In this document: positions 1 through 64,000 of the stretch, piece by piece | How the letters are laid out: each line of letters begins with the position of its first letter | How positions within the stretch are numbered: the first letter of the stretch is position 1 | Virus record (IMG/VR): IMGVR_UViG_3300025405_000011 | Span: 1 to 64,000 of that record | Direction: 5' to 3' (one strand) | DNA: 64,000 nucleotides | Source: a virus | The notes under the pieces: model-generated | What the model saw: the letters and a program-made list of their open reading frames with translations, nothing else | Database searches by the model: none | Told to the model about the DNA's origin: nothing | Translations under genes and position numbers: made by a program

Positions 1-127
1 TGCCCTGTGGTACAGTAGGGAGTTTGTGTGAAGACCACTCATTCCAATCAATTGAAGACAGAGGCTCCCATGGTATCCACTTACGGGTATTTTTATCAGC
101 AGCGTATCTAGTATTCCAATTAGTCAC
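1..127 (-). CDS. Partial hypothetical protein (runs off window)
   Basis: A reading frame opens with GTG at 127 and stays open to the window edge (about 42 codons, Trp-rich: NWNTRYA, KWIPWEP, DWNEW). The GTG overlaps the stop of the zinc-ribbon gene upstream and is preceded by a GGAGG Shine-Dalgarno about ten bases away, in keeping with the tight coupling seen elsewhere. No family is recognised and the C-terminal part lies outside the window. Confidence 0.5.
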   Translation of the reverse strand, partial: MTNWNTRYAADKNTRKWIPWEPLSSIDWNEWSSHKLPTVPQG

Positions 128-266
128 AGCAGGAATCCCTCCAGCCACAATTGCGACATTTGTAATGTGCATGTTCTGCATCCAATTTATAACCACAGTG
201 CTGACATTCTGAAAAGATGCCGAGACGGCAATATTGCTCAGTTGTCTTAGGCTTGGTCTCGTTCAT
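120..266 (-). CDS. Small zinc-ribbon protein
   Basis: A 48-residue protein whose second half holds two CxxC knuckles (CQHC and CRNC) separated by about a dozen residues, the pattern of a treble-clef or zinc-ribbon domain, and it ends in SCCD. I chose the internal ATG (MNETKP) because it overlaps the preceding membrane-protein gene by only 20 bases; the longer frame would overlap it by more than 120. Zinc binding is inferred from cysteine spacing. Function unknown. Confidence 0.6.
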   Translation of the reverse strand: MNETKPKTTEQYCRLGIFSECQHCGYKLDAEHAHYKCRNCGWRDSCCD

Positions 267-468
267 CTTTTCTCCAGTGTAGATAACTCTTAATATAAGC
301 TCCACTGTAGAGTACAACCGCAAATATAAATCCATACTGATGGGTAGTGATGGCATAGATGGTCCAAAGACACTCACTTACCATTAGAATAAGCCAACCA
401 AACATGTTCTTTTTGCCCACTACATAGACTCCCAGAGAGCCAACAATGGCAAGAATCCAAGACCACAT
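247..468 (-). CDS. Small membrane protein, about three TM segments
   Basis: A 73-residue hydrophobic protein with apparent membrane segments near residues 3-18, 23-41 and 45-60, then a basic C-terminal tail (HWRKDERD). Its ATG shares a base with the terminase stop codon (TAATG), so it is probably translationally coupled to terminase. The GW and YA spacing vaguely recalls half of a PnuC-type transporter, but this is too weak to name. It probably sits in the host inner membrane; role unknown. Confidence 0.6.
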   Translation of the reverse strand: MWSWILAIVGSLGVYVVGKKNMFGWLILMVSECLWTIYAITTHQYGFIFAVVLYSGAYIKSYLHWRKDERDQA

Positions 469-2459
469 TACCTACGGCCTCTATTCATTCCACCATAATC
501 AGTGGACGATCTTTGAGCACCAAATCTTTTAAGCTTGTCTCTTGCACTTAGTTGACTAAAGTCAACAGCATTTCTAGTGTGATATCCACCTTGTGCTCCT
601 GGGTAGAGTTCTGTACTACTCAAACGATCTCTCATTTCTAGTTTGACAAAGTTGTCTTCTAGAAGAGCATCAACACATACCATTAGACAGTCAGACATAT
701 CTTCTGTTCGAACTGGACCAAAGTCCTGCTTACGAACACGACCATTAACCTCTTGGAGGAACTTGAGTTCCAATTCCAATAGAGAAACACCATTCTCTCC
801 AAAAGTATCACGATAGGAGTGAACCCAATCCATACCTAGTGCACTCTTAAAGCGTTCTGCTCTACGAGTGTTACTTTGACCCGAGAACTTTTCTTCTCTA
901 ATTATAACCTTGTGAGGAGGGTTAATTTGCTTCAAACGTTTCTTCAAACGAGGAAGAGTAACGAAGGCTCCATACTGGTCAAAAGAGAATACTTTAGTGG
1001 TTCTAAATCTCTGAAGAACATCTACCAGTTCTTCTTCAATCTCTTCATAGTCAATCTGATGTTCTGTATAATTCTCTGGATCCCAAACTTTCATCCAGTC
1101 AACAATAACGTGAAACCAGACTTCACCATCTTCAGGGTCTGGAATTTTTTCAACATGGCAGATCATTGCTGCAGTGTTGGCACCACTCTTGGAAGGGTCA
1201 CAGTGTCCTTGATAGACAAAGGCCATAGTTCCTTCCTCTTGCTCTTCGAGATATCTAAGCTCTCCTGTAGCATCCTTAAATGGCTCAAACATACGTTCTA
1301 CAATCTTAGGATTAAGATAGGCATCTGTAACTTCGGCCCACTGGCTCAAACGCTCTACCTTAAATGCATCTGGCTCTCTCTTCTCCAAACGTTGCATGGC
1401 TTCATCATACAGCTGAGGAGCACTACGGAAATTAAAGCCTCCAGTGGCTCTAGGGTCATCCCAGTCTTCATAGGGACCCCAACTAGGAAGTTGACACATC
1501 ATCATATCTGGGAAGGCTGGAGTACCGTCTTCATTTAGTTGGAGAGCACTCTCATATAGGTTGTAGCACTTGCCCACCTTCGTAAAAGGAGAAGTGGGGA
1601 TATAGATAAATCCATCCTTACCAAACTGGTCCAATGCAGGAGTAATGGCATTGTAGACTTCATCAGAGGTTCTAGGACCATCTGTACCCACAAGCATGTG
1701 GGCAAACTCGTCAAACATAACACCAAAGGCTGCAGCTCCACGAGAAGATTTACTATTACTGGTTACAGCCATATTTCTAACACTGGCAATTAATCGACTA
1801 GGACGAATGCCTCTGGCTTCAAAGGCAGCAATTCTTCTAATGTCTGCTGGAGTTCTAAGACATACTACATATTCTTTGGCTTCTGCAATATAGGGCTGAA
1901 AGCATGGAGCATCAATGATTGTGTTGGCTAAGTCAGCAAATTGGAATTGCTTGGCCTGCTGAATGTTCGTAGCTACACAGAACATATACATATCTTTACT
2001 CTTGTCGATACCATAATGCCACTGTGGGTCATCTAGTTGTATCATATTCCAGTTGAGATAGGCTCCGATAATACCACCAATGTGGCCTTTACCACCACGA
2101 CGACCAGTAATGTTAATTACTTCACGAAAGTGATTGTAGCCATTGGCCTTGAGATATTCTATACGGGTCCAGATGTCAGGACTTACACCAATACTGGTTC
2201 CAGTCCGAGTGAAGTTTTTGGTCCAGCCATCAATTACTTCTAGATCATAATCGTTAAAATTTTCAGTCTCTAGACAGATGAGTTTGAGTAGAGTTTTTTG
2301 TCTGGGGTATAGACGTCGTCCTAGGAACTCTTGGTGTTCAGCGAAAGTGACAATATCTGGAAGTTCACTCTTGTCTTTGAGTGCTTGCTTGGCAATTTCA
2401 AAGAAGTCATCCTGCTGTTTGAGGATATTACTGTTACTATTTTTAGTAACTCTAGCCAC
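468..2459 (-). CDS. terL: Terminase large subunit
   Basis: The 663-residue DNA-packaging motor: an ATPase that translocates DNA into the prohead and a nuclease that cuts concatemers. The ATPase has a Walker A-like loop at about 118-125 (TGRRGGKG) and a Walker B with catalytic glutamate at about 247-251 (VMFDE). The C-terminal half looks like the RNase H-fold nuclease, with candidate acidic residues in HCDPSKSG, SFDQYG and RTEDMSD. Length is normal for large myovirus terminases. The start is GTG. It is followed by a coupled membrane protein and preceded by Cys-rich proteins of unknown role. No small terminase subunit was recognised nearby. Confidence 0.9.
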   Translation of the reverse strand: MARVTKNSNSNILKQQDDFFEIAKQALKDKSELPDIVTFAEHQEFLGRRLYPRQKTLLKLICLETENFNDYDLEVIDGWTKNFTRTGTSIGVSPDIWTRIEYLKANGYNHFREVINITGRRGGKGHIGGIIGAYLNWNMIQLDDPQWHYGIDKSKDMYMFCVATNIQQAKQFQFADLANTIIDAPCFQPYIAEAKEYVVCLRTPADIRRIAAFEARGIRPSRLIASVRNMAVTSNSKSSRGAAAFGVMFDEFAHMLVGTDGPRTSDEVYNAITPALDQFGKDGFIYIPTSPFTKVGKCYNLYESALQLNEDGTPAFPDMMMCQLPSWGPYEDWDDPRATGGFNFRSAPQLYDEAMQRLEKREPDAFKVERLSQWAEVTDAYLNPKIVERMFEPFKDATGELRYLEEQEEGTMAFVYQGHCDPSKSGANTAAMICHVEKIPDPEDGEVWFHVIVDWMKVWDPENYTEHQIDYEEIEEELVDVLQRFRTTKVFSFDQYGAFVTLPRLKKRLKQINPPHKVIIREEKFSGQSNTRRAERFKSALGMDWVHSYRDTFGENGVSLLELELKFLQEVNGRVRKQDFGPVRTEDMSDCLMVCVDALLEDNFVKLEMRDRLSSTELYPGAQGGYHTRNAVDFSQLSARDKLKRFGAQRSSTDYGGMNRGRR

Positions 2460-2462
2460 TAT

Positions 2463-2702
2463 TTACCAATCTTCTTGGAGATTTTTACTTCGTTCACTAG
2501 CATCAATGTGTAACTTTTGCATAGCTCTAATTCTATCGATGTCGGCTTTGCGTTGTGGACTAATCTTTTCACCTTCAGCAGTCTTGCCGAGAGTGCCCAC
2601 TAGTTCATCAAAGTGAAGACAAGCACTACAAGTGCCTTTACTGGGGTGTGGCCCCATTCTGGCATGATCAACATTGCCGGCATATCTCAGAGACCAGTTC
2701 AT
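2463..2702 (-). CDS. Hypothetical protein with CxxC motif
   Basis: A 79-residue protein immediately before terminase, overlapping the upstream gene by four bases (ATGA). It holds a CSACLHF motif near residue 25 and a charged helical C-terminus. It could be a small DNA-binding partner of terminase because of its position, but there is no sequence evidence for that. Confidence 0.6.
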   Translation of the reverse strand: MNWSLRYAGNVDHARMGPHPSKGTCSACLHFDELVGTLGKTAEGEKISPQRKADIDRIRAMQKLHIDASERSKNLQEDW

Positions 2703-3253
2703 TCCTTAGTCCAGTTGTCACCACACTCTGGGCAGTGCTGATCAGAGTTATCAAAACCTTCTTTGTGAACTGAATTAGTGCAATGTTCGGGGAAGAGAGA
2801 AAATCCTCTAGAATCATTTGGGTGAACAGTGTGAGTTTGTGGCTCTGCTTTAACATTAAAAAGCATATCTCTCTTATCACAAGCTCTATTTCTACAAATA
2901 GAACCGCCTCTATAGTCCTGTAGTGCACCCCCACAGCCTTCACATCTAGGGCCACCTTCAGTTAGTGGAGTATCATTGTCTACAACACGAAAGTGTTCTT
3001 CTTGCCCCCATGGTTCAGCAGAACCTAAACGATTTGTATATTCTATCCTGGCACAAGTTTTTCCACCACAAGTAGGTTTCTTGTTAAATCCAAGTCCTAC
3101 AGCTGGTCTTCCACAAGTGGTACTTCCACCAGTGGCTGCAGCAGACTCATATGATACTCCATTAGGAGACATACACTTTTCACCTTCATTATCAGCTGCT
3201 GTACGATAGTTTAGTTCACTAAATAGTTCTTGTGCACGAGATACTTTTCTCAT
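2699..3253 (-). CDS. Cys-rich multi-zinc-ribbon protein
   Basis: A 184-residue protein with at least ten cysteines in knuckle-like groups: CGRP, CGGKTC, CEGCG, CRNRAC and CPECG near the C-terminus. The arrangement suggests two or more structural zinc sites. A good Shine-Dalgarno (GGAAGG) precedes the ATG. It sits in a cluster of Cys-containing proteins between the tRNA genes and terminase. No family recognised. Confidence 0.65.
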   Translation of the reverse strand: MRKVSRAQELFSELNYRTAADNEGEKCMSPNGVSYESAAATGGSTTCGRPAVGLGFNKKPTCGGKTCARIEYTNRLGSAEPWGQEEHFRVVDNDTPLTEGGPRCEGCGGALQDYRGGSICRNRACDKRDMLFNVKAEPQTHTVHPNDSRGFSLFPEHCTNSVHKEGFDNSDQHCPECGDNWTKE

Positions 3254-3256
3254 AAG

Positions 3257-3739
3257 TTACCTTCCGGGTATAATTAGTTTCTTGTTACCCATCTTGTTTA
3301 CTTCACGCTTGGCTTTATAGTAATCGTCTGCAATACCTTCACCAATTTCATAACGAGCCTGTTCTGGGTTAAACTCGGCTTCGCCAATTCTTCCTACAAT
3401 TGTAATGGTTGGAGGTTGAGGAGTTTGTGAGATACCGGGCAATACCCAGTCCACTACAACTTGTAGTCCAATCTTTTCAAACTTTTCATCAGCTTCACCT
3501 TTAAGTGAAACTAGATTCTCAAAGCTGGCCTTACGGTAGGCATACTTTTCTTGTAGATCTTTTAGAACCTGCCATACAGCCATAAGTTCACTCTCGTAGA
3601 GCTCGATCTCTTGTTCTTTACCGAGTGCAGCCTCCTCGGCCTTTTGACTGGCTAGATAAGCGTCAATCTGGGCTTGGGCTTCTGGGCTTACCTTAACATC
3701 TTCTGGGGCAATCCCGGGAATACCTACATCTTTAGCCAT
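3257..3739 (-). CDS. Hypothetical protein with coiled-coil segment
   Basis: A 160-residue, acidic protein. Residues about 18-75 are rich in Glu, Ala, Lys and Leu and probably form a long helix or coiled coil; the second half is more beta-like (ITIVGR). It is first in a small operon, with a TATAAT-type promoter just upstream and an AGGA ribosome site. It could be a scaffolding or structural protein by position, but this is a guess. Confidence 0.65.
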   Translation of the reverse strand: MAKDVGIPGIAPEDVKVSPEAQAQIDAYLASQKAEEAALGKEQEIELYESELMAVWQVLKDLQEKYAYRKASFENLVSLKGEADEKFEKIGLQVVVDWVLPGISQTPQPPTITIVGRIGEAEFNPEQARYEIGEGIADDYYKAKREVNKMGNKKLIIPGR

Positions 3740-3766
3740 TATGTTCCTTTGATAGAGTTACTATTT

Positions 3767-3795
3767 ATTATAGTATGTTATTTAAGAGATATCCA
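3767..3795 (-). promoter_or_regulatory. Promoter, TGGATA-N17-TATAAT
   Basis: On the minus strand a consensus -10 box TATAAT (3767-3772) lies 17 bases from a weak -35 TGGATA (3790-3795). The leader to the ATG at 3739 would be about 22 bases and contains AGGA. Spacing matches the other promoters in the window, though the -35 box is the poorest of the set. Confidence 0.5.
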
Positions 3796-5329
3796 TCTGA
3801 TGTGGGTCAGCACCACGAGCTTTTTCTAGAACAAATTGACGACAGTCAAACTTGCCCTTACAGTCACTAGTTTTACGTCCACAGTCTAGACACATAGGCG
3901 GTTTGTCTACCTTCTTGGCAGCCTCATGTTTGCCTTTAGGCATTAGACTCTTAAGTACATTCTTAGACTTATTAATTAAGTAGGCTGCACCTGGAGCACC
4001 TACTTCTGTTGGGGTCAAATGAAGAGGAGCAGAATCATAATAGTGCCCAGGTTTAGTATCAACCTGAGGAGCTCCTTGTCCTGTAGCAAGTTCCTTAACA
4101 AAATGTCCTACACTCTTGACAGCATTCTCCGGTTCCATAAAAGTATCTTTGAGTACATGCCCTACCCCTTTAGCAATCTCGGAGATTAGTGGGGCATGTT
4201 GTATTAGTGCACTTGAATTCTTTTCAGTAGTATATTTTTTATCAAAAGAAGAAGTAGTTCCAACAGCATCTTTATTTTTATAGTCTTCTATTTCACTAGG
4301 AGACATAAATCCAGTGGCTCTGTATGCTTCTTGAGAACCAGGGGTGGGATCAGGCTTCTTTCTGTTTTTAATATTCTTTACCAGACCAGTTAAGAGTCCT
4401 GCTTCAGCGGCAACAGTGGGGATTAGTGTGGGAAGGTGAGTTACAATATTGTGTGGAATGTCTGCAAGGCCAGCTTCTTTTTTCTTCGGGTATTCGTTAG
4501 CATATTTTTCATTGAATAACATTATTTTTCCTATTCTAGGTTCTCGAGTTTTACCCTTTAAAATGGTGTCTAATACTTCTGCAGTACTAGGTCCAGTGGT
4601 TATACTTAGTCGTGACACTGGAATTTTCTTTTGGAAGATGTCTTCTGGAGTAGTGGTTCTCCTAGTGATTTCTGGCATACTTGGGCGTTCTTCTAGATCA
4701 CTATCGCTCATACCCATAATTTCTTTGGCCTTGTCTATGCCAGCACCAGCAGCATGAAAAGCTATGTGACTCTCTAGATCATGTTTAGGTTTTTGGGGAA
4801 GTTCTTTTAGATCTTGTTCTAGTACACCCAAACGTGACTTAAGACCCAGTGTCTTAGATCTGTGAAGAGAGTCTTCTTTGTTCCAGTCAGATAGTGTACT
4901 CATACCCTCTGGACTCTCTCCCCACTCACGGTCTTCACTATATTGTTCAGGGAGATGACGACGTCTAGAAGCTCTAGTAGCCATACCTTGAGCAGTATGC
5001 TGTCCTAGCTCTTGGGTTAGAGCCTTATGCTGCTGATATTTTTCAGCCAATGGGTGTCTACTACTTATAGGGTTTTCTATGTCTAGACTAGCAATTGGAT
5101 GAGTACTAGTAACCCAATCTTGTACACTAGTAGGGTTATGACTTCCACCCTCTTCTTTTTCTAGATCTGTACGAGGAGTAGAGAGTCTTTTAACTATTCT
5201 ACTGAGGATAGAAGCATGTTGTTCTGGGGCACTCTGCTTGGCTAATCCTGCACGTTCTTTTTCATCAAAAAGGTGTTGACTACAGTTACAGATTTCTGTT
5301 GGATTATCTAATTGATCTTGTTCAAACAT
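3782..5329 (-). CDS. Large hypothetical protein with C-terminal CxxC cluster
   Basis: A 515-residue, polar, low-complexity protein rich in Lys, Glu, Ser, Thr and His. The only recognisable element is a cysteine cluster near the C-terminus (CLDCGRKTSDC) that could bind zinc. I prefer the ATG at 5329, one base after the upstream stop (TAATATG); a longer GTG/ATG start at 5353 would overlap the upstream gene. It shares its disordered, Cys-spotted character with the two upstream genes. No function can be assigned. Confidence 0.6.
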   Translation of the reverse strand: MFEQDQLDNPTEICNCSQHLFDEKERAGLAKQSAPEQHASILSRIVKRLSTPRTDLEKEEGGSHNPTSVQDWVTSTHPIASLDIENPISSRHPLAEKYQQHKALTQELGQHTAQGMATRASRRRHLPEQYSEDREWGESPEGMSTLSDWNKEDSLHRSKTLGLKSRLGVLEQDLKELPQKPKHDLESHIAFHAAGAGIDKAKEIMGMSDSDLEERPSMPEITRRTTTPEDIFQKKIPVSRLSITTGPSTAEVLDTILKGKTREPRIGKIMLFNEKYANEYPKKKEAGLADIPHNIVTHLPTLIPTVAAEAGLLTGLVKNIKNRKKPDPTPGSQEAYRATGFMSPSEIEDYKNKDAVGTTSSFDKKYTTEKNSSALIQHAPLISEIAKGVGHVLKDTFMEPENAVKSVGHFVKELATGQGAPQVDTKPGHYYDSAPLHLTPTEVGAPGAAYLINKSKNVLKSLMPKGKHEAAKKVDKPPMCLDCGRKTSDCKGKFDCRQFVLEKARGADPHQMDIS

Positions 5330-5330
5330 A

Positions 5331-6032
5331 TTAAATCTGTGCTTTCTCATCACTGTGGGGGATACCGTGACTCTCTAGAGCACTCTTAATGTCTTTTTCA
5401 GCACCATAGAGACTGTCTGAGAGTGCCTGGTGTCCTTCTACACAAGGGTCAAAACTTGTTTTAGTATAAGAGTCTTCATCTAGTCCACGAGACAATAGAT
5501 GTTGTCTATAGCCGTGTAGGGCAGAAATTAAATTCTTAGTGTGCACTATTTGAGTATTGGGATCGTTTTCTTGAATACCTCTAATAGCAGACATACCTTG
5601 TTCTTGAAAGTCTTTACAGTCTTGGCAAGGTCCACCACATGCTCTATTATTGCAAGACTCTAGAGTATTAGGACTAACTGTATTGTCTATTTCTTTGGGA
5701 TCTTTACCACGAGCAACAAAATCTCTAATTCGTCCTCTAGTTTGTGGAGTATCTTTTAGTTTTAGACAACCGGTACTAGGATGAGTAAAAAGACTCACTA
5801 GTTTAGGACCATGTTCTACGAGTGCTCTAGTGACTGGAGATTTCTTATCAAAAGTCATTTTAGGGAAAGTTTCAGGGTAGTCCTGAACAGAACTTACATT
5901 CTTACGAAAAGCAGACATTAGACGTTCACGTCCTGTCTTGGGTTCTTCAGTCTGTGGGTCAAACTTCTTCCATAGACCACCAAGAGAAGAACTCTCTCTG
6001 TCTACATCAGCAAACTTAGAATTAAAGCTCAT
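5331..6032 (-). CDS. Hypothetical Cys-containing protein
   Basis: A 233-residue polar protein with a cysteine group near residues 127-138 (CNNRACGGPCQDC). The rest is helical-looking with many charged residues. Its ATG overlaps the upstream stop (ATGA). It belongs to a three-gene run (3782-6436) of Cys-bearing proteins that precede terminase in transcription order. Family unknown. Confidence 0.6.
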   Translation of the reverse strand: MSFNSKFADVDRESSSLGGLWKKFDPQTEEPKTGRERLMSAFRKNVSSVQDYPETFPKMTFDKKSPVTRALVEHGPKLVSLFTHPSTGCLKLKDTPQTRGRIRDFVARGKDPKEIDNTVSPNTLESCNNRACGGPCQDCKDFQEQGMSAIRGIQENDPNTQIVHTKNLISALHGYRQHLLSRGLDEDSYTKTSFDPCVEGHQALSDSLYGAEKDIKSALESHGIPHSDEKAQI

Positions 6033-6436
6033 TGGTTTTCTCCTAGAGAACTTACAAAACCACTATTGTTTTTAATACAGTGTATACCATACTTTTCATA
6101 TGCAACTTTACCACTTTCATCCTCATCTTTGGGACAACGATAACGTTGCTTGGACAAAAGCTTTAGACTCTTACCAATGATTGGAACAGCAAAACTAAAA
6201 GGAATTCGTCTCTTACAATTGTCACACTCTATGTGTCGAGTGCCTGGTTCATCATAAGTTTCATCAGTAGTGTGTAGATAGGCAACAGGAGCTTGATCTC
6301 CACGAACTTGCTGTTGTCTAGAACTAGCAATATCTTCAAGAGGTGTAAACAGTGTTTTTCCAGTACGTTTACTTACTACTCGAGAGATGTCCTCGGGATA
6401 AGTAGGTATCTCTTCCACTGGTGATCTTTTTGTCAT
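6029..6436 (-). CDS. Hypothetical protein with zinc-binding motif
   Basis: A 135-residue protein with CDNCKRR near residue 75 and a later cysteine (YRCPKDE), compatible with a four-Cys zinc site. It is the first gene after the three tRNA genes and has an AAGGA ribosome site. Function unknown. Confidence 0.6.
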   Translation of the reverse strand: MTKRSPVEEIPTYPEDISRVVSKRTGKTLFTPLEDIASSRQQQVRGDQAPVAYLHTTDETYDEPGTRHIECDNCKRRIPFSFAVPIIGKSLKLLSKQRYRCPKDEDESGKVAYEKYGIHCIKNNSGFVSSLGENQ

Positions 6437-6496
6437 AGTGTATTTCCTTAGAAACGATCACTTCTTAGTCTAAGTTTCGGTAATATTTACATTAAT

Positions 6497-6573
6497 TGGT
6501 AGGGCCGGTGGGACTTGAACCCACGACCAAAGGATTATGAGTCCTACGCTCTAACCGACTGAGCTACAGCCCC
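6497..6573 (-). tRNA. tRNA with CAU anticodon (Met or Ile2)
   Basis: Full cloverleaf on the minus strand: acceptor, D arm (GCTC...GAGC), anticodon loop CTCATAA with CAT at 6537-6539, T arm GTGGG/CCCAC, and an encoded CCA at 6497-6499. The first acceptor pair is G-U. It is not the initiator type. The TTTGGTC variable region resembles tRNA-Ile(CAU), whose wobble C is modified to lysidine, so Met or Ile identity cannot be settled by eye. The stretch 6437-6794 between protein genes is otherwise filled by this and two further tRNAs. Confidence 0.9.
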
Positions 6574-6574
6574 T

Positions 6575-6658
6575 TGGTGGATGGAGAGGGATTCGAACCC
6601 CCGAACAATAAAGAACTGGTTTACAGCCAGCCGCGTTTGGCCACTTCGCTACCCATCC
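6575..6658 (-). tRNA. tRNA-Tyr (GUA)
   Basis: Cloverleaf on the minus strand with anticodon GTA (6622-6624, loop CTGTAAA) and the long variable arm expected of bacterial tRNA-Tyr. The acceptor GGATGGG pairs with the 3' end, and CCA is encoded (6575-6577). It begins one base from the CAU tRNA, so the three tRNAs are probably processed from one transcript. Confidence 0.93.
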
Positions 6659-6663
6659 AGCAG

Positions 6664-6750
6664 AGGAAGAAGAGGGATTCGAACCCTCGAAGGCTTTAAC
6701 ACCTTGGCTGTTTAGTAGACAGCTGCCTTAAACCACTCGGCCATTCTTCC
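6664..6750 (-). tRNA. tRNA-Ser with unusual ACU anticodon
   Basis: Class II tRNA with long variable arm and a serine-like D arm (TGGCCGAGTGG). The anticodon stem GCTGT/ACAGC is perfect and the seven-base loop is CTACTAA, giving anticodon ACU (6714-6716). Bacteria normally read AGU/AGC with GCU; A at the wobble position is very unusual. The discriminator base is U rather than the usual G, and CCA is not encoded, unlike its two neighbours. It would read AGU serine codons directly, or AGU and AGC if A34 is converted to inosine. Confidence 0.85.
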
Positions 6751-6794
6751 ATTGGATAGTTTATACACATACCCAGGTGTGACCTGTCCGAAAA

Positions 6795-7811
6795 CTAGGC
6801 TTCCAAGTTGTGCTGACAATTATTGCAACGGTGTCCCCCAAGATCACGAATTGCATTGCCACCCAACTTTTGGATCTTGTCAAACTGTTCTCCATCTACT
6901 CCATCAATGTGCTGGAATGAAGTAATTAGATTAATTACATCGTAGTAACTATCACCAGTAAGACTAGATGCAGCCTCAATAATGCGACTTTCTAGTTTAG
7001 TAGATAGTTCAACTTCACGAGACAAACGGTGGATTAGCTGTTCAGGATTAGTACTACGAATGGTAGTTAGCTTTTTCCAATTTTCCAAATAGGCAGGCAC
7101 TGTCTTATTGAGAAGAAGTTGTGCTGCAGCTTCCATATTGTTAATAATTTCATCCAATGAGTAGCCTTTAACTGAGATATTATCAAAGTCACCTTGAGCA
7201 ACTGTACCATTAGTACAAATCAAACGTTCCATATAGGCACTTACTTGTGGAGTTTTACCATGATAGGCCTTAAAACGAATACCACCATTGGTACGATCAC
7301 CACCAATTGCATCAATAAATACATCTGGAGTATGTACATTGACTACAAGTCCTTCATTATAGTCAAAGTGCCCAATAAGATCAGTATCCTTAAACACTCG
7401 ACCAATCATTTCAGCTACCTTTTGTGGTGGAAGAATAACTGCACTGGGCTTATAAACAGACTGCAAGTCATTACTAATATGACTAAATACTCCAAGGTTG
7501 TCTCTGCTCTTATCCAAAATATAAGTTACTACATCAGATTGCATTTTGGCTGTCAACTTAACTAAAAAGTTGGCTGGTACTCCAATGTAGGTACAAAAAC
7601 TTTTTAGACCATCTTTTCCAAGATAAAAGTTTTCTCCAGTGTTCTTATCCACTACTGCAGGACCACCACCCATAATACGAGTGCCTGGTACTGTTGAAGC
7701 AACTGCAGTAGTAACTGGAAGAAACTCCAGATCTCCTAACTGCACTGTACTAAAAGAAGGCACTTGTGAATCTACAAAGTCCTTCATTTCTTTAATTGTA
7801 AATGTACTCAT
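6795..7811 (-). CDS. DUF932-like protein
   Basis: A 338-residue protein resembling the phage/plasmid DUF932 family (TIGR03299): central beta-rich region and the typical LICTNGTV segment near residue 198, followed by a helical C-terminus ending in a CNNC pair. The function of the family is not established; its members are common on mobile elements near replication genes. It has its own promoter (7853-7881), an inverted repeat in the leader and an AGGAG ribosome site, so it is separately controlled from the operon upstream. Confidence 0.65.
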   Translation of the reverse strand: MSTFTIKEMKDFVDSQVPSFSTVQLGDLEFLPVTTAVASTVPGTRIMGGGPAVVDKNTGENFYLGKDGLKSFCTYIGVPANFLVKLTAKMQSDVVTYILDKSRDNLGVFSHISNDLQSVYKPSAVILPPQKVAEMIGRVFKDTDLIGHFDYNEGLVVNVHTPDVFIDAIGGDRTNGGIRFKAYHGKTPQVSAYMERLICTNGTVAQGDFDNISVKGYSLDEIINNMEAAAQLLLNKTVPAYLENWKKLTTIRSTNPEQLIHRLSREVELSTKLESRIIEAASSLTGDSYYDVINLITSFQHIDGVDGEQFDKIQKLGGNAIRDLGGHRCNNCQHNLEA

Positions 7812-7820
7812 AATTCTCCT

Positions 7821-7852
7821 AACTATGTTGTCGAAGATTCTTCGACCTAGTT
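7821..7852 (-). promoter_or_regulatory. Inverted repeat in leader of DUF932-like gene
   Basis: A perfect inverted repeat of seven bases with a three-base centre (GTCGAAG-ATT-CTTCGAC, 7830-7846) is nested inside AACTA/TAGTT (7821-7825 and 7848-7852). It lies directly downstream of the -10 box and ahead of the ribosome site. There is no T-run, so an operator or a 5'-UTR hairpin is more likely than a terminator. Confidence 0.5.
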
Positions 7853-7881
7853 AGTTTAAATGAACAGAATATACAAAACAA
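7853..7881 (-). promoter_or_regulatory. Promoter, TTGTTT-N17-TAAACT
   Basis: Minus-strand -35 box TTGTTT (7876-7881) and -10 box TAAACT (7853-7858) with 17-base spacing, identical in form to the DNA polymerase promoter at 16787-16815. The start site would fall at the edge of the inverted repeat at 7821-7852. Confidence 0.65.
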
Positions 7882-7884
7882 CTC

Positions 7885-8604
7885 TTAAATAAGATCATCA
7901 TCTATATAGTCAAAGTCTTCATCTTCTTCTGCTGACTTTAGGGCTTTAGGAGAATTAGCCTTTTTATTGGCACTCTGATACTCTTCGATTCTTTGGAATA
8001 GTTTTTCTCTAAGGTCCGGTGGTAGTACTTCACGAACAGCCATAAGGATAATGTCCAATTGTTGAATGAGGTCTTCTGGCCTGTAGCTATCTCCAGCTTC
8101 TTCATCAAACTTGGAGAGCATATCCATGGCCTGCATAGTTTGACTTAGCGTAGGACGAGTGTAGCCACTGACTAGATCTTCCCAACCTTTAGCAGCAATC
8201 ACTTCATAGAATGCTTCAGCAGTAAGGAGACGATCAGAAGCATTAAGAATTGCTATATTCTTTTCCTTGGCTCTACGCTCTACTATCTCTCTAACAGCAA
8301 TCTTATCAAAAGGAAGGTGATTCCTTTGGTGATTACGGATATTTTCGTAGTTAAGCCTATCGTCTATGGGTACCTCTAACTTCTCTTGTAGAGGCTGTAT
8401 AGACCTTAACACTTCGGCATAACTCTTGGGAAACATTAGTAGGGTATCCACTAGGTTTCTAATATCTTCTCCAGCAGTACAAACCTTACACTTATTACTG
8501 GTCTTGTAGAGATAGGTTTCTCCATCAATCTGCTCACTGAGCAGTTCACTAGTAGGAGGGGTCATCTTGACTAGATCTTTATATTCTTTACTTCTCTTGT
8601 CCAT
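7885..8604 (-). CDS. Hypothetical protein, acidic C-terminus
   Basis: A 239-residue, mostly helical protein with a CKVC pair near residue 38 and a very acidic C-terminal tail (EEDEDFDYIDDDL). It is coupled to the gene upstream (TAATG). The acidic tail and position after a sigma-like gene could suit a nucleic-acid transaction protein, but no family is recognised. Confidence 0.65.
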   Translation of the reverse strand: MDKRSKEYKDLVKMTPPTSELLSEQIDGETYLYKTSNKCKVCTAGEDIRNLVDTLLMFPKSYAEVLRSIQPLQEKLEVPIDDRLNYENIRNHQRNHLPFDKIAVREIVERRAKEKNIAILNASDRLLTAEAFYEVIAAKGWEDLVSGYTRPTLSQTMQAMDMLSKFDEEAGDSYRPEDLIQQLDIILMAVREVLPPDLREKLFQRIEEYQSANKKANSPKALKSAEEDEDFDYIDDDLI

Positions 8605-8963
8605 TATTCTTCCTTGGGGGTGGGAGTGGGTGGTGTTATATTGATGGCATTCTCATTGATATAGGTTCTAGAGAATACTCCACGCTTGGGTGGAATTTCA
8701 TCCCAACTACCAAACTTGGAAAGAACTTCTCGTTTTCTTCTTCGTTCCAATTGATAGTTACTTAGCCATCCTTCTTCTTTAATGACTGTGTGACTGGTAC
8801 TAGTTCTCATATCTAGTAGCATTCGGTGTCCGATGTATTCTAGCTTTTGTTCATGGGTGTAGGTCTCCCAATGCTTGGGTAGTTTAATATTGTACTGCTG
8901 TACAATAAGATCGATTTCGGTAGGTTCAGCTACTTCTTCGTTTTCTTCATTCTCCAGATTCAT
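8604..8963 (-). CDS. Hypothetical acidic protein
   Basis: About 119 residues, acidic at the N-terminus, basic in the middle (LERRRKREV), proline/threonine-rich at the end. I chose MNLENEE at 8963, which overlaps the upstream gene by 17 bases and has GGGGAA upstream; a longer ATG at 8984 is possible. Function unknown. Confidence 0.6.
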   Translation of the reverse strand: MNLENEENEEVAEPTEIDLIVQQYNIKLPKHWETYTHEQKLEYIGHRMLLDMRTSTSHTVIKEEGWLSNYQLERRRKREVLSKFGSWDEIPPKRGVFSRTYINENAINITPPTPTPKEE

Positions 8964-9312
8964 AGTTTCCCCAAATGTTTTCACAAAGTGTCTTTAAAGC
9001 CTTACGCTTGTACATCCCTACTTGTGAACTCCACTTAGTGAAACCCATAATTTTTGCTACTTCTACTTCCTTACGGTTTTCTAGACACGAAAGGACTACG
9101 GCCTGTCTTTGTCTTAGAGGTAGTTCTTTTATACCCTCTAAGAGGTCGTAAATATTCACTGTTACCCCGTTGAGTAATTCTAGTTCGGGGTTACCACTAG
9201 TCTTATAGATCTCATACCATTCTCGATAGTTATTGAGCAAACGCTCTAATATCTGCCAAGTCATCTGTCCCTGAACGATCTCTTGCTTACGAGATTTTCT
9301 GGGCTGAGTCAT
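8947..9312 (-). CDS. Sigma-70 region 4-like DNA-binding protein
   Basis: A 121-residue protein whose second half matches the sigma-70 region 4 helix-turn-helix: LPLRQRQAVV (near residue 64) followed by a helix containing EVEVAKIMGF and a recognition helix. There is no obvious region 2, so it is either a minimal sigma-like factor or a region-4-like regulator that redirects host RNA polymerase. It lies in an operon with unknown genes and RuvC. Its target promoters cannot be told from sequence. Confidence 0.65.
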   Translation of the reverse strand: MTQPRKSRKQEIVQGQMTWQILERLLNNYREWYEIYKTSGNPELELLNGVTVNIYDLLEGIKELPLRQRQAVVLSCLENRKEVEVAKIMGFTKWSSQVGMYKRKALKTLCENIWGNYESGE

Positions 9313-9313
9313 T

Positions 9314-9859
9314 TTAACCTCTTCGGTATATTTGATTTTGTATATACCTTTGAGTGGCCTTCAAAGATTGTACTTTATCATTAATCTGTCTCCAAGCAGC
9401 ATACTGTACAAAGTAGAAGTAACGATCATCACGAGTTTCCATACGAGCACGAGCCTGTAGATCACTCTGAGTACCACTTACCGGTTTACGGTAGGCTTCC
9501 CAATACTTATCGTCCCAAATATAGTAACTAAACTGAGCCTTTAAATATCTTCTGGTTACTTCTTCTTCAATGGCTACGATTGTACTCTGTAGGTTTAGAA
9601 ACAAACGATCTGCTTCATCTGAACCCATATGTACATCACTATTAAAACGAGCAATAATCACTTCGGCAGGATGAAGATATTCCTTCATAAACTCTTCTAC
9701 CATCTTTTCAATGGTTTCTAGAGCATCAAATTCTTCTGGTTTACTTTCCCAAGTAAACGCTCGAACTACAAAATTATGAAGGTCTCCAAACTTTTCGTCA
9801 TGTTCTTCAGCAAGGCTAGGTTCTTGTAAACCTTCGAGGCCTTTCTTAAATTGACTCAT
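9314..9859 (-). CDS. Hypothetical helical protein
   Basis: A 181-residue, largely helical protein rich in Glu, Gln and aromatic residues (FSYYIWDDKYWEAY). It overlaps the RuvC gene by 14 bases. The conserved look of the aromatic segment suggests a folded domain, but I do not recognise a family. Confidence 0.6.
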   Translation of the reverse strand: MSQFKKGLEGLQEPSLAEEHDEKFGDLHNFVVRAFTWESKPEEFDALETIEKMVEEFMKEYLHPAEVIIARFNSDVHMGSDEADRLFLNLQSTIVAIEEEVTRRYLKAQFSYYIWDDKYWEAYRKPVSGTQSDLQARARMETRDDRYFYFVQYAAWRQINDKVQSLKATQRYIQNQIYRRG

Positions 9860-10358
9860 TCGTTATCCATTCTTTATACTGACTGGCGACAAGGCCAATG
9901 GCTATAGCATCATAAACATCATAGGGTAAATCGGATGCTATTTCCTCTCCTGATTTTAGTATGTTATTTTCAATAACACAACTTTTTACTTCGTCTTTTG
10001 TACATTTGGCTTTGCCTACAAACTTCTTATGCCAAGCCTGAGGAGTAAACTGTTGATAGGCATACCCTCTCTGTAGAGTTAGGACTTTGAGTGTACTGGC
10101 TGTGGCCTGTACTAGTTCTCTTTGAGCCATCTGACCGAATGCCGGTACGATCTCCCAGGCTACATAGGCCACTCGATCTAGTAATGGATTAAATTCTGGA
10201 ATTAATCTTCTCATTAAAAGATTCATCTTTTGATTAAAAGCCATACTCTTAGGGGCATCAGATATTGGACTTAGAAATCCATATTCTTGTACTTCCCCAT
10301 TTAGAGAAGTTATAGACCAGCCTATCCTAGAGGAACCGGGGTCCAAACTTAAAATCAC
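9846..10358 (-). CDS. ruvC: RuvC-like Holliday junction resolvase
   Basis: A 170-residue RNase H-fold nuclease that would resolve recombination junctions or trim branched DNA before packaging. Catalytic acidic residues are visible in order: D6 in SLDPGSSRIG, E69 in VAWEIVP, and D147/D150 in DVYDAIAIG, with the TPQAWHKKF segment in between. Length equals the bacterial family. It starts with GTG in a GTGA overlap with the upstream nuclease. It forms a recombination-nuclease block with the next two genes and RecA. Confidence 0.82.
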   Translation of the reverse strand: MILSLDPGSSRIGWSITSLNGEVQEYGFLSPISDAPKSMAFNQKMNLLMRRLIPEFNPLLDRVAYVAWEIVPAFGQMAQRELVQATASTLKVLTLQRGYAYQQFTPQAWHKKFVGKAKCTKDEVKSCVIENNILKSGEEIASDLPYDVYDAIAIGLVASQYKEWITNESI

Positions 10359-11104
10359 TTAGCCCATCGTTCACAGAAGTTTCTTGCTGGACACTCCAAG
10401 TATGTCTTATCATTCGGTCCATTGCAACAGGATCTGAGATCCGAGGGGTCCGAACTGCTGATGGCCACACGGACTTTGCTCCACTTTGTGTACACTTTTT
10501 GTAATTCTTGCTCATCTTTCTTAACCTCTATTGTTCTAAGTCTATGTGGGTATGCTTTTTCTACAAATAGTAGAGCCATACGATCTGGAGCACCAGGACA
10601 GTTGTCTTGGTATACTCTTAGTTGCATTGAGTAGCTGTAACTTGCTTCCTTAGGAAGCATATTGGTACTCTTAATGTCAACTAAAAAACGTTCTCCATCT
10701 GGAGTCGTTAGTTCCAGAACGTCCACTGCTCCAGCGATCATTCTTTCTTCGTTTAGAAACTTTACTTCGACCTTGTCTAAAGAGGTAAAACCCAAGTGGA
10801 TCAACATGCTTTGTATGATTGAGTGGAATGCTGACCCCACTTGAAAGGTCATTTGTAGAGTTGGGCTTATTCGTTCTTCTTGTAATAGTGGTCTCCATTC
10901 AGGGTGAAACTTATAGTATAGTTGCATCTCTCCGGCAGTAATGTCACTGCTCGGGTGATACATATTGTCGAATTTGCGTTCTTTATTATAGACCTTTACC
11001 GGATACTCTTCAGGCCAGTCGGCATGAATTAGAGCTTCCTCCAAGTGTGGAGTAATAGGTTCCTGGGTCTGGTAAGTAGCCAGAGTTCTTTCTAAAAAGC
11101 TCAC
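10355..11104 (-). CDS. RecB/Cas4-family PD-(D/E)XK exonuclease
   Basis: A 249-residue nuclease with the full family motif set: H94 in AFHSIIQ, D128 in GAVDVL, D143 and K145 in VDIKST, and the QxxxY element at about 161 (QLRVYQ). Cysteines at about 226, 227, 238 and 243 could hold an iron-sulfur cluster as in Cas4/AddB-type nucleases. No CRISPR array or other cas gene is present, so a role in phage recombination or end processing is more likely. GTG start, GTGA overlap with the gene upstream. Confidence 0.75.
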   Translation of the reverse strand: MSFLERTLATYQTQEPITPHLEEALIHADWPEEYPVKVYNKERKFDNMYHPSSDITAGEMQLYYKFHPEWRPLLQEERISPTLQMTFQVGSAFHSIIQSMLIHLGFTSLDKVEVKFLNEERMIAGAVDVLELTTPDGERFLVDIKSTNMLPKEASYSYSMQLRVYQDNCPGAPDRMALLFVEKAYPHRLRTIEVKKDEQELQKVYTKWSKVRVAISSSDPSDLRSCCNGPNDKTYLECPARNFCERWAK

Positions 11105-11514
11105 TCATTTTCCTTTAGTCTTAGATAGTCCGAGTATAGTTCCAAAAAGTCATCTTTATCAAGGACCACTAGATCTAGTAATACTGGCAGGTTCTCGGGA
11201 GTATTCTCCCGTTCTCCCCACTCGGTCATCTCGATAGTAGGACCATAGAGTCTTATAGCCAATACTGGTCTACTAAGCCAACTCTTATTTTGAGCATGGC
11301 TTTTAACGGTGTTCCAAATAGTTTTCGTTATACTAAAAGATGAACTTTGAGTGCTTTTACATTCTATCATGAACTCCATTCCCTGGAATTCGGTAGTTTG
11401 AAGATCAGCCTTCTCCCACTTGGCACCAGAACCGATGGTTCTTTTGCTCTTGGGCCACTGTTCTTCAAGTTCACGCTCTTGGCGTTGACTCATCTTAGTT
11501 TGAAATTTTCCCAT
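11101..11514 (-). CDS. Small PD-(D/E)XK-type nuclease
   Basis: A 137-residue protein with the core of a small restriction-fold nuclease: basic N-terminus, KADLQT (D37), then beta strand MEFMIECKST with E51-x-K53. The size and motif order resemble archaeal Hjc-type resolvases or VRR-like nucleases. Placed between the Cas4-like nuclease and RecA, it probably works in recombination or concatemer processing. The exact family is uncertain. Confidence 0.6.
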   Translation of the reverse strand: MGKFQTKMSQRQERELEEQWPKSKRTIGSGAKWEKADLQTTEFQGMEFMIECKSTQSSSFSITKTIWNTVKSHAQNKSWLSRPVLAIRLYGPTIEMTEWGERENTPENLPVLLDLVVLDKDDFLELYSDYLRLKENE

Positions 11515-11635
11515 GGTCCATCTCTGCTAAGTGGGTATAGAGACCGTCTAGCTCTATTGTAAACAATGTTGTATTGTCTTTGGATAGTTTTAGTAGTAAA
11601 GACTCTTTGTCTTTACAAATACTACATTCACTCAT
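11495..11635 (-). CDS. Short CxxC protein
   Basis: A 46-residue frame beginning MSECSICKD and ending HGKISN. Its ATG overlaps the upstream stop (ATGAGTGA) and its end overlaps the nuclease start by 20 bases, filling an otherwise empty gap. One CxxC pair suggests metal binding, perhaps as a dimer. Function unknown. Confidence 0.5.
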   Translation of the reverse strand: MSECSICKDKESLLLKLSKDNTTLFTIELDGLYTHLAEMDHGKISN

Positions 11636-11846
11636 TATACATTCCTAATTGTTCTTGTACTTTTGTAAGTTCTTCTAATGCTTCTTCTTGAGTATAAACA
11701 TCATACTTGTTACTCTTACCCACCGGTTTTAATACTATACAACCAGACGGTGACTTGTCTAAGTGTTCTAAGAGCCCTCTATGAAACTTCTTCATCTGCT
11801 TTTTAAGCTTACGAGGAGTTTTAGACGTCGGGGGTATCAATATCAT
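11628..11846 (-). CDS. Small basic hypothetical protein
   Basis: A 72-residue protein, strongly basic in the first third (KTPRKLKKQMKK), then a short beta and helix region. It overlaps the 3' end of recA by 25 bases. It may bind nucleic acid, judging only by charge. Confidence 0.5.
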   Translation of the reverse strand: MILIPPTSKTPRKLKKQMKKFHRGLLEHLDKSPSGCIVLKPVGKSNKYDVYTQEEALEELTKVQEQLGMYNE

Positions 11847-12933
11847 CTGAATCTTCTGTTAATGGACGTCCAAAGTATTCGTCCTCTTGGCTAGTTAACA
11901 CTAGAGCGTTACCGTTCTTAATGGTGTCAGTAATTTCAGCAGCAAACTCTTCACCTCGGCCTTGGTCCCAGATGGCTTGGAAGAAACTATCTCGTCCTTG
12001 AGCCTTAATGTCTTTCCAAGAGAACCAGGCACCCTGTCTCTGAGCCACTCCCAGTAGAATTCCCATTCGAGCAAGGTCTCGTTTAGTGTCAATACCCGGA
12101 TGGTCTAGAGTAGAGTTCGGTTGATTATAGAAGTCCGTCCAACCTTCCCGGAAAGGAGGGCCATAGGAGTTTTTAACGGTTTTCATTACGATCGGATTAC
12201 CTACCTGCACGTTTTCTCCGTCGACCTTATCGAAGTATTTATCACTGCCTGGACGGAGATAGATACGAACACTCATAGCATGCTTTACGGCATTACCACC
12301 GGGAGTCATAGGACGATTATATCCATCCATGTCCTGTCGAAGTTGGTTGAGATAGAAGACTGTAACATCGTAGAGATTGGCTAGAGGAGCAACAGTTTGT
12401 ACATTTCTCTTCATTACTCCAGCATTACCACCCATCTTGTCATTCTTGTCGGTAAGTTCATTCATAGAGTGCTTGGTTGCTGCTCCACCTACACTATCCC
12501 AGACAATAGCACAGATCTGCTTACTCTTGATTAAACGAACCATCATATCCGTTCCAGTTTCAGCATCTGGTGGCTGTACTACAATTAGACTCTCGTCAAC
12601 TTTAAGTCCTAGCTTTTCAGCCCATTCAGGATTAAATCGATGTTCTAGATCAATAACTGCAACCATCTTTTCACCCTTATAGAAATCATAGCAATCCTTA
12701 AGAGCCATAAAAGCAAAACTACTTTTACCCGAATGCTCTTTACCAAAAAACTCAATTAGTTTTCCCTCAGGCCATCCACCTACAGCCAATAGATAATCTA
12801 GTGCTGGGGAGAAGGTAGGTATTACTTTAATCTTCTCTATATTGTTGCCTCTTAAAGCAAGTGGTTTACTTCCCTCCGGAGTAAACTTATTTAGATCAGC
12901 AATTAATTTGTCCATTTCATCGCCACGTGCCAT
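11821..12933 (-). CDS. recA: RecA/UvsX-type recombinase
   Basis: A 370-residue strand-exchange ATPase. Walker A lies at about 64-72 (GKEHSGKSS), a Walker B-like strand in ICAIVWDSV, and the DNA-binding loop 2 region in the Q-R-containing NQLRQDMDGYNRPMTPGGNA segment. The C-terminal tail is acidic, as in bacterial RecA. It would drive homologous recombination and recombination-dependent replication. It is coupled to an upstream microprotein (TAATG) and followed by nucleases and RuvC, giving a coherent recombination block. Confidence 0.9.
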   Translation of the reverse strand: MARGDEMDKLIADLNKFTPEGSKPLALRGNNIEKIKVIPTFSPALDYLLAVGGWPEGKLIEFFGKEHSGKSSFAFMALKDCYDFYKGEKMVAVIDLEHRFNPEWAEKLGLKVDESLIVVQPPDAETGTDMMVRLIKSKQICAIVWDSVGGAATKHSMNELTDKNDKMGGNAGVMKRNVQTVAPLANLYDVTVFYLNQLRQDMDGYNRPMTPGGNAVKHAMSVRIYLRPGSDKYFDKVDGENVQVGNPIVMKTVKNSYGPPFREGWTDFYNQPNSTLDHPGIDTKRDLARMGILLGVAQRQGAWFSWKDIKAQGRDSFFQAIWDQGRGEEFAAEITDTIKNGNALVLTSQEDEYFGRPLTEDSDDIDTPDV

Positions 12934-13106
12934 TATTCTTCTTCCTTTCTAGGTTCTGCTACATATTCTTCAAACGGGTGACATTTAAGAGTATAGTGGG
13001 GTGGATTATTATGAACCCAAGTGCCACTAGTTCCTTGAATAATTTCTCTTATATCTCCAAGTCTTCGATAACAATTACTACAAAAAGCTCTAACCCACTC
13101 ATCCAT
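12933..13106 (-). CDS. Small Cys/His protein
   Basis: A 57-residue frame (starts MDEWVRAFCSNC, ends EPRKEEE) with CxxC at residues 9-12 and a later CH pair at 42-43 that together could bind one zinc. It is linked to both neighbours by TAATG overlaps, which strongly supports translation. Function unknown. Confidence 0.6.
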   Translation of the reverse strand: MDEWVRAFCSNCYRRLGDIREIIQGTSGTWVHNNPPHYTLKCHPFEEYVAEPRKEEE

Positions 13107-13240
13107 TATTTCTCCCAGTGTTTTTTGTCTTCCCAGATTTCAGTATCTTCATTAACATGCTTTTGTCGGTGTAGTAAGAAGTCTAGTGCTTTATGAAATC
13201 TAATATTACATATATGACAAAAGTGTGTTATTCTATTCAT
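13106..13240 (-). CDS. Small C2H2-like zinc finger protein
   Basis: A 44-residue frame. Residues 8-29 read CHICNIRF ... LLHRQKH, a C-x2-C ... H-x4-H arrangement much like a classical C2H2 finger. It overlaps the upstream gene by ATGA and the downstream gene by TAATG. A stand-alone C2H2 finger would be unusual in bacteria; DNA or protein binding is inferred only. Confidence 0.6.
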   Translation of the reverse strand: MNRITHFCHICNIRFHKALDFLLHRQKHVNEDTEIWEDKKHWEK

Positions 13241-13479
13241 GACTTCTTACCGTTACAGCCTTTTTTAACACAACTACCGTCACGATTCTTATTATGCTCA
13301 CAAGGATTCATTTCTTGAGGAATAAGTCTCTCTTTACAGTCTGGGCAAAAGAAACTATAGTATGGTTTAAAGACTCCATATTCATTAATCTTTCCATGTT
13401 TACAGTCACTCACTTCTTGCTCCTTGCTATAGCAATCATACCAAATGTCATAATAAGAGTATCTACTATCATTACCCAA
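13237..13479 (-). CDS. Cys-rich zinc-ribbon protein
   Basis: An 80-residue protein with CPDC near residue 45, further cysteines in NPCEH, GSCVKKGC and an earlier C-K-H; probably two zinc sites. It directly follows the DNA polymerase gene and heads a run of three Cys/His microproteins before recA. Function unknown. Confidence 0.6.
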   Translation of the reverse strand: MGNDSRYSYYDIWYDCYSKEQEVSDCKHGKINEYGVFKPYYSFFCPDCKERLIPQEMNPCEHNKNRDGSCVKKGCNGKKS

Positions 13480-13483
13480 CTGT

Positions 13484-16400
13484 TCATGATGCCTTTTCCT
13501 TTAATAGATCTAGTCTAAAAATATTTCTTAGGCTTAATCCACTCTTTAGTTTTTCAATTTCGAGAAGAACTGGAGCACCCACTTCTAGGTGATCTCTGGT
13601 TCGTGCATAAGTTTCTGGGAATGCTACAATCTGGATACTCTCATCCTTAGGGGTTTCTTCTTGTTCTTCTCCATAGACTTCATCCTCTCCAACTTCACTA
13701 GCATGTAGAGGTAACTCTACCCAGATTTGACACATCTCTGCTCCAGGATTCTTACCACTCTTGGTTACTAGTGTCTTAACTTTTACAATTAGTCCACCGA
13801 CCATGGCTTTTTCTCCAGTAAACATACTACTCTCTCCTGGGAAGTTATCCTCCTCAGAGATTATTTCAATATAATCACCAAGAGGATCAACACTAACAAG
13901 GGTTCCCAGTAGCTCTTGCTCGTGTTTGCCCCTAGCATGGATTTCTTCCTGAAGATCCGCATAGCAATCGAAAGTAGGGAGAGAGCCATGACAATGCTCA
14001 CAATCATCTTTACAAGTTCCATCTATATTCTTAAAGTCCTTTCTGGCTTTCCAGTATTGATAGAGTGCAGTCTTACTATCTCCACACATACTATCGAATA
14101 CTCCACACTTAATGAGACTAATAGCAGCTCTCTTATTGATCTTTCTGCTAGGAACTCTCTTAACAAAATCTTCCATATCTGTATAGGGCCCTAGATTTTG
14201 TAGTTCTTGTGCTCCACTGGCTACAAACTTAACACTACTTAGACCATATCTAATAGCACCACTCTTGGTTAGAGTAAATCTATTGCCACTCTCATTAATG
14301 TCTGGGCCTAGTACACTAATACCCATTCTTCTAGCTTCACGAGTATAGACTACACTCATAATAGGATTAGTTCTAAATAGAGCAGCCATAAATTCTTTAG
14401 GGTAGTAATGCTTTAAGTAAGCACACCAGTAGGCCACCATAGCATAACCGTAACTGTGACTCTTATTAAACCCATAGGTACCGAAGGCCTGCATCTCATC
14501 GAATACTGCTTCTCCAATTTTAGGATCTACTCCTTGGTCTTCACAACCTTTAAGGAAGATTATTCTTTCCTTCTTCATCTTGTCGAATAGCATCTTACCC
14601 ATGATCTTTCGAACACGGTCAGTCTCACTCAAGGAATATCCGGCTAGTTCTACACAAGCCTGCATAATCTGTTCCTGATAGATAAAAGTACCATAGGTAC
14701 TACCCAAAACTTTTTCTAGATTCGGATGCTTGTACTTGACCCTTACTTTACCTTCCTTCTTCTGAAGATAGAGTTCCAGAAGGTTTAATCCGGTCTCAGC
14801 ATCTGTACTTCTAGTAATACCCGGACGACATACAGCAATCATGGTACTTAGATCTTCAATACTTCTAGGTTGGAATCTTTTAACCAAACTTCTAAGGTTA
14901 CTGGTTTCGATTTGAAAGTTACCAATATTATAACTAGTACAGATACTGTCCCATACTTTAGGGTCTTCGTAAAAGGTTCCCCAGTCGTATTGCCAGTCAT
15001 AGAAGTGAGGAAGAGCATCTGCTCCATGGTTTTGCTTAATTAGGTTAAAGGCATCCATTAGTGTACTAAGGGTTCTTAGTCCCAACATATCGATCTTAAC
15101 AAAACCCAATGCTTCAACATCCCACATGTCGAATTGAGTTCTAACATCACCATTCTTATAACGAAGAGGCAAACGTCCAATCAAACTATCTTTAGAGACC
15201 ACTACACCAGCAGCATGAGCACTAGCATGTCGAATATGAGTGAGAAACTCGGGCATCATCTCGAATAATTTAGGATACTTTTTCTTCCAAGGAAAAAACT
15301 CTTTTTCGTATGCCTTCTCTACTCGATCCCAACCATAGTGTCCTGCACCCTGATCTGCTATATTCCAATGGTCTTCTACAATATTACAAATCTTGTCTGT
15401 ATCGGTTCTGTCAATATTGAGTCCACGGCAAAGGTCTCTTAGAGTTTGCTTTACTCCTAGAGTATTTAGAGTTCCAATACTAGCAATATTGAACTTACCG
15501 TATTGCTGCTCCAAATGCTCTCGAACCAACTGTCTTTCGTTTCTAGGAAAGTCAATGTCGATGTCCGGTAGACTTGCTCGTTCTGGGTCCAGGAATCTTT
15601 CGAACAGTAGTCCGGCCTTAATGGGATCTACCTCAGTAATATCCAGACAATAAGCCAGAAGAGACCCTCCAACAGACCCACGACTAGGACCAATAAGATA
15701 GCCTTCTTCCTTAGACCACGATATGATATCTTTAACCGTAAGAAAGTAGCCAGGAAATCCTTGATTGCAGATAATCGCAAGTTCATAATCCAACCTCTTC
15801 TTATATTCTTCTATTTTATCAGCCAATACTACAGGAGTAATCTTACGATCAAAACCTTCCCAAACCATCTTGGTAAGTTGCCTCTCATCCATTTCTGGAG
15901 TAGCAAAGAAGACAGGCATACTTCTACCTTCAGGAATTCTAGCATCTGATCTACGAGCAATCTCACTAGTATTCTTAATGGCTTCACTCACTACACTTTC
16001 GGGTAGATAACTTAAACGTTCACGAGTTTCAGCCTCACTAAAGAGACACAATTGGTTAGGACCATAGGAGAATCTTTCAGGGTCTTCCATATTCTTACCC
16101 ATTTGAATTGCAGTCATTAGTTCGTGAGCATACCAGTCATCTGGTCGAGCATAGTGAGCATCACTAACCGTTAGTAAGGGCACAGAGAACTCTTGAGCAA
16201 TCTCTACCACTCTTTCATTCCATCGATTACTCTCTTCACTTAGATAAGTGTGGAGTTCTAGATGGAAGTTATCACCAAAGATGGCTTGGTAACGAGAAAT
16301 TCTCTCTATGGCTTTTTCAAGATTACGATCAGCACCATGAAGATGCTTACCGATACAACCACCCATACAACCACCAGTGACCATTAGGCCTTCTGAATAC

Positions 16401-16780
16401 TTTTCTAGTAGTTCCCAGTCAAATCTAGGATTACCATAGTAGGTTCCTTCAATGTAGGCTAGACTACTTAGGGCCCAGAGATTCTCTAGTCCCTTTTGAT
16501 TAAGAGCAACCATAGTCATATGGTCATAGTTCTGGCCTTTTTTGCCTTCTTTAACCCAACGGTCTTCGGTAAAGTAACCTTCCATACCGAATAGTGGCTT
16601 AATTCCAGCCTTATCGGCTTCTCTCTGTAACCTAAGGTGGCCGCTTACCTCTCCATGGTCAGTTAGTGCTATAGAACCTTGACCTAGTTCTACTGCTCTA
16701 GAGACAATTTGCTCTACGGTTGCTAGTCCATCTAAGAACGAATGTTCCGAGTGTACATGTAGGTGGGTTAGGTTATCCAT
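13484..16780 (-). CDS. dnaE: DNA polymerase III alpha subunit (DnaE type)
   Basis: A 1098-residue C-family replicative polymerase, the full length of bacterial DnaE. The N-terminal PHP domain keeps its metal ligands (HLHVH at 6-10, DHG at 41-43, SDAH at 206-209), so it may still have proofreading nuclease activity. Polymerase motifs: GPSRGSVGGS at 364-373, catalytic DID at 406-408 in PDIDIDF, and D564 in KIDMLGL. A tandem helix-hairpin-helix and OB-like region follow. No separate proofreading subunit or beta clamp is seen in the window. A promoter ends six bases before the ATG with no Shine-Dalgarno, so its mRNA is probably leaderless. Confidence 0.95.
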   Translation of the reverse strand: MDNLTHLHVHSEHSFLDGLATVEQIVSRAVELGQGSIALTDHGEVSGHLRLQREADKAGIKPLFGMEGYFTEDRWVKEGKKGQNYDHMTMVALNQKGLENLWALSSLAYIEGTYYGNPRFDWELLEKYSEGLMVTGGCMGGCIGKHLHGADRNLEKAIERISRYQAIFGDNFHLELHTYLSEESNRWNERVVEIAQEFSVPLLTVSDAHYARPDDWYAHELMTAIQMGKNMEDPERFSYGPNQLCLFSEAETRERLSYLPESVVSEAIKNTSEIARRSDARIPEGRSMPVFFATPEMDERQLTKMVWEGFDRKITPVVLADKIEEYKKRLDYELAIICNQGFPGYFLTVKDIISWSKEEGYLIGPSRGSVGGSLLAYCLDITEVDPIKAGLLFERFLDPERASLPDIDIDFPRNERQLVREHLEQQYGKFNIASIGTLNTLGVKQTLRDLCRGLNIDRTDTDKICNIVEDHWNIADQGAGHYGWDRVEKAYEKEFFPWKKKYPKLFEMMPEFLTHIRHASAHAAGVVVSKDSLIGRLPLRYKNGDVRTQFDMWDVEALGFVKIDMLGLRTLSTLMDAFNLIKQNHGADALPHFYDWQYDWGTFYEDPKVWDSICTSYNIGNFQIETSNLRSLVKRFQPRSIEDLSTMIAVCRPGITRSTDAETGLNLLELYLQKKEGKVRVKYKHPNLEKVLGSTYGTFIYQEQIMQACVELAGYSLSETDRVRKIMGKMLFDKMKKERIIFLKGCEDQGVDPKIGEAVFDEMQAFGTYGFNKSHSYGYAMVAYWCAYLKHYYPKEFMAALFRTNPIMSVVYTREARRMGISVLGPDINESGNRFTLTKSGAIRYGLSSVKFVASGAQELQNLGPYTDMEDFVKRVPSRKINKRAAISLIKCGVFDSMCGDSKTALYQYWKARKDFKNIDGTCKDDCEHCHGSLPTFDCYADLQEEIHARGKHEQELLGTLVSVDPLGDYIEIISEEDNFPGESSMFTGEKAMVGGLIVKVKTLVTKSGKNPGAEMCQIWVELPLHASEVGEDEVYGEEQEETPKDESIQIVAFPETYARTRDHLEVGAPVLLEIEKLKSGLSLRNIFRLDLLKEKAS

Positions 16781-16786
16781 ACTCTT

Positions 16787-16815
16787 AGTTTAATAGATCT
16801 TGGTATAGTAAACAA
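16787..16815 (-). promoter_or_regulatory. Promoter, TTGTTT-N17-TAAACT (dnaE)
   Basis: -35 TTGTTT at 16810-16815, -10 TAAACT at 16787-16792, 17-base spacing on the minus strand. Only six bases separate the -10 box from the dnaE ATG, which places the start site at or next to the A of ATG. Confidence 0.65.
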
Positions 16816-16820
16816 GATAA

Positions 16821-17012
16821 TTAGTAGAGCCACTTAAAGAAAAATATTATAGCAGCAAAAGATGCTAGGAATAGTACCATTCCAAAAGGCAATAATAATA
16901 GGTAGTACCAGTCACTCTTGTTTTCAGCAACAAGAGTACCAAGGCCTAAATATATTGCTATTGGAGTAATTATTTCCAAATAGAATTTTATGTGAGTGAG
17001 ATGTGATAACAT
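16821..17012 (-). CDS. Small membrane protein, two TM segments
   Basis: A 63-residue hydrophobic protein with membrane segments near residues 10-29 and 37-60. Its ATG shares a base with the groES stop (TAATG). It could be a holin- or superinfection-type membrane protein, but nothing specific supports this. Confidence 0.55.
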   Translation of the reverse strand: MLSHLTHIKFYLEIITPIAIYLGLGTLVAENKSDWYYLLLLPFGMVLFLASFAAIIFFFKWLY

Positions 17013-17302
17013 TAGGCCTCAACAATGGCTAGAATGTGTTCTACTAGGAACACTAGATACTCTTGTTCATCAATTTCGATCTTTTGAGCACTTCTCTTGG
17101 CAAACATTACTCGATCTCCAACACTAATACCAGTTGGGATAATTGAACCATCCATAGCAGTTCGTCCAGGGCCTACAGCAACTACTGTTCCAATATTGGA
17201 CATCTCGGTAGCACCATCTGGTATAAAGAGTCCACTTTCAGTTTTTTCTTCTACTTCATCCAACTGTAGTATTACTTTATCTTCTAGAGCATTAAATGAC
17301 AT
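17012..17302 (-). CDS. groES: GroES-like co-chaperonin
   Basis: A 96-residue protein matching the Cpn10 family along its length: opening ALEDKVILQLD, mobile-loop region SGLFIPDGA near residue 23, VVAVGPGR, GDRVMFAK and a final LVEHILAIVE strand. It would cap the host GroEL chamber and adapt it to phage proteins, as T4 gp31 does. No GroEL is present. It lies between the single-strand DNA-binding protein and the polymerase. Confidence 0.88.
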   Translation of the reverse strand: MSFNALEDKVILQLDEVEEKTESGLFIPDGATEMSNIGTVVAVGPGRTAMDGSIIPTGISVGDRVMFAKRSAQKIEIDEQEYLVFLVEHILAIVEA

Positions 17303-17325
17303 TATATTCTTTCTTTAGATTAATT

Positions 17326-17388
17326 GAGATCCGGTGGTTGTGTGGAGGCTTGATGCGAGGAAGGAACAAGACCAACCACCGGACTCTC
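17326..17388 (-). other. Long perfect stem-loop between ssb and groES
   Basis: Arms CCGGTGGTTG and CAACCACCGG, extended to TCCGGTGGTTG/CAACCACCGGA (17330-17340 and 17373-17383) and flanked by further GAG/CTC pairing, enclose a loop of about 32 bases. The loop holds a CTTG/CAAG mini-stem. There is no T-run after it on the minus strand. It may be an RNase processing or stabilising hairpin that lowers groES expression relative to ssb, or a factor-dependent terminator. Confidence 0.6.
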
Positions 17389-17392
17389 AAAC

Positions 17393-18196
17393 TTATTCTG
17401 CTGATAGCTTCTTACGAAGTCGATCTGCAGTAGTTTCTTCTTCTAGAGGAACATATTCGTCCTCTACATATTCATCTTCATCAGAGGTTACAAAAGCTTC
17501 TTCTTTGGCCTCTGGCTTAATGCCGTGTAGTTGAGCAGCATAGTAGTCTTCACTACCGATTCGAGTCAAGAATCCTTCAATGTCTGGAACAAACTTAGCA
17601 TAACGAGTATCAATATTTTCAATTGGCTTAGGATCTAGTGCAAAGGCCATATAGGTAGTATCTGTACCTGCACCTTGTCGCATAATCTCGATTTCACGAT
17701 CACGAAGACTGCCATACTTTTCAGAAATAACAGCAATCTGATTCCAGAAGTTACGCATGCCTTGACTTACGATACCTACATAAGGCTTCTTCTTAATAAC
17801 GGTCTTGCCGCCTTCTTCAGATTCATAGTTACTGACAACATCACGGTAACCGGTCAGTTTCTTCTGTCCATCAACCTCTTCGTAAACTTCTTCACGAAGA
17901 ACTGCTACACCGTAACCAACATCACGTCGATAGACTTTATCGGCACATAGTTCACAACTAGCATCGAATGCTTGTCGACAAACAAATGTCTTAGTCTTAC
18001 CATCATGAGCAGGAACATTTTCGTGTACTGGAACAACAAAGATGTCATTAGCATCGGTTAGAAATCTTACAGCCTTGCTTTCGCCGGCCTTCCAGTAGAA
18101 CCAGTTGGTCTCTACATAGTCTTTACTTGGAGCACTGCTCCGTTGGGAACGCTCTAGGCTTTCCTTTACTGCTGCCATACCTTTTTTTAGTGCCAT
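17393..18196 (-). CDS. ssb: Single-stranded DNA-binding protein, gp32-like
   Basis: A 267-residue protein with the layout of T4 gp32-type SSBs: basic N-terminus, OB-fold core with an embedded cysteine pair (CELC near residue 80) and upstream C and H residues that could bind zinc, and a highly acidic C-terminal tail (SDEDEYVEDEYVPLEEE) for recruiting partners. It has its own strong promoter (18252-18280) with a leader of about 50 bases, fitting high expression. The neighbours are primase and polymerase. Family call is by architecture. Confidence 0.7.
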   Translation of the reverse strand: MALKKGMAAVKESLERSQRSSAPSKDYVETNWFYWKAGESKAVRFLTDANDIFVVPVHENVPAHDGKTKTFVCRQAFDASCELCADKVYRRDVGYGVAVLREEVYEEVDGQKKLTGYRDVVSNYESEEGGKTVIKKKPYVGIVSQGMRNFWNQIAVISEKYGSLRDREIEIMRQGAGTDTTYMAFALDPKPIENIDTRYAKFVPDIEGFLTRIGSEDYYAAQLHGIKPEAKEEAFVTSDEDEYVEDEYVPLEEETTADRLRKKLSAE

Positions 18197-18251
18197 TTTA
18201 GTTTCCTTTAGTTTGGGTTTTGGTTTTTATTCGTTGGCCTAAGCCACTACA

Positions 18252-18280
18252 AGTATAGGTTAATACTCGTATTAAATCAA
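18252..18280 (-). promoter_or_regulatory. Promoter, TTGATT-N17-TATACT (ssb)
   Basis: -35 TTGATT at 18275-18280 and -10 TATACT at 18252-18257 on the minus strand, 17 bases apart. The -35 box overlaps the stop region of the primase gene. Among the best matches to the shared promoter pattern. Confidence 0.72.
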
Positions 18281-19278
18281 CTAATTTCAGATAGTTCATA
18301 AACAAAACTACTTAGACTAGAAGGTACTTCAGTTAAACTTGCTGGGTCTTCTCCATCGGGAGTATCTATAACTTTTACACTAGTATAGTCACGAAGAGCG
18401 TCAATTAGATTATGAGTAGAGGCTCTACCAGGAGCATCTCCATCTGGAAAGATGGTGACTTCTGGGAAATTTCTTAGTAGTTCTAGTTGAGGCTTAGATA
18501 CTTTAGCTCCAAAAGTAGCAACTACATTGGTTATACCTCTACTCTTTAGCACTAGTACACTCATAGGACTCTCTACTACATAGACTGGTTTATTCTTTGA
18601 AACATTATCGTAGTTGTAGAGTCCATATTGTCTAGGAAAGCTCTTGGAGTTTTTATACTTAGCAATTCCTTCTATGTTCTTTATTTTTCGAGCCACCCAA
18701 CCTACAAGTCGTCCGTTCATAAAGTGAGGAAGTACCACTCGATCACAGTTTACGATTACTTCATTACCATTGACTCGAGCAATCTCTCTACGTCCACTAT
18801 CGAGTCCAGTCTTCATTTCTTTCTGTACTTCTACACTTACTCCACGTTCAGTGAGATAGTCAGTGGGTTGAGTCCATCGTTCCAAGATCTTTTCATTATA
18901 CTTGGGTATATCTACACGTTGCTCTTTTTCATCATCGAATAGTTTACCCAATCGTTCCATAAATTGCTCTACAGGCATATGCTTTAATCCAGTGGCATAG
19001 TTCTGGAGTTCGGCAATAGCATCATCTCGAGAAATATCCATACAGTTCTGCACTAACCAGATAATACTTCCACCACCACAAGTAAAGCAATTAAAAAGTA
19101 AACTCTCTCTATTTAAACTTGCACTAGGGTTACTGTCTCCATTTTTATGCATACCAAATGGAAGTTTACAAGAGTGTATTAGTTCTGTATCGTTCTCAAT
19201 AATTTCATGAGCCCCAATAAGGTCTCTTAAAACTCCTTCGGCATCTAGTCCTTGGAAGATCTCACTAAGTTTATTCAT
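18277..19278 (-). CDS. dnaG: DnaG-type DNA primase
   Basis: A 333-residue primase that would lay RNA primers for lagging-strand synthesis. The N-terminal CHC2 zinc site is C37, H44, C64, C67 (HSCKLPFGMH and FNCFTCGGG). The TOPRIM metal-binding elements are E236 in YVVESPMSV and the DGD at 279-281 (IFPDGDAPG). It is shorter than bacterial DnaG and lacks the helicase-interaction C-terminus, as usual for phage primases. ATG coupled to the upstream stop (TAATG). Confidence 0.88.
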   Translation of the reverse strand: MNKLSEIFQGLDAEGVLRDLIGAHEIIENDTELIHSCKLPFGMHKNGDSNPSASLNRESLLFNCFTCGGGSIIWLVQNCMDISRDDAIAELQNYATGLKHMPVEQFMERLGKLFDDEKEQRVDIPKYNEKILERWTQPTDYLTERGVSVEVQKEMKTGLDSGRREIARVNGNEVIVNCDRVVLPHFMNGRLVGWVARKIKNIEGIAKYKNSKSFPRQYGLYNYDNVSKNKPVYVVESPMSVLVLKSRGITNVVATFGAKVSKPQLELLRNFPEVTIFPDGDAPGRASTHNLIDALRDYTSVKVIDTPDGEDPASLTEVPSSLSSFVYELSEIS

Positions 19279-19520
19279 TATTTTTGATCGTAACTTTCCA
19301 TATGTATGTCTCTATAGTAACCTTCTAGTGCTCTATAGTCATTTAACTTTAATAGAGAGACCTTATCGTTTTCAAGAAGTTCTAGTGCTTGTTGACAGGC
19401 CTTAGTGTAGCCTTTATGCCAGCTCTTCTTACGAAACTCCCACCATCGAGGGACATACTGAGAGTTAAGTTCAAGCCAGTTTTTTAAGTTCTCTATGTGT
19501 CTATCTAGGGCTAGGGACAT
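19278..19520 (-). CDS. Hypothetical protein
   Basis: An 80-residue basic, Trp-rich protein (PRWWEFRKKSW) with a helical second half, overlapping its upstream neighbour by 20 bases. It lies between primase and helicase, but no family is recognised. Confidence 0.55.
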   Translation of the reverse strand: MSLALDRHIENLKNWLELNSQYVPRWWEFRKKSWHKGYTKACQQALELLENDKVSLLKLNDYRALEGYYRDIHMESYDQK

Positions 19521-19674
19521 TGCTTACACTCCATATATGTGTAGGGTTTCCATTGGGATCAAGAGCATAATGAGACTCTCTTTCTCTTTCTAGAACATGA
19601 AACTCATCTAGACCACAAACTACTACTTCTTTTCTATTTTCATCATAGTAGGCACTAGTGCACTTGATCATCAT
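19501..19674 (-). CDS. Hypothetical protein
   Basis: A 57-residue frame beginning MMIKCTSAYY. I chose this start because GGAG stands four to seven bases before the two adjacent ATGs and because it overlaps the upstream gene by only 20 bases; a longer start would overlap by 46. Beta-rich in appearance. Function unknown. Confidence 0.5.
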   Translation of the reverse strand: MMIKCTSAYYDENRKEVVVCGLDEFHVLERERESHYALDPNGNPTHIWSVSNVPSPR

Positions 19675-19933
19675 TAGACTCCAAGATATACTTTTCAACA
19701 AACTTTTCTAGAGCATAGTTGACATACTGTTCGAGACTCATACCCTTTTCTTCAGCTGCACTAAGTATCTGTTTAAGTTCAGCATCAGAGAAGTCTAGTT
19801 CTACTTCAACCATGTTAGGATCAATAAGTTTTCCATCAGAGTGATATAGATTTTTTTGTCTATTGATTTCAGTTAGCTCTTCATTGCTCATATCTGCCAT
19901 CTCCTCTGCAGTAAAGTCATTATTCTTCGTCAT
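19655..19933 (-). CDS. Possible ribbon-helix-helix-like protein
   Basis: A 92-residue acidic protein. Residues 42-80 (strand VEVELDFSD, then helices with EKGMSLEQYVNYAL) resemble the beta-helix-helix unit of CopG/Arc-like ribbon-helix-helix proteins. It overlaps the helicase gene by 14 bases. A small regulator is possible; confidence in the fold is low. Confidence 0.5.
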   Translation of the reverse strand: MTKNNDFTAEEMADMSNEELTEINRQKNLYHSDGKLIDPNMVEVELDFSDAELKQILSAAEEKGMSLEQYVNYALEKFVEKYILESNDDQVH

Positions 19934-21194
19934 ACTCTCTCACAATCTTTAGACTAGTCTGTTCTCTTAATTCAAAACTCATCATATAGCTCTTGAGATC
20001 ACTTCTACGACTCTTAAGTATATCTAGAACCAAGGCCTCTTGCTGTTTCATTTCTTTAGTAGCACCAATACCAAAAGCCCAGTCTACAATCTGCTCAATT
20101 TGACTAGTTAGTCCAATCTGGGCAAGACCTCCACGACCTTTTTTACTCTTGGTTGCTTCTCGGTTAAATTGGGCTAGCCATACACTAGCCATACCCATCT
20201 CTCGATTGATACTGGCTACATCAGTGATCACTTCAGCCATCTGTAGGGTTTGAAAGTTACTATTAGTACCATAGTTCTTTTCAGTAGTAATCCAACTCAA
20301 CTGGTCACCGACCATTAGATCAGCCCCCCAGTGTTTGGCCTTCGAGTAAAGTTCGATTACTGTTCGTTCACTCTTACGACTAGGACTATCGATTAGAAGG
20401 TATTCACCAAACTCCATAACCTCTTCTCGTGCCTCTTTTAGTCTTTTAAGTTCGTTAGGGGTAAGCTGTCCTCGTTCATATCTCGTATATGGTACACCGG
20501 ATACAAGGCAGTCTAGTCTCATAAGAGTTAGTTCTTTTCTTAGTTCTAGAGAAGCAAAATAAACCTTTTGCTTTCTTCTAGCAGCCTCAAGAGCAATAAC
20601 ACTACCAATCCAACTCTTACCTACGTTAGGAATACCGACCACTACAGCCAGTTCACCTTTTTGGATACCATACATCTGTTCATTAAGTTCATCCCACCCA
20701 AAGTAGATGCCTCGTTTTTCATGAGCCTTACTCAGAGAGTTTTCGATGTACTCATTGCTTCTACGATCATAACCCTCACCATAGATTTCGATTCGTTCAC
20801 GAGTAGAAGTATCATTCTGGATTTGAGTAAGACTGTTAAGAGCCAAACTAATACCGGCCTCAGGATCTTTTTCTAGTTCACTTGCAGCCTTTAGTAGAAC
20901 ATTTTGAGTAGTACTTCTACGATACTTGGTCATTAGTTCATCAACTAGAACAATGGGTAGATACTCTTCTTCTGGCCATTCATTCTTAACAAAGTAGTCA
21001 GCAAACTTGGTCTCTAGAAAATCTCTATCAACCGTCTGTCTAAACTCACTCTTTAGATAGTAATCAAGAGTATATTCGAATAGTTCACGAACTCCAGCAT
21101 CAAAGAAGTGTTCGGGCCTTACTCCTTTATCCCAAATAATCTTAATATTCTCTAACTTTACGAAATGAGGTACAAAACTCTTTTCAATGTCCAC
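19920..21194 (-). CDS. dnaB: Replicative DNA helicase, DnaB family
   Basis: A 424-residue RecA-fold hexameric helicase. An N-terminal helical domain precedes the ATPase core, with Walker A at 187-194 (GIPNVGKS), motif H1a-like YFASLELRKE, and Walker B near LMVGDQLSW. The start is GTG in a TAGTG overlap with the loader gene, so loader and helicase would be made together. Context with primase, SSB and DnaE gives a nearly complete phage replisome. Confidence 0.88.
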   Translation of the reverse strand: MDIEKSFVPHFVKLENIKIIWDKGVRPEHFFDAGVRELFEYTLDYYLKSEFRQTVDRDFLETKFADYFVKNEWPEEEYLPIVLVDELMTKYRRSTTQNVLLKAASELEKDPEAGISLALNSLTQIQNDTSTRERIEIYGEGYDRRSNEYIENSLSKAHEKRGIYFGWDELNEQMYGIQKGELAVVVGIPNVGKSWIGSVIALEAARRKQKVYFASLELRKELTLMRLDCLVSGVPYTRYERGQLTPNELKRLKEAREEVMEFGEYLLIDSPSRKSERTVIELYSKAKHWGADLMVGDQLSWITTEKNYGTNSNFQTLQMAEVITDVASINREMGMASVWLAQFNREATKSKKGRGGLAQIGLTSQIEQIVDWAFGIGATKEMKQQEALVLDILKSRRSDLKSYMMSFELREQTSLKIVREYDEE

Positions 21195-21994
21195 TAGTAA
21201 ATCTTCCTCTGCTTACCTTCACTAATCTCGGACAAGGTTCTATCACGAGCATGTTCTCTAAAGTCATCTCCTACCATATGGTGGATAATAACTCGTTCCT
21301 TCAATAGACTAAATATAGCAGATCCATAGCCGGTATTCAACTCCTCTATGCTCATATTAGTGGTCATAAAGGTTGGACGATTATCTAATGCTCTTTGACG
21401 AAGAACATGGTCAAAGGTTGCTTCAGAGAGATTGTTTTTACTTCGGAATTCTTTTCCAACATCATCGAGAAAGAAAATATCACTCTTAACCACTTTAGAC
21501 TCAAATCTAGCTTTTTCTTCATTGCTACCCCATCCTCGAGTAAACTCATCTACCATTTGAGTAAAAGTAGCAAAGTAAACTGTATATCCAAGTTTAACTA
21601 GTTCTTTGGCCATAAGTGCAGTTAGTAGAGTTTTACCCGTACCCCAACTGCCATGATAGAGTAGACCCATGCCACCCTTAACCATTTGTTCGTGTCTACC
21701 CAAGTAAAGTTGAGCAGTTGCTAGAGCATTATCGTCACCCTTAAAGTCATCCCAGTTTAATCTTTGGTAGTTAAGTCCAATACCGGCATTGAGATAGTGC
21801 TTATAGAGCTGCAACTGTACCTTACACTCTCCACAACTACGATCACTACAACTAGGACAACCACTCTTGTTAATCTTTTCAAATTGAGGGTTTTTGATCT
21901 CTAGGTAGTCGGTCTCTTCATCTTTAAGAAACTTATACTTTAAGTCCACATAATCTTTGGCCCAATTAAAGGGCGAGTCGATTGAGGAAGTCAT
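21194..21994 (-). CDS. dnaC: DnaC/IstB-like helicase loader
   Basis: A 266-residue AAA+ ATPase placed directly before the helicase. Walker A is at 115-122 (GSWGTGKT), Walker B at 176-180 (LDDVG), and an arginine-containing sensor segment follows. The N-terminal domain carries four cysteines at 46, 49, 54 and 57 (CPSCSDRSCGEC), a likely zinc site for helicase contact as in some DnaC/DnaI proteins. It would open or load the DnaB ring onto DNA. Confidence 0.85.
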   Translation of the reverse strand: MTSSIDSPFNWAKDYVDLKYKFLKDEETDYLEIKNPQFEKINKSGCPSCSDRSCGECKVQLQLYKHYLNAGIGLNYQRLNWDDFKGDDNALATAQLYLGRHEQMVKGGMGLLYHGSWGTGKTLLTALMAKELVKLGYTVYFATFTQMVDEFTRGWGSNEEKARFESKVVKSDIFFLDDVGKEFRSKNNLSEATFDHVLRQRALDNRPTFMTTNMSIEELNTGYGSAIFSLLKERVIIHHMVGDDFREHARDRTLSEISEGKQRKIY

Positions 21995-22433
21995 TAGAAT
22001 CCATTAACCCTTCTACGCTAACTTTCGGTTCACTTTGCTTAATTATATCTTGTCTAAGCTCTATATACAACTTGTCTTGAATCCATTTACTACCTTTACT
22101 AAAAGCAGTAACGGTCATTACTTGTCCATTGAGTAGACAATTGTATTTGTCAAATAATAAAGCAATCATAGGACCAGCATCTAGTCCATATCGTTCTTTA
22201 AAACTCTTCATAATAGCGATCTCTTTTTCCCAGGATACTACATATTCATATCCTTGTGCTTCTTTAAATCTATTAGCAAAATAGACAAGAAGGTCTTTGG
22301 GTTTGGCTTCGGACAGATCTATAGAAGCATTAAAGCCTTCTTTTACAGACTCAACTGCTACTACTATTTCGTCATAACTGTCATTGTCGTAATCCTGTAA
22401 AGGAGTACTAGCGGGTTTCTTTTCTATTGTCAT
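21966..22433 (-). CDS. Hypothetical protein in replication operon
   Basis: A 155-residue helical protein overlapping the loader gene by 28 bases. Aromatic and charged residues alternate and no catalytic motif stands out. Position suggests a replication accessory role; family unknown. Confidence 0.55.
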   Translation of the reverse strand: MTIEKKPASTPLQDYDNDSYDEIVVAVESVKEGFNASIDLSEAKPKDLLVYFANRFKEAQGYEYVVSWEKEIAIMKSFKERYGLDAGPMIALLFDKYNCLLNGQVMTVTAFSKGSKWIQDKLYIELRQDIIKQSEPKVSVEGLMDSNDFLNRLAL

Positions 22434-22791
22434 TCTTATATCCTCTTACTGTAAGAAACTTTTCACTAACATCAGAGAAGGTATGGATTTTTTTATTAAT
22501 CCATTCTCTAATGTCTTCATCTAGGTCATGTATACTTCTACCGTTAGAACCAATGGCCGAAATCTTGTCTTTACCGATCAAGATAAAACGCCATTGAATT
22601 GTAGGGTTATCTTTATTGGTCTCTTCGTGTCCGTAGAGTTGTACCCATCGGTTATCTAACCCACAGATAAAACCTTCATAGACGAAGCTATCACTATAGA
22701 TCTGTACTTCTTGTTTTCTACTAGCAATAATAGCCAAGTTTCTTTCGAACATGACTTCTTCACTTTGTGCTAACTTTTCTATTTTGTCCAT
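22408..22791 (-). CDS. Possible Sm/Hfq-like small beta-barrel protein
   Basis: About 127 residues. The middle part (EVQIYSDSFVYEGFICGLDNRWVQLYG ... FILIGKDKISAIGS, shown here only by its ends and strands) reads as a helix followed by five strands with glycine turns, the order of the LSm/Hfq fold. I prefer the ATG at 22791, which shares a base with the upstream stop (TAATG), over GTG at 22800. RNA binding is a weak inference. Confidence 0.5.
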   Translation of the reverse strand: MDKIEKLAQSEEVMFERNLAIIASRKQEVQIYSDSFVYEGFICGLDNRWVQLYGHEETNKDNPTIQWRFILIGKDKISAIGSNGRSIHDLDEDIREWINKKIHTFSDVSEKFLTVRGYKNDNRKETR

Positions 22792-23324
22792 TACGACCAC
22801 TCCATTGGGGAACTAGTTCCTTGATAAAAACCATTATACATCTTTGAACTACTTGCATTGAAGAACAACATCTGGGCAATACTAGAACCTACTTCGATAT
22901 AGCTCTCGGCTTGTACTGAGACCATCATACCACATGCTCCTTGATACCCACTATCGAATAGACCATTTTCTCCACTACACCCACTCTTGGCCATGGTACT
23001 TCTAACCAGAGTAAGTCCACAAATATTACCGGGTAGGTCTAGCTTAGCACTAAACTCTATCTGGTATCTCTGTCCGGGTTCTAAACGGTACATGTCTACA
23101 CTATTTTTAAGCTCTACATCTACAGGGTAGCTAAAAGCTCTAAGAGGAGAGTATTCTGGCAGTTGCCTTTGATTTTCTTTATTGGCAAACAATACCAGGG
23201 GCCCATTGATAGTATAGACATTTTCTACTCTTAAGTCAATACTATTCGGTTGGATATCTTCTTCATCTACTCCGGTAATAAAACCAAAGTCTACGATATC
23301 CTTAGGGTTAACAATACCGTTCAT
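22791..23324 (-). CDS. dcd: dCTP deaminase / dUTPase-family enzyme
   Basis: A 177-residue trimeric-type enzyme of the dCTP deaminase family, which converts dCTP to dUTP (or directly to dUMP in bifunctional forms) for dTTP supply. Visible motifs: IQPNSIDLRV near the N-terminus, LTLVRSTMAKSG (catalytic arginine/serine region), GLFDSGYQG with the key residues after it, and SIAQMLFF. I chose the ATG at 23324, coupled to folE by TAATG and with AGGA upstream. Whether it is mono- or bifunctional cannot be read by eye. Confidence 0.8.
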   Translation of the reverse strand: MNGIVNPKDIVDFGFITGVDEEDIQPNSIDLRVENVYTINGPLVLFANKENQRQLPEYSPLRAFSYPVDVELKNSVDMYRLEPGQRYQIEFSAKLDLPGNICGLTLVRSTMAKSGCSGENGLFDSGYQGACGMMVSVQAESYIEVGSSIAQMLFFNASSSKMYNGFYQGTSSPMEWS

Positions 23325-23887
23325 TATCGTCCTGATACTGCCCTTAGCCACTCGTCCTTAACAGAAGGTTCTACGAAGTTACCACGAAGTGTACTGGTCA
23401 CTGTACTAGTTCCCGGCTTCTGTACTCCTCGCATGGCCATACAAAGATGCTCGGCCGAAATATAGACTCCTACACCTTGAGGTTGTAGTCCACAATCGTA
23501 GAGAGTGTCAGCAATCTGACTTCCTAGTCTCTCTTGTACTTGGAGTCTTTTGCTATAAGCATCAAGTACCCGAGCCAATTTACTGAGCCCAACAACACGA
23601 CCGCCCTTAGGGATATACCCAATAGTAGCAGTACCAAAGAAAGGAGCAAGGTGGTGCTCACAAAGGCTATAGAACGGGATGTCACGGACGATAACCATTT
23701 CATTTGAACCTTCTTTAAAGATAGCTTTTTCTACAAGAGCTTGAGGGTCAATATTATAACCAGCAGTCAACTCTTGATACATTTCTGATACTCTACGAGG
23801 AGTGTCCAATAGACCTTCACGCTCTGTATCTTCTCCCATTGAGGCCAGGAGTGCCTTTACTGCTACTTTACCTTCATCTAGGTACAT
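23324..23887 (-). CDS. folE: GTP cyclohydrolase I
   Basis: A 187-residue enzyme converting GTP to dihydroneopterin triphosphate, the first step of 7-deazaguanine synthesis. All family hallmarks are present: zinc ligands C76, H79 and C149 (SLCEHHLAPF and EHLCMAMRG), VVGLSKLAR at 98-106, and QVQERL near 117-122. Found with QueE and QueD in the same operon, it most likely feeds DNA base modification rather than folate synthesis. Confidence 0.92.
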   Translation of the reverse strand: MYLDEGKVAVKALLASMGEDTEREGLLDTPRRVSEMYQELTAGYNIDPQALVEKAIFKEGSNEMVIVRDIPFYSLCEHHLAPFFGTATIGYIPKGGRVVGLSKLARVLDAYSKRLQVQERLGSQIADTLYDCGLQPQGVGVYISAEHLCMAMRGVQKPGTSTVTSTLRGNFVEPSVKDEWLRAVSGR

Positions 23888-23892
23888 AATAC

Positions 23893-24021
23893 TTACTCTT
23901 CTTTCTTTTCTTTTTTAGATATATAAAATTCTGCATTACAAAAATCACAAGTGATTAGTTCTTTGGGTTCTACTGCCCTAGAGGCTTTACTAAAGTCTCC
24001 GGTACACTCACTACACCTCAC
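23893..24021 (-). CDS. Zinc-ribbon microprotein
   Basis: A 42-residue frame starting at GTG inside a TAGTG overlap with queE. It holds CSEC at residues 3-6 and CDFC at 25-28, the two knuckles of a zinc ribbon, then a lysine/glutamate-rich tail. It fills the gap between queE and folE. Function unknown. Confidence 0.6.
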   Translation of the reverse strand: MRCSECTGDFSKASRAVEPKELITCDFCNAEFYISKKEKKEE

Positions 24022-24731
24022 TAGCGTGCACGTTCATTAGCAGGCCAGATATAGTTGTGTACTTGTACATTTAGACTCCAAGGGAGCTTGTTCTCTAGAA
24101 TTAGTTCTACTAGTTCACTAGTAGGAAACACATCCCAAGCACTACCAGCCCAGAATCGAACTCCCGGCTTGACTTCATCCTTGAGACTATTCCATACTTC
24201 AATGGCTAGTTCAAAGTCGTGTCTGTCTTTACAGACAAACTTAATACCACTACCACTACGAAGATTGAGAGCATTAGTTCTACGATTTTCTAGTTTAGTG
24301 TCCCCTTCACCAGAACCCAATAGTTTCCAGTCCATCATAAAGTTAACAGTTCTAAGAACATTCTCACTATAGATAAAACTACCATTAGAAAAACTCTCTA
24401 CTTCAAATCCTTCACTGACCAATAGCACAATGAGTTCTTCCATTTTACTATTGGGCTGTAGAAAGGGTTCTCCTCCAGTTAAACAGATATTATTGGCTCC
24501 AGTTTCTTCTCTCTTGTCTTTGCAGTCTTTGAGAAGTTCTTCTGGAGTACGCTTGTAACTACCACCTTCTGCTCCCCAGATCTTAGGATCTACAGCAAAA
24601 GGAGTATCACAAGGCCAGCCAGCACAAGTCATATTACAACCGGCAAATCTTACAAAGTGTGTAGGAATTCCGGTTCTAGGACCTTCACCCTGGGTACTAA
24701 CATAATGTTCTACTAATCTTAGATCAGCCAT
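24021..24731 (-). CDS. queE: 7-carboxy-7-deazaguanine synthase (QueE)
   Basis: A 236-residue radical SAM enzyme that contracts 6-carboxytetrahydropterin to 7-carboxy-7-deazaguanine (CDG). The cluster-binding cysteines are C32, C36 and C41 in GCNMTCAGWPCDT, preceded by the TQGEGPRTG substrate loop and followed by LTGGEPFLQ. The cysteine spacing is CX3CX4C, two residues longer at the end than the more usual CX3CX2C. It is in one operon with queD and folE. No QueC follows it, which is the key oddity of this pathway. Confidence 0.88.
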   Translation of the reverse strand: MADLRLVEHYVSTQGEGPRTGIPTHFVRFAGCNMTCAGWPCDTPFAVDPKIWGAEGGSYKRTPEELLKDCKDKREETGANNICLTGGEPFLQPNSKMEELIVLLVSEGFEVESFSNGSFIYSENVLRTVNFMMDWKLLGSGEGDTKLENRRTNALNLRSGSGIKFVCKDRHDFELAIEVWNSLKDEVKPGVRFWAGSAWDVFPTSELVELILENKLPWSLNVQVHNYIWPANERAR

Positions 24732-24831
24732 TTTCTTCTTCCTCTTCTACTTTCTCAGTAGTTGGTAGGTCATCTGCCATCTTTAACTTATCGTTAAACC
24801 AGCCAGTATCTTCGTTACCGATTCGTTCCAT
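24724..24831 (-). CDS. Acidic microprotein
   Basis: A 35-residue frame (MERIGNEDTGWFNDK ... EEEEENG) that ends in an overlap with the queE start and begins three bases after the preceding stop. Support is from spacing only; it may merely be a spacer. Confidence 0.4.
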   Translation of the reverse strand: MERIGNEDTGWFNDKLKMADDLPTTEKVEEEEENG

Positions 24832-24833
24832 AG

Positions 24834-25025
24834 TTACTTCTTTTTACCACAGGTGCATTCACCACAACCACAAGCCTGTTGCTTTTTAGAGATTCTCTTG
24901 ACCTGCTCTGGAGCCACTGTCTTCTGGTAGATACCATTCTTTACACCTTGGCTAAACATATGAATAAAAGCTCCAACACCCATAAAGAATAGTGCTGGTA
25001 GAATTAGTACTAATACTATATGCAT
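24834..25025 (-). CDS. Small membrane protein with C-terminal Cys cluster
   Basis: A 63-residue protein with one clear membrane helix (residues 2-23) and a cytoplasmic-looking basic tail ending in CGCGECTCGKKK, a four-cysteine cluster that could bind metal. Coupled by TAATG to the upstream gene. Function unknown. Confidence 0.55.
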   Translation of the reverse strand: MHIVLVLILPALFFMGVGAFIHMFSQGVKNGIYQKTVAPEQVKRISKKQQACGCGECTCGKKK

Positions 25026-25237
25026 TATTGTTCCTCTTTCTTAGGAGCAGCCTTCTTCTTAGGTGCTGCTTTCTTTGCTACTGACTTTTTAGTAGTATGA
25101 CTAACTTTAGCTGGTTTATTGTCTAGAGTCTTTGGTGCCTCATCTCCCATTGGAAGTGGAAGGTCTGGAATACCAGGCCCATTATTACCACCAAAAGTTC
25201 CTTGTAACCAATTTAAAAAATTCTTTCCTGCACCCAT
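25025..25237 (-). CDS. Small protein with Lys/Ala-rich tail
   Basis: A 70-residue protein; the first half is Gly/Pro/Leu-rich and the last 25 residues are lysine, alanine and proline repeats (KKAAPKKKAAPKK), like the tails of actinobacterial nucleoid proteins. It could bind DNA or be surface-exposed and disordered. No family. Confidence 0.5.
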   Translation of the reverse strand: MGAGKNFLNWLQGTFGGNNGPGIPDLPLPMGDEAPKTLDNKPAKVSHTTKKSVAKKAAPKKKAAPKKEEQ

Positions 25238-25239
25238 TA

Positions 25240-25695
25240 CTATACTCCTCTACAATAGGCCACCGATGTAGGCGTCTCCCACACGGCTACTTCATACAAC
25301 TTAAGATCGTTACCAAATTCTACCTCAATGTCGTTCTCAATCTGCTCCCAACCCCAACGAGCAATATTTTCTGCTGTAGGGATGTAGGGAAATACAATAT
25401 AGTTCCAGTCTTGCTCTTGGGAGATAGTTTCCATCATACTACGAACTATATCGTCATTTTGCCAAACAGCAAACCCATGATCTAGGACATCATGAATTCT
25501 ATTGTTCATAATTGTCTTAAGATTACCAAAGTCAATAAGCATTCCATGATCAGGACGGCTAGGGTCATCAATTATATCTCCTTCACAGGTTACTCGAACT
25601 TTATAACGGTGACCGTGTGGGTTTCGACATTTACTACCATGAGTACTAACACGGTGTCCTAGATCAAATTCGATTTCTTTACTAATAAGATTCAT
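25240..25695 (-). CDS. queD: 6-carboxy-tetrahydropterin synthase (QueD)
   Basis: A 151-residue enzyme converting dihydroneopterin triphosphate to 6-carboxytetrahydropterin, the second step to CDG. Zinc-binding histidines H14, H27 and H29 and the catalytic C23 are in FDLGHRVSTH and SKCRNPHGH. Also seen are DHGMLIDF, a later DHG, PTAENIA and WETPTS, all typical. It is the first gene after the promoter at 25717-25745 and leads an operon through queE and folE. Confidence 0.92.
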   Translation of the reverse strand: MNLISKEIEFDLGHRVSTHGSKCRNPHGHRYKVRVTCEGDIIDDPSRPDHGMLIDFGNLKTIMNNRIHDVLDHGFAVWQNDDIVRSMMETISQEQDWNYIVFPYIPTAENIARWGWEQIENDIEVEFGNDLKLYEVAVWETPTSVAYCRGV

Positions 25696-25716
25696 TCTTA
25701 CTCCTAACTAATATTA

Positions 25717-25745
25717 ATTATAGTGCTTTTATTCTTCGGGAACAA
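25717..25745 (-). promoter_or_regulatory. Promoter, TTGTTC-N17-TATAAT (queD operon)
   Basis: -35 TTGTTC at 25740-25745 and -10 TATAAT at 25717-25722 on the minus strand, 17 bases apart. The leader of about 16 bases carries AGGAG before the queD ATG. The -35 box lies within the end of the upstream gene. Confidence 0.7.
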
Positions 25746-25929
25746 CTGTTTTAAGTTTTTCTTCCCATTGCCATTGCTCAATCCAACTCTCAACAATTCC
25801 ATAGGCATGATACCGTCCTAGTTCATAGTTTAAGGGTGCATCTGAGTCATCTACATGTGGAGCAAATGCTCGTATATTATTCTTGGCTCCTGTTAATCGA
25901 AAGATCAACATCTCTACTAGATCCTGCAC
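25729..25929 (-). CDS. Hypothetical protein
   Basis: About 66 residues, helical, with a aromatic WIEQWQWEEK segment. I prefer GTG at 25929, one base after the upstream stop and behind AAAGGA; a TTG at 25944 is the longer option. Last gene of the large modification operon. Function unknown. Confidence 0.5.
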   Translation of the reverse strand: MQDLVEMLIFRLTGAKNNIRAFAPHVDDSDAPLNYELGRYHAYGIVESWIEQWQWEEKLKTVVPEE

Positions 25930-25930
25930 A

Positions 25931-26677
25931 CTAGTCCTTTCCAAATCCCTTAAAAATCTTTTTAGTTCTAAACCCAGTTTGATATAGTCTTAGAGTTTTA
26001 GGCTTTTCTGGTTTACCCTTATACTTCCACTCAAAACGATGAAATTTACGAGCACCGATAACTCCTTCACGAAGTCCCCAGCGATGTCTTTTAAACGGGA
26101 TGGCTTGTATAATTGGAGTACCTTTGGGTATAGTGCCTGTCCAACCTTTCTTTAAGACAAATGGGAAATTGACACTCATGGCATTAAAACGATCAGTGTC
26201 CACTATTCCTGGAAGGCAGTAGAAGGGTAGTTCATGTCTATGTAGAGGGTTAACCCATAGAATACTATAACCACGAGGAGCTGCTAATATATAGTCACAG
26301 TTCCATTTATGGATGGCTTCATCATAACCCTCTGGAATGGGGTAGTCAGGAATCTGCATTAAATCATGTCCACTAACTAGACTAGGAGTACAGGTAAAGC
26401 TAGTGTTATCCTCAGTTCGAGTAACAACAACATCTTCAGCAAGTGTTATAACATAGCCTACTGTTAGTGTATCCAATACCGGCATACAGAACTTTACAGT
26501 AGGTATAGACTTTCCATCATCATAGGTACCTACTGTACCATCTCCACCCCATAGTGGCATATCCCGCATCCATTTGGGCATTACTCTTAGAACAGGTTTT
26601 ACGTTCTCGATGTTGGGCTGTATACCTGGAGTCTGTCTCTTAAAGTTATGACTCATACTTACACGTATATGTTTCAT
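25931..26677 (-). CDS. Conserved protein, paralog of 41094-41828
   Basis: A 248-residue protein clearly related to the product of 41094-41828: both share a CMP-x-LD pattern (KFCMPVLDTL versus KHCMPFLDAL), a central LAEDV strand, the NPLHRHELPF / HPLNRWDLPF segment, and a G-T-I-P-K-G-T / G-K-I-P-A-G-T turn followed by QAIPFKR / QLIPFRR. The strand-rich layout suggests a beta-sandwich or cupin-like fold. One copy lies next to the aminotransferase, the other among oxygenases and a sulfotransferase, so a role in the same modification chemistry is possible. Confidence 0.7.
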   Translation of the reverse strand: MKHIRVSMSHNFKRQTPGIQPNIENVKPVLRVMPKWMRDMPLWGGDGTVGTYDDGKSIPTVKFCMPVLDTLTVGYVITLAEDVVVTRTEDNTSFTCTPSLVSGHDLMQIPDYPIPEGYDEAIHKWNCDYILAAPRGYSILWVNPLHRHELPFYCLPGIVDTDRFNAMSVNFPFVLKKGWTGTIPKGTPIIQAIPFKRHRWGLREGVIGARKFHRFEWKYKGKPEKPKTLRLYQTGFRTKKIFKGFGKD

Positions 26678-26678
26678 A

Positions 26679-27872
26679 CTAGTTTTCCTCTACTGCTGCT
26701 CTTACACGCAAGAAAGCTGCAACTAGATCTCCACTCGGAGAGTTTAGAGCAGCATATAGTCTTACAACATTGGCTCCGTATAGTACACGTCCGGTAAATA
26801 CTTTATTGTTCCAAATTCTCTGTACTAGTCCATCAATCTCTACATCAGTATCGGTATTGATCTTCATACCGAGCATAAGTCCCAATCCATGTAGACTAGC
26901 TTCAGTGCAGCCTTGAAAAGCATGTCGTGCCTGTTCACCACGAGACCTTACCTGAGCCAAAAACACTGGGTCACTAGTGGCTCGAAACATAGCATACCCA
27001 GCGGCAACACTAACAGGATTTCCTCCAAAGGTGCTCAAGTGAGTAAAGGGATTGTCTACGCTCATAGAGTTCCATCGTTCACCACTAGACAAAACTGCTC
27101 CTAGAGGATATCCACCACCAAGAGCCTTACCTAGTGTAACTATATCTGGGTGTACATCTTGATACTGATCTAGTACAAACTGAGTACCAGTTCTACCAAA
27201 ACCCGTCTGTACTTCATCAATTACCAATAGTACTCCGTGGCTCTTACACCAGTCACTAACATACTTGGCCCATTCAGGGTCAATGGGTACTACCCCAGCT
27301 TCCCCCTGTACGAGTTCCATAAAGAAAGCAGCTCGGTTTCCATATTCCTCTGGGATTTCTTCTCCCTGCTGGACCCACCGAGTAAGCTCCGGACTAACCA
27401 TATGAGCGAAAGGCTCACGATAAGTTGGCTTATAAGTGAGACTAAGACTACCGAGACTACGACCATGGAATCCATCCTTTAGTGCTATAAAACCCTGTCT
27501 CCCAGTTGAGAGAGTGGCTAACTTCATTGCTAGTTCATTTGCTTCGGTACCACTAGTACAGAACCAAGTTCTACACTCTTCGGCAATACCATTACTCATA
27601 GTTAGAGTAGAAAACCTTTCGGCAAGAGCTTCAGCATATTTCAATTGCTCTTTAATATTAAACTCACCGTAGACATTAATATGAGCATACTTCTCTACTG
27701 TCCTCTTGACTGCTTTTTGAATAGGTCCATAGTTATGACCCATATTATTAACAGCAATACCACAAGCCATATCAAACATATCACCATACTCTTTGGTATG
27801 TAGGTAGCTACCTTGTGCACCTCTAATAGTAATATCATAGGGCCAAGGATTAGTTCTCGCTAGAAAGTCCAT
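26679..27872 (-). CDS. Class III PLP-dependent aminotransferase
   Basis: A 397-residue fold-type I enzyme of the class III (omega-amino acid / acetylornithine) group, which moves amino groups between omega-amino donors and aldehydes. Motifs: TSGTEANELA at 106-115 (phosphate binding), FHGRSLGSL, ELVQGEAG, D219-E-V-Q-T-G-F-G-R, and the PLP lysine K249 in TLGKALGGG. Start chosen at MDFLART (27872); a longer ATG at 27893 overlaps more. It is the fourth gene after dpdA, directly downstream of LuxC- and LuxE-like genes, so its acceptor may be the aldehyde they produce; beta-alanine from the phage PanD is a candidate donor. Confidence 0.9.
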   Translation of the reverse strand: MDFLARTNPWPYDITIRGAQGSYLHTKEYGDMFDMACGIAVNNMGHNYGPIQKAVKRTVEKYAHINVYGEFNIKEQLKYAEALAERFSTLTMSNGIAEECRTWFCTSGTEANELAMKLATLSTGRQGFIALKDGFHGRSLGSLSLTYKPTYREPFAHMVSPELTRWVQQGEEIPEEYGNRAAFFMELVQGEAGVVPIDPEWAKYVSDWCKSHGVLLVIDEVQTGFGRTGTQFVLDQYQDVHPDIVTLGKALGGGYPLGAVLSSGERWNSMSVDNPFTHLSTFGGNPVSVAAGYAMFRATSDPVFLAQVRSRGEQARHAFQGCTEASLHGLGLMLGMKINTDTDVEIDGLVQRIWNNKVFTGRVLYGANVVRLYAALNSPSGDLVAAFLRVRAAVEEN

Positions 27873-28050
27873 CTTCTTCTTTCTTTTGTTCAATTAAAAA
27901 TAGATCTTCTGCACTATAGGGATCAATCTCGTCATAGACCCACTCTACAATAACTCTACCATCGATGGCTTTACCGACCACTTGGCCTAGACTAGTCTTA
28001 ACTGTAACTATATCCCCAACTTGAAACTGATATTCTTCATCCACTGGCAT
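27850..28050 (-). CDS. Small SH3/KOW-like protein
   Basis: A 66-residue protein with FQVGDIVTVKTSLGQ, a valine-rich strand and VEWVYDE, resembling a small SH3-like or KOW-type barrel, then an acidic tail. It overlaps both the LuxC-like gene and the aminotransferase gene. It could be a scaffold or accessory subunit of the enzymes around it. Confidence 0.55.
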   Translation of the reverse strand: MPVDEEYQFQVGDIVTVKTSLGQVVGKAIDGRVIVEWVYDEIDPYSAEDLFLIEQKKEEDGLSSEN

Positions 28051-29077
28051 CTCCTACATATATATCAAAATCATCAACAGTATCAAACTGTTCAAAGAAT
28101 TGTGGAAACTGCATATAACCGAGGTCACAAATTCTAGTAACCATAAGGTCTTCTAGTATATCATTTATTCCGTCATCTTCTCGAAGACAGGCTACTGTAC
28201 TAATACTACTATGCCACTTCTCGATAAATTCTTCTACTTCATCAAGGTAGTCTACTACACAAAATCTAGCATCTCCATATAGTGTAGTAAAAATCTCAGG
28301 ACTTATCAACTCTTCTCTGCGAATATACTTTTGTACATAATTAGCAGAGATAAATTGCTGTACTAATTCACTCTTACGAGTTAGTGGCAGTTTACCTCTA
28401 AACTGATCGACCATTTCTCCATACATAACAGTCATAATGTCACTAATTTCTTTCCATTGCTTTTCACTAACACGTCCTATAATTATATAGAACTTGGGAC
28501 TTAGGCAACCTTCTCCATAGAAAGAAAAGAAATCAAAACAAATTTCATTAATGGTAACTGGAGTAAGATCCTCAGCACGAATTATCCCAAAACTAAACTT
28601 GGGTCCATGGACGTGTACTGTTCTATGTTCACTCTCTAGACCAATAAAGGCGTCTACTGTATCTTGTCCTCCAAAGACCACTACATCAGTGGCTTCTTCT
28701 AGAGCAGTTCTCCACTCCTCAGAAAGTTTTAATTCATCACTAGCAGTATTAAAGACTTTAGTTTGAACATCTTTACCGTGATGTTCTATCACATTCTCAA
28801 TTAAGAAATATTCATCTAGAGTGGGTGCTTTAATAGTTACACTCTCGGGGCCAGCAAGCTTAAGGCATAAGAAGACACTTTTAGCAGTAGCACCAGGCAC
28901 ACTCTTGGCACCAATAATAACAAACTTTCTACCACTCTTTTCAGTATACTCTTCAAACTCCCTGGGGACCTCCATGGCCTCTATGGCCATACGATAGTCA
29001 GTCTCTAGAAATCGTCCATACTGAGAAAGTACACCAACCATATCTACTTCTGGATTAATTATCCATTGCTTGGGCAT
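28037..29077 (-). CDS. LuxC-like acyl/carboxylate reductase
   Basis: A 346-residue member of the LuxC branch of the aldehyde dehydrogenase fold, which reduces an enzyme-bound acyl group to an aldehyde with NADPH. The nucleophilic cysteine is C191 in YGEGCLSPK. Other family marks: early IIGAKSVPGATA nucleotide-binding turn (54-65), VVVFGGQDTVDAF (132-144), HGPKFSFG, and a late ICDLGYMQFP. It is shorter than LuxC of luminous bacteria (about 480), mostly at the N-terminus. There are no luciferase genes; it is interlocked with the LuxE-like gene by a 23-base overlap. Confidence 0.8.
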   Translation of the reverse strand: MPKQWIINPEVDMVGVLSQYGRFLETDYRMAIEAMEVPREFEEYTEKSGRKFVIIGAKSVPGATAKSVFLCLKLAGPESVTIKAPTLDEYFLIENVIEHHGKDVQTKVFNTASDELKLSEEWRTALEEATDVVVFGGQDTVDAFIGLESEHRTVHVHGPKFSFGIIRAEDLTPVTINEICFDFFSFYGEGCLSPKFYIIIGRVSEKQWKEISDIMTVMYGEMVDQFRGKLPLTRKSELVQQFISANYVQKYIRREELISPEIFTTLYGDARFCVVDYLDEVEEFIEKWHSSISTVACLREDDGINDILEDLMVTRICDLGYMQFPQFFEQFDTVDDFDIYVGDASG

Positions 29078-30128
29078 AAGTTAAGCTACATCCTTTCTCA
29101 GGAGCATTGGTTGCCCTTCCTTCCAATACTAGTGTTGGAGGCCCATCTGAACTATACTTAAAGTGACCCACATCTTCAGTTAATATAAAAGGACAACTCC
29201 AGATATTGGCTAGATCTACAAAGGCAATAATTCCACTTTCCCCATCTTTAACTTCAGTCTGAGTAAGTGGGTCTACTAAACGAACATTTAACCAGTTAGG
29301 CCATTCGTATTCTACTTCTTGAGAGTTACCGGTAGCATAAAGTTGGCTACTAATTTCACTCATACTATATTCTCGAATACTATCTTGAGGACTAATCCCA
29401 AAAAAGTCAGATACTCTAGCAGTTAGTTGACTAGCAGTAAGTTTAATATCTCTGCCCTTCCAACCACCAGTTTCAATAAATATAGAACCTTCTGGAAGTT
29501 TTATGGGCATTAGAGAAGAATTATTAATTGTAGTCATTAGGTCATAGAAAGCTAAACTAGTACCAAATAACAATACTGGTTCTTCCTCTTTTGCTAGATC
29601 TAATTCAATAAAACTTCTGACTCTCTGGGGGTCAGTCATTCCTTCAAAACGTTCAGTAATTCCTCTACGATCATGCTGAGCTGAGATATGTACCATCATA
29701 TAGTAGAGACTACTATTACCTAATACTGGAGTTAACAATATCACTCGATACTTGGGGAATGGAGAACCATCTACAAATGCTCTAAACCCTTCTGCAATAC
29801 TAATTCTATAGGCTTCAGTATCATACATACGATGCATACTCTTATCACCTTGAGTAGTACCACTAGAGTGAAATTCTATTCCGGGAAAGGGCATACGGTC
29901 ACTAAGTACAATACCTACATCATGTCTTTTAAACTCACTAATAGGCATAAGTGGAATTTCTCTCCAGTCAGAGAGTTCTCCAATACTATAACGCTCGTAT
30001 ACTGGATTTAATTCTCGATGTAGATCATAGAGTCCGAGTGCAATCTCACCAAACTTCTCTTGGTGTAACGGATTCCTAACAAACTCAGTAGCATTCTTTA
30101 TAGCTCTATCAATCTCGTTCTTATTCAT
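29055..30128 (-). CDS. LuxE-like acyl-protein synthetase (carboxylate activation)
   Basis: A 357-residue ANL-type adenylating enzyme of the LuxE family: it activates a carboxylic acid with ATP and passes the acyl group via a cysteine thioester to a LuxC-type reductase. Motifs: phosphate loop SSGTTQGDKS at 88-97, ETGGWKG at 219-225, YSMSEISSQLY at 254-264, TEDVG at 317-321, and the C-terminal KGCSL (C347), matching the acylated cysteine of LuxE. I chose the start at 30128, which overlaps the exonuclease stop; longer frames start deep inside that gene. In luminous bacteria the acid is myristate; here CDG is the proposed substrate by context. Confidence 0.82.
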   Translation of the reverse strand: MNKNEIDRAIKNATEFVRNPLHQEKFGEIALGLYDLHRELNPVYERYSIGELSDWREIPLMPISEFKRHDVGIVLSDRMPFPGIEFHSSGTTQGDKSMHRMYDTEAYRISIAEGFRAFVDGSPFPKYRVILLTPVLGNSSLYYMMVHISAQHDRRGITERFEGMTDPQRVRSFIELDLAKEEEPVLLFGTSLAFYDLMTTINNSSLMPIKLPEGSIFIETGGWKGRDIKLTASQLTARVSDFFGISPQDSIREYSMSEISSQLYATGNSQEVEYEWPNWLNVRLVDPLTQTEVKDGESGIIAFVDLANIWSCPFILTEDVGHFKYSSDGPPTLVLEGRATNAPEKGCSLTYAQAMDN

Positions 30129-31071
30129 TGAATAATTTCCTTCCAAATGTAGATTCGGTCCATAGTGTGCCTTTAAGCCATCTATCCTTAATACTATTAA
30201 GTTCAAAGTAATCAAACAACTTTAATAGGTGTTCTCCATGATGTGGAGTATCTGGTCCTACAGGTTTAAACTGTAAATTACCTAGAGGTGGAAATGGAAT
30301 ATCATCTAGTCCCTTTAGCTCAATTAGACTAAATGCTCTACGTACCACTTCTTCATGAGGGGAGATCTTATCATTACCTTCATTAAAGATATTGTCTAGA
30401 GAGCCATAATCTTGTATTAGTTTGGTTGCCTTTTTGGGACCAATGCCGGGGACTCCAGGGATATTGTCTCCTTTATCTCCCATAAGAGCCCAAATCTCTG
30501 GTAGTCTCCAGGGGTCTATTCCCCACTCATCTACAACTGACTCTACATCAAAGATCTCTTCTTTAGTATCTTTGCTCTGCCCTAAACTGGGCTTTACTAC
30601 AATAACGTTTTTACGAATTAATTGACGTATATCGTGATCGGCACTAACAATTACTACTTTATCAAATACTGGGCCAAAAGCAGTTGCTGCCTTGGCTATA
30701 ATATCATCTGCTTCTACATCTTGTAAGCGTAAGTAGGGTATACCCATACTCTTTACAATTTCAAAGACTAGTTCTAGTTGAGGTCTAAACTCATCAACTA
30801 CTGGTTCTTCATTTTCTTCTTTCTTACGATTACGGTTGGCCTTATACTGTGGGTCGATAGCCAATCGTTTACTACTTCTACCTTGATCAAAAGCAATAAG
30901 AACATGAGAAGGTTCGAATCTACGAATCATACTAGAAATAGTATTAATTGTACCGTAGACTCCCCAAGTACCAACTCCATCACTATTTCTTAGTTCTTGT
31001 TTCATTAATCCACTATAGCCACGAATAAAGATATTGTGTCCATCAAAGATTAGGAGTGTACTTTTATCCAT
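30121..31071 (-). CDS. 5'-3' exonuclease (FEN/T5 exonuclease family)
   Basis: A 316-residue structure-specific nuclease for removing RNA primers and flaps. Metal-binding acids are in LIFDGHN (D), AFDQGRSSKR, VEADDIIA (E, D, D), SADHDIRQL and MGDKGDNIPG, followed by the helix-hairpin-helix VPGIGPKKA. It starts inside the dpdA stop region (TATGGATAA). Its location between dpdA and luxE-like shows that replication and modification genes share one transcript. Confidence 0.9.
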   Translation of the reverse strand: MDKSTLLIFDGHNIFIRGYSGLMKQELRNSDGVGTWGVYGTINTISSMIRRFEPSHVLIAFDQGRSSKRLAIDPQYKANRNRKKEENEEPVVDEFRPQLELVFEIVKSMGIPYLRLQDVEADDIIAKAATAFGPVFDKVVIVSADHDIRQLIRKNVIVVKPSLGQSKDTKEEIFDVESVVDEWGIDPWRLPEIWALMGDKGDNIPGVPGIGPKKATKLIQDYGSLDNIFNEGNDKISPHEEVVRRAFSLIELKGLDDIPFPPLGNLQFKPVGPDTPHHGEHLLKLFDYFELNSIKDRWLKGTLWTESTFGRKLFNE

Positions 31072-31927
31072 AATACTTTTCAAACTCTCCCCACAGAAGA
31101 TTAATATCAGTAAAGCCTAGATATTGTTCCCACTGTTCTTTGGGGATCTTACAGGCAGCTAGATAGCAAGCAACATTCCAAGCAATCACTTCTTGTTCTT
31201 CTCGAGTATAAGTTCTACTAAAGTCTAATGGAGTCCAGTCTTTGTCTCTACCAAAAGAAATATTTCTAAGAGCCTTAAACTTAGTAGGGCAGGCATAGGG
31301 TGCAGTAGTATCATGACTATGCACTAGTCCTAGTTCCAGTATCTTTTTAAACATAGGATGTCTAAATAGAGTAAATAGTTCACGAACTTCTAGAGTGCCG
31401 AGCATATGAATGCCTGTACCATTACCCTTAGTAAATTCTTGACTAGTGGTCAAGTGCTCTAGAAAGCCCAATCTTTTAGCCCAGAAAGGTAACCCTTCAC
31501 TAGTTTCAGTCTTAATCTTAGTATCATAAGTGACCCCAATACGATCTACAATACCACTCTGATCCCAGAATCTATAGCTCTCTAGCCCACTTTGGAGATC
31601 TTTAGCTTGTATAACTGCCATATATTTACCATGGTAGTCAGTATCTTTCATACTCTCATAAAACTCTATACTACGCTTACGAGTTTTCTTGTCCTTATGT
31701 AGAACATCCGGAAGGATAATCCAGTTGGGCTGTAAACGTCCAGCCAAGTAGGCCAAACGAGCCCCACCTTGACCTTCTCCTAGTTCATCTGCACCATTAT
31801 CTAGAACAAGTTTGTTCATAGTCTTATAGGATTCAATAACTGTAGAATCTTTCATCTCATGAGATAAAGCATACCCTAGAGATCTTGGGTGAGATAACTT
31901 ATGGGGTTTGCCCAGATATAAATCCAT
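31064..31927 (-). CDS. dpdA: DpdA-like DNA 7-deazaguanine transglycosylase
   Basis: A 287-residue TIM-barrel protein related to tRNA-guanine transglycosylase; phage DpdA swaps guanine for a 7-deazaguanine base in DNA. Supporting features: LVLDNGADELG at 40-50 and ILPDVLHKD at 71-79 (both with the aspartates expected at the base-binding and catalytic sites), HMLGTLE at 174-180, and LVHSHDTTAP at 201-210. The four-cysteine/histidine zinc site of bacterial Tgt is not evident. Presence of FolE, QueD and QueE in the same window strengthens the call. It is the enzyme that would commit the phage-made base to DNA. Confidence 0.78.
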   Translation of the reverse strand: MDLYLGKPHKLSHPRSLGYALSHEMKDSTVIESYKTMNKLVLDNGADELGEGQGGARLAYLAGRLQPNWIILPDVLHKDKKTRKRSIEFYESMKDTDYHGKYMAVIQAKDLQSGLESYRFWDQSGIVDRIGVTYDTKIKTETSEGLPFWAKRLGFLEHLTTSQEFTKGNGTGIHMLGTLEVRELFTLFRHPMFKKILELGLVHSHDTTAPYACPTKFKALRNISFGRDKDWTPLDFSRTYTREEQEVIAWNVACYLAACKIPKEQWEQYLGFTDINLLWGEFEKYYG

Positions 31928-31928
31928 A

Positions 31929-32579
31929 TTATTTCCTTACTAGGGTAGCAGCAAAGTTCGAATACTTTTCTCGAACATCTAATTCACAATTATAGCCATT
32001 CTTTTCAGCTAGTTCAACTATTTCTTGGGGGTCATGACTATTAAAGTTACGACTCCAATCCCAGTTAGGGTCATTTAGACTTCGATTAAATTCATGTCTT
32101 TGAGAGATAAATAGAACAGCTTTATTGCTCATAGCCATAACCTTTTCTAGTAATTCTAGGGAATAGTCATGAGGCAAAGAGTCCATCATGCACAATACTA
32201 GAGTTATATCTGCTCGTATTCCTTTATCATAAGCACTCTCTATACTTTCTACTTCGAAAGAAGCATTGGGTAAGTCAGCATAAATCTCTCGAGAACCATA
32301 GATCATATTTTCAGCTAGATCAGTCCCTAGGTATTTAATATCTGGGTTAATACTTCTTAGAGTCATAGCATAAGCACAACCCACTTCATGTACCGTAACA
32401 TTAGGGTCTAGTGCATAAAAATAATCTGTAATCTCTTTGGCTTTTTCTCGAACAAAATTAACAGTCCTCTTACGGTAGAGTCCCAATACTTTCTTTTCTG
32501 TAAAATTATTCCAATACTCTTTACGTTGCTCGTCTGACAGTGTATTGATGTCAAACTTACCCAATCCTTTTTTAACCAT
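31929..32579 (-). CDS. Class I SAM-dependent methyltransferase
   Basis: A 216-residue Rossmann methyltransferase: motif I VHEVGCAYAM near residue 66 (a variant glycine loop), motif II acidic residue in YLGTDLAENM, and ITLVLCMMDSLPH as motif IV. No DPPY-type motif, so it is not a standard DNA adenine or N4-cytosine methylase; small-molecule or modified-base methylation is more likely. It sits between dpdA and the amidoligases with overlapping ends, so it may methylate the deazaguanine side chain. Confidence 0.7.
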   Translation of the reverse strand: MVKKGLGKFDINTLSDEQRKEYWNNFTEKKVLGLYRKRTVNFVREKAKEITDYFYALDPNVTVHEVGCAYAMTLRSINPDIKYLGTDLAENMIYGSREIYADLPNASFEVESIESAYDKGIRADITLVLCMMDSLPHDYSLELLEKVMAMSNKAVLFISQRHEFNRSLNDPNWDWSRNFNSHDPQEIVELAEKNGYNCELDVREKYSNFAATLVRK

Positions 32580-33438
32580 TTTTAATCATTTCTATAGTTT
32601 CTTGTGACCAGTCTCTTACATATTCTAGAGTTGGTAGTTTTTCAGTGCTTTTAATACTAAATTCTGCAATCCTTTGAATTAACTTAGGGTCTCTAGTACC
32701 CGGCCACACTCTCCATTCGAGAGTATTATAGTTCTTAGTGGGGTCCATAACAGCACCAGGGCAGATTAGTCTACGGTATTGATATAGTTCAAAACTTTGT
32801 CTAGAACCATCCGGTAGTTTATGATGCCTACGGTATTCGTAACTATATTCTTCATAGTCCTTGGTCTTCAATAGATCATTTATAAAGTCATCACTATAGC
32901 GGTAGGTCTTGGGAGAATGTTGAGAAGTTGCTGCTTCATGTACGGCTATTAATAGATACTGTGCTTCTCTTACCCACTCAGTAAATTCTAGTAATCTTTT
33001 CCAGTTTGTTTCACTCTGGGCTCCAAAGTCCACGTGAACATGTAGGTCATGAAATAGATCTGGGTCAATTTCAGCTCCATATAGATCTAGATTTAATAGC
33101 ATTTTATTAAGAGTATAAAAGTCTTCTTCCATATTTTCAGGTCTTAGTATCGGAGAGATTAGTTCTGCACCCTGCCAATATTGTCTATTGCTTTCTTTGC
33201 CTCCAACAATACTACCGTCAGGCAACATTACTAGTCTTCTACACCTAGTGCCATTATGATTGCTAATAGTTTTATCACTAGAAATATTCCAACGATCATA
33301 CCTACGAACTTTTTCACTGAGTGATACTCCTCTATCTCGCCATTCCTCAAAGGAAATCTCTTGTAATTTAAAAACTACTTGAGCAGCCTTAAGGAGATTA
33401 ATATCCCCCATCTCTATTTCTAGCCCATAAGTAGTCAT
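32572..33438 (-). CDS. Amidoligase-family protein, single domain
   Basis: A 288-residue protein of the glutamine-synthetase-fold COOH-NH2 ligase (amidoligase) group, which couples a carboxylate and an amine using ATP. Signature elements: opening YGLEIEMGD, the central LHVHVDFG, and the closing NTLEWRVWPGTRDPK with its glutamate and arginine. It is coupled to the tandem amidoligase gene upstream by TAATG. In this operon it could attach an amino acid or amine to the modified base. Confidence 0.7.
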   Translation of the reverse strand: MTTYGLEIEMGDINLLKAAQVVFKLQEISFEEWRDRGVSLSEKVRRYDRWNISSDKTISNHNGTRCRRLVMLPDGSIVGGKESNRQYWQGAELISPILRPENMEEDFYTLNKMLLNLDLYGAEIDPDLFHDLHVHVDFGAQSETNWKRLLEFTEWVREAQYLLIAVHEAATSQHSPKTYRYSDDFINDLLKTKDYEEYSYEYRRHHKLPDGSRQSFELYQYRRLICPGAVMDPTKNYNTLEWRVWPGTRDPKLIQRIAEFSIKSTEKLPTLEYVRDWSQETIEMIKNG

Positions 33439-35183
33439 TAGATATTAGGCCTTTGAGCAGTTGCTATAAAACCCTTCTCCAATTCTACATCAAAGGGAGC
33501 CCAAGTAGGAAAGTTCCATTCTCTACTCTCATAGATTCTTTTGGCTGGTCTATCTGGGTTATAGAGACCGGCTTCTACAAACTGTCTAGCAAACTCAAAA
33601 CAGTCACGAATTTGTTCTGGATCAGTAGTATTGGGGAAACATCTAAACTCTACAGTACCATGAGCAAATACACTACGAACATTAATACCTGCACGGTGTA
33701 CCCCAATATGATACTGTCTCTTACCAAGTCGTTCATTAAAGTGAAAGTGACCATCATAAAACTCTTGAGGAGTAGTAGCATCTAGAATAGCTTGCCAACG
33801 AGTGGGAGGAACTCCTTGCTTGGTCCAAAGATTTTTTTGTCTATTGAACTTCATAGCCAATGCATAATCTTGCTTGTTAGGATATTCTCCTTCTCTAGGA
33901 CGTTCACGAGGCAGCATATCAGTGAATACAAAATCTTGGTTTTTAATTGTATAGTCAAATAGACTCTTGAGTGCTTCGACATCATCTACTAGTCCTGGAA
34001 CTCCAATGTGTAGTTGTAAACTACCACGGTATAGTGCTTTGGGGTCTAGTAGGTCTCTTAGAGTAGAGGCAATCTCTACTTGTCTCTCGATAGAATCTGT
34101 TGGTAGAGTATTGATCTCTCCTCCATAAAAGTTTCTCTGGAGAGTGGGATCATTGGCTCTACCATCTGAGTTAACAATGGTCCATTCCTTGGGACTCCAT
34201 CGTCCACAGTCCTCTGGCAGTTTAATTCGAGCGTCACAGTCACTCCACTCTAGTTCAGCACCATAAGTAAAAGTTCCCAAACGCTTTTTCCTTTTCTCTA
34301 TAATCTTTTTTCTTGCTGCTGCAGCATTAGGGTCTGGGTACTCCATATACTTATGCTTGGTCGCTAGAAATCCCTTTTCTAGTTCCGGAAGGAACTCTTG
34401 CCATTGAGGGAAGTTCCAAGTTTTACTCTCATAAATTTCTCTAGCAGTTCTACTAGGATTATACAGAGCAGCTTCCATATATTGCTTGGCAAACTCTAGT
34501 GCATCTCTTACTTGCTCAGGATCTGTTGTTCCGGCAAAGACACGAAATTCTGTAGTCCCGTGCTTAAAGATTGCTCTAATGTTAATTCCAGCTCGAACAA
34601 TTCCGATGTGATAGAGTCTACGTCCGAGCTTTTCATTATACTGGAAGTGGTAATCATAAAATTCTTTACAGGTTGTTGAATTGAGAATATCTTGTGCACG
34701 ATTTAATGGTACTCCTTGTTTGGCCCAATAGTTTTGTTGACGATAGAAGTTTTTTGCTAGTTTAAGATCTCCCTTGTCTGGAAACTTTTCTTCCGTAGGC
34801 TCAGTGTAAGGAAGCATATCAAAGTATACAAAGTTTTGATTGTCTTGAGTATATTGGAACAGTTGCTTTAGTGCATCTAGGTCCTCTTTTAGACCTTCTA
34901 CTCCTACATGTACGTGTAGATTAGCCCGGTAAAAGGATAGAGGACTTAAAAGATCTCTGAGTTCAGTTACGATGGCAACTTGTTCTTCTATAGAGTCAGT
35001 TGGTTTAGTATTAATCTCTCCACCAAGATGAGTCTTTTTCATAGTGGGGTCATTGGCTTGACCATCACTGTTAACTAGAGTGGCATCATCTTTGTTCCAA
35101 GTGGCAGTAGGGGGTAGTTCTATTCTACGGTCTACATCACTCCATTCGAGCTCTAACCCATAAGTAAACTTACCCAATGTCAT
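33438..35183 (-). CDS. Tandem-duplicated amidoligase
   Basis: About 581 residues made of two amidoligase domains (roughly 1-285 and 300-581) that share a near-repeated order of motifs: FTYGLELEWSD / FTYGAELEWSD, NSDGQANDPT / NSDGRANDPT, GGEIN-x-x-PTDSIE, LHVHVGV / LQLHIGV, GINIRAIFKHGTTEFR / GINVRSVFAHGTVEFR and DPEQVRD / DPEQIRD. Catalytic-type residues look intact in both halves. Start chosen at MTLGKF (35183), 14 bases into the panD end. Together with the next gene the phage makes three such domains. Confidence 0.75.
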   Translation of the reverse strand: MTLGKFTYGLELEWSDVDRRIELPPTATWNKDDATLVNSDGQANDPTMKKTHLGGEINTKPTDSIEEQVAIVTELRDLLSPLSFYRANLHVHVGVEGLKEDLDALKQLFQYTQDNQNFVYFDMLPYTEPTEEKFPDKGDLKLAKNFYRQQNYWAKQGVPLNRAQDILNSTTCKEFYDYHFQYNEKLGRRLYHIGIVRAGINIRAIFKHGTTEFRVFAGTTDPEQVRDALEFAKQYMEAALYNPSRTAREIYESKTWNFPQWQEFLPELEKGFLATKHKYMEYPDPNAAAARKKIIEKRKKRLGTFTYGAELEWSDCDARIKLPEDCGRWSPKEWTIVNSDGRANDPTLQRNFYGGEINTLPTDSIERQVEIASTLRDLLDPKALYRGSLQLHIGVPGLVDDVEALKSLFDYTIKNQDFVFTDMLPRERPREGEYPNKQDYALAMKFNRQKNLWTKQGVPPTRWQAILDATTPQEFYDGHFHFNERLGKRQYHIGVHRAGINVRSVFAHGTVEFRCFPNTTDPEQIRDCFEFARQFVEAGLYNPDRPAKRIYESREWNFPTWAPFDVELEKGFIATAQRPNI

Positions 35184-35520
35184 AAGTAAAGGCCTTAATC
35201 TTTTCATTGTTCTGATCTATTTCCATTACTTTGGCTGGTTCATACTCTGTACTAGTTTTACGAGTAAATAGAATACACTTGTCTCCAATTTCTCCTAAAC
35301 GAGCACCTCCACCGTTTAAGTGGAACTCTCTATCTGGACCATAGAGTACATAAGTTTCCCACCGAAGACCGTTGTTAGCATTTACACAATAGATCCACTC
35401 ATATTCTTCAATACCAAGTTCCAGGCAGTAGTTTTCTGGAATAGTAACAGAACCATGGTAGTCCAAACTCTTATGAGTTACTCTAATTCCATGTAGCTTG
35501 GCTCCTACATATTGTCTCAT
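35170..35520 (-). CDS. panD: Aspartate 1-decarboxylase (PanD)
   Basis: A 116-residue pyruvoyl-dependent enzyme converting L-aspartate to beta-alanine. It aligns in order with PanD: AKLHGIRVT (K8, H10), YHGSVTI with the self-cleavage pair G23-S24, NANNGLRWETYV (R53, Y57), and LNGGGARL replacing the usual LNGAAARL. Length matches bacterial PanD with a short C-terminal extension. It is the first gene after a strong promoter and leads the amidoligase-methyltransferase-dpdA-exonuclease-luxE-luxC-aminotransferase operon, which points to beta-alanine use in modification rather than in pantothenate synthesis. Confidence 0.85.
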   Translation of the reverse strand: MRQYVGAKLHGIRVTHKSLDYHGSVTIPENYCLELGIEEYEWIYCVNANNGLRWETYVLYGPDREFHLNGGGARLGEIGDKCILFTRKTSTEYEPAKVMEIDQNNEKIKAFTYDIG

Positions 35521-35573
35521 TGTGTCTCCTATTGTTGCTGTGATTGTATAGCTTGGTTTTGTGGTTTAGTTAC

Positions 35574-35602
35574 ATTATAAACCATTAATTATCAGGATAC
35601 AA
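35574..35602 (-). promoter_or_regulatory. Promoter, TTGTAT-N17-TATAAT (modification operon)
   Basis: -35 TTGTAT at 35597-35602 and -10 TATAAT at 35574-35579 on the minus strand, 17 bases apart, in the 71-base gap between uvsE and panD. The leader to the panD ATG is about 48 bases and ends with AGGAG. It would drive the operon from panD down to about 25729. Confidence 0.7.
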
Positions 35603-36614
35603 CTAAAAGTCTTTCTTTTACAAAACGCTCTTGAGAAAGATTCTTGGCCTTACTTTCAAGTTGGATATCAAAGTCATCATGGAAACGCCAAGCCCATTGA
35701 TTACTGGCTTGGTTCCAATAGTAGTCACTATGAGCTCTTAGCTTGGGTTTATTAAAACCTTGCTTGATTAGTTCTACAAAATCAGGAGCTACATAAGGGT
35801 CATGACCTATTAGTACATCTTCACGAGGAAGGCTATAGTGAATAACAGGACGCTTGCCTTTCCAAGAGTCTACAATTCTCAATACTCTAGAGTCATCAGG
35901 CTCAATATACTCACCAGTCTTGACCCAGTGGTGATGGATATCTAGTACTAGGGGGACATGGTGCTCTAGCTTAAGACTCTCTTCAATACCCCAGTTCATT
36001 TCACTATTCTCAATAGTTATATTTTCACGAGCAGTTCTAGAAAGATAAGGTAGTGCCTCTATAATACCTCGAGCACCCATCTGACCGGCAATATGTACAT
36101 TAATCTTGACATCTAGAGGGTCAGTATAGCCCATCCAATAGACCATATCAGCATGGTATTCCATCTCGTCTATACTACGCTGAACTACATCAGGGCGGTG
36201 ACTAGCCAATACCGTAAACTCTCCAGGGTGAAAACTCAAACGTATATCATGCTCTCTAGCAAAGTCACCAATACGTCCAAAACCATCTTCAATCTTGGGA
36301 AGGATACCAGGTCTACGATATACTTCTCGCCAATAAGGTAGACTATACAGAGGCAATAGATCACTACCCAGACGAACCATATGATAGATATCGTCACGAG
36401 CAGCAACACGCTCTAGTAAAAGCTCTACACTACGAAGGTTATGCTCTAGGACCTCAATCAATTTCATATCGGCAGTATGGCCCAGATTATTATTCATCCA
36501 GGTCAAAGTAAGACTTCTAGTGCTTAATGCCCTAGCATCATCTTTGGGGCCAATACCGTTAATCTGACCATCATGGTCAATCCACTTACAACAAAAACCT
36601 ACTCGTTTTTTCAC
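35592..36614 (-). CDS. uvsE: UV damage endonuclease (UvsE/UvdE)
   Basis: A 340-residue TIM-barrel endonuclease that nicks DNA 5' of UV photoproducts. Metal-ligand motifs: RLSFHPGEFTVLAS, VKINVHIAG, ITIENSEMNWG, LVLDIHHHW and HYSLPRED. The start is GTG, directly after the upstream stop. It is the last gene of the operon that begins at 38614. A phage-borne UvsE suits a host in sunlit water, or one whose repair is shut off during infection. Confidence 0.88.
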   Translation of the reverse strand: MKKRVGFCCKWIDHDGQINGIGPKDDARALSTRSLTLTWMNNNLGHTADMKLIEVLEHNLRSVELLLERVAARDDIYHMVRLGSDLLPLYSLPYWREVYRRPGILPKIEDGFGRIGDFAREHDIRLSFHPGEFTVLASHRPDVVQRSIDEMEYHADMVYWMGYTDPLDVKINVHIAGQMGARGIIEALPYLSRTARENITIENSEMNWGIEESLKLEHHVPLVLDIHHHWVKTGEYIEPDDSRVLRIVDSWKGKRPVIHYSLPREDVLIGHDPYVAPDFVELIKQGFNKPKLRAHSDYYWNQASNQWAWRFHDDFDIQLESKAKNLSQERFVKERLLVVS

Positions 36615-37019
36615 TTACTTATCTTTCTTGGCTTCTTCTCGTTCTGATAGGCCATCTCTTACAGTATAGTAACCTCTTCTGGTCTTAACAAAGTAAAAGG
36701 GATTTTCTTTTATAGTCTTAATGGCGGTATCGTAACTTACTCCAAGTTTACGACCTAGATCAGAAGTACCATACTCTTGCTCTAAGTGAGCCAAAACCCA
36801 CTCACGAAGTTTAAGTGTCTTGTCTTCCTTGGTCTTCTTTACTAGTTGTGGAGTCTGTCCGGTTAGTTCTTCTATTAGACTCTTACTGACCATATGAGTA
36901 ACCAAACTCTCTATGACATTCCAACCGTTACGAGTGGCTTTTTCAATTATCCACTGTGCTCTTAAAACTTCTGACTTATCAAAAGTCTCTTGATAGTCTA
37001 CTTTTTCTTGACTTTCCAA
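36615..37019 (-). CDS. Hypothetical protein with C-terminal HTH-like segment
   Basis: A 134-residue basic protein. Residues about 84-105 (DLGRKLGVSYDTAIKTIKENP) read as a helix-turn-helix with a following wing containing TRRGYYTV. The start is TTG, inside the preceding gene, after AAGGAAG. It may be a regulator or DNA-binding accessory factor. Confidence 0.55.
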   Translation of the reverse strand: MESQEKVDYQETFDKSEVLRAQWIIEKATRNGWNVIESLVTHMVSKSLIEELTGQTPQLVKKTKEDKTLKLREWVLAHLEQEYGTSDLGRKLGVSYDTAIKTIKENPFYFVKTRRGYYTVRDGLSEREEAKKDK

Positions 37020-37615
37020 CTCTCTACTTCCTTCCTAAAGTAGTCCTCTAGATCTTCCAAACTAGTGGGTATAGTTTTAATTTTAGTAGATCTCTTGTAC
37101 ATATTCAAGCTCATTTTGATTAGTTCGTCGATATCTACCTGGTACTCTTTGTCAGTAGGCCGGGTTCCATCACCGTCTACAGGCCTTTGATCTGCTGGAA
37201 TATAGTAGATTCGGTCCCAGTAATTGTGATACTCCCAGTCCATTTCCATCTGACACACTCTAAGAGTAAAGCCAGTGTCACGGTCCATCATTTGCTTTTT
37301 GGCCTTGTGTAGTTGATAGGCAGTCTCGTCCATGGCCCATCGTTCACTAATAACAAAGTCAGCGGACATAGAACCTTTGGCCATCATCATTCTACGACGT
37401 TCATAGATGCAGGCTAGTTGGAAGGAGTTTCCTTCTGGGGAAAGTATTGGTCCAGAATTTGTTGGGCTACCACTGCCCCAAGACAATACATTACGAGTGA
37501 CACTTCCAAGAGGAGCAATAGTGACTGCTTCCATTTCTTCATTGATAACCTTTCTTAGAATTCTAGCTGCCGTAGTCTTGCCGGTTCCATGACTACCAGT
37601 AAATGCTATTCTCAT
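36998..37615 (-). CDS. P-loop nucleotide/nucleoside kinase-like protein
   Basis: A 205-residue P-loop protein with Walker A GSHGTGKTT at 7-15, a FVISERWAMDE segment (likely Walker B / base-contact region) and a lid-like arginine stretch. It looks like the AAA_28/NadR-like or deoxynucleotide kinase group. It might phosphorylate a (modified) deoxynucleotide or nicotinamide riboside; substrate cannot be told. Confidence 0.65.
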   Translation of the reverse strand: MRIAFTGSHGTGKTTAARILRKVINEEMEAVTIAPLGSVTRNVLSWGSGSPTNSGPILSPEGNSFQLACIYERRRMMMAKGSMSADFVISERWAMDETAYQLHKAKKQMMDRDTGFTLRVCQMEMDWEYHNYWDRIYYIPADQRPVDGDGTRPTDKEYQVDIDELIKMSLNMYKRSTKIKTIPTSLEDLEDYFRKEVESWKVKKK

Positions 37616-37956
37616 CCTTTTCGATATCTCTTTCTATGTTTTTTAATGGGTTCCTTAAAGGCATCCACTCTTAATACTATAAGTCTCAACTGTCTATCGG
37701 TCATCTTGCTCTGTCTTCTTAGACCATGAGCTATTCTAACGATATCGTTTAAACTATATCTTCTGTCTCCACCAGAGGTTCTCCTAATTGTCAAAGGATT
37801 ACCCTCACGGTCAATAAATTGACCTAAATTCTCTTTACGTCTAAATGCTTGAGGCTGTAAATCAAAGAAAGCAGCAGCCATTCCAAGAGTGAACACTGGG
37901 TCATCATCCCGACGAGCCAGTCCCTGTCTCTTGACGTCATTTGGCTGATCGGACAT
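37612..37956 (-). CDS. MerR-like DNA-binding protein
   Basis: A 114-residue protein with a winged-helix of the MerR/HspR type: FTLGMAAAFFDLQPQAFRRKE as the helix-turn-helix, a wing with RRTSGGDRRYSLNDI, then a helix. HspR-like regulators are typical of Actinobacteria. It overlaps the gene upstream by 20 bases and probably regulates phage genes or a host stress operon. Confidence 0.68.
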   Translation of the reverse strand: MSDQPNDVKRQGLARRDDDPVFTLGMAAAFFDLQPQAFRRKENLGQFIDREGNPLTIRRTSGGDRRYSLNDIVRIAHGLRRQSKMTDRQLRLIVLRVDAFKEPIKKHRKRYRKG

Positions 37957-38614
37957 AGAAGGCCGTCCGGTTCTTGCCGGGGATTGCTGCCTTTACAATC
38001 TGCTCCATACCAATATTACCGACTTTGAGCTGTCGTTCCAACTCTTTTTCATTGAGTTCGTATTCTAGGGTATAGGTTGTCTCGGTTTTACCTCCCGGAT
38101 ACTTGATGGTCCTATTGGTACCGATCTCGTTGGTAATACTGGCAAACTGATCTGGTTCTAGAACAGTTTTGAGCAAGTCTATGTCTAGGTTTAGTTTACC
38201 ACCGGACACTTCTTTGCTGAGCTTGACCTTGTTCTCTACACTGTACAGTGAACCACTCTCGGTCAAACTGTCTCGTCCATCATACTCGATGGCAAGATTG
38301 ATAACTTCGGTGGCATAGCTCTTTAGAGCGTCTGCACGACCGGTAATGATATCTTGGGCAGCACGAACTGTCAATAGTTCAGTGGCCAAGACATCGATCT
38401 CGTCATTGTCTAGTCTATGTGGATTCGAGATGTCGGTCATTCCCAACACTTCGAATAGTGCACCGAAAGTTTCATCGGCACCGGCAGCAATTACATCTTG
38501 TGCACTCTCGCGACGAACTTCAGCTCGACTTCTTGACCGTGCTGACTCCCCAAATGCAGGTGGTTCGGTCACCTCGCGTAAATAGGTAGTTTCCGGTGTT
38601 AACTTGTTTTCCAT
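37937..38614 (-). CDS. Hypothetical protein, first gene of uvsE operon
   Basis: A 225-residue helical protein with an acidic, Ala/Glu-rich middle and a beta-like KYPGGKTETTYTLEYEL segment. It has a GGAGG ribosome site and a promoter 36 bases upstream. Its GC content is higher than average (close to half by eye). No family recognised. Confidence 0.6.
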   Translation of the reverse strand: MENKLTPETTYLREVTEPPAFGESARSRSRAEVRRESAQDVIAAGADETFGALFEVLGMTDISNPHRLDNDEIDVLATELLTVRAAQDIITGRADALKSYATEVINLAIEYDGRDSLTESGSLYSVENKVKLSKEVSGGKLNLDIDLLKTVLEPDQFASITNEIGTNRTIKYPGGKTETTYTLEYELNEKELERQLKVGNIGMEQIVKAAIPGKNRTAFYVRSAK

Positions 38615-38649
38615 ACTTGGAGGCCTCCTCTTGGCTCTTACTATATACT

Positions 38650-38678
38650 ATGATAGTGGGATTCGAGTTCATAATCAA
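38650..38678 (-). promoter_or_regulatory. Promoter, TTGATT-N17-TATCAT
   Basis: -35 TTGATT at 38673-38678 and -10 TATCAT at 38650-38655 on the minus strand with 17-base spacing. It lies in the 65-base gap after the proteasome-like gene and would drive the operon from 38614 to uvsE. Confidence 0.6.
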
Positions 38679-38679
38679 C

Positions 38680-39252
38680 TTATCCCAGTCGGACTTCTAG
38701 TCCTCGAGTAGTGACATACCATATGTTACCGCCCACTCCGGCAGCGGTCCGGGTAGACACACGAGCGGCCCGGATGACATCGTTCTTGGTCCACGGACCG
38801 TCCTCGCCCAGGCTTCCGAATGCCTCCGATAGTCCCGAGCCCATGGCCCATCGACCGCTGGTCGGTATAAGTACACTAAAGTCCTCGTCGATGGCTACAA
38901 GGTTATTGCCCCAGGCCATAATGAGTCCGGCACCAAAGGTCTCTACACTCTTGCTTACGCTCAGGCTACCGTGATCGTTAAGAGCCTCGCGTATGGCCGG
39001 AACAACCTCGCGGATTACAAATCTCTCGATGTCGTTCTGATGATAGTCTCGAAACTCGGGCCAGTCGGTCCAGTGTTGTATGACCTGAGCTGCACGCACA
39101 TCGCCGCAAGAGGCAAATGCAAACTTACGCTCGCGTTCGACCCATAGTTTGCCACTGCCCTCGTGACTCTTGGTATAGTCCCACGAGATCTCGCTGTCGG
39201 CGGCTATAACTACACCGTCCAGTCTGGTTACTGCAGCGGCAAGGACGGTCAC
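38680..39252 (-). CDS. Proteasome beta / HslV-like N-terminal nucleophile peptidase
   Basis: A 190-residue protein of the Ntn-hydrolase proteasome/HslV type. After removal of the initiator Met the chain begins with T2 (the nucleophile), then VLAAAVTRLDGVVIAADSE, with an aspartate at 19 and a lysine at 36-43 in the expected places, FAFASCGD (strand and oxyanion turn), and MGSG near 137. The start is GTG behind GGAG. GC is about 60 percent, far above its neighbours, and no CTAG site occurs in it, so it is probably a recent acquisition, plausibly from a high-GC actinobacterium. No ATPase partner is seen. Confidence 0.72.
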   Translation of the reverse strand: MTVLAAAVTRLDGVVIAADSEISWDYTKSHEGSGKLWVERERKFAFASCGDVRAAQVIQHWTDWPEFRDYHQNDIERFVIREVVPAIREALNDHGSLSVSKSVETFGAGLIMAWGNNLVAIDEDFSVLIPTSGRWAMGSGLSEAFGSLGEDGPWTKNDVIRAARVSTRTAAGVGGNIWYVTTRGLEVRLG

Positions 39253-39271
39253 GTTCGCTCCACACGGTACA

Positions 39272-39613
39272 CTAGTAGTAGTCCTCTTCGGCTGACACTA
39301 CGGGTTCTGCATCGGGGTCCACGTCGACATCTGCCGCTGTGTCTGCATCGGGCGCCGTGCCTTCGGCACTATTGGACTCGAGCTCGGCGGCCCCTTCTGC
39401 TGTACCCAGTAGTTCACTTACAACACTTCTAAATTGGGGCCCCACTACAGAGTCCCACATTTCTGCGAACATAATCTGATGCTTACCTTCGGCTACTTCA
39501 CTCTCCCATAGGCTTAGTTCTGCTCCTACTTCAGGTTTAATCCAGTCCCATTCACCTTTGGCATTCTTTACTTGGAGAGTGGCTCCAATCGATACTGATA
39601 GTTTAAGTTCCAT
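39272..39613 (-). CDS. Hypothetical protein with acidic, high-GC C-terminus
   Basis: A 113-residue protein. The first 65 residues are encoded by ordinary AT-rich phage sequence; from about codon 60 the DNA turns GC-rich and encodes an acidic, disordered tail (ADTAADVDVDPDAEP, ending EEDYY). The break suggests a fused or replaced C-terminus at the edge of the high-GC island. It is not Pup: the GGQ/GGE end is absent. Function unknown. Confidence 0.6.
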   Translation of the reverse strand: MELKLSVSIGATLQVKNAKGEWDWIKPEVGAELSLWESEVAEGKHQIMFAEMWDSVVGPQFRSVVSELLGTAEGAAELESNSAEGTAPDADTAADVDVDPDAEPVVSAEEDYY

Positions 39614-40020
39614 TATTGACCCTGAGAATACTTTTCAGCATCTGGGGAAAGCATCCAGTTAATGGTACCGAGTAATAGTTCAAAGTTCTTCTTTTCTTCG
39701 AATGTTACTCCTTGTACGTTTCCATCCGTAATATTGGCCAAGAGTAGAATTAGAGCGTGCTGCATCTCTTCTGCACCCTTTTGACGAAATACATATTCTG
39801 ATACATCTTCTGTCCTAAGTTCAGCAATGCCTTCTAGTTCATTGACTACTTCTGGTTCATTGGTTCCTTCTACCATTTTCTTTAACTCCTTTTGTGTCTT
39901 ACGAATTCCATTAAAAATATAGTTGGTTAAAACTATACCTGCTGTGTCTATAACTAGACTTCTACCCGAATGCTTTAAGGTAGACTTCATTGCTCCACTA
40001 CCCCATGTATTACTAGACAT
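39613..40020 (-). CDS. Hypothetical protein
   Basis: A 135-residue helical protein (KTQKELKKMVEG, EEKKNFELLLG) led by its own promoter at 40048-40076. It is coupled to the next gene by TAATG. No family recognised. Confidence 0.6.
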   Translation of the reverse strand: MSSNTWGSGAMKSTLKHSGRSLVIDTAGIVLTNYIFNGIRKTQKELKKMVEGTNEPEVVNELEGIAELRTEDVSEYVFRQKGAEEMQHALILLLANITDGNVQGVTFEEKKNFELLLGTINWMLSPDAEKYSQGQ

Positions 40021-40047
40021 ACTTACTCTTTCTCTATACTAATTCGT

Positions 40048-40076
40048 AGTATAATAATTCTTCTTGTAAAAAACAA
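40048..40076 (-). promoter_or_regulatory. Promoter, TTGTTT-N17-TATACT
   Basis: -35 TTGTTT at 40071-40076 and -10 TATACT at 40048-40053 on the minus strand, 17 bases apart, with the extended TCTTGTTT also seen at dnaE and at 46428. The -35 box sits in a small inverted repeat (CTTGT/ACAAG), which may be an operator. Confidence 0.68.
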
Positions 40077-40084
40077 GATAAAAG

Positions 40085-40156
40085 TACCTCCACTCGGAAT
40101 CGAACCGAGATCAATGGGTTAGAACTCCAGTGCACTATCCGTTGTGCTATAGAGGC
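40085..40156 (-). tRNA. tRNA-Arg (UCU), weak anticodon stem
   Basis: Cloverleaf on the minus strand: acceptor GCCTCTA, D arm GCAC/GTGC, loop GTTCTAA with anticodon TCT (40121-40123), T arm CTCGG/CCGAG, discriminator A, no encoded CCA. Only three of five anticodon-stem pairs form (C27-U43 and A31-C39 mismatch), so it may be decaying or depend on modification. It would read AGA codons. Confidence 0.8.
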
Positions 40157-40399
40157 TCAATTGCTATTATATAGACTAGTATCTATTCCATAGGCATTCA
40201 AGATATTTACACATTGAAGATAGATTCCACTATTCATAGCTCCCACTCCAGGGTTTGCTGCTTTTACTACTCCTTTAATCCAGAGTTCTGTACCTTCCTC
40301 TTGGAAGTTTACAAAAGCATTGATATTGGTAGGACTAGCTGGAATATTGGCCATAGACATTAGTGTTAGTGCAGCCCATTGTATAGTACCTTTAGCCAT
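40157..40399 (-). CDS. Hypothetical protein
   Basis: An 80-residue, Ala/Asn-rich, moderately hydrophobic protein ending one base from the tRNA-Arg gene and coupled to the sulfotransferase gene (TAATG). It may be a small structural or decoration protein; no family is recognised. Confidence 0.5.
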   Translation of the reverse strand: MAKGTIQWAALTLMSMANIPASPTNINAFVNFQEEGTELWIKGVVKAANPGVGAMNSGIYLQCVNILNAYGIDTSLYNSN

Positions 40400-41097
40400 T
40401 ATTCTCCTTTGTTAAAAAATAGTTCTTTGTTAAAGTAGATCTCTGAATCAATATTGTTTAGTTCATATAGTCTATCAATTTGTTTAGTAGATAGTTGTGA
40501 AAACATAGAAGAAGAATCTTTGTTAATATTATAACCCATAGTAATAATAGTATTTTGAGGTGGAGCTACATATCGAGCATTAAAATCTCTAAGGACCCTA
40601 CGTGTTACTAGTTCCATTCTATCTCTAGTCAACTGACTATCTCTTAATAAGACTTGTATACGTTCTATCCTAGTGTCTAGTAGACTTCTATCTATTTCTA
40701 GTGACCTAAATTCATAGTTGTTGGCAAAAAAATAAGCATTACCCTGACAACTAGAGTCATCAAAAAGTAAATTCTTCACTTGATAATTACTTATAAAGCT
40801 TTGCTCTCTGTCTACCCATTGTAAAAGTCCATCTATGTCTAGTGTATAATCCTCAAAAGATTTAAACTTATCATAGAGTACATAACAAAAATGACTTACC
40901 GTTCTTTTTGCAGGATCACGAAGAGAAGTAACTATATAAGTGTCTTCCTTAACTGGTTTCCAAGCGTGATGATACTCGGAGTTAATGTTCTCTATTCCAA
41001 CTGGTTCTAGACTTGATATTAGATGGGAGAAGAGTTCAGCTTTTATATAATGGCCCCCACACTTGGGTATGTGTAAGTAATAGATATTACTATTCAT
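40399..41097 (-). CDS. Sulfotransferase-like protein
   Basis: A 232-residue protein with both PAPS-binding elements of sulfotransferases: the 5'-phosphosulfate loop HIPKCGGHYIK near residue 8 and the 3'-phosphate region SLRDPAKRTVSHF near residue 56. It would move sulfate from PAPS to a hydroxyl or amine of a glycan or small molecule. Start at the ATGA overlap (41097). It neighbours oxygenases and glycosyltransferases, suggesting decoration of a virion or cell-surface glycan. Confidence 0.72.
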   Translation of the reverse strand: MNSNIYYLHIPKCGGHYIKAELFSHLISSLEPVGIENINSEYHHAWKPVKEDTYIVTSLRDPAKRTVSHFCYVLYDKFKSFEDYTLDIDGLLQWVDREQSFISNYQVKNLLFDDSSCQGNAYFFANNYEFRSLEIDRSLLDTRIERIQVLLRDSQLTRDRMELVTRRVLRDFNARYVAPPQNTIITMGYNINKDSSSMFSQLSTKQIDRLYELNNIDSEIYFNKELFFNKGE

Positions 41098-41828
41098 CGA
41101 TAGATTTTCTTTTTCCAATGATTCTTTCGATAATAACCGTCTTCAAGTTCTTCAAGTCCAACTGTATTCCAATGTGCAGTTTTATTGAGTTCTCCATCCA
41201 TACTCTCTTTGGCTATCCACTCTTCTCTACGAAAAGGGATTAGTTGTGCTACCATAGTCCCTGCAGGAATCTTTCCAGTAAAACCAATCTTTAGATGAAA
41301 GGCCATATTGGCACCCGGACAGTTATAGTCGTCTACAACTGCACTAGTACTGATAAATGGAAGATCCCAACGATTTAATGGGTGAGTAAAGAGACAACTA
41401 TATCCATCGGGTATTCTAATAGAAACTGGAAGAGACCAAATAAAGTGCTCTTCATGATAACCCGGTGGGTGTGGAGCAGGATCAGTTATTGCAGGTGGAC
41501 GATTAGATACAGGTCCTCTTTGTTGATTGTTATGACTTATAACTATTTTACCATCTACTTCTTGTACCCAGACATCTTCAGCCAAAAATACTCCATAGCC
41601 AGTGACTAATGCATCAAGAAAGGGCATGCAATGCTTAAGTCCTGGAAGTCTTGTTCCATCAAACTCGACCCAACGTTGAGTTTGTTTATACCAGTCAGGG
41701 GTATGTCTAGACATAGTCTGTACTAGTTCATCAAATTGTTGATTTGGATATCCACCTTCCCAGAGTAGAGTGACTGGTCCTGAACTAGAGTCAGTTAATA
41801 TTTTTTTATGTTTTTTTCTAGTGAACAT
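41094..41828 (-). CDS. Conserved protein, paralog of 25931-26677
   Basis: A 244-residue strand-rich protein with the same motif order as the 25931-26677 product (KHCMPFLD, FLAEDVWV, HPLNRWDLPF, AGTMVAQLIPFRRE). The N-terminus has a HTPDWYKQ segment matching PKWMRDMP in the paralog. It lies between sulfotransferase and two Fe(II) oxygenase genes. The function of the family is unknown to me. Confidence 0.7.
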   Translation of the reverse strand: MFTRKKHKKILTDSSSGPVTLLWEGGYPNQQFDELVQTMSRHTPDWYKQTQRWVEFDGTRLPGLKHCMPFLDALVTGYGVFLAEDVWVQEVDGKIVISHNNQQRGPVSNRPPAITDPAPHPPGYHEEHFIWSLPVSIRIPDGYSCLFTHPLNRWDLPFISTSAVVDDYNCPGANMAFHLKIGFTGKIPAGTMVAQLIPFRREEWIAKESMDGELNKTAHWNTVGLEELEDGYYRKNHWKKKIYR

Positions 41829-42390
41829 TTTTATCTAGTTTCTGTTCTGAGTTATCTGTATAGTTTATAGACATAGATAGTTTTACTCCCTCAGTGATCT
41901 TTCTTACTCCGTGTACATATTGTGGTGGAAATAGCAATACACTTCCTTTAGAGGGCTTAAATTCTAAATCTAGACTGGGGAAGTAGATTTCTCCACCTTC
42001 ATACTCTTCAGGATTATTTAAGTATACTACAGAAGTGAAATTTGCTTCTGGCATATCTTCGTTGTCTATGTGGGGAACTATATATCCTCCCACTGGGTAG
42101 TAGTTAATATAGTGTTCATAATCATAGACTGCTTTAGAAGACTGTAAGAATTCAATTACTTTTCTACCACAACTACGATAGAGAGCTGTAACTGGACTAT
42201 TTACTATTTTATAGAGCAATAGCACATCTCGAGGGTTAACTAATAGTTCTGACCTATGGTCTTCATTATCACTACCACTAATCATCATATTGCCATCAAT
42301 ATAGGCTTTCCTGACATAATCTGATAAAAAGTCACAGGTTTCTTTGCCTATGAAGTCTTCTACTAGTACTACTTCACTTTCTTCTTCCAT
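41818..42390 (-). CDS. 2-oxoglutarate/Fe(II) dioxygenase, copy 1
   Basis: A 190-residue double-stranded beta-helix enzyme of the prolyl-4-hydroxylase-like group. Iron ligands: HIDNE (H, D) near residue 108 and the distal H in YVHGVRK near 161; a basic residue for 2-oxoglutarate follows. The YEGGEIYFP strand between them is typical. It is about 40 percent similar by eye to the next gene, so they are tandem paralogs. It would hydroxylate a protein, sugar or base. Confidence 0.8.
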   Translation of the reverse strand: MEEESEVVLVEDFIGKETCDFLSDYVRKAYIDGNMMISGSDNEDHRSELLVNPRDVLLLYKIVNSPVTALYRSCGRKVIEFLQSSKAVYDYEHYINYYPVGGYIVPHIDNEDMPEANFTSVVYLNNPEEYEGGEIYFPSLDLEFKPSKGSVLLFPPQYVHGVRKITEGVKLSMSINYTDNSEQKLDKNVH

Positions 42391-42392
42391 TA

Positions 42393-42959
42393 CTAATACT
42401 TTACACTTTCATCTTCAGTGTAGTTTAATGCAAGAGTTCTCTTAAATCCAGAAGTAACTTTACGAGCTTCATGCCAGTAGGTCCCTGGAAAAATTAGTAG
42501 AGTGCCCTTTTTAGGCTTAAGAACTAGATCTAGATTGGGGAAATATAGTTCTCCACCATCATAGTTCTCAGGTTCATCCAAGTATAGAACTGAAGTAACA
42601 AAGCAGTCAGGCATTTGATGATCATCTCTATGTGGAATTAAATGTCCATTTACTGGATAATAGTTAAAAAGACAGTTGTCTTTGTGTGCATAGAGTTTAC
42701 GAGAATGGCCTATTAATTCTATAGCAGAGTCCAAATGCTTACGATATGTAGAGACAAATTCTTCATCTTCTATCTGATAGGCATCTACTACTAGTCGAGG
42801 GTTTTGTAACTCTAGTTCTCTCACTTTGGGGTCTTTTACAGTAAGAGGCTTCATTCGTTGTAGTTCTAGTGCTTTGTCTAGATATCTATTATAGAGATCA
42901 CATTCTTCAAAACTAGTAAAGTCTTCATATATTCGAATTTCTTCTCTGGACTCTTCCAT
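42393..42959 (-). CDS. 2-oxoglutarate/Fe(II) dioxygenase, copy 2
   Basis: A 188-residue paralog of the next gene downstream: HRDDHQMP gives the H-x-D pair, YDGGELYFPNLD the signature strand, and WHEARKVTSGFKR the distal histidine and 2-oxoglutarate-binding basic residue. The two genes are two bases apart. The tandem duplication suggests two related hydroxylation steps or substrates. Confidence 0.8.
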   Translation of the reverse strand: MEESREEIRIYEDFTSFEECDLYNRYLDKALELQRMKPLTVKDPKVRELELQNPRLVVDAYQIEDEEFVSTYRKHLDSAIELIGHSRKLYAHKDNCLFNYYPVNGHLIPHRDDHQMPDCFVTSVLYLDEPENYDGGELYFPNLDLVLKPKKGTLLIFPGTYWHEARKVTSGFKRTLALNYTEDESVKY

Positions 42960-42960
42960 A

Positions 42961-44232
42961 CTACTCTTTTTTATTAGCTTTTAGTAGTTGTGCTGACTTT
43001 AGTTTGTTTACTGCCTTATTAAAGACCGAGTTCCAATCTTTACAAACATTTTCCCAAGTTACATTCGTGACCCAGTTGTAGGCATTGTCTACTCTCTCTG
43101 GGTATAGTCCAGCTTTTACTTCAAGAATAGCATCAGCAGCAGCTTCTACATCCATTAATGGACGAACTCGATCATTGTCATTTTCTTTCATTACCCAGTG
43201 ACTTGGAGTACTACCACTAGGAACTCTCCAACCACGATCTTCTCCAAGTATCTCAGGCAGACTGGTATTGTCCGGAGCAACTACCGGAAGTTTACAGGCC
43301 ATGGCTTCAGTAATACTAAGGCCCCAACCTTCACCTAGAGTAGTAGTCAAATAGCAGTCACTCGAGTTATAGAGCTGATTTACTACCTCAATGGGAAAAC
43401 CACTATGGGCACTAAATTGTGCTGGGTTAGGGATAGTAAAATCAGTATTAGGGTCTAGTCCTAGTGCTTGAGCCATTGCTAGTACACTTCCACCAAAGTC
43501 ACTCTCTTGCATATGTAGATAGAAGAAGATGTCATCATGGCCTCTACGTTTGAGTTCCTTAAGTATCATAAGTGTACGACCAATGTCTTTACGTCCTTGA
43601 TTACGATTGACATTGGTAACAATAAAACGGTCAGCATTGACTCCAAAAAGTGCTTTACGAATAGTTTGAATTTGCTCTTGTGGAAGTGGGTAGAAATCTT
43701 TGGTATTAGTTCCATGATAGATTACCTTAAAACTATCTACTACATCACCTAGGTATCTACGAGTTTCTTCTCTAGCATACTCTGTATAGGGTACCGGGTA
43801 GTCAAAACTAGCAACTGCTTTTTCTACCCAAGATGGCTTAGGCGGGCAATCAAATGGGTAATAATAAATACTACTAAAAGACTTGGCTTTACCGGCTTGT
43901 ATTTCACGAATTTTATCGGCAATAGGTTCTACAATAAAAGTATCTTGAATTACAAATACTAAGTCATAGTCTCCACGTCCTAGAAAGTCAAGAAATACTT
44001 GTCGTCCAAAAAGATCAGCATAGGAACCCTGCTGTCTTAATGCACTAATAGCAGGCCAAACTTGTCCAGGGAACTTATTGGTGTCATATACTCCGCCATC
44101 ATAATTGACGGCAATAACATCAATATCATAGTTGCCGGTTTTGTATAGTTCTCTCATGATATTACTATTTACTGTAGCAAAACCAGTAGAGCAACAATAG
44201 TCACCCCATACTAAGATCTTTGTTTTGGCCAT
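42961..44232 (-). CDS. GT-B glycosyltransferase (GT4-like), copy 1
   Basis: A 423-residue GT-B enzyme. The C-terminal domain holds LGEGWGLSITEAMACKLPVVAP, the nucleotide-sugar binding E-x7-E signature. I start it at MAKTKILVWGDY (44232): a promoter (44264-44292) covers the region upstream, and AGGA precedes this ATG. It probably glycosylates DNA bases, virion proteins or wall polymers; the acceptor is unknown. Confidence 0.82.
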   Translation of the reverse strand: MAKTKILVWGDYCCSTGFATVNSNIMRELYKTGNYDIDVIAVNYDGGVYDTNKFPGQVWPAISALRQQGSYADLFGRQVFLDFLGRGDYDLVFVIQDTFIVEPIADKIREIQAGKAKSFSSIYYYPFDCPPKPSWVEKAVASFDYPVPYTEYAREETRRYLGDVVDSFKVIYHGTNTKDFYPLPQEQIQTIRKALFGVNADRFIVTNVNRNQGRKDIGRTLMILKELKRRGHDDIFFYLHMQESDFGGSVLAMAQALGLDPNTDFTIPNPAQFSAHSGFPIEVVNQLYNSSDCYLTTTLGEGWGLSITEAMACKLPVVAPDNTSLPEILGEDRGWRVPSGSTPSHWVMKENDNDRVRPLMDVEAAADAILEVKAGLYPERVDNAYNWVTNVTWENVCKDWNSVFNKAVNKLKSAQLLKANKKE

Positions 44233-44263
44233 TGGAGTCCTATCTGTGAATATATCTGTAACT

Positions 44264-44292
44264 ATTGTAGTATATTTACTAACTTTTATCAA
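44264..44292 (-). promoter_or_regulatory. Promoter, TTGATA-N17-TACAAT
   Basis: -35 TTGATA at 44287-44292 and -10 TACAAT at 44264-44269 on the minus strand, 17 bases apart. It would drive the glycosyltransferase, the two oxygenases, the paralog protein and the sulfotransferase. Confidence 0.62.
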
Positions 44293-45057
44293 CTACATCA
44301 GTCGTAAAGTACCATACTTTGTAGGGTTATTGGAATAGAGTTCTATTCTTCTTTGAGCTGATTTAGTCATCTCTTCTGAGATATCATTGGTAATAAAATT
44401 TCTTTTATTCTCTACTGCAGCTTGTGCAGTTACTCCACTGCCACCAAAAGGGTCTAGTACTGTATCCCCTGGCCTAGTGTAGAGTTGTATAAATTTATGT
44501 GCAAGCCCAATAGGGTAGGTGTCCAGTAAAAAACCTACTCCTTCTTTTTCTAGTTCTTGGTCTAGTAATTGCCCTATATTATTGTTTATCCCAGGACCCA
44601 ATCCCCAGTCTCTTTTCTTTATGTTTTTATTAAAAGGCAAGTGTGATGAAGATCTAGCTAGATGAAACCACAATACTTGAGATCCATTCATTGTCTCTAG
44701 AAAAGAATGGGGAACATTATAGTCCCAAGTAGTAAAGCCCAAATAGTGTAGCTTGGTTTTTTTTAAAACTTTGGCTAGGTAGAGATAGGGCATAGCTCTC
44801 TGATCTCCAATACAGATAAATAGACTACCATTGGGCTTTAAAACACGTTCCATCTCTTTGGTAGACTTAACTAGCATAGACAACATATCTACTTGACTAT
44901 GTCCAAAGTTTATCTGCTTTTGTGGATCACCCTTATAACGTTCTACATCTATGTCAAGATAGGGTGGGTGGGTAATAATTAAATCTATACTACCACTAGG
45001 GATGTCTAGTTTACGAGCATCTCCTATGATGAACTTATTGTTTTCAGATTGATACAT
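44293..45057 (-). CDS. DNA N4-cytosine/N6-adenine methyltransferase
   Basis: A 254-residue beta-class methyltransferase: catalytic motif IV THPPY near residue 30 comes before the SAM-binding motif I DPFGGSGVTAQAA near 205. THPPY is close to both TPPY (N4-C) and NPPY/DPPY (N6-A) forms. No restriction partner is nearby, so it is probably an orphan methylase for protection. It overlaps the WhiB gene by 14 bases. Confidence 0.82.
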   Translation of the reverse strand: MYQSENNKFIIGDARKLDIPSGSIDLIITHPPYLDIDVERYKGDPQKQINFGHSQVDMLSMLVKSTKEMERVLKPNGSLFICIGDQRAMPYLYLAKVLKKTKLHYLGFTTWDYNVPHSFLETMNGSQVLWFHLARSSSHLPFNKNIKKRDWGLGPGINNNIGQLLDQELEKEGVGFLLDTYPIGLAHKFIQLYTRPGDTVLDPFGGSGVTAQAAVENKRNFITNDISEEMTKSAQRRIELYSNNPTKYGTLRLM

Positions 45058-45412
45058 TGCTTTTGGGTTTACGACCTCGTCCAGAGATTTTAACTCTATT
45101 GGCCTCTGACTCTTTTCTAGCCATAGAACTATCCATCCAATATAGTGCTTCGGGTTTATGGCAGTTAATATTCATTTTTTTTCGAATACTAACTCTTTGT
45201 TTCTCACTAGTACCAGCCCAATAGCCATAATGCTCATGATGTAGAGCATGTTCAAGACATTGCTTTTGTACTGGACAGTCCTCACATGTCTGTACTAGTA
45301 TCGGGTCTACTAACTCTCCTTGTGTTGGAAAGAACATTTCAGTTGCTAGGCCTTTACAGAGTGCTTGATCTTGCCATCTAAAGTCTATTTTATTTTTACT
45401 TATTACGGTCAC
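45044..45412 (-). CDS. WhiB-family iron-sulfur transcription factor
   Basis: A 122-residue WhiB-like protein. Four cysteines expected to hold the 4Fe-4S cluster are seen: one in DQALCKG, then CEDCPVQKQC. They are followed by the G-Y-W-A-G-T turn (G[IV]W[GA]G in the family) and a basic C-terminus for DNA binding. The GTG start lies in a GTGA overlap with the upstream glycosyltransferase. WhiB proteins occur only in Actinobacteria and their phages, where phage copies can act on host sigma-factor complexes. Confidence 0.9.
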   Translation of the reverse strand: MTVISKNKIDFRWQDQALCKGLATEMFFPTQGELVDPILVQTCEDCPVQKQCLEHALHHEHYGYWAGTSEKQRVSIRKKMNINCHKPEALYWMDSSMARKESEANRVKISGRGRKPKSNVSI

Positions 45413-46398
45413 TTTAGTGTTTTTTCTATTTCTCTTAGACGAGGAATTACTCGTGTTTCTACTTCTCGGTCCCAATTAAATTCTTCTTTTAGTTTAATTG
45501 CTTGTTCTCTATAGTCTAGTTCATAGTCAGAATAGTTATTGTATACTCTTCTCATCTGGTCTCTAATTGACTTGATAGTGGGTTGAAATGCTTCTCCTCG
45601 AAGAAAACTTACTTCTTGTATGTTCTGAGGAACAGCTTCTTTACGAGTATGCAACTTAGCATGTATATATTCAGCATAGTCAGCCCAATCGGTTACTGAA
45701 ATTACTGGCATGCCTGTAGCCATTGCTTCTAATGGCATCATACCACCACCCTCTCCCATACTGGGGTACACTAGGCAATGTGTATTGTAAAGTAGATTCT
45801 TGTAGTCCTCTTGTTCTAGAGCACTAGCAATAACTGTCACTCTATCATAGAGCTGTATTCCAGTAATAGAAGCAGGTCCATAGGACTTAAACACTAGGAA
45901 AGCATTACTATCATCTTCAAACTCTTGAAGAAATGCTTCTAGTACTAGTCGTCCATTCTTTCTTAGAGTGGGCTCTCCAGTATGTAAAAAGTAAAAGGGT
46001 CCATCTTTGACTCTCTCTACTGGGTCAAAGCCATCAGTTATGCATGCTCTTACAACTAGAGTTACTCTATCAGTATACTTATCAAAACAGTCTTCTTTAA
46101 CCCAAGTGGCTGTAGTCCAGATCTCGTCCATGAGATTTAGACCATCTTGCCATTCGGGTATTATTTCTGTACTCTCATGAGTGGCTATACCAATATTATA
46201 TTGATTGGACTGTCTACATAGCCATCCAGGATTATCACAGCAGATGTTGATTTCTGCAGTAGGGTCATTAATCACTACTTCAAAACCATGTCTCTCTAAA
46301 GAGTTGTAGATTTGACGTGCAACTCGTGCATACCCATTCTGTTGAGTATTGAATGAGTTATTGTTGTGTAATGCTACACCTGTAAAAGAAATCTTCAT
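45409..46398 (-). CDS. GT-B glycosyltransferase (GT4-like), copy 2
   Basis: A 329-residue GT-B enzyme with HTGEPTLRKNGRLVLEAF in the donor domain and the E-x7-E-like MGEGGGMMPLEAMATGMPVIS signature. A promoter ends six bases before its ATG and there is no Shine-Dalgarno, so translation is probably leaderless. WhiB and the methyltransferase follow in the same operon. Confidence 0.82.
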   Translation of the reverse strand: MKISFTGVALHNNNSFNTQQNGYARVARQIYNSLERHGFEVVINDPTAEINICCDNPGWLCRQSNQYNIGIATHESTEIIPEWQDGLNLMDEIWTTATWVKEDCFDKYTDRVTLVVRACITDGFDPVERVKDGPFYFLHTGEPTLRKNGRLVLEAFLQEFEDDSNAFLVFKSYGPASITGIQLYDRVTVIASALEQEDYKNLLYNTHCLVYPSMGEGGGMMPLEAMATGMPVISVTDWADYAEYIHAKLHTRKEAVPQNIQEVSFLRGEAFQPTIKSIRDQMRRVYNNYSDYELDYREQAIKLKEEFNWDREVETRVIPRLREIEKTLK

Positions 46399-46404
46399 AA
46401 CACT

Positions 46405-46433
46405 AGTATAAAGGGTCTAAGTGTAGTAAACAA
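46405..46433 (-). promoter_or_regulatory. Promoter, TTGTTT-N17-TATACT (glycosyltransferase/WhiB operon)
   Basis: -35 TTGTTT at 46428-46433 and -10 TATACT at 46405-46410 on the minus strand, spacing 17. The ATG at 46398 starts six bases after the -10 box. Confidence 0.68.
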
Positions 46434-46436
46434 GAG

Positions 46437-46503
46437 AAGGGTCCCCGGGAGGAGTGCAAGGTGTAGAAAACCGACTACGACTCCCAGGGAGACTGAGGCC
46501 CTT
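46437..46503 (-). ncRNA. Candidate structured RNA after the lysis genes
   Basis: The 157-base gap 46399-46555 holds a GC-rich core in otherwise AT-rich DNA. On the minus strand AAGGG (46499-46503) pairs with CCCTT (46437-46441), CCCTG-GGAGT pairs with ACTCC...CGGGG inside it, and a GTAG/CTAC hairpin sits in the loop. It follows the stop of 46556-46774 and precedes the next promoter, so it could be a 3'-UTR RNA, a processed small RNA or a factor-dependent terminator. There is no strong T-run. Confidence 0.4.
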
Positions 46504-46555
46504 CTTCATCAAGGGAATTACACTAAACCGAAATAGTTACCCTCACTGTCTACTG

Positions 46556-46774
46556 TTACTTTTTAGGACCTTTTACATTGTCCTTTCCAAATTTTTCTGC
46601 TTTTTTCAGTAGCCCAATAACATACTCTACAAAGTTTTCTACATCTCTAATGTCTTCGGCTTTATCACTGTGATCAACCATAATGGTCATACCGATCATA
46701 GTAGAGTGTAATTCACGAGATAGGATAAAGTTCATGAGCTCTCGTTGCATCTTATCATATTTGTTAACAGGCAT
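46556..46774 (-). CDS. Hypothetical protein in lysis region
   Basis: A 72-residue helical protein with a basic end (KGPKK) and a hydrophobic MIGMTIMVDHS centre. One base separates it from the holin candidate. It could be a lysis accessory factor, but no motif supports this. Confidence 0.5.
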   Translation of the reverse strand: MPVNKYDKMQRELMNFILSRELHSTMIGMTIMVDHSDKAEDIRDVENFVEYVIGLLKKAEKFGKDNVKGPKK

Positions 46775-46775
46775 A

Positions 46776-46985
46776 TTATCTCTTTAGTATTCCTAGTAGA
46801 GTTGCAGAAGCCATAGACATAATTGGGAACACTAGAGAGCAAATAATTGCCCATCCAGCAGCAGCTCCATTATGGTTAAAGAATGCTGTAATCAGTAGTG
46901 GAGCTAGAGCAAGTGCACTCAATAGAGCCAACCCTGCTGTAATCATCCCTACTATTAGTAGTACTCTTTTCATCATTCTTGTCAT
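46776..46985 (-). CDS. Holin candidate, two TM segments
   Basis: A 69-residue protein with a basic N-terminus (MTRMMKRV) and two strong membrane helices at about 8-32 and 42-64, ending ILKR. It follows the Rpf-like hydrolase, whose release a holin would allow. I start it at 46985, where AGGAAAGAG precedes ATG; the longer frame overlaps the hydrolase. Holin function is inferred from size, topology and position. Confidence 0.55.
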   Translation of the reverse strand: MTRMMKRVLLIVGMITAGLALLSALALAPLLITAFFNHNGAAAGWAIICSLVFPIMSMASATLLGILKR

Positions 46986-46999
46986 TCTATCTCTTTCCT

Positions 47000-47383
47000 T
47001 TACCAGCCATGCCCGCAACCATATTGATCGGGGACATAGCTACTCGAATTTATCTTTATTGCTATATATATTTGTTCTTCTATGGAAGCATCTGCTGCAT
47101 TATTAGCAAACTGCTTACCACCGTATGCAATCCAGTTATAGTTAGTGATTCCTAGACCCCCAGAATATAGAGGGCCTCTAAGAGTCCAGTTATAACCAGT
47201 TTCACATACTGATACCTTTTCCCACTTTAGTACTATATTTCTGGGAACAAGTCCTACATCTACTACGGGTGTTACTATTGTTCTTTCTGTTGTCGTTGTT
47301 ACTGTATTGTTAGTATCAGCAGTAGCACTATTCATTATAAATATTGATACTACTAAAGTTCCAAGTGCAATTAAACGTCGCAA
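47000..47383 (-). CDS. Rpf-like (resuscitation-promoting factor) wall hydrolase, endolysin candidate
   Basis: A 127-residue secreted protein. A signal peptide (basic MRR, hydrophobic core, ATA-D cleavage site near 22) is followed by the transglycosylase-like Rpf domain: WEKVSVCETGYNW (catalytic Glu; family form W..VA.CESGGNW), SGGLGI, W-x-AYGGKQFA, and a final YGCGHGW whose cysteine pairs with the first. It would cleave actinobacterial peptidoglycan. The start is TTG behind GGAG, giving modest expression. A promoter lies at 47455-47483 with a leader of about 65 bases. Confidence 0.82.
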   Translation of the reverse strand: MRRLIALGTLVVSIFIMNSATADTNNTVTTTTERTIVTPVVDVGLVPRNIVLKWEKVSVCETGYNWTLRGPLYSGGLGITNYNWIAYGGKQFANNAADASIEEQIYIAIKINSSSYVPDQYGCGHGW

Positions 47384-47401
47384 AATTACTCCAATGTTAG
47401 A

Positions 47402-47431
47402 TTAATAAGTGCTTTTAGTTACTATAGACAT
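47402..47431 (-). CDS. Possible nine-codon leader peptide
   Basis: Inside the leader of the Rpf-like gene, GAGGTG precedes ATG and a nine-codon frame MSIVTKSTY ends at TAA. It may be a leader that tunes translation of the TTG-started lysis gene, but the very short spacing to the ribosome site makes it doubtful. Confidence 0.2.
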   Translation of the reverse strand: MSIVTKSTY

Positions 47432-47454
47432 CACCTCTTTCTTCTTAGATTTTA

Positions 47455-47483
47455 AGTTTATGTTCTTTTATTGCTTTAATCAA
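47455..47483 (-). promoter_or_regulatory. Promoter, TTGATT-N17-TAAACT (lysis genes)
   Basis: -35 TTGATT at 47478-47483 and -10 TAAACT at 47455-47460 on the minus strand, spacing 17. The -35 box overlaps the helicase stop codon. It would drive the Rpf-like hydrolase and holin candidate. Confidence 0.68.
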
Positions 47484-49342
47484 GAACCAAAGAGTAGGGC
47501 TCTTGGGCTCGTATCGATGGTGTCTTCCATATCAACATTTTCATCTACTACTCCTCGAATGGCTTCTGCTTCTGCTCTTCTTCTGAGGATTTTAGCATCC
47601 ACTCGTTCTTCAATTGTATTTACAGCAACTGGACGATAGATCCAAGTTTTTTCAATGCCCTTACTCTTGCTATCCGCTCTATTAATGCGATCTTTTCTCT
47701 GCTTGTATTCAGAGTATGTTCTGGGAATTTCGATATTCCACAAGTAGGGTGCATATAGGTTTAGTCCTTCTTGGCCAACATCACTAGTAATTAGTATAGC
47801 CGGACCAGTAGTGGAGTTAAAGGTTTTAATATTTTTAGTAATCGTTTCACTATCCATACCTACACCCCATATAGGTAAGACTGGTATATCTTTAAACTTA
47901 TTTTTTAATGATTCTAAATATGGAAATAAGGTACCGTGAGTCCAAAACGTAAACAAGACTACTTTATCCTTACTTTCAATATAAGTTTCCAAGCTACCCT
48001 CAATCAACTGATATTTTGAACTATTTTCTAAACTTATTAAATCTCCATATTGTTCTACTATCTCTTTGGCAAACTTTCCCTCACTGGTTAGTAGTCCAGA
48101 CGTGGTATTACAGATCATTCTTAGTGTATCGATATAGCCCCATGCAGTAGTGGGATTATCCGGGTTGAACTTTTCTCTTGCTAGTTTTTCAGCATAGTCA
48201 TAAATTTCTCGATCTGTATCGCTCAGTTCATAGATCATTCTTTTGGGCATACTCTCTGGGAATTGCTTGGCAATATCTGGGTCACTCTTCATAGCAATAT
48301 GGGTCCAGTTTTCGTGCTTTTTACCCAAAAGTGGAAGTTTGTTTTTGTCCCATTCTTTTACATAGAGTTCTTTGACATAGCCTCTTTCAAAAGTTTGTAT
48401 TTCTTTAGCATACAATAGTTTAAAAGCATCTCTTTTTAGATCACTAACTCCAGGAATACCAGGAGCAACTGTACTAAGAATATTACGAATATTTAGAGGA
48501 CTTGTAGTATAGGGAGTGGCTGTAAGTGCTAGAGACATGACTCGCTCTCCCGTTAGGTTTAAGAGTGTATCAAAACCATCACTTAGTAAACTAGTTCCGG
48601 TATTAATCTTTTGAGCTTCATCTATAACTACTAGTAGTCTTTGCCCCTTTACTAGTTCGAGAACCTGTTCTAGGTCTGTTCTAGAGTAGTCTAGGACCTT
48701 AGCCCTTTGACCCTTGACCTTAACTCGACTAGGTCCTCGAATTTTTTCATAGTTCAATACTAGAACTTGGCTTGAGTCTTCTAGGTAGAAGTCATGTCTT
48801 TGTTTTCTACTCCATTTGCCTTCTACTTTATGTACATCAAGATAGGTCATACGCTTGAACTCTTGTTCCCAGTCATACTGCTTAATCTTTTTACAGAAGA
48901 CTAGAACTTTATCAATGCGTCCTTCATCAAATAGCTTTTGTGCTGTTAAGCAACTGAGTAGAGTTTTACCAGCTCCTGTATCCCACTGCACTAGTACTCT
49001 GGGGTTTGTAGTCTTTAACTGTTCCCAGACAGTATTTAGTCCAATATGTTGGAATGGAAAGAGTTTGTTGTCTTCTAAAAATGGACTTCGAACCTCGAAT
49101 GGGTTACTTGCTGAAGCAACAAGAGAGTTATAGTATAGTTCACACTCCTCGTCGTTAAACTTTAATTCTAGATTGTTAGTCTCTAGAAACTGTTCAAAAT
49201 CTAAGACCTTATCACGGTTACGAAGTGTACCGTAACTGTCCACTAAACGTGAACTTTCTAGTTTTCTATCTAGACTGGAGAACCTTAGTACTCCATTGAG
49301 TTCTCGACTTTTTTGTACAAAGACGATTCCTTGGGAAGTCAT
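47480..49342 (-). CDS. SNF2/superfamily 2 helicase
   Basis: A 620-residue DNA-dependent ATPase: Walker A DTGAGKT at 121-127, DEAQ box at 241-244, TATP at 274-277, and a helicase C domain with SDVGQEGLNL and the arginine-finger-like KQRKDRINRADS near the end. It resembles SNF2-type phage helicases that may act in replication, repair or removal of bound proteins from DNA. A promoter lies six bases before the ATG with no Shine-Dalgarno, so the mRNA is probably leaderless. Confidence 0.85.
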   Translation of the reverse strand: MTSQGIVFVQKSRELNGVLRFSSLDRKLESSRLVDSYGTLRNRDKVLDFEQFLETNNLELKFNDEECELYYNSLVASASNPFEVRSPFLEDNKLFPFQHIGLNTVWEQLKTTNPRVLVQWDTGAGKTLLSCLTAQKLFDEGRIDKVLVFCKKIKQYDWEQEFKRMTYLDVHKVEGKWSRKQRHDFYLEDSSQVLVLNYEKIRGPSRVKVKGQRAKVLDYSRTDLEQVLELVKGQRLLVVIDEAQKINTGTSLLSDGFDTLLNLTGERVMSLALTATPYTTSPLNIRNILSTVAPGIPGVSDLKRDAFKLLYAKEIQTFERGYVKELYVKEWDKNKLPLLGKKHENWTHIAMKSDPDIAKQFPESMPKRMIYELSDTDREIYDYAEKLAREKFNPDNPTTAWGYIDTLRMICNTTSGLLTSEGKFAKEIVEQYGDLISLENSSKYQLIEGSLETYIESKDKVVLFTFWTHGTLFPYLESLKNKFKDIPVLPIWGVGMDSETITKNIKTFNSTTGPAILITSDVGQEGLNLYAPYLWNIEIPRTYSEYKQRKDRINRADSKSKGIEKTWIYRPVAVNTIEERVDAKILRRRAEAEAIRGVVDENVDMEDTIDTSPRALLFGS

Positions 49343-49348
49343 AGAACT

Positions 49349-49377
49349 AGTATAGTCTAGATTAGTGTCTTAATCAA
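49349..49377 (-). promoter_or_regulatory. Promoter, TTGATT-N17-TATACT (SNF2 helicase)
   Basis: -35 TTGATT at 49372-49377 and -10 TATACT at 49349-49354 on the minus strand, 17 bases apart. The -35 box overlaps the stop of the tail-fibre gene. The helicase ATG at 49342 starts six bases after the -10 box. Confidence 0.7.
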
Positions 49378-52300
49378 GAATATAAATCTATTCCATATGC
49401 GCCTACATTACTAGAAACTTGAGCTAGTCCAAATCTAGTGGGGTGTGGGTCTGAGTTTAATAGAAAGTAAGGTTTTTGGTGTACATCTAGTCGAGTATAA
49501 CTTTCATTATTTTTAGAGCTACCGATATAGTCTATGTCTATGTTTGTATAGTAGGGGCTCTGAGAATAGACTGGTACTATGGTTACTCCCGAAGCAAAAG
49601 TATTGGGAGTTAGTGCAGTTAGTCTTAATTGTATTCCACTTACAGTCGTACCAATATTAATAGTAGTATTTGGATTATTAATGTCTACTACTATTGGAGT
49701 CCAGTTGGGACTAGAACTATTGGTACTATATTCATATCGTACAGGGAAATAGAAAGGTGCAAACATAGATATAAATAATGGTTCATTTACTGAAGTGTTC
49801 ACTTGCTCAATTATAACATTGAAATTAGTATAGTTCGAACTAGGAGTATAAGAAGTAATACCTAGATCAATCCAAGTTTGAATCGGTAAAGAGCCACCGG
49901 CATAAGTCCTAGACACTAGAGTCACTGTACTGCCCGTAACTATGTTAACTGCATTTAAAAAGAGTTTGTAAGTTCCGTTATTAGTGGACGGCAAAAATAC
50001 TCGAGCTACTCCACTAACTCGCATATTAGATCTATCTTCAGTTGAAATCCAAGTGTTTGTAGGGGTATTAAAAGCACCCAATTGGTATAGGGATACTGCA
50101 GTATTACCACTAGAAGTAATCTTTAACTGAATAGTATTAGAAGGTACTGAACCAGTCCACATAGTGCCACTAAGGACTGTTTGACCATAACCACCACTAG
50201 TAATAGTGGTAACTGTACCAGTGACTGTAGTACCAGCAATTCCAGAACCTGTAGTGGGGTTAATAAATTGACTGGTAAATGTTAACTTATCATTGACTGT
50301 ACTTTTACCACTAGAAGTTGTTGTTGTTCCAGCTCCAATTAAGAAATAGTATTGAGGAAAAGTATAGTTACCACTAACAGTTACATAGCTACCCATACCC
50401 ACAGTACCGTCTGGGCTATACCCTAATTGTGGTTTCCAAGACTGTAGTCCACTAGGAGAAATAATATTCGGTACCGGAAAGTTATAGGCCATATAGCCAT
50501 TAGTTGCACCAGAGAAGGTCAGGGAATTAACAACTCCATTGCTAATGCCACTAGAAGTATATAGAGTAGTAGTACCAGTACTTGTAGTTACTCCAGGTCC
50601 AGTGACCCAACTATTGGTGAGATAGTTATAACCCGATACACTAATAAAGTTAGCGTCATAATAAGGTATTAGGTTACTTTGTGAAGGATAGGGCCCAGAC
50701 TGTAATCCATATATCTGTCCCGCTGTATTACCACTTACAAGAATGATTCTACTACTACCCAACTTACCGAAAGGTTTTGGTATAGAGTTAATACCATAGT
50801 TTAATACAGAACTATCCGTCATTAAAGTTTGTGAGTCAGTTAAGAAACTGTTCCAGTCATTGGTCAACCCAGCAACTTTAAAACTACTAAATCCATCCAA
50901 AGTATTAAAAAATGGAGTAAGAGCATATTCATCAGTGTTTAGTAATACATAATTATTGCTCTGACTAGTAAATCCTGAGTTAGTTCCATTTTTGGAAATA
51001 AAAGTAGTTGGCATAGTAGACAAGTATGACTGATTTGTTTGATAGTAAAAGCTCAAAGACTGTAGTCCAGTAAAGTATGCTTGATTCCAAGTTTGGTTAA
51101 CATTAATTTGCTGGTACTGATGCTTAGTAGCATAAGGAAATCTTCTGGTTAAGAACTGATTGTAACTAGCATTGTTATAGACTCCATTATAGTCTAGTAA
51201 TTTATAACTAGTACTGGGGTCACTTACATATGAAGTAGTGGTTAATCCTTGCACTGTACTATTGTCCAACTGAGAATTGTTTAGTGCTGAAAGTGATGGC
51301 CAGTTATTAGAATTACTGGTTTGTGTATTACCTAAACCAAAAATAGTTGAAGTACTAAGTTGATTTGCACCGTTGGTTGGGGCTATATAATCATTATTAC
51401 TATATACTGTATAATTGTTACTATTTATATCTTGAATAGTATTTTCTAAGTTTTCGTAATATTGTTCTACCCAATAAGGAAAAGCATTAAAGACTCTAGG
51501 AATAGTATCTGTTGCTAGATCGTATACTTCCCCGGATAGTTCTGTAAACTCTAATTTTAAGTAACTGGCATTAATGGTTGGAAACTCATAAAAACCCTTA
51601 CGAAGTATAAAGTCTCTTTGCACTGGATACCATACACAGTTACTAAAATCTAGTGGGGTGTCTAGAGTATCAATCTGTGAACTTAGAGGAACCACTGGTG
51701 CATCATTGGTATAATATAGATTCATTCTACAATTAGAATAGAGTGGGTTTGTATACATTCTATTAATGTTACTTGGAGTAACCTGCATTGTAGCAGTATT
51801 AGTACCAGACCCCACTAGAGTGGCATTAGTTCCAATTTGAGTATAGAAATATACAACTGCATCTTTTACAGGCTGAGGAGCACACTTCCAATAGGTTCCA
51901 AAAGCAGCATTAGTACCTCCAAAAAGAGTTCCCACTGAGTCAATAACTGGTTGATAGTTTTCAGTGAACCCTAATGCATTTTGAGTGGTTATAACTGGAA
52001 ATGCTGGAACATTATCATCATATATATTATATGAACCAGTAGTGGTAGCATCACTCAGTTCTACAATATTTAGTCTTATTGAAAATTGTTCAATACCTAC
52101 ACTGTAGGGAATATTGATAGCAACCCCACCATTGGTTGGAATTTGTTGAACAGCTACATTTCTAGTTATAACTACCTGTATAGAACCATTAGCAGGAATC
52201 AATTGTGTTCCTATGGTGTTGTAAGTAATAGTCTGCCAATCAGTAGTGGTAAGTATATCATTACCACCCTCTACTGTAGCAGTGTAAAGTTGATTGCCTA

Positions 52301-52664
52301 AACTATCCAGTAGTTTTACTGTACAAGGTACATTAAGTACATTAAAAGAAACTGCATTATAGTAGGTGTTAATTGAGAAATTGTAGGTTAGTACAATAGG
52401 AATACTATTAGTTCCACCAAAATCACGAGCTGAAATCCAGCTAGTTGGAGGATTGGGGGCTAGGGTAATGAGAGAATTATTGGTGTCAGTTTGATTGAGA
52501 CTTGGGTCAAGATAAGACGGGTTAGTTGCTGAACCTAGAGTATCAATTACTCCAGTATAAGCATATACTCCATCTACGACTAGACCATCAACAGTCATAG
52601 CAGCACTAACATTAGGGATTACATAGTCTTGTAATGGATCTGTATTATATGAATTAACAGGCAT
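49374..52664 (-). CDS. Large tail/baseplate fibre protein
   Basis: A 1096-residue protein very rich in Ser, Thr, Asn, Gly and Tyr with few charges, repeated short beta segments and SGTT-type turns, as in receptor-binding fibres and baseplate periphery proteins. It is the last gene of the tail block, directly after a smaller baseplate protein (TAATG coupling), a usual place for fibre genes. No enzymatic motif seen. Confidence 0.62.
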   Translation of the reverse strand: MPVNSYNTDPLQDYVIPNVSAAMTVDGLVVDGVYAYTGVIDTLGSATNPSYLDPSLNQTDTNNSLITLAPNPPTSWISARDFGGTNSIPIVLTYNFSINTYYNAVSFNVLNVPCTVKLLDSLGNQLYTATVEGGNDILTTTDWQTITYNTIGTQLIPANGSIQVVITRNVAVQQIPTNGGVAINIPYSVGIEQFSIRLNIVELSDATTTGSYNIYDDNVPAFPVITTQNALGFTENYQPVIDSVGTLFGGTNAAFGTYWKCAPQPVKDAVVYFYTQIGTNATLVGSGTNTATMQVTPSNINRMYTNPLYSNCRMNLYYTNDAPVVPLSSQIDTLDTPLDFSNCVWYPVQRDFILRKGFYEFPTINASYLKLEFTELSGEVYDLATDTIPRVFNAFPYWVEQYYENLENTIQDINSNNYTVYSNNDYIAPTNGANQLSTSTIFGLGNTQTSNSNNWPSLSALNNSQLDNSTVQGLTTTSYVSDPSTSYKLLDYNGVYNNASYNQFLTRRFPYATKHQYQQINVNQTWNQAYFTGLQSLSFYYQTNQSYLSTMPTTFISKNGTNSGFTSQSNNYVLLNTDEYALTPFFNTLDGFSSFKVAGLTNDWNSFLTDSQTLMTDSSVLNYGINSIPKPFGKLGSSRIILVSGNTAGQIYGLQSGPYPSQSNLIPYYDANFISVSGYNYLTNSWVTGPGVTTSTGTTTLYTSSGISNGVVNSLTFSGATNGYMAYNFPVPNIISPSGLQSWKPQLGYSPDGTVGMGSYVTVSGNYTFPQYYFLIGAGTTTTSSGKSTVNDKLTFTSQFINPTTGSGIAGTTVTGTVTTITSGGYGQTVLSGTMWTGSVPSNTIQLKITSSGNTAVSLYQLGAFNTPTNTWISTEDRSNMRVSGVARVFLPSTNNGTYKLFLNAVNIVTGSTVTLVSRTYAGGSLPIQTWIDLGITSYTPSSNYTNFNVIIEQVNTSVNEPLFISMFAPFYFPVRYEYSTNSSSPNWTPIVVDINNPNTTINIGTTVSGIQLRLTALTPNTFASGVTIVPVYSQSPYYTNIDIDYIGSSKNNESYTRLDVHQKPYFLLNSDPHPTRFGLAQVSSNVGAYGIDLYS

Positions 52665-53611
52665 TATTGTGCTCCATAAACAGTAGCTGTAATACTAAGA
52701 CTTGGATTGGATAGACTATCTTGTGGGAGTGCTGTACCATCTCCTGTTAAAGTTACACTATTAATATTTCTAGTCAAATCTATAGTCTTTTCTTGAGTTT
52801 GTAAGTGTGCAAATACTGGTGCAGTTATAGTTGATGAATTTTGTAGCCAATAACGTGTACTAGAACCCGGTTGTTTTACTGTTGGAGTATTGATGTTGGA
52901 TGCTTGTACTGTTCTTTGCATATAAAAGTTTTCTGAATAATTTTCTGTAGCACTAACCCATACTGCTGTAATGTCTTGAAGAAGAGCTTGGGGAGTTCCA
53001 AAAGATACTACAAAGTTACTGGGTAGTAATAGACCCATAACTTGTAAGAGTGCATTAGCTTTGTCTTGTGTCCAAGTTACTTTACCAACATTATCTATAG
53101 TAGGCACTAGTACTACTTCAGTAGTAAGAGAACCAAATCGGCCTAGATTAGGAGTTTTCCAGCTTTCTACTACGGTAAAAGGTATTTGAGTAATGGCTTC
53201 AGCTAGAGTCAATATCCCCCAGACTGTAGCTCCCAATTGGAAAGCTTCTGCAGCACCCAATAGACGTTCTCTGTAGCTAGCGTCTTTACGAGAAATTTCT
53301 TGCCAACTATTAACAGTCAACTGGTCAATAAAAGGGTTAGTAGAAAAACTATAGATTTCTGAAGATAGTCTTTTAATATTAAGGATTGAACCTAGAATAG
53401 TATCTAAGTTTGAAAATTCTACATTTTGTTGAATAAGTCTTGCAACAGTCTGTAGCATAGATAACTGACCGGTACCGGCATTACCCAGCATAGTTTTCAT
53501 AAGTAGAGTTAGATTATCATTAGAGTCAAAGTTATAGACGTCATCAGGAAAGTTTTGTACTTTTTGATCAAAAGTTGGATGAAGTATAATGGGGAAAAGA
53601 TTACCAGCCAT
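52664..53611 (-). CDS. Baseplate-associated tail protein
   Basis: A 315-residue protein after the baseplate J-like gene, coupled by TAATG. The N-terminal half is helical and the C-terminal half beta-rich. Position equals that of phage tail protein I / gp-type baseplate connectors in myoviruses, but the sequence itself gives no clear family. Confidence 0.6.
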   Translation of the reverse strand: MAGNLFPIILHPTFDQKVQNFPDDVYNFDSNDNLTLLMKTMLGNAGTGQLSMLQTVARLIQQNVEFSNLDTILGSILNIKRLSSEIYSFSTNPFIDQLTVNSWQEISRKDASYRERLLGAAEAFQLGATVWGILTLAEAITQIPFTVVESWKTPNLGRFGSLTTEVVLVPTIDNVGKVTWTQDKANALLQVMGLLLPSNFVVSFGTPQALLQDITAVWVSATENYSENFYMQRTVQASNINTPTVKQPGSSTRYWLQNSSTITAPVFAHLQTQEKTIDLTRNINSVTLTGDGTALPQDSLSNPSLSITATVYGAQ

Positions 53612-56034
53612 TAGAAATTACTCATTCCCTTAACTGTAAAGTTAACTGCATTAAGAACTGGCAATTGATTACTAGATAGTAGGAAGTCACTATTTTTATT
53701 AGTTCCGATGGTTGTAGTACCGTCTAGTGACATAATACTAATACTATTTACTCTAACATTATTTACTCCAACTATACCCACTATTTGAGAGAGAATATTG
53801 GCAAATGAAATGACTCCCAGATAAGGAACTTGATTAAGATAACTACTTAGAGTATTACTTATGGCTGAATTAACACTGGCTTGATTACTACCTGGAGTAT
53901 AGACAATTGTAAGGTTAATGTTTAGAGGTACAAAAGTAGCTTGATGAACTAATGTATTTACTCCAATGGGGCGAGATTGTTGTATTAGGTTTTCTACATT
54001 AGTAACATCATAGTTAATATAATGCATATAAGTGCCCCAAGTGTTAGTATTAGGGATACTCCATCCTGCATTATAGGTTGAGCTCTCTATTCCTAGCCCA
54101 GTCATACTAAGTATACTATTACTTGTACGAGTGTTGTCATAGAGTGGATAAACTATAGTTCGACCAGTTAATGTACCCGTAGCACCACCAGAACCCAGTA
54201 CTGTATTATTGAGATATACTCCACTACTAACAACCTGGCTAATATAGGAGAAAGCTGGAATTATTGCTCCACTAGGTAGAGTTAGACCACAGTAGATGTA
54301 GGTATTGGCATTGGGTACTGAAATAAAGTTTGTACCACTAATAGCAGTACCACTAAAAGAGACAGGTCCTGCTCCATGACCCGAGTTATAGTAGTTGTCT
54401 GCTATAGGATAAGTAACTCCACTACCGACAGTAGTATTAAAGACATAAATAGAGTCACATATTCCAGAGTTACTGGTAGTAATTTGACTAGGAAAAGTAA
54501 TACAAGGCTGCTGAGTTAGCTGTATATAGTAGTCACCACTAGCTACTATTGCACTACTACCGTTAGCCATAATATAGTTATTGGCATTTAAGTAAGTAGG
54601 GCCACCAGTGCCACTTAAAATTTGAGTAGTATTAAATACCACTTGTTCAGTTACTTGATAGGTACTAGTACCATTAATAAATATATCAGCATAGTTAGAG
54701 ATATTGGGCATAGTCGCACTAGCACGAGAGCAAGCTGGGGTATACTCTGAAATTACTTCTATTGTACTACCAATAAAGAGTGCAGGATTATTGGCATTAT
54801 TAAGTATGGTTAGAGAGAGTTGAGGAGTTGGATTAGTAGGATATAGATAGTCTACGTTATTGCTATATACAGTCTGAGTAGGGGTATTGAGATATTGTCC
54901 TACAAGTTCTCCACCTTGTGGAAAAATATAGCCTGAATAAGTAGTTCCATATCCAACATCTGGGTTATTGGAAGTAACTGACTCAGAGTAAGTAAAACCA
55001 CTTATAGTGGTAACTCCACTAAGAGTAGTTCCACTAACTGTAAGTCTATAGGGACTACCACTAAGTGCTGTAATTGTTAGTGCATTACCATTAATAGTAC
55101 TGCCAGTAGGGGTAACTGTAAAGTTAAAACCACTAGAAACTAGTGTAGGGTAGACTCCAGATACCAAAGCAGTTAATCCAGCAGCAAGTGTAGTTCCTGT
55201 AGTACTGCCTAAAAATCCACTAGAAGCTACAGTTGTAGTTGCATTATAGGTGACTCCATTAATGGTTTGTCCACTATAAGCTACTAATTGAAACTTAACA
55301 GTATTGGTACCACTAGTACCACTAATTGTAGATACTACCTGTAGTTGCTCATCATAGTACTGTTGAGGTCCTATAGAGTTTGCTGCAGTAACATTTGAGT
55401 CTTGTAGAGCAGTAAGAGTATACTTGTTACTAGTACCAACATTATTACTAAATACTGTACTAGTCCAACGACTACGAAGTTGACTATCGGTTTCTGGATC
55501 AACTCCACCTGCAATACTAGAACTATTAGTTACTGAAGTAATACCCACTAGTGTTTGACCCAGACTAGTTATAGAACCAGCAGCAACATTGCCCAAAGTT
55601 CCAGCCAGTACAGCAGTGACTGGAACATCAACACTAAATGAACCAATAGGTATAATGGCTGGTGAACTAGTTATAAAGTAGATTACGTTAGGGTTTGTAG
55701 GAGAAATCGGTACTACTACTTGAGTACCTGCTGCAATAGAGTAAATACTGGTAGCAGCTGTAGCTACAGAAAAAGTAACAACACCATTAGATCTCTTACC
55801 CAGTTGTCGATAAAGTCCAAATAGATTAACAAAAGCATCTAGCTCTGGTCCAAACTTAGTATTAACATCATAACTGTAAGTTTGTAGAGTAGCATTGTTG
55901 CTAGCATTAGCAATTTCTTGTGCTACTGATTCAAAGATCTTGTAAGTAGCACTACCAACACTAGTGTCCCAGGATGGGTCTGAAAGTGAGAGTGCTGATA
56001 ATAGTCTATTTAGTACTGAACTAGCGTTAGCCAT
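53611..56034 (-). CDS. Baseplate J-like protein
   Basis: An 807-residue protein. Residues about 60-250 match the baseplate J / gp6-like core: VTFSVATAATSIYSIAAGTQV, DVPVTAVLAGTLGNVAAGSI, and GGVDPETDSQLRSR. The middle carries inserted Ser/Thr/Gly-rich beta domains, and the C-terminus returns to a J-like VNLTIVYTPG and VNNVRVNSI strand pair. It forms the inner baseplate ring of a contractile tail. Overlaps the wedge gene by eight bases. Confidence 0.82.
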   Translation of the reverse strand: MANASSVLNRLLSALSLSDPSWDTSVGSATYKIFESVAQEIANASNNATLQTYSYDVNTKFGPELDAFVNLFGLYRQLGKRSNGVVTFSVATAATSIYSIAAGTQVVVPISPTNPNVIYFITSSPAIIPIGSFSVDVPVTAVLAGTLGNVAAGSITSLGQTLVGITSVTNSSSIAGGVDPETDSQLRSRWTSTVFSNNVGTSNKYTLTALQDSNVTAANSIGPQQYYDEQLQVVSTISGTSGTNTVKFQLVAYSGQTINGVTYNATTTVASSGFLGSTTGTTLAAGLTALVSGVYPTLVSSGFNFTVTPTGSTINGNALTITALSGSPYRLTVSGTTLSGVTTISGFTYSESVTSNNPDVGYGTTYSGYIFPQGGELVGQYLNTPTQTVYSNNVDYLYPTNPTPQLSLTILNNANNPALFIGSTIEVISEYTPACSRASATMPNISNYADIFINGTSTYQVTEQVVFNTTQILSGTGGPTYLNANNYIMANGSSAIVASGDYYIQLTQQPCITFPSQITTSNSGICDSIYVFNTTVGSGVTYPIADNYYNSGHGAGPVSFSGTAISGTNFISVPNANTYIYCGLTLPSGAIIPAFSYISQVVSSGVYLNNTVLGSGGATGTLTGRTIVYPLYDNTRTSNSILSMTGLGIESSTYNAGWSIPNTNTWGTYMHYINYDVTNVENLIQQSRPIGVNTLVHQATFVPLNINLTIVYTPGSNQASVNSAISNTLSSYLNQVPYLGVISFANILSQIVGIVGVNNVRVNSISIMSLDGTTTIGTNKNSDFLLSSNQLPVLNAVNFTVKGMSNF

Positions 56035-56479
56035 TGGTTACTGTAACTCCATTATTTCCTATAGAAACACTAAGATTGACTAAACTTCCTGACAATGTCT
56101 CAATGTTTACGTTTGCAAGAATACTATTAAAACCTAGTTCAACAGTTATATTTTGTACTTTCTGTATAACTTCATCTTGACTATAGTAGGCAAGCTGTGC
56201 TGAATTTTGTGCTGCTCTTAAATCAAGAATCTGCTGACCTTGGTATAGTTGTAGTACTCTAAGTATTTCTGTACTTACCATATTAGTACTAGCAGCTGTT
56301 TGAGGCGTACCGATCATGGCAGAGAGGGTAGAGCCAAAACCTGGAGTGGTCCAACCAGTGCCCAAAGGTTCTTGTAACCATCGAGTGATGTCTTCAACTA
56401 ACTTAGTGGTACCCTTGGCAAATAATAGCTTACCGCTATTTACCTGAATATCACCATTACGTACAACTAGTGTCTTCAT
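56027..56479 (-). CDS. Baseplate wedge protein, gp25/W-like
   Basis: A 150-residue protein with the lysozyme-like gp25 fold signature: KLVEDITRWLQEPLGTGWTTPGFGS near the N-terminus (the conserved EP-G-x-R/x-x-P-x-x-G segment) and a beta-rich end. It joins the J-like protein in the baseplate and sheath start. Strong support for a myovirus tail. Confidence 0.75.
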   Translation of the reverse strand: MKTLVVRNGDIQVNSGKLLFAKGTTKLVEDITRWLQEPLGTGWTTPGFGSTLSAMIGTPQTAASTNMVSTEILRVLQLYQGQQILDLRAAQNSAQLAYYSQDEVIQKVQNITVELGFNSILANVNIETLSGSLVNLSVSIGNNGVTVTNG

Positions 56480-56510
56480 ATTAACTTAGTGTCTTTCCGG
56501 GATGTATACA

Positions 56511-57248
56511 TTAGTAGACGTCTCCTACATAGGTCACTGTCATCCAAGTTCCTGCTGTGGATAACTGTGCATAGTTAGAGACATTGGAAGTTACTGAAAA
56601 GCTTCCTGAAACTGTAGGTATGTAGAGAGTGTCTGATAGGTTAATAGAGTTAGTTCCCGTAGAATAGACACTAGAAGCAGCTCCACTAATAGTAGTACAG
56701 TTTAGAGTATTGGTTAGTGTACCACCGTTTATAGAAGGAGATACTGTTAAGTTAACATTATAGTACCCGGGAACTGGTACCGTTATAGAACCGCCTGAGT
56801 AGACAATATTTCCAAATGTACCCGAATGAGTGGTATTGGTAGTCCAGTTTAAAGTCTGACTATAAGGTTGATTCCAAGTATTACCACTAATAGTACTTAC
56901 TCCCAGCTTAATAGAATTAGAGAGAGAAAATCGTGCATAAGACTCAGGAGTTAGAGAAGTAAAGACATTCGGGTCACTATACTTGTTTAGTATACCAGCA
57001 TAAGCAAAAAGACGTATTAGAGTGGATCTTTTTTCTACCCACCAGACTTGATTGGGTTGAATCATATTAAGAGTAACCCTAGGGGGGAGAGACATAAGAT
57101 CTACCTGGTACTGAAAACCCTTCATATCTCTAGCCAAACAATAAGTGTTATTGGCAACTGAACTTAGAGGATGCTGAATTGGTGGGCTTAAAATAATAAC
57201 TTTTCTAACTAACTGGTTGTAACTGCCAGTGTTCTTAGGGACAACCAT
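56511..57248 (-). CDS. Tail/baseplate protein, unknown family
   Basis: A 245-residue, beta-rich protein; the first 75 residues look like a small folded domain (VWWVEKRSTLIRLFAYAG) and the rest is a Ser/Thr/Asn-rich C1q- or fibre-like domain (SGSFSVTSNVSNYAQL). It lies between the NlpC/P60 tail protein and gp25, so a puncturing-device or spike role is possible. Confidence 0.55.
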   Translation of the reverse strand: MVVPKNTGSYNQLVRKVIILSPPIQHPLSSVANNTYCLARDMKGFQYQVDLMSLPPRVTLNMIQPNQVWWVEKRSTLIRLFAYAGILNKYSDPNVFTSLTPESYARFSLSNSIKLGVSTISGNTWNQPYSQTLNWTTNTTHSGTFGNIVYSGGSITVPVPGYYNVNLTVSPSINGGTLTNTLNCTTISGAASSVYSTGTNSINLSDTLYIPTVSGSFSVTSNVSNYAQLSTAGTWMTVTYVGDVY

Positions 57249-57250
57249 AA

Positions 57251-60079
57251 CTACCAGCTCGTTTTCTGTACTTGGCCTTGGAAGCCCATTAGGCCTGTAT
57301 GTGGAGCATTTGCATTACTCTTGATGTTTGCTTCTGTCCAACCTGTACCAAACATATTGAGTCCATAGTCTAGTAAAGAACCATTTTTAATAGGGGCAGT
57401 AAAGGCAGCAGTGGTAGTAAACCCTGAAGTACGAGAACCCTGATGTTGTACATTTACACAATAGAACTCATAACTATCAGTTCCACCACTTTCATTGTCA
57501 AGACTCATCTTAACTCTCATACCCGGATAGAGCTCGGGCATATAGGTGAGACTTACTTGACTAACGAACTGATCTGTCCACTTTTTCATAAAGACCATGA
57601 GTGCATAGAGATATTCTAGTGCATGTGTGTGAATCATTTGCTGTTCTTCTACATATGGTCTCATACCATATTTATTTAAAAAATCTACAGAGTTTTTCAT
57701 TGCTGTAGTTAGTGCTTCTGCATTAAGATTTAATGCTCCAAATAGAACCTGCATTGTACTAGTGTCTTGTATACTAACTATACCATTTGTACTTAGATAG
57801 TCACCAGTAGTAACTTGCTGCCCAATACCGGTAGTGTCTCCAACTATACCTACATGAGTGGTCAATTGTGAGTCATCATGATAGATTTGAAAGTCTATTA
57901 CTTCTACATCACTAATTTCAAGTGTAGGAGTTGTAGTATAAATACCATAATAATCTGGAAACCAAGCTACAAAATCTCCATTGGGAGCACTCTGGAAGTT
58001 TCTTAAACCAGCACCCACTATTTGCTGAAGATCAGCAATCAAAGGGTTGTCCATAATAAAAGATCTAGGAGTACCTAGATAGGCTAGTGATCTAACATCA
58101 ATAGTTGGAGCACCATATGCAGTATTCCAAGAATTGGTTAAGTTTAGACTACTACTATTGTTAGCATTGGCAGCAGCATTGGCAGCACCACTTGTATTTT
58201 GATTAAGCCCAGTATAGTTAGCAGAAAGTGTTATAGGCCTTCTGGCTCCTAGGTATTGAGTTCCCTTACCGCTATACACTTGACTATTAGAAGCTACTGT
58301 CCCACCCTTTATAGTATTCCAGTTAAGAGTCGAAGGCCCCTGCATTGGACCAGGGCCCCCAGTACCGATTTGTGTTCCATTTCCACTACTATCAAAGTCA
58401 CTATAGAGCATTATGACATGACTAGGTGCATTATTGGCAGTTTTTACTCCTGGAAAATTAAAAAATAGCAAATCTCCTTTTTGTGGCTTTGTATTTACAT
58501 CAAGGTATAGACCAGCAGGACCCCCTGACTTACCGGCTACTCCACCAGAAGCTCCAAATTGAGCTCCAGTGTAAGTTCCGATATCTATACCAGCACCATT
58601 TTTCCAACACCAATACATTAGGGCAGAGCAGTCAAAACTTACACTCGATGCACTAGCATTAGGGCTACTTTGAAGTCCACGATTAGTTTCACTATATTTA
58701 GAACCCACTCTACTCTTGGCTAGGGCCAATACTTTGTCTACAGTGCTACTAAGTACTTTAGAACCACTAGTTGTATTAGTGCCATAGGTAGATTGAATGT
58801 TTTTAGCAGCAGCCTTTTCAAGTGCAGTTTGTGGACCAAAGGCACTAATTTGTGTACTGTCTCCCCAAGTGACATTTATATTGGAGAGTACACTACCAGC
58901 AACTGGAGTATTCTTTGCAGTAATGGAAGTAGGGTCAGTACCATCCTGTAGATAAGCCCATACTCCCGGGTGTATTTGAAGAGTATTCTTGAGTTTGGGG
59001 TCATAGTTTCCAAATTTGTCTTGAGGAACTGAAGTTGCTCTTAAGACAACAATGTGTCCTGTATCATTATTACTAACCACTATTGGGCGTCCACTTTTAT
59101 TACCAGCACTAGCAATATTTCCAAAATCTTCAGCAAGCCATTGTTTTGCTACTGAGATTGAATCGTCTATGTTTTTTCTTTGAGCTAGAGTAGCTCCTGC
59201 AGGGTGAGTGACTTCTAAGTAGGCCCAATCAGCAGTACACCAATATATATCATGATGCAATATACTAAGGTCCCCATTGTTATCATTAATTACATCTAGA
59301 GCAGGCAAAGGATATGGATAGTATTCACCGGTACTACTTTTGTGTAGTAGAGGGACTGCTTTACTAGCACTAAATGTTGTATGTGCTGGTGCACCACTAT
59401 AGGTAATGTTTGTACTACCACCCAAACTTGTAGTAGAGTTTCCAGCAGTAATTCCAGCAACTCCTAGTATGGTAGAGAGCTCTGTTACAACATTTTGGTC
59501 TAGTTCATTTTGAGCTGTAGTTAGATTACTATAGGCAGCACTAGCAAAATTTATAAAGTTTTGTGGAATACCTTGTACATGAATATGAGCAGCATCCCAA
59601 CCTGCAACTCTACTGAGTATGTTTACTAGAGCTTGGTCGACTCCACCGTCACTATTGACAGTTTTATTATTGCTCATAGCTGCAGTATCCATATAATTAA
59701 GTAGCAATTGTTGAAACTCTACGAGAGTATTGTCCCAATAAGTCATCTGCAATTGATAGAGAGTACAGCTAGCCTGAATAGTTACTGGAGTAGGCACTAG
59801 TGTTTCTATTGGAGCATAAGTAACATAACCGGCAAAAGCCTGTACCCAAGTGGTTCTTTTTAAGAATACTACTATTCGATCCATCGTATTGATAGTTCTG
59901 TTATATTTTCTTCTAGGATTGTTAAGAGTACACTGAAAAGTACTAACAGCATTAGTCTGTCTATTCATATTGAAATCAGTTAGGTCTTCAGAGACATCTA
60001 CTGCTCCATTTTGTTGAGTATAGATTACCACTCGAACGTCTGGGCTATAGACAAAAGTACCGGACTTATTAAATGTCAT
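57251..60079 (-). CDS. Tail protein with NlpC/P60 peptidoglycan hydrolase domain
   Basis: A 942-residue structural lysin. The N-terminal 120 residues (DFNMNRQTNAVSTFQCTLNNP) and the C-terminal part resemble gp27/late-control-D-type baseplate hub domains. Residues about 445-615 form an NlpC/P60 endopeptidase domain with catalytic C484 in SFDCSALMYW and H554 in PSHVIMLY. A further VTHPAGATLAQRK segment near 290 may be a second wall-binding or peptidase unit. It would cut the host wall during DNA entry. Confidence 0.8.
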   Translation of the reverse strand: MTFNKSGTFVYSPDVRVVIYTQQNGAVDVSEDLTDFNMNRQTNAVSTFQCTLNNPRRKYNRTINTMDRIVVFLKRTTWVQAFAGYVTYAPIETLVPTPVTIQASCTLYQLQMTYWDNTLVEFQQLLLNYMDTAAMSNNKTVNSDGGVDQALVNILSRVAGWDAAHIHVQGIPQNFINFASAAYSNLTTAQNELDQNVVTELSTILGVAGITAGNSTTSLGGSTNITYSGAPAHTTFSASKAVPLLHKSSTGEYYPYPLPALDVINDNNGDLSILHHDIYWCTADWAYLEVTHPAGATLAQRKNIDDSISVAKQWLAEDFGNIASAGNKSGRPIVVSNNDTGHIVVLRATSVPQDKFGNYDPKLKNTLQIHPGVWAYLQDGTDPTSITAKNTPVAGSVLSNINVTWGDSTQISAFGPQTALEKAAAKNIQSTYGTNTTSGSKVLSSTVDKVLALAKSRVGSKYSETNRGLQSSPNASASSVSFDCSALMYWCWKNGAGIDIGTYTGAQFGASGGVAGKSGGPAGLYLDVNTKPQKGDLLFFNFPGVKTANNAPSHVIMLYSDFDSSGNGTQIGTGGPGPMQGPSTLNWNTIKGGTVASNSQVYSGKGTQYLGARRPITLSANYTGLNQNTSGAANAAANANNSSSLNLTNSWNTAYGAPTIDVRSLAYLGTPRSFIMDNPLIADLQQIVGAGLRNFQSAPNGDFVAWFPDYYGIYTTTPTLEISDVEVIDFQIYHDDSQLTTHVGIVGDTTGIGQQVTTGDYLSTNGIVSIQDTSTMQVLFGALNLNAEALTTAMKNSVDFLNKYGMRPYVEEQQMIHTHALEYLYALMVFMKKWTDQFVSQVSLTYMPELYPGMRVKMSLDNESGGTDSYEFYCVNVQHQGSRTSGFTTTAAFTAPIKNGSLLDYGLNMFGTGWTEANIKSNANAPHTGLMGFQGQVQKTSW

Positions 60080-60783
60080 TTAGTAGGCAATCCTTTTGTT
60101 GGCGCATTATTGATAAGAGTTTGTGTATCAGTCCAGTCACCATTATAGTTCCTTTGAGTGGCTGCAGTAGGGGCAAAAGCTACATTTGTCCCATTCATCA
60201 TAGAAGTTGGTGCAGTACCAGCAGTATTGGGATTAATAATGTTCATGGTATAGGTTTTAAAGAATACTGTCTTAAAACGAGCGTATTCTTTTTCTGAAGA
60301 CTGTATCCAACCTTCAAAACTTAAAGGTGCTAGTTTTGTCCCAGCAAACTTATTGGGCTTACTTGGATCACTCCAAGAATAAGAGGTTAGAGGATCAGGG
60401 GTTGTAGTATTAGAAGCTACATCTCCAGGACTATAGTGCAGAGACATAGGTTGTGGAATAGTAGAAGAAGTCATAGCCAGTTGATGCTGTCTAATGGCAT
60501 CTTGAAATTTATTCATACGAGTAAACCCATCTCGGTAATCTATTCCTTCAAAACCCAAAGGAATACTATTTAGATGTCTAGTAGCAGTCTGTAGAGGCCA
60601 AGCAATAGTAAAGGTAGCAAACATTTCACTACGTCTAATGGGAATGAAATTCATACCAGTTTGTAGTTGCTGAGCAGCATACTGATTGTCAGTAGCAGTA
60701 GAGATACTGGTTATATATACTTCATAAGGAAGTAATTTATTTTGTGCAGTACTATATAGATAGACTATTGCGTTCCCAGCCAT
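60076..60783 (-). CDS. Tail protein, unknown family
   Basis: A 235-residue protein. I start it at MAGNAIVYLYS (60783) rather than TTG at 60792. The FTIAWPLQTATRHLNS segment and the length fit a LysM-less tail or chaperone protein between tape measure and hub. It overlaps the hub gene by four bases. No family recognised. Confidence 0.55.
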   Translation of the reverse strand: MAGNAIVYLYSTAQNKLLPYEVYITSISTATDNQYAAQQLQTGMNFIPIRRSEMFATFTIAWPLQTATRHLNSIPLGFEGIDYRDGFTRMNKFQDAIRQHQLAMTSSTIPQPMSLHYSPGDVASNTTTPDPLTSYSWSDPSKPNKFAGTKLAPLSFEGWIQSSEKEYARFKTVFFKTYTMNIINPNTAGTAPTSMMNGTNVAFAPTAATQRNYNGDWTDTQTLINNAPTKGLPTK

Positions 60784-60935
60784 TGCTGCCAACTTTCTTC
60801 TGAGATTGGAACACTCTGGTGTATCATACCTGAGCTAGCTGACCAAGCAAATCCATTAAACCATACTACTTCTTCACTGGGTCTAAGTATTGGTTGTGAT
60901 ACTCTACAGTTTGCACGAATAGATTCTGACGACAT
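60765..60935 (-). CDS. Small tail-module protein
   Basis: A 56-residue frame (MSSESIRANC ... QQWLGTQ) that fills the gap between two tail genes and overlaps the next by 19 bases. It keeps the polar composition of its neighbours. Translation is supported by position and overlap only. Confidence 0.55.
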   Translation of the reverse strand: MSSESIRANCRVSQPILRPSEEVVWFNGFAWSASSGMIHQSVPISEESWQQWLGTQ

Positions 60936-60943
60936 TTAATCTC

Positions 60944-61549
60944 CTACTTAGTTGGTGTTAATAATGACGGGAATAGAGCTGTAATTTGATCAAGATTAAT
61001 CGATAGTCCAGCTTTACTAAGACCAGTCCAACCGGGGCTAAACCCAATACCTGCAGCTATTTGATCTAGTGCTGCAGCAGTACTAGTTTGTGCTGTAATA
61101 GCATTAAAGTCTTGTTCTACTTCTAGTTGTAGCATGTAAGGATAGGTAACAGTACTAACATCCCAGCCCATCTGCATTTGGGTGACCCATACTCTAAAAC
61201 CCAAATTGGTACTGGCACTATAAGTAACTACCGGAATACTTAGAGTCATACTCTGTTGATGAGTATTCTGACTATCCTGCATAGCTTTTATATTAGTATA
61301 CATGTCTAATAGTGCTGCTCTACTACCGGCCTCTCCTTGAATAGACATAGTGCTAATTTTAACTGATACTAGTTGAGTAACACGTCCACCAATGGTATCA
61401 AATGATCTATTGTTCATTTGATATTGCCACTCAACTCCATTTACATTAAAAGGAAAGTTATAGGTTTTACCAGTAATAGCATCATACATAGTGGCAGTAC
61501 TACTCTTGGTATTATTAGTAGAATTAGTATAGCCAAGTGTATTAGACAT
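60944..61549 (-). CDS. Tail protein, unknown family
   Basis: A 201-residue, beta-rich protein with a conserved-looking MSIQGEAGSRAALLDMY segment and YPYMLQLEVEQDF. Such genes next to the tape measure often encode baseplate or tail-tube-end proteins that join the hub. ATG shares bases with the tape-measure stop. Confidence 0.55.
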   Translation of the reverse strand: MSNTLGYTNSTNNTKSSTATMYDAITGKTYNFPFNVNGVEWQYQMNNRSFDTIGGRVTQLVSVKISTMSIQGEAGSRAALLDMYTNIKAMQDSQNTHQQSMTLSIPVVTYSASTNLGFRVWVTQMQMGWDVSTVTYPYMLQLEVEQDFNAITAQTSTAAALDQIAAGIGFSPGWTGLSKAGLSINLDQITALFPSLLTPTK

Positions 61550-64000
61550 TATGCATTACTTCCGGGAGTAGGTTTGGTATTGGCACTAGCTTGTCCTGTA
61601 CTAGCTTTTTGGCCTGTATAAGTAGAGCCATTTTCTAGTTGAGTTAACCACTTTTGAGCACCTGCAGTAAGAGTAAATGTATGAGTAGAGTTATTATAGG
61701 TTAGTCCCGATACATTTTGAGAAGTAGCATATGGAGTAGCATTGGCATAGTCTTTGACTCCCTTAGAAGTTAAAAATGCACTAACACTTTGAGCTCCATA
61801 GTTTTTGGCCCCAACTCCCATACCACTAACTTGAGCTGCTCCACTGGCTAGCATTGCCATTACCTTGGATTCACCACCAAATTCCTTAATTGCATTGTCC
61901 CAGGATACTGCTTTACCATTGACTACTATTGATTTAGCACCTTGTTCTAGAGTTAGTTGTGCTGCATTTGCCCCATAGTTATAGCCCATTTCAGTGTCTC
62001 TATAGGCACCACGGAAAGCTTTACCACTATCACTCATTGTTCTGAGTGCTTGATCACGTAGAGATTGTCCAGTGTTTCCCCCATCAGGTATATATCCAGC
62101 AGTATAACCTACAACTCCTTCAGCAAGTCCTAGAGCTCCTTCAGCAATTCCCTTAACTGAATTACCAACACCCGCTGCAACTGTCTCTAGAAAACCCCCC
62201 CACCCACTGCTATGTTTATGAGCAAGATCTGTAGTCATCTTCTTTTTAGCGGCATTTGCTTTCTTTTGTGGTTGATTACTATAGAAGTTCCAGAAATATT
62301 CAGCAGCAGCCTTAGGAGTATCCATACTCTTCTTTAGGCCTACTGATTGACCAATCATCTGTAGCATTTGAGGGTTAGACCCGGACATAAACTGACCCTT
62401 GGTGAGTCCTGGTTCAATACCAGCAAAGCCTATAATTTGCATAGCAACACTTCGTTCATCTCCAAGTAGAGTGGCTCCAGCATTATTGCCCATACTGTTT
62501 AATTTTCCAGCCACTTCCATATAGCCCACACCCAGTTGCTGAGCTAGTAGTGCTGTACCCACTTGTGTATTGAGTATTTCACTTCCGTTAACTCCTTGTT
62601 GCTGTAAGAACTGATTGCCTTGACCAAACATTGCTGAACCTTGACCAAATATACCTGCAGCTGCACCATTTAATCCTATACCGGCTCCAGTTATTGCTCC
62701 GCCTTGAGCCGCTTGGTTAGTATAGGCTGTACTGGTATTGGTACCTTGCATACCGCCCAGTGCTCCACCAATCATACCGCCTACTTGGCTAAGACTCATA
62801 CCGCCTAAAATACCAGCTTGTGCATATTGCTGACTGGCTTGATTGGTTAGACCATAACGAGCGAGATTGTTTAGAGCATAAGAGACATATTGACTATTGG
62901 CATTACCTTGATAACCCAAACCCATTCCAGCCATTTGTGCTTGTACTACATCTTGTGAGCTTACAAATGGGTTGAGTCCAAATCCCGACTTAAACATAGC
63001 CTGTAGACCTAGACCCATAGCATTTTGTTGATTGTTAGCACCCGTCATACTACCATACTGTTCAGATACTTTCATAAACTGTTGTATTGGAGCCATTACT
63101 GCTCTAGCTGCATTATAGCCAAATGCAGCTACAGTAACTGCTTGTGTTAGTACTGGAATCTTATCTAGTAGAGTAAAAGCAAACTTGCCTATTGTGCCTT
63201 CTAGTCGAGAAATCATTTTTTCTTCATGTTTACCAAAAGGACTTGTACCTTTTTCAAACTTGCGTCCCACTGGCCCGACTTCTCCAGTTATAGGGTCAAC
63301 TCCTCCGTAAACAGAGTCTTCTGCAGTTTGCTGTTCACGAGCAATACGTCCAGCATAGTTTCTTAGAGTTCTACGAGCAAACTGTGCCATTAGTCCACCA
63401 CCCTGTGGACCACTAACACTACGTAGTGTTTCTTGACCGTACTTGACTAGTTCTCCAGCCGGATTAGTTATGTCCATGTTGTTCTTTTTAACTATATCAT
63501 AGACACTGGGATAGTTCTTTTTAAAGTATTCTTGGTAGGGGTTGTTGGCAGATGAGTTGTTGGGACTAACACTCAGTCTACGGTAACCGCGACTATTATA
63601 TTCATTGCTAAGGTCATCATCGTAGCCATCATCTCCACCGCCTCCACCGCCTCCACCGCCTCCTCCACTGCCACTGCCATTACCTCCAGCACCAGCACTA
63701 GCACCACCACCAGCTGTAGGAAGTCCTCCTCCAACTGTTTCAACTCGAGGACCTCTTCTGCCCCAGTTGACCACTCTTCGAGCATAACCGGCTCTATCAA
63801 TGCTTTCTGGAATACCGTTTATAGTGGTTTCTTGACGGCCTGGTAGATCGGGATTTGAGATTGAACCGGCATCAGGGTTATAGCTAGAGCCTCTGACCAT
63901 ATTGTTCATATTGCCAAATCCACCAAATGGAAGTCCATATTGACCTAGTGTACTAAGCACTTGGTTTCCATTAACACCTAGACTACGAGCGGCTGTTAAA
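61549..64000 (-). CDS. Tape-measure-like tail protein, partial
   Basis: The reading frame stays open to the window edge (at least 816 codons); an in-frame GTG at 63960 is only an internal codon in all likelihood. The chain is rich in Gly, Ala, Gln and Asn, has hydrophobic helices (TLLDKIPVLTQAVTVAAFGYNAARAV, shown by its ends near 270-290), and many GMG/GLG repeats, fitting a tape measure or tail-lysis-like protein. A poly-glycine run lies near residue 100. The true N-terminus is beyond the window. Confidence 0.6.
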   Translation of the reverse strand, partial: LTAARSLGVNGNQVLSTLGQYGLPFGGFGNMNNMVRGSSYNPDAGSISNPDLPGRQETTINGIPESIDRAGYARRVVNWGRRGPRVETVGGGLPTAGGGASAGAGGNGSGSGGGGGGGGGGGDDGYDDDLSNEYNSRGYRRLSVSPNNSSANNPYQEYFKKNYPSVYDIVKKNNMDITNPAGELVKYGQETLRSVSGPQGGGLMAQFARRTLRNYAGRIAREQQTAEDSVYGGVDPITGEVGPVGRKFEKGTSPFGKHEEKMISRLEGTIGKFAFTLLDKIPVLTQAVTVAAFGYNAARAVMAPIQQFMKVSEQYGSMTGANNQQNAMGLGLQAMFKSGFGLNPFVSSQDVVQAQMAGMGLGYQGNANSQYVSYALNNLARYGLTNQASQQYAQAGILGGMSLSQVGGMIGGALGGMQGTNTSTAYTNQAAQGGAITGAGIGLNGAAAGIFGQGSAMFGQGNQFLQQQGVNGSEILNTQVGTALLAQQLGVGYMEVAGKLNSMGNNAGATLLGDERSVAMQIIGFAGIEPGLTKGQFMSGSNPQMLQMIGQSVGLKKSMDTPKAAAEYFWNFYSNQPQKKANAAKKKMTTDLAHKHSSGWGGFLETVAAGVGNSVKGIAEGALGLAEGVVGYTAGYIPDGGNTGQSLRDQALRTMSDSGKAFRGAYRDTEMGYNYGANAAQLTLEQGAKSIVVNGKAVSWDNAIKEFGGESKVMAMLASGAAQVSGMGVGAKNYGAQSVSAFLTSKGVKDYANATPYATSQNVSGLTYNNSTHTFTLTAGAQKWLTQLENGSTYTGQKASTGQASANTKPTPGSNA
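63633..63659 (-). repeat. Three 9-bp repeats coding poly-glycine
   Basis: The unit CTCCACCGC (plus strand) occurs three times perfectly and continues in degenerate form to about 63680. On the coding strand it gives a run of eleven glycines followed by aspartates. It is a likely slippage-prone flexible linker in the tape-measure-like protein. Confidence 0.8.

Follow-up and report, generated by a model that had tools for sequence, protein, structure and literature searches.

A LuxE–LuxC–aminotransferase trio as a probable replacement for QueC and QueF in a phage 7-deazaguanine DNA-modification cluster

Gene content of the locus

The window analysed here is a stretch of 64,000 nt that corresponds to positions 1 to 64,000 of the virus record IMGVR_UViG_3300025405_000011 (132.6 kb in full). 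It contains a run of genes at 23324–35520, all on the minus strand, which is nearly gapless: between PanD and a 71-aa gene that follows the phrog_7084 gene, successive genes are spaced by −44 to +1 nt. The same gene order has been found again by tblastn in five further lineages, so that the cluster is not a product of chance.

Three genes at one end of the run are related to 7-carboxy-7-deazaguanine (CDG). FolE, or GTP cyclohydrolase I, the first step toward 7-deazaguanine, is encoded at 23324–23887 (PF01227, 2.3e-69; TIGR00063 above cut-off). The radical-SAM CDG synthase QueE lies at 24021–24731 (QueE-like phrog_2076, 1.2e-30; TIGR04349, 1.3e-29, under its equivalog cut-off), and the 6-carboxytetrahydropterin synthase QueD at 25240–25695 (PF01242, 2.5e-32; phrog_2389, 5e-35; TIGR03367, 83.4 bits against a cut-off of 89.25). 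A protein of unassigned function at 25931–26677 (phrog_7084, 1e-36) is outside the conserved core, giving no tblastn match in lineages L016–L024.

A class III (ArgD-like) PLP aminotransferase is encoded at 26679–27893 (PF00202, 1.6e-67). Its Schiff-base residue Lys256, which is the K249 of an earlier note on this DNA if translation begins at MDFLART, is invariant in the aligned phage relatives. The protein does not reach the curated NCBIfam cut-off for ArgD, LysJ or the other named class III subfamilies, the best match being acetylornithine transaminase (259 bits against 457). A 66-aa protein (27850–28050) separates it from the next gene and is present in only some relatives, with tblastn matches limited to L016–L018 besides the near-identical L015. 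The gene at 28037–29077 encodes a divergent and compact LuxC-type acyl-thioester reductase of the ALDH superfamily (PF05893, 2.7e-6, 27 bits against a cut-off of 21), with 346 aa as compared with about 480 aa at full length; relative to bacterial LuxC it is short of some 110 residues at the N-terminus. Its medium-confidence model (pLDDT 73) has a predicted ALDH fold with structure matches at 3e-8, and the catalytic Cys191 (GCLSPK) is invariant across six lineages. A LuxE-type ANL acid:protein ligase follows at 29055–30128 (PF04443, 44.2 bits against a cut-off of 24.9, 1.6e-11 for the longer ORF), with a C-terminal acyl-carrier residue, Cys347. It matches the LuxE of PDB entry 7xc6 (3e-10) with the GCSL motif aligned, and its SSGTT, YxMSE, TED and KGCSL motifs are invariant in the aligned phage relatives. 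A replication gene, for a 5'-3' exonuclease (30121–31083; PF02739, 3.4e-38), is located inside the run, a position conserved in relatives.

The ORF at 31064–31927 has no Pfam or NCBIfam match by profile search. It matches the annotated DpdA of immuto phage as a distant homologue (tblastn, 2e-6), and all 50 PDB matches listed for its predicted model (pLDDT 85.5) are tRNA-guanine transglycosylases (TGT; best E 6e-5). D43, D74, HxLG and D206 are invariant among the aligned relatives, immuto phage included; by motif and not by superposition, we take the three aspartates to correspond to D102, D156 and D280 of TGT. These features point to a DpdA-type DNA guanine transglycosylase, putatively inserting a 7-deazaguanine base into DNA. 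Its viral relatives number in the hundreds, and most of them adjoin QueD, QueE, FolE or QueF.

The genes thus lie where the earlier note placed them. Its FolE, QueD and QueE are confirmed by Pfam, PHROG and NCBIfam profiles, and its DpdA-like transglycosylase by the DpdA match, the TGT fold and the conserved acidic residues; the GCSL cysteine of LuxE, the GCLSPK of LuxC and the PLP lysine that it had noticed in one run with dpdA are all present and do not vary in the phage relatives aligned.

Absence of QueC and QueF and alternation of the trio with QueF

The earlier note saw neither QueC nor QueF in the window and named their presence elsewhere in the phage genome as one of the points that would count against its proposal. 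This absence extends to the full record: the whole 132.6-kb record and 10 related records gave no match to QueC (PF06508), with positive controls giving matches, or to QueF (PF14489), a model that recovers QueF in 34 of 50 whole records of DpdA relatives. Two of these 11 records, G000 and G008 (132.6 and 132.9 kb), are collinear and circularly permuted, each spanning the ends of the other, so that both records are essentially complete. A QueC or QueF encoded elsewhere in the genome was rejected, there being no match over the 11 records.

The trio of LuxE, LuxC and aminotransferase keeps the same arrangement relative to DpdA and the exonuclease at all loci of six phage lineages (tblastn; identity to the window 42–66% for LuxE, 43–72% for LuxC and 48–77% for the aminotransferase), and QueD, QueE, FolE and dCTP deaminase follow at every trio locus whose DNA extends far enough. 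LuxE and LuxC found no match among named phages by plain blast, and a genome scan with the phage-type LuxC confirmed no relative. When viral DpdA sequences, sampled by peptide patterns, were clustered at 90% identity with at least 4 kb of downstream DNA required, 33 of the 41 clusters had QueF, six had the trio, none had both and two had neither. Fisher's test, which treats the clusters as independent of the tree, gives p=6e-6 for this exclusion, which probably reflects one or a few evolutionary switches. LuxE was found in none of the 50 whole records mentioned above. In a related phage (L034, 105-kb record), QueD, DpdA and LuxE are absent, and a remnant LuxC has Arg in place of the catalytic Cys (GHGRLAPK).

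A proposed nitrile-free route to preQ1

Synthesis of preQ1 is understood as conversion of CDG to the nitrile preQ0 by QueC and of preQ0 to preQ1 by QueF. The alternation with QueF, the co-location with DpdA and the CDG genes, and the absence of QueC and QueF fit a trio that does the job of these two enzymes, and LuxE, LuxC and the class III aminotransferase probably replace QueC and QueF in this phage 7-deazaguanine DNA-modification cluster. FolE, QueD and QueE would produce CDG, the carboxylate of which would be adenylated by the LuxE-type ligase and loaded as a thioester onto its own C-terminal Cys. LuxC would then accept the acyl group on its own Cys, where reduction with NAD(P)H would yield 7-formyl-7-deazaguanine, and amination of this aldehyde by the aminotransferase would give 7-aminomethyl-7-deazaguanine (preQ1), the nitrile preQ0 never being formed. 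Known chemistry is in line with this route: QueC itself already adenylates CDG, ArgB-C-D and LysZ-Y-J follow an activate-reduce-transaminate logic, and plant pAMT aminates vanillin. The identities of the genes, their conserved catalytic residues and order, the absence of QueC and QueF, and the alternation with QueF are read from sequence; from this, we infer the substrates, the product, the order of the steps and the role of PanD and the amidoligases.

The same conversion of CDG to preQ1 via the 7-formyl compound had been suggested in the earlier note, and it gains support from the six trio lineages that do not overlap with the 33 QueF-bearing DpdA clusters; as it predicts, the trio accompanies QueD, QueE and DpdA, is separable from other modules and excludes QueC and QueF. 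Literature searches for LuxE or LuxC with 7-deazaguanine, or for enzymatic 7-formyl-7-deazaguanine, returned nothing relevant, and we found no earlier description of such a pathway. If the proposal is true, nucleobase biosynthesis has a second route to preQ1, through carboxylate reduction and transamination, in which non-orthologous enzymes replace the usual ones. Such a route predicts novel intermediates, 7-formyl-7-deazaguanine among them, as well as new bases in DNA, and it accounts for phages that have FolE, QueD, QueE and DpdA without QueC and QueF. It would also widen the range of LuxE and LuxC from fatty acids to heteroaromatic acids, and guanine in DNA could be given an aminomethyl handle with a defined set of enzymes.

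Alternative substrates and products

The phage LuxE forms its own deep clade, so that its substrate is not readable from homology. Bacterial LuxE–LuxC families serve other substrates, and bacteria, too, have LuxE–LuxC–aminotransferase trios (L040, L044 and L052). The phage trio might likewise reduce and aminate another carboxylate (a fatty acid, an amino acid or another base), with QueC and QueF given by the host, which could supply preQ0 or preQ1, and with the phage FolE, QueD and QueE only boosting CDG. We regard this as unlikely, given the constant co-location of the trio with DpdA, QueD, QueE and FolE, the lack of QueF in any trio phage and of a trio LuxE in the 50 records of DpdA relatives, the degraded LuxC of L034, a phage that has lost the pathway, and the score of 44.2 bits to the fatty-acid LuxE equivalog NF052244, far below its cut-off of 550. 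Fatty acids become less likely as a substrate with this score, and with the better-scoring bacterial relatives lying for the most part in cassettes that have thiamin-type transport genes; a fatty-acid LuxE/LuxC was rejected on these two grounds, score and gene context.

The only serious alternative substrate comes from PanD and the amidoligases, which are directly upstream in the same run. The trio might take as its substrate the beta-alanine made by PanD, either free or after an amidoligase has coupled it to CDG, and turn the beta-alanine carboxylate into an amine; the end product would be CDG with a 3-aminopropyl amide. A carboxylate on a DNA base is known to undergo amide ligation in the phage CmoA-CmoX-CmoY system, where CmoY acts and 5-carboxymethylcytosine is ligated directly to glycine (PMC12783734). 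That system shares with the present one the use of a DNA-base carboxylate as a chemical handle; it differs from the trio proposal in its cytosine base and in its direct amide ligation, with no reduction or transamination. Action on beta-alanine is nevertheless quite improbable, for the trio persists in L019–L022 and L024, where PanD and amidoligase are both missing, L017 and L018 have an amidoligase without PanD, and the alternation with QueF is left unexplained.

It is still less probable that the trio ends at or branches from 7-formyl-7-deazaguanine (to another amine or an imine-linked adduct), giving a final base not derived from preQ1: the substrate of the aminotransferase is a predicted one, and in some phages a methyltransferase and a 66-aa protein go with the cluster, but a class III aminotransferase is conserved at all loci and related DpdAs co-occur with the preQ1-making QueF.

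Relation to known systems

Canonical preQ1 synthesis and the dPreQ1 modification of phage DNA employ FolE, QueD, QueE, QueC, QueF and DpdA (PMC6884629). FolE, QueD, QueE, a DpdA-type transglycosylase and, as predicted, preQ1 in DNA as the end product are common to that system and the present one, whereas QueC and QueF with a nitrile in the former are replaced by LuxE, LuxC and aminotransferase with a proposed aldehyde intermediate in the latter. The LuxC–LuxE fatty acid reductase of bioluminescent bacteria (7xc6) is of the same families, with the same chemistry at the C-terminal Cys of LuxE and the catalytic Cys of LuxC; the phage system differs in its compact LuxC, its aminotransferase and 7-deazaguanine gene partners, and its proposed heteroaromatic substrate. 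Thiamin-metabolism cassettes with LuxE, LuxC and an SDR occur in Pantoea, Levilactobacillus, Azospirillum, Malikia and others, and several of those sampled are linked to a TPP riboswitch. The predicted substrate of their LuxE–LuxC pair is a carboxylate on a heteroaromatic ring, which we take to be HMP-carboxylate; its reduction would give an aldehyde that the SDR turns into an alcohol, while an amine is proposed here. Descent of the phage LuxE and LuxC from these cassettes is not supported, the LuxE clades being separate. DpdN and DpdM are said to formylate and methylate dPreQ1 (reportedly Cui et al. in 2023, with DpdL as a further factor), and a substituent on the preQ1 amine of a phage 7-deazaguanine is a feature that the present system may share. 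The substituted-dPreQ1 systems known to us take preQ1 from QueC and QueF, and we know of none with LuxE and LuxC.

Accessory module

The earlier note had missed PanD, an aspartate 1-decarboxylase producing beta-alanine (35170–35520; PF02261, 1.3e-23), and three Amidoligase_2 domains (32572–35207), two in a tandem protein (33438–35207; PF12224, 5e-11, two stretches) and one in a single-domain protein (32572–33438; PF12224, 3.5e-10). A SAM methyltransferase-like protein (31929–32579; weak Methyltransf matches; phrog_3382, 9e-6) occurs elsewhere only in the PanD-bearing lineages L016 and L023, and it too is absent from the trio loci of L019–L022 and L024. As the modules separate across lineages, a trio tied to PanD and amidoligase was rejected. 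The accessory module, found in only some lineages, may serve to acylate the newly made amine, to which the amidoligases of this phage and of certain relatives may join PanD-derived beta-alanine. Amine-modifying enzymes are repeatedly found near DpdA or QueF, in favour of the preQ1 route, namely a formyltransferase in immuto phage, a GNAT protein in L024 and an amidoligase next to QueF in L008, L255 and L261. We would put at about even the chance that the nitrile-free preQ1 branch plus, in some phages, beta-alanylation of the aminomethyl group by the tandem amidoligases constitutes a previously unrecorded DNA hypermodification.

The amidoligase as a general sign of 7-deazaguanine is weakened by about 70 viral amidoligase loci outside the trio phages, nearly all of them without DpdA or Que genes within the fetched DNA. 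The PanD neighbourhood of Gordonia phage Jace has no 7-deazaguanine genes annotated. Among the approximately 70 loci, an amidoligase adjoins QueF only in L008, L255 and L261, and most of the loci pair the amidoligase with a low-molecular-weight-phosphatase-like gene.

Gene cluster and absence of QueC and QueF

The virus record containing the window (its bases 1-64000) is 132,618 bases long. Its terminase best matches (44-46%) those of large-genome actinobacteriophages, Rhodococcus phages E3 and Finch and Gordonia phage Stormageddon, a likeness that suggests an actinobacterial host. The cluster lies on the minus strand in the transcription order PanD, a tandem amidoligase, a single amidoligase, a methyltransferase-like protein, a DpdA-like protein, a 5'-3' exonuclease, the trio of LuxE-like ligase, LuxC-like reductase and (after a 66-aa protein) class III aminotransferase, a phrog_7084 protein, a 71-aa protein, QueD, two small proteins, QueE, FolE and dCTP deaminase. 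From PanD to the 71-aa protein, the genes overlap or abut throughout (gaps of -44 to +1 nt); 33 nt separate the 71-aa gene from the one after it, and QueE is flanked by gaps of 102 and 133 nt. Profile and sequence checks of the window genes bear out the identities named in an earlier note, which had missed PanD and the amidoligases. A UvdE-type UV endonuclease, found in some relatives, adjoins the cluster (window 35592-36614).

The earlier note proposed that the trio converts 7-carboxy-7-deazaguanine (CDG) to preQ1 in place of QueC and QueF, to be refuted by either gene elsewhere in the genome. Profile searches gave zero matches to QueC (PF06508) and QueF (PF14489) in the whole 132,618-base record and in ten trio-carrying IMG/VR records, control genomes being positive. 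Two of these records, G000 (132,618 bases) and G008 (132,935 bases), are collinear and mutually circularly permuted, the ends of each lying inside the other; both are thus essentially complete, and the absence is therefore real for these two. According to papers of 2019-2026 that treat 7-deazaguanines in phages and the QueC protein family, CDG is converted to preQ0 by QueC and preQ1 is made by QueF (PMC6884629, PMC13329287). Literature searches turned up nothing relevant on a LuxE/LuxC or 7-formyl route to 7-deazaguanines. The cluster is a form of phage 7-deazaguanine modification not known to have been described before and, if the proposal is right, represents a new biosynthetic route within it.

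Conservation of the trio and alternation with QueF

Further viral trio records were recovered with LuxE profiles, and removal of near-copies left six lineages (window/L015, L016, L017-L018, L019-L022, L023 and L024), across which LuxE identity goes down to 42%. The order DpdA-exonuclease-LuxE-LuxC-aminotransferase is identical in all six, and QueD-QueE-FolE-dCTP deaminase comes next in every lineage but L016, whose DNA stops inside the aminotransferase gene. PanD, amidoligases and methyltransferase form a complete set in the window, L016 and L023, L017-L018 have one amidoligase, and L019-L022 and L024 lack all of them. The trio therefore belongs with QueD, QueE and DpdA, and the amidoligase module is dispensable. 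This retention of the trio without the module is also the main argument against the alternative that the trio acts on PanD-made beta-alanine rather than on the CDG carboxylate. L023 has an additional Amidoligase_2 between methyltransferase and DpdA (L023:7311-8093).

Viral relatives of the window DpdA-like protein (23-33% identity) usually neighbour QueD, QueE, FolE and QueF. Among 60 clusters of these relatives at 90% identity, QueF accompanies 39, the trio six and both none; where at least 4 kb lies downstream, the counts are 33, six and none, with two having neither (Fisher p=6e-6, relatedness ignored). QueF scored above cut-off in 34 of 50 whole DpdA-relative records, and LuxE in none (0/50). 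Because the trio phages are related, the alternation may reflect one or a few long-maintained replacements. QueF is the enzyme that makes preQ1; the prediction is therefore that the DpdA family of the window works in a preQ1 system and that the trio stands in for both QueF and QueC.

A related phage, L034, retains a LuxC (46% identical), and searches of its 105-kb record found no QueD, DpdA or LuxE. This LuxC (L034:9998-11041) has Arg at the catalytic Cys position (GHGRLAPK), so that LuxC has lost its catalytic residue where the 7-deazaguanine genes are gone; the protein is probably a decayed or repurposed remnant.

Proposed route from CDG to preQ1

What the cluster proteins do is inferred from their sequences, structure predictions and genomic neighbourhood. 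The LuxE-like ligase would activate CDG with ATP to CDG-AMP and form a LuxE-Cys thioester, from which the acyl group would pass to the LuxC Cys and be reduced with NAD(P)H to 7-formyl-7-deazaguanine; the aminotransferase, with an amino donor, would then yield preQ1. Activation of CDG with ATP is already carried out by QueC, ArgB/C/D and LysZ/Y/J follow the same activate-reduce-transaminate logic, and aryl aldehydes can be aminated by class III aminotransferases such as plant pAMT.

The LuxE-like protein scores above the PF04443 cut-off and aligns with the solved LuxE structure 7xc6, in an alignment that takes in the C-terminal GCSL; its ATP-site and KGCSL residues are unchanged across the six lineages. 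A fatty-acid LuxE identity was rejected, the NCBI model giving 44 bits against a cut-off of 550. The LuxC-like protein has a weak Pfam match still above cut-off and a predicted ALDH-superfamily fold (pLDDT 73); compared with bacterial LuxC, its N terminus is shorter by about 110 residues, and its Cys191 is invariant among the aligned phage relatives. The aminotransferase is ArgD-like, with the PLP lysine invariant in phage relatives, and scores below the cut-off of every curated class III subfamily. The DpdA-like protein has no Pfam match; it shows homology to a Flavobacterium phage protein annotated as DpdA and has a predicted TGT fold (pLDDT 85).

Accessory amidoligase module

PanD and the single and tandem Amidoligase_2 (window 32572-35520) lie directly upstream of DpdA and occur only in some related phages. 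PanD would provide beta-alanine, which the amidoligases would couple to the new amine; beta-alanylation of the modified base is thus possible, with moderate support. We count several neighbourhoods as support for an amine-acylating module. An amidoligase adjoins QueF in Vibrio phage 2.275.O (L008), and type-I QueF lies upstream of an amidoligase at L255:9240-12286 (followed by QueE) and L261:8931-10897, candidate preQ1 acylation systems. In L024, the most divergent trio phage, a GNAT acetyltransferase directly upstream of DpdA (L024:7415-8074) could acylate the base amine, and the immuto phage has a formyltransferase near DpdA. Against this role, nearly all other viral amidoligase relatives are without 7-deazaguanine genes nearby. 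A pair of Amidoligase_2 and low-molecular-weight-phosphatase-like genes is widespread in viruses (L204-L268, L007), mostly with no nearby Que genes.

Bacterial relatives

The higher-scoring bacterial relatives of phage LuxE are mostly found in LuxE-LuxC-SDR cassettes with THI5-type/ABC or SLC23 transport genes (L011-L014, L036-L115), and among the loci scanned with Rfam, a TPP riboswitch precedes L011, L012, L014, L039, L041, L061 and L078. The substrate that these cassettes reduce is probably a heteroaromatic acid from thiamin metabolism, the thiamin-pyrimidine carboxylate, and LuxE/LuxC therefore need not mean fatty acids. Phage LuxE forms a separate, strongly supported clade in the LuxE tree, so the cassettes serve as an analogy and not as a substrate assignment. 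LuxE, LuxC and class III aminotransferase genes are also neighbours in single MAGs each of Methylomirabilota (L040:4657-8432), Armatimonadota (L044:5947-9552) and Nitrospirota (L052:5950-10365), and the L040 trio adjoins a QueG gene.

Elsewhere in the window, two adjacent 2OG-Fe(II) oxygenases are encoded at 41818-42959, and an N4/N6 DNA methylase at 44293-45057 possibly represents a second DNA modification of the same phage.

Follow-up and report, generated by a model that had tools for sequence, protein, structure and literature searches.

We propose that a two-part pathway, made up of a core gene set and an optional cassette, makes a 7-deazaguanine DNA base in a group of environmental bacterial viruses, and we put the probability of this reading at about 0.5. 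The locus was compared in 11 virus records representing six distinct phages, including the record that supplied our window (the whole 64,000-nucleotide stretch analyzed, to which all positions refer). DpdA, an exonuclease, LuxE, LuxC and a class III aminotransferase are encoded in all six phages (6/6). QueD, QueE and FolE follow in five, and the contig of the sixth stops before the Que genes. A cassette of PanD, amidoligases and a methyltransferase is complete in three phages, represented by a single amidoligase without PanD in one, and missing from two; in the phages that have the full cassette, it lacks no member and sits immediately upstream of dpdA. The core is therefore constant and the cassette optional. 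One further locus, L023, a distant DpdA match (27%) with what appears to be its own QueC, was left out of the counts. The genes of the window are as follows.

35170..35520, minus strand: PanD-family aspartate 1-decarboxylase (116 amino acids; Pfam Asp_decarbox, 83.5 bits; G23-S24 cleavage pair)
33438..35207, minus strand: Amidoligase_2 protein with two tandem domains, A and B (Pfam, two stretches)
32572..33438, minus strand: single-domain Amidoligase_2 protein, AmiC (Pfam, 40.6 bits, cut-off 22)
31929..32579, minus strand: cassette methyltransferase, putatively SAM-dependent (weak matches to methyltransferases in Pfam and PHROG)
31064..31927, minus strand: DpdA, TGT-fold DNA guanine transglycosylase (tblastn to annotated phage DpdA, E 2e-6)
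30121..31083, minus strand: 5'-3' exonuclease (Pfam)
29055..30215, minus strand: LuxE-like acyl-protein synthetase (Pfam LuxE, 44.2 bits)
28037..29077, minus strand: LuxC-like acyl reductase (Pfam LuxC, 27 bits, cut-off 21)
26679..27893, minus strand: class III aminotransferase (Pfam, 228.4 bits; K256 in LGKA)
25240..25695, minus strand: QueD (Pfam PTPS, 111.8 bits)
24021..24731, minus strand: QueE radical SAM protein, CDG synthase (Pfam Radical_SAM; NCBIfam QueE families)
23324..23887, minus strand: FolE GTP cyclohydrolase I (Pfam, 232.8 bits)

A preliminary description of this DNA had placed PanD, double- and single-domain amidoligases, a methyltransferase and dpdA in one overlapping or adjacent series behind a single TATAAT promoter. 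Profile matches bear out the gene content and order, and the intergenic gaps from PanD to LuxC range from -95 to +1 nt. The single promoter is the weak point of that description. The TATAAT is present at 35579-35574, 54-59 nt upstream of the PanD start, but it has no -35 element, a promoter scan found no promoter-like pair at this site, and promoter-like sites in the region did not exceed chance (28, versus 33.2 expected from shuffles). No terminator-like sites were found on the minus strand between 25500 and 37000, and a Megablast search found no phage records closely matching the region.

DpdA has no Pfam match, and its matches in other phages cover less than half of the protein; its structure model (pLDDT 76.6) has the TGT fold, with tRNA-guanine transglycosylases accounting for 50 of the 50 PDB matches listed. 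The LuxC structure model matches the ALDH superfamily, and the candidate catalytic cysteine, C191 in YGEGCLSPKF, is invariant in six sequences. LuxE, whose start is likely M30 (30128), was compared as a three-sequence profile with Photobacterium LuxE (7xc6_E) and aligned over most of its length, KGCSL included; its candidate catalytic cysteine, C376, is invariant in five sequences. K256 of the aminotransferase is likewise invariant across four copies. QueD scores 83.4 bits against TIGR03367, under the cut-off of 89.25, and QueE falls below the NCBIfam cut-offs and carries an unusual CX3CX4C motif. QueC was found in 0 of 11 records and QueF in 0 of 11, with the controls of the same searches positive in 12 of 14 genomes and in 8 of 14, respectively.

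From this gene content we infer which substrates are used, in what order the steps run and which base results. FolE, QueD and QueE would produce CDG, whose carboxyl LuxE would activate and carry as an acyl-enzyme. LuxC would convert the acyl-enzyme to an aldehyde, and the class III aminotransferase would turn the aldehyde into an aminomethyl group, so that preQ1 would form with neither QueC nor QueF; DpdA would then insert the base into DNA. In phages with the cassette, PanD would be the source of beta-alanine, which the amidoligases would join to the base as an amide, perhaps in several units and most likely at the preQ1 amine, while the methyltransferase might, at a guess, cap or N-methylate the product. 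The host may provide QueC, QueF or preQ0, in which case LuxE, LuxC and the aminotransferase could act otherwise.

The reduction proposed for the core resembles bacterial luminescence, in which the LuxC-LuxE fatty-acid reductase takes an acid through an acyl-enzyme to an aldehyde. The phage proteins match the Pfam profiles and keep the candidate catalytic cysteines. Unlike in luminescence, an aminotransferase follows, the likely substrate is an aromatic acid, and LuxE lies far under the cut-off of the fatty-acid-specific NCBIfam LuxE equivalog (43.9 versus 550 bits). The LuxE homologues known to us act on fatty acids, and CDG is a very different acid from these substrates, which counts against the proposed core route. 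Pattern-seeded scans, which can miss distant relatives, found no LuxC relatives in an 84,980-species genome collection and no LuxC or LuxE relatives in 50,697 phage records. We think that the LuxE-LuxC pair is the more novel part of the locus; neither this pair nor the optional status of the cassette figured in the preliminary description.

According to the excerpts available from Hutinet 2019 (PMC6884629), dPreQ1 was measured in phages Dp-1 and HVTV-1, and the DpdA 7-deazaguanine system shares FolE, QueD, QueE and a TGT-fold DpdA with our locus. It differs from the locus described here, which lacks QueC and QueF, has LuxE, LuxC and the aminotransferase instead, and adds the cassette of amidoligases, PanD and methyltransferase.

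The cassette itself opens with a PanD that had been called apparently complete, and comparison upholds this: the Pfam match (cut-off 25 bits) is nearly full length, and the G23-S24 pair, K8, H10, R53, T56 and Y57 are invariant in three distinct copies. Against the NCBIfam panD equivalog it scores 61.8 bits, below the cut-off of 106. The gene is under selection, since dN is low (0.12-0.28) while synonymous sites are near saturation (dN far below dS). Pfam likewise finds the double- and single-domain amidoligases reported earlier, with two Amidoligase_2 domains in 33438-35207 and one in 32572-33438. Comparison with relatives indicates that the tandem protein probably starts at 35183. Its domains A and B are 59% identical. 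In L002 and L003 each of the two domains has a gene to itself; these two loci also carry copies of AmiC (73-76% identical) and of the methyltransferase (81% and 57% identical). The methyltransferase matches are below Pfam cut-offs and SAM-methyltransferase-like.

LuxE, LuxC and the aminotransferase are independent of the cassette, because the core is kept in phages without PanD and amidoligases. A single clade of cassette carriers was rejected in the core gene tree (AU p 0.007), and only one to three columns per gene (DpdA, exonuclease, LuxE and LuxC) split full-cassette carriers from the rest. The earlier suggestion that beta-alanine serves as amino donor for the class III enzyme finds no support, as the aminotransferase also occurs without PanD, and we rejected beta-alanine as an obligatory donor.

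Relatives of the amidoligases elsewhere bear on what they modify. Of the 67 related amidoligase loci outside this group, checked with Pfam, 63 carry thymine-hypermodification genes, a figure that overstates independence because 57 of 77 clustered loci fall in one cluster; none of the base-modification genes sought was found in three related loci (L050-L052) or in L104. The thymine-locus amidoligases are mostly 29-39% identical to those described here. In Vibrio phage 2.275.O, an amidoligase (29% identical by tblastn, 32% by alignment) lies directly before QueF in a 7-deazaguanine cluster, which differs from ours in having a classical QueF and a queuosine protein, with no PanD annotated in the examined stretch. 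In four distinct phages of our group the amidoligases precede dpdA; this position and the neighborhoods elsewhere place the proteins with DNA-base hypermodification, and the 63 loci and the Vibrio phage relative support the amide-linked hypermodification first suggested for this DNA. A broader proposal is possible but tentative: that an acyl-enzyme route through LuxE, LuxC and transaminase replaces QueC and QueF, that a swappable cassette builds beta-alanyl or oligo-beta-alanyl amides, and that the family is a general maker of amide bonds on DNA bases, thymine included.

If our proposal is true, preQ1 can be made by a second route, through carboxylate reduction and transamination and not through a nitrile; a DNA base carries a beta-alanine amide; and a large uncharacterized phage amidoligase family gains a function tied to guanine and thymine base hypermodification. 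A small number of purified proteins would suffice to test the substrates directly. Literature searches covering open-licence PMC papers turned up no paper that links LuxE or LuxC to 7-deazaguanine or Amidoligase_2 to base modification.

A different assignment of substrates must be weighed. The amidoligases might activate the CDG carboxyl and join the beta-alanine amine to it, with LuxE, LuxC and the aminotransferase then converting the remaining terminal carboxyl to an amine to give a 3-aminopropyl amide of CDG. Both this reading and ours have a bench precedent: according to excerpts of a report on CmoX/CmoY (PMC12783734), CmoY forms an amide on a DNA base, the product being a carboxymethylcytosine-glycine amide. 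There, as proposed here, a phage ligase links an amino acid to a base; the base is another one, the ligase is asparagine-synthetase-like and not Amidoligase_2, and the excerpts do not mention PanD. CmoY is proven to act at a base carboxyl. Thymine hypermodification (ADDT, hmdU kinase, Tet/JBP oxygenase, class II GAT) has related amidoligases in the same neighborhoods, and their position beside ADDT and class II GAT suggests that the partners are a carboxylate on the base and a small amine. An amine acceptor, as in our proposal, is opposed by CmoY and by the likely logic of ADDT plus GAT, which point to a carboxylate on the base instead. Unlike in the thymine loci, class II GAT was found in 0 of 9 records here, and PanD could stand in for it as amine source; an ADDT search also gave 0 of 9, its positive control matching nothing anywhere. 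Nevertheless, LuxE, LuxC and the aminotransferase are retained without any amidoligase, and LuxE and LuxC are unchanged with the cassette, which would require the substrate of these enzymes to vary from phage to phage. The Vibrio phage relative, moreover, adjoins the preQ1-forming QueF. We consider ligation at the CDG carboxyl less likely than at the preQ1 amine, without a firm decision between them, and the joined group may be beta-alanine or aspartate.

It is improbable that PanD serves host pantothenate and CoA synthesis as an auxiliary metabolic gene and lies beside the amidoligases only incidentally. Such a role is the usual one for PanD, and the PanD of phage Jace (42% identical) has no amidoligase among the neighbors scanned, where we saw one ParB-like protein, one AAA/GNAT protein and part of a CoA-transferase; with no amide ligase there, we set Jace aside as support for our own reading. 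Against this role, PanC was found in 0 of 9 records, leading us to reject a pantothenate set, and PanD and the full amidoligase set occur in exactly the same records (4 of 10, three distinct phages), with PanD as first gene of the same overlapping operon. Jace was one of 15 PanD records; H3-H14 (12 records) were left out because most of them resemble bacterial DNA inside phage records, and H15 (Achromobacter phage 2-1) was left out as well.

We give similarly little credence to LuxE, LuxC and the aminotransferase making a product apart from the base, either a small amine or a glycan precursor, while the base comes from host preQ0 or remains CDG. A flagellar glycosylation paper names LuxC and LuxE, and the window holds two glycosyltransferase-like genes, judged by eye, yet even the most divergent phage has these three genes placed between dpdA and QueD-QueE-FolE. 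Least probable is action of the amidoligases on peptidoglycan or proteins, as in the phage GGCT/ATP-grasp/amidoligase modules that excerpts of one paper present as putative (PMC11945000): Amidoligase_2 is a broad family, but GGACT, the GGCT partner, was found in 0 of 9 records and the closest relatives lie in DNA-modification loci.

The exonuclease gene always lies between dpdA and luxE in these phages, a position kept in L002, L003, L021, L022 and L039.

The set of genes that the preliminary description placed at the head of the dpdA operon stands: we confirmed all five on the minus strand, nearly all of them overlapping.

35170-35520, minus strand, PanD (over the Pfam cut-off, under the NCBIfam equivalog cut-off)
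33438-35207, minus strand, tandem amidoligase (domains A and B)
32572-33438, minus strand, single-domain amidoligase (C)
31929-32579, minus strand, methyltransferase
31064-31927, minus strand, DpdA (tblastn-type match to an annotated phage protein, and structure model)

A Pfam search of DpdA gave no match. The protein aligned with an annotated phage DNA guanine transglycosylase over 104 residues (E 2e-6), and tRNA-guanine transglycosylases made up 50 of 50 among the matches listed for its model (pLDDT 76.6). Of the TATAAT promoter earlier assigned to the operon, the motif itself is present; the promoter scan listed no promoter-like pair there, and found such sites around the operon no commoner than in shuffled sequence. 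Just upstream lies a UvdE-type UV endonuclease (35592-36614), which among the related virus loci compared also occurs in L002 and L022 and has no match in L003, L021 or L039.

Downstream of dpdA the operon continues with a 5'-3' exonuclease, a LuxE-like acyl-protein synthetase, a LuxC-like reductase, a class III aminotransferase, QueD, QueE and FolE, and we regard the LuxE-LuxC-aminotransferase route as the strongest new lead. The LuxE profile aligned with Photobacterium LuxE (7xc6_E) along the greater part of its length, and the aligned stretch takes in the cysteine of the C-terminal KGCSL motif, a residue unchanged in the five copies compared; C191 of LuxC is kept in all six copies, and the LuxC model (pLDDT 71.0) matched the aldehyde dehydrogenase superfamily. 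By analogy with the Lux literature, these conserved cysteines are the candidate acyl carriers. QueE (24021-24731) carries an odd radical-SAM cluster spacing, CX3CX4C (in the window C-N-M-T-C-A-G-W-P-C), a spacing also present in L014, L021 and L022; L039 and L023 have CX3CX2C instead. Directly behind the aminotransferase lies a protein of no assigned function (25931-26677; phrog_7084 match) to which none of the other five phages' loci gave a match; it is paralogous to another at 41094-41828 (35% identical, E 4e-30).

Scans with PanD, DpdA, LuxC, amidoligase and LuxE, with L023 excluded, gave ten virus records in addition to the window's own. Four of these represent a single phage (99.99-100% over 21 kb), two represent another (100% over 15.6 kb) and one is close to the window's (DNA 98%, pathway proteins 99-100%), leaving six distinct phages. 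The full cassette of PanD, amidoligases A, B and C and methyltransferase occurs in the window/L001, L002 and L003, the last with a fourth amidoligase. That additional protein (13653-14435) is distinct, sits between methyltransferase and dpdA, and at 70 bits is the best Pfam match of the amidoligases scanned. L022/L007/L013 has a single amidoligase and neither PanD nor methyltransferase, and the cassette is wholly absent from L021/L008-L011 and the divergent L039. Whole-record family searches were consistent with this distribution (Amidoligase_2 in 6 of 10 records, PanD in 4 of 10); the L039 record lay outside both, its absences being judged on a locus of ~20 kb, as was methyltransferase absence in every phage. 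At the cassette position in L039, just upstream of dpdA, is a GNAT acetyltransferase (7433-8089) that might acylate preQ1.

Every one of the six phages has DpdA, exonuclease, LuxE, LuxC and aminotransferase. QueD, QueE and FolE occur in all five where they can be read, the L002 contig stopping within the aminotransferase with the Que genes out of view. Neither QueC nor QueF was found in any of 11 possibly incomplete records, with positive controls matching; the host could supply either. A phylogeny built from four core proteins joined end to end gave strong support to two groupings, one of the window, L021 and L022 and the other of L002 and L003, the L039 branch being long; forcing the three full-cassette carriers together was rejected (AU p 0.007). 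Because the core tree splits the carriers, the cassette has been gained or lost separately from the core, though it travels as one set. So few columns separate full-cassette carriers from the other three phages (DpdA 3, exonuclease 1, LuxE 2, LuxC 2) that the cassette's presence seems to make no difference to what the core enzymes do. Purifying selection acts on all seven genes tested.

A scan for A/B-type amidoligases gave 72 loci, five of them in this phage group. The other 67, many of them short, had no matches to 7-deazaguanine or Lux queries, which taken alone argues against a dedicated 7-deazaguanine role. Homologues of ADDT, P-loop kinase, class II GAT or Tet/JBP oxygenase occur in 63 of these 67, and none in L050, L051, L052 or L104. 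Pfam identified ADDT in L045, L111 and phage Simon, thymidylate synthase in L045 and Simon, and GATase_6 with Tet_JBP in L111; an hmdU kinase match in L045 fell slightly below cut-off. Redundancy is high: at 50% identity, 77 loci (the 72 plus L027, L028, L002, L003 and L022) formed 11 clusters, seven thymine-type, two without such genes, one for this group and one for Vibrio phage 2.275.O. In that Vibrio phage QueF comes directly after the amidoligase, and genes for a transporter, a queuosine protein, a GAT-like protein and FolE lie beyond it.

The gene identities, order, conservation and absences, as read from the records examined, are most simply explained, in our reading of choice, if CDG is activated, reduced and transaminated to preQ1. 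DpdA would then place preQ1 in DNA, and the optional cassette would add beta-alanine through amide bonds, plus a methyl group. We infer the substrates and the order of steps, with ligation falling before or after insertion. Amide-linked base hypermodification, as first proposed, is a prediction well supported by comparative genomics, if unproven. Cui reportedly described in 2023 four further phage 7-deazaguanine derivatives, including methylated preQ1, the product of a methyltransferase. dPreQ1 has been measured in DNA of phages Dp-1 and HVTV-1, where its formation is attributed to enzymes of the QueF type (PMC6884629).

In the leading alternative, the ligation would take place on a carboxyl borne by the base, for which CmoY (PMC12783734) is a precedent; moreover, PanD here occupies the place held by GAT in thymine systems, and GAT was found in none of nine records. 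The LuxE-LuxC-aminotransferase substrates would, however, have to differ among phages. A single beta-alanine step would give one elemental formula under both this rival and the preQ1 reading (calculated MH+ 367.1724). A putative peptidoglycan module described in print pairs an amidoligase with GGCT (PMC11945000); in this group, that partner was absent from all nine records. The suggestion that beta-alanine serves as donor for the aminotransferase was not supported.

Elsewhere in the window, two adjacent 2OG-Fe(II) oxygenases (41818-42390 and 42393-42959), matched among the loci compared only in the near-identical L001, could act on the modified base or on a glycan. A small protein at 45044-45475, presumably WhiB-like as judged by eye from its motif, hints at an actinobacterial host.
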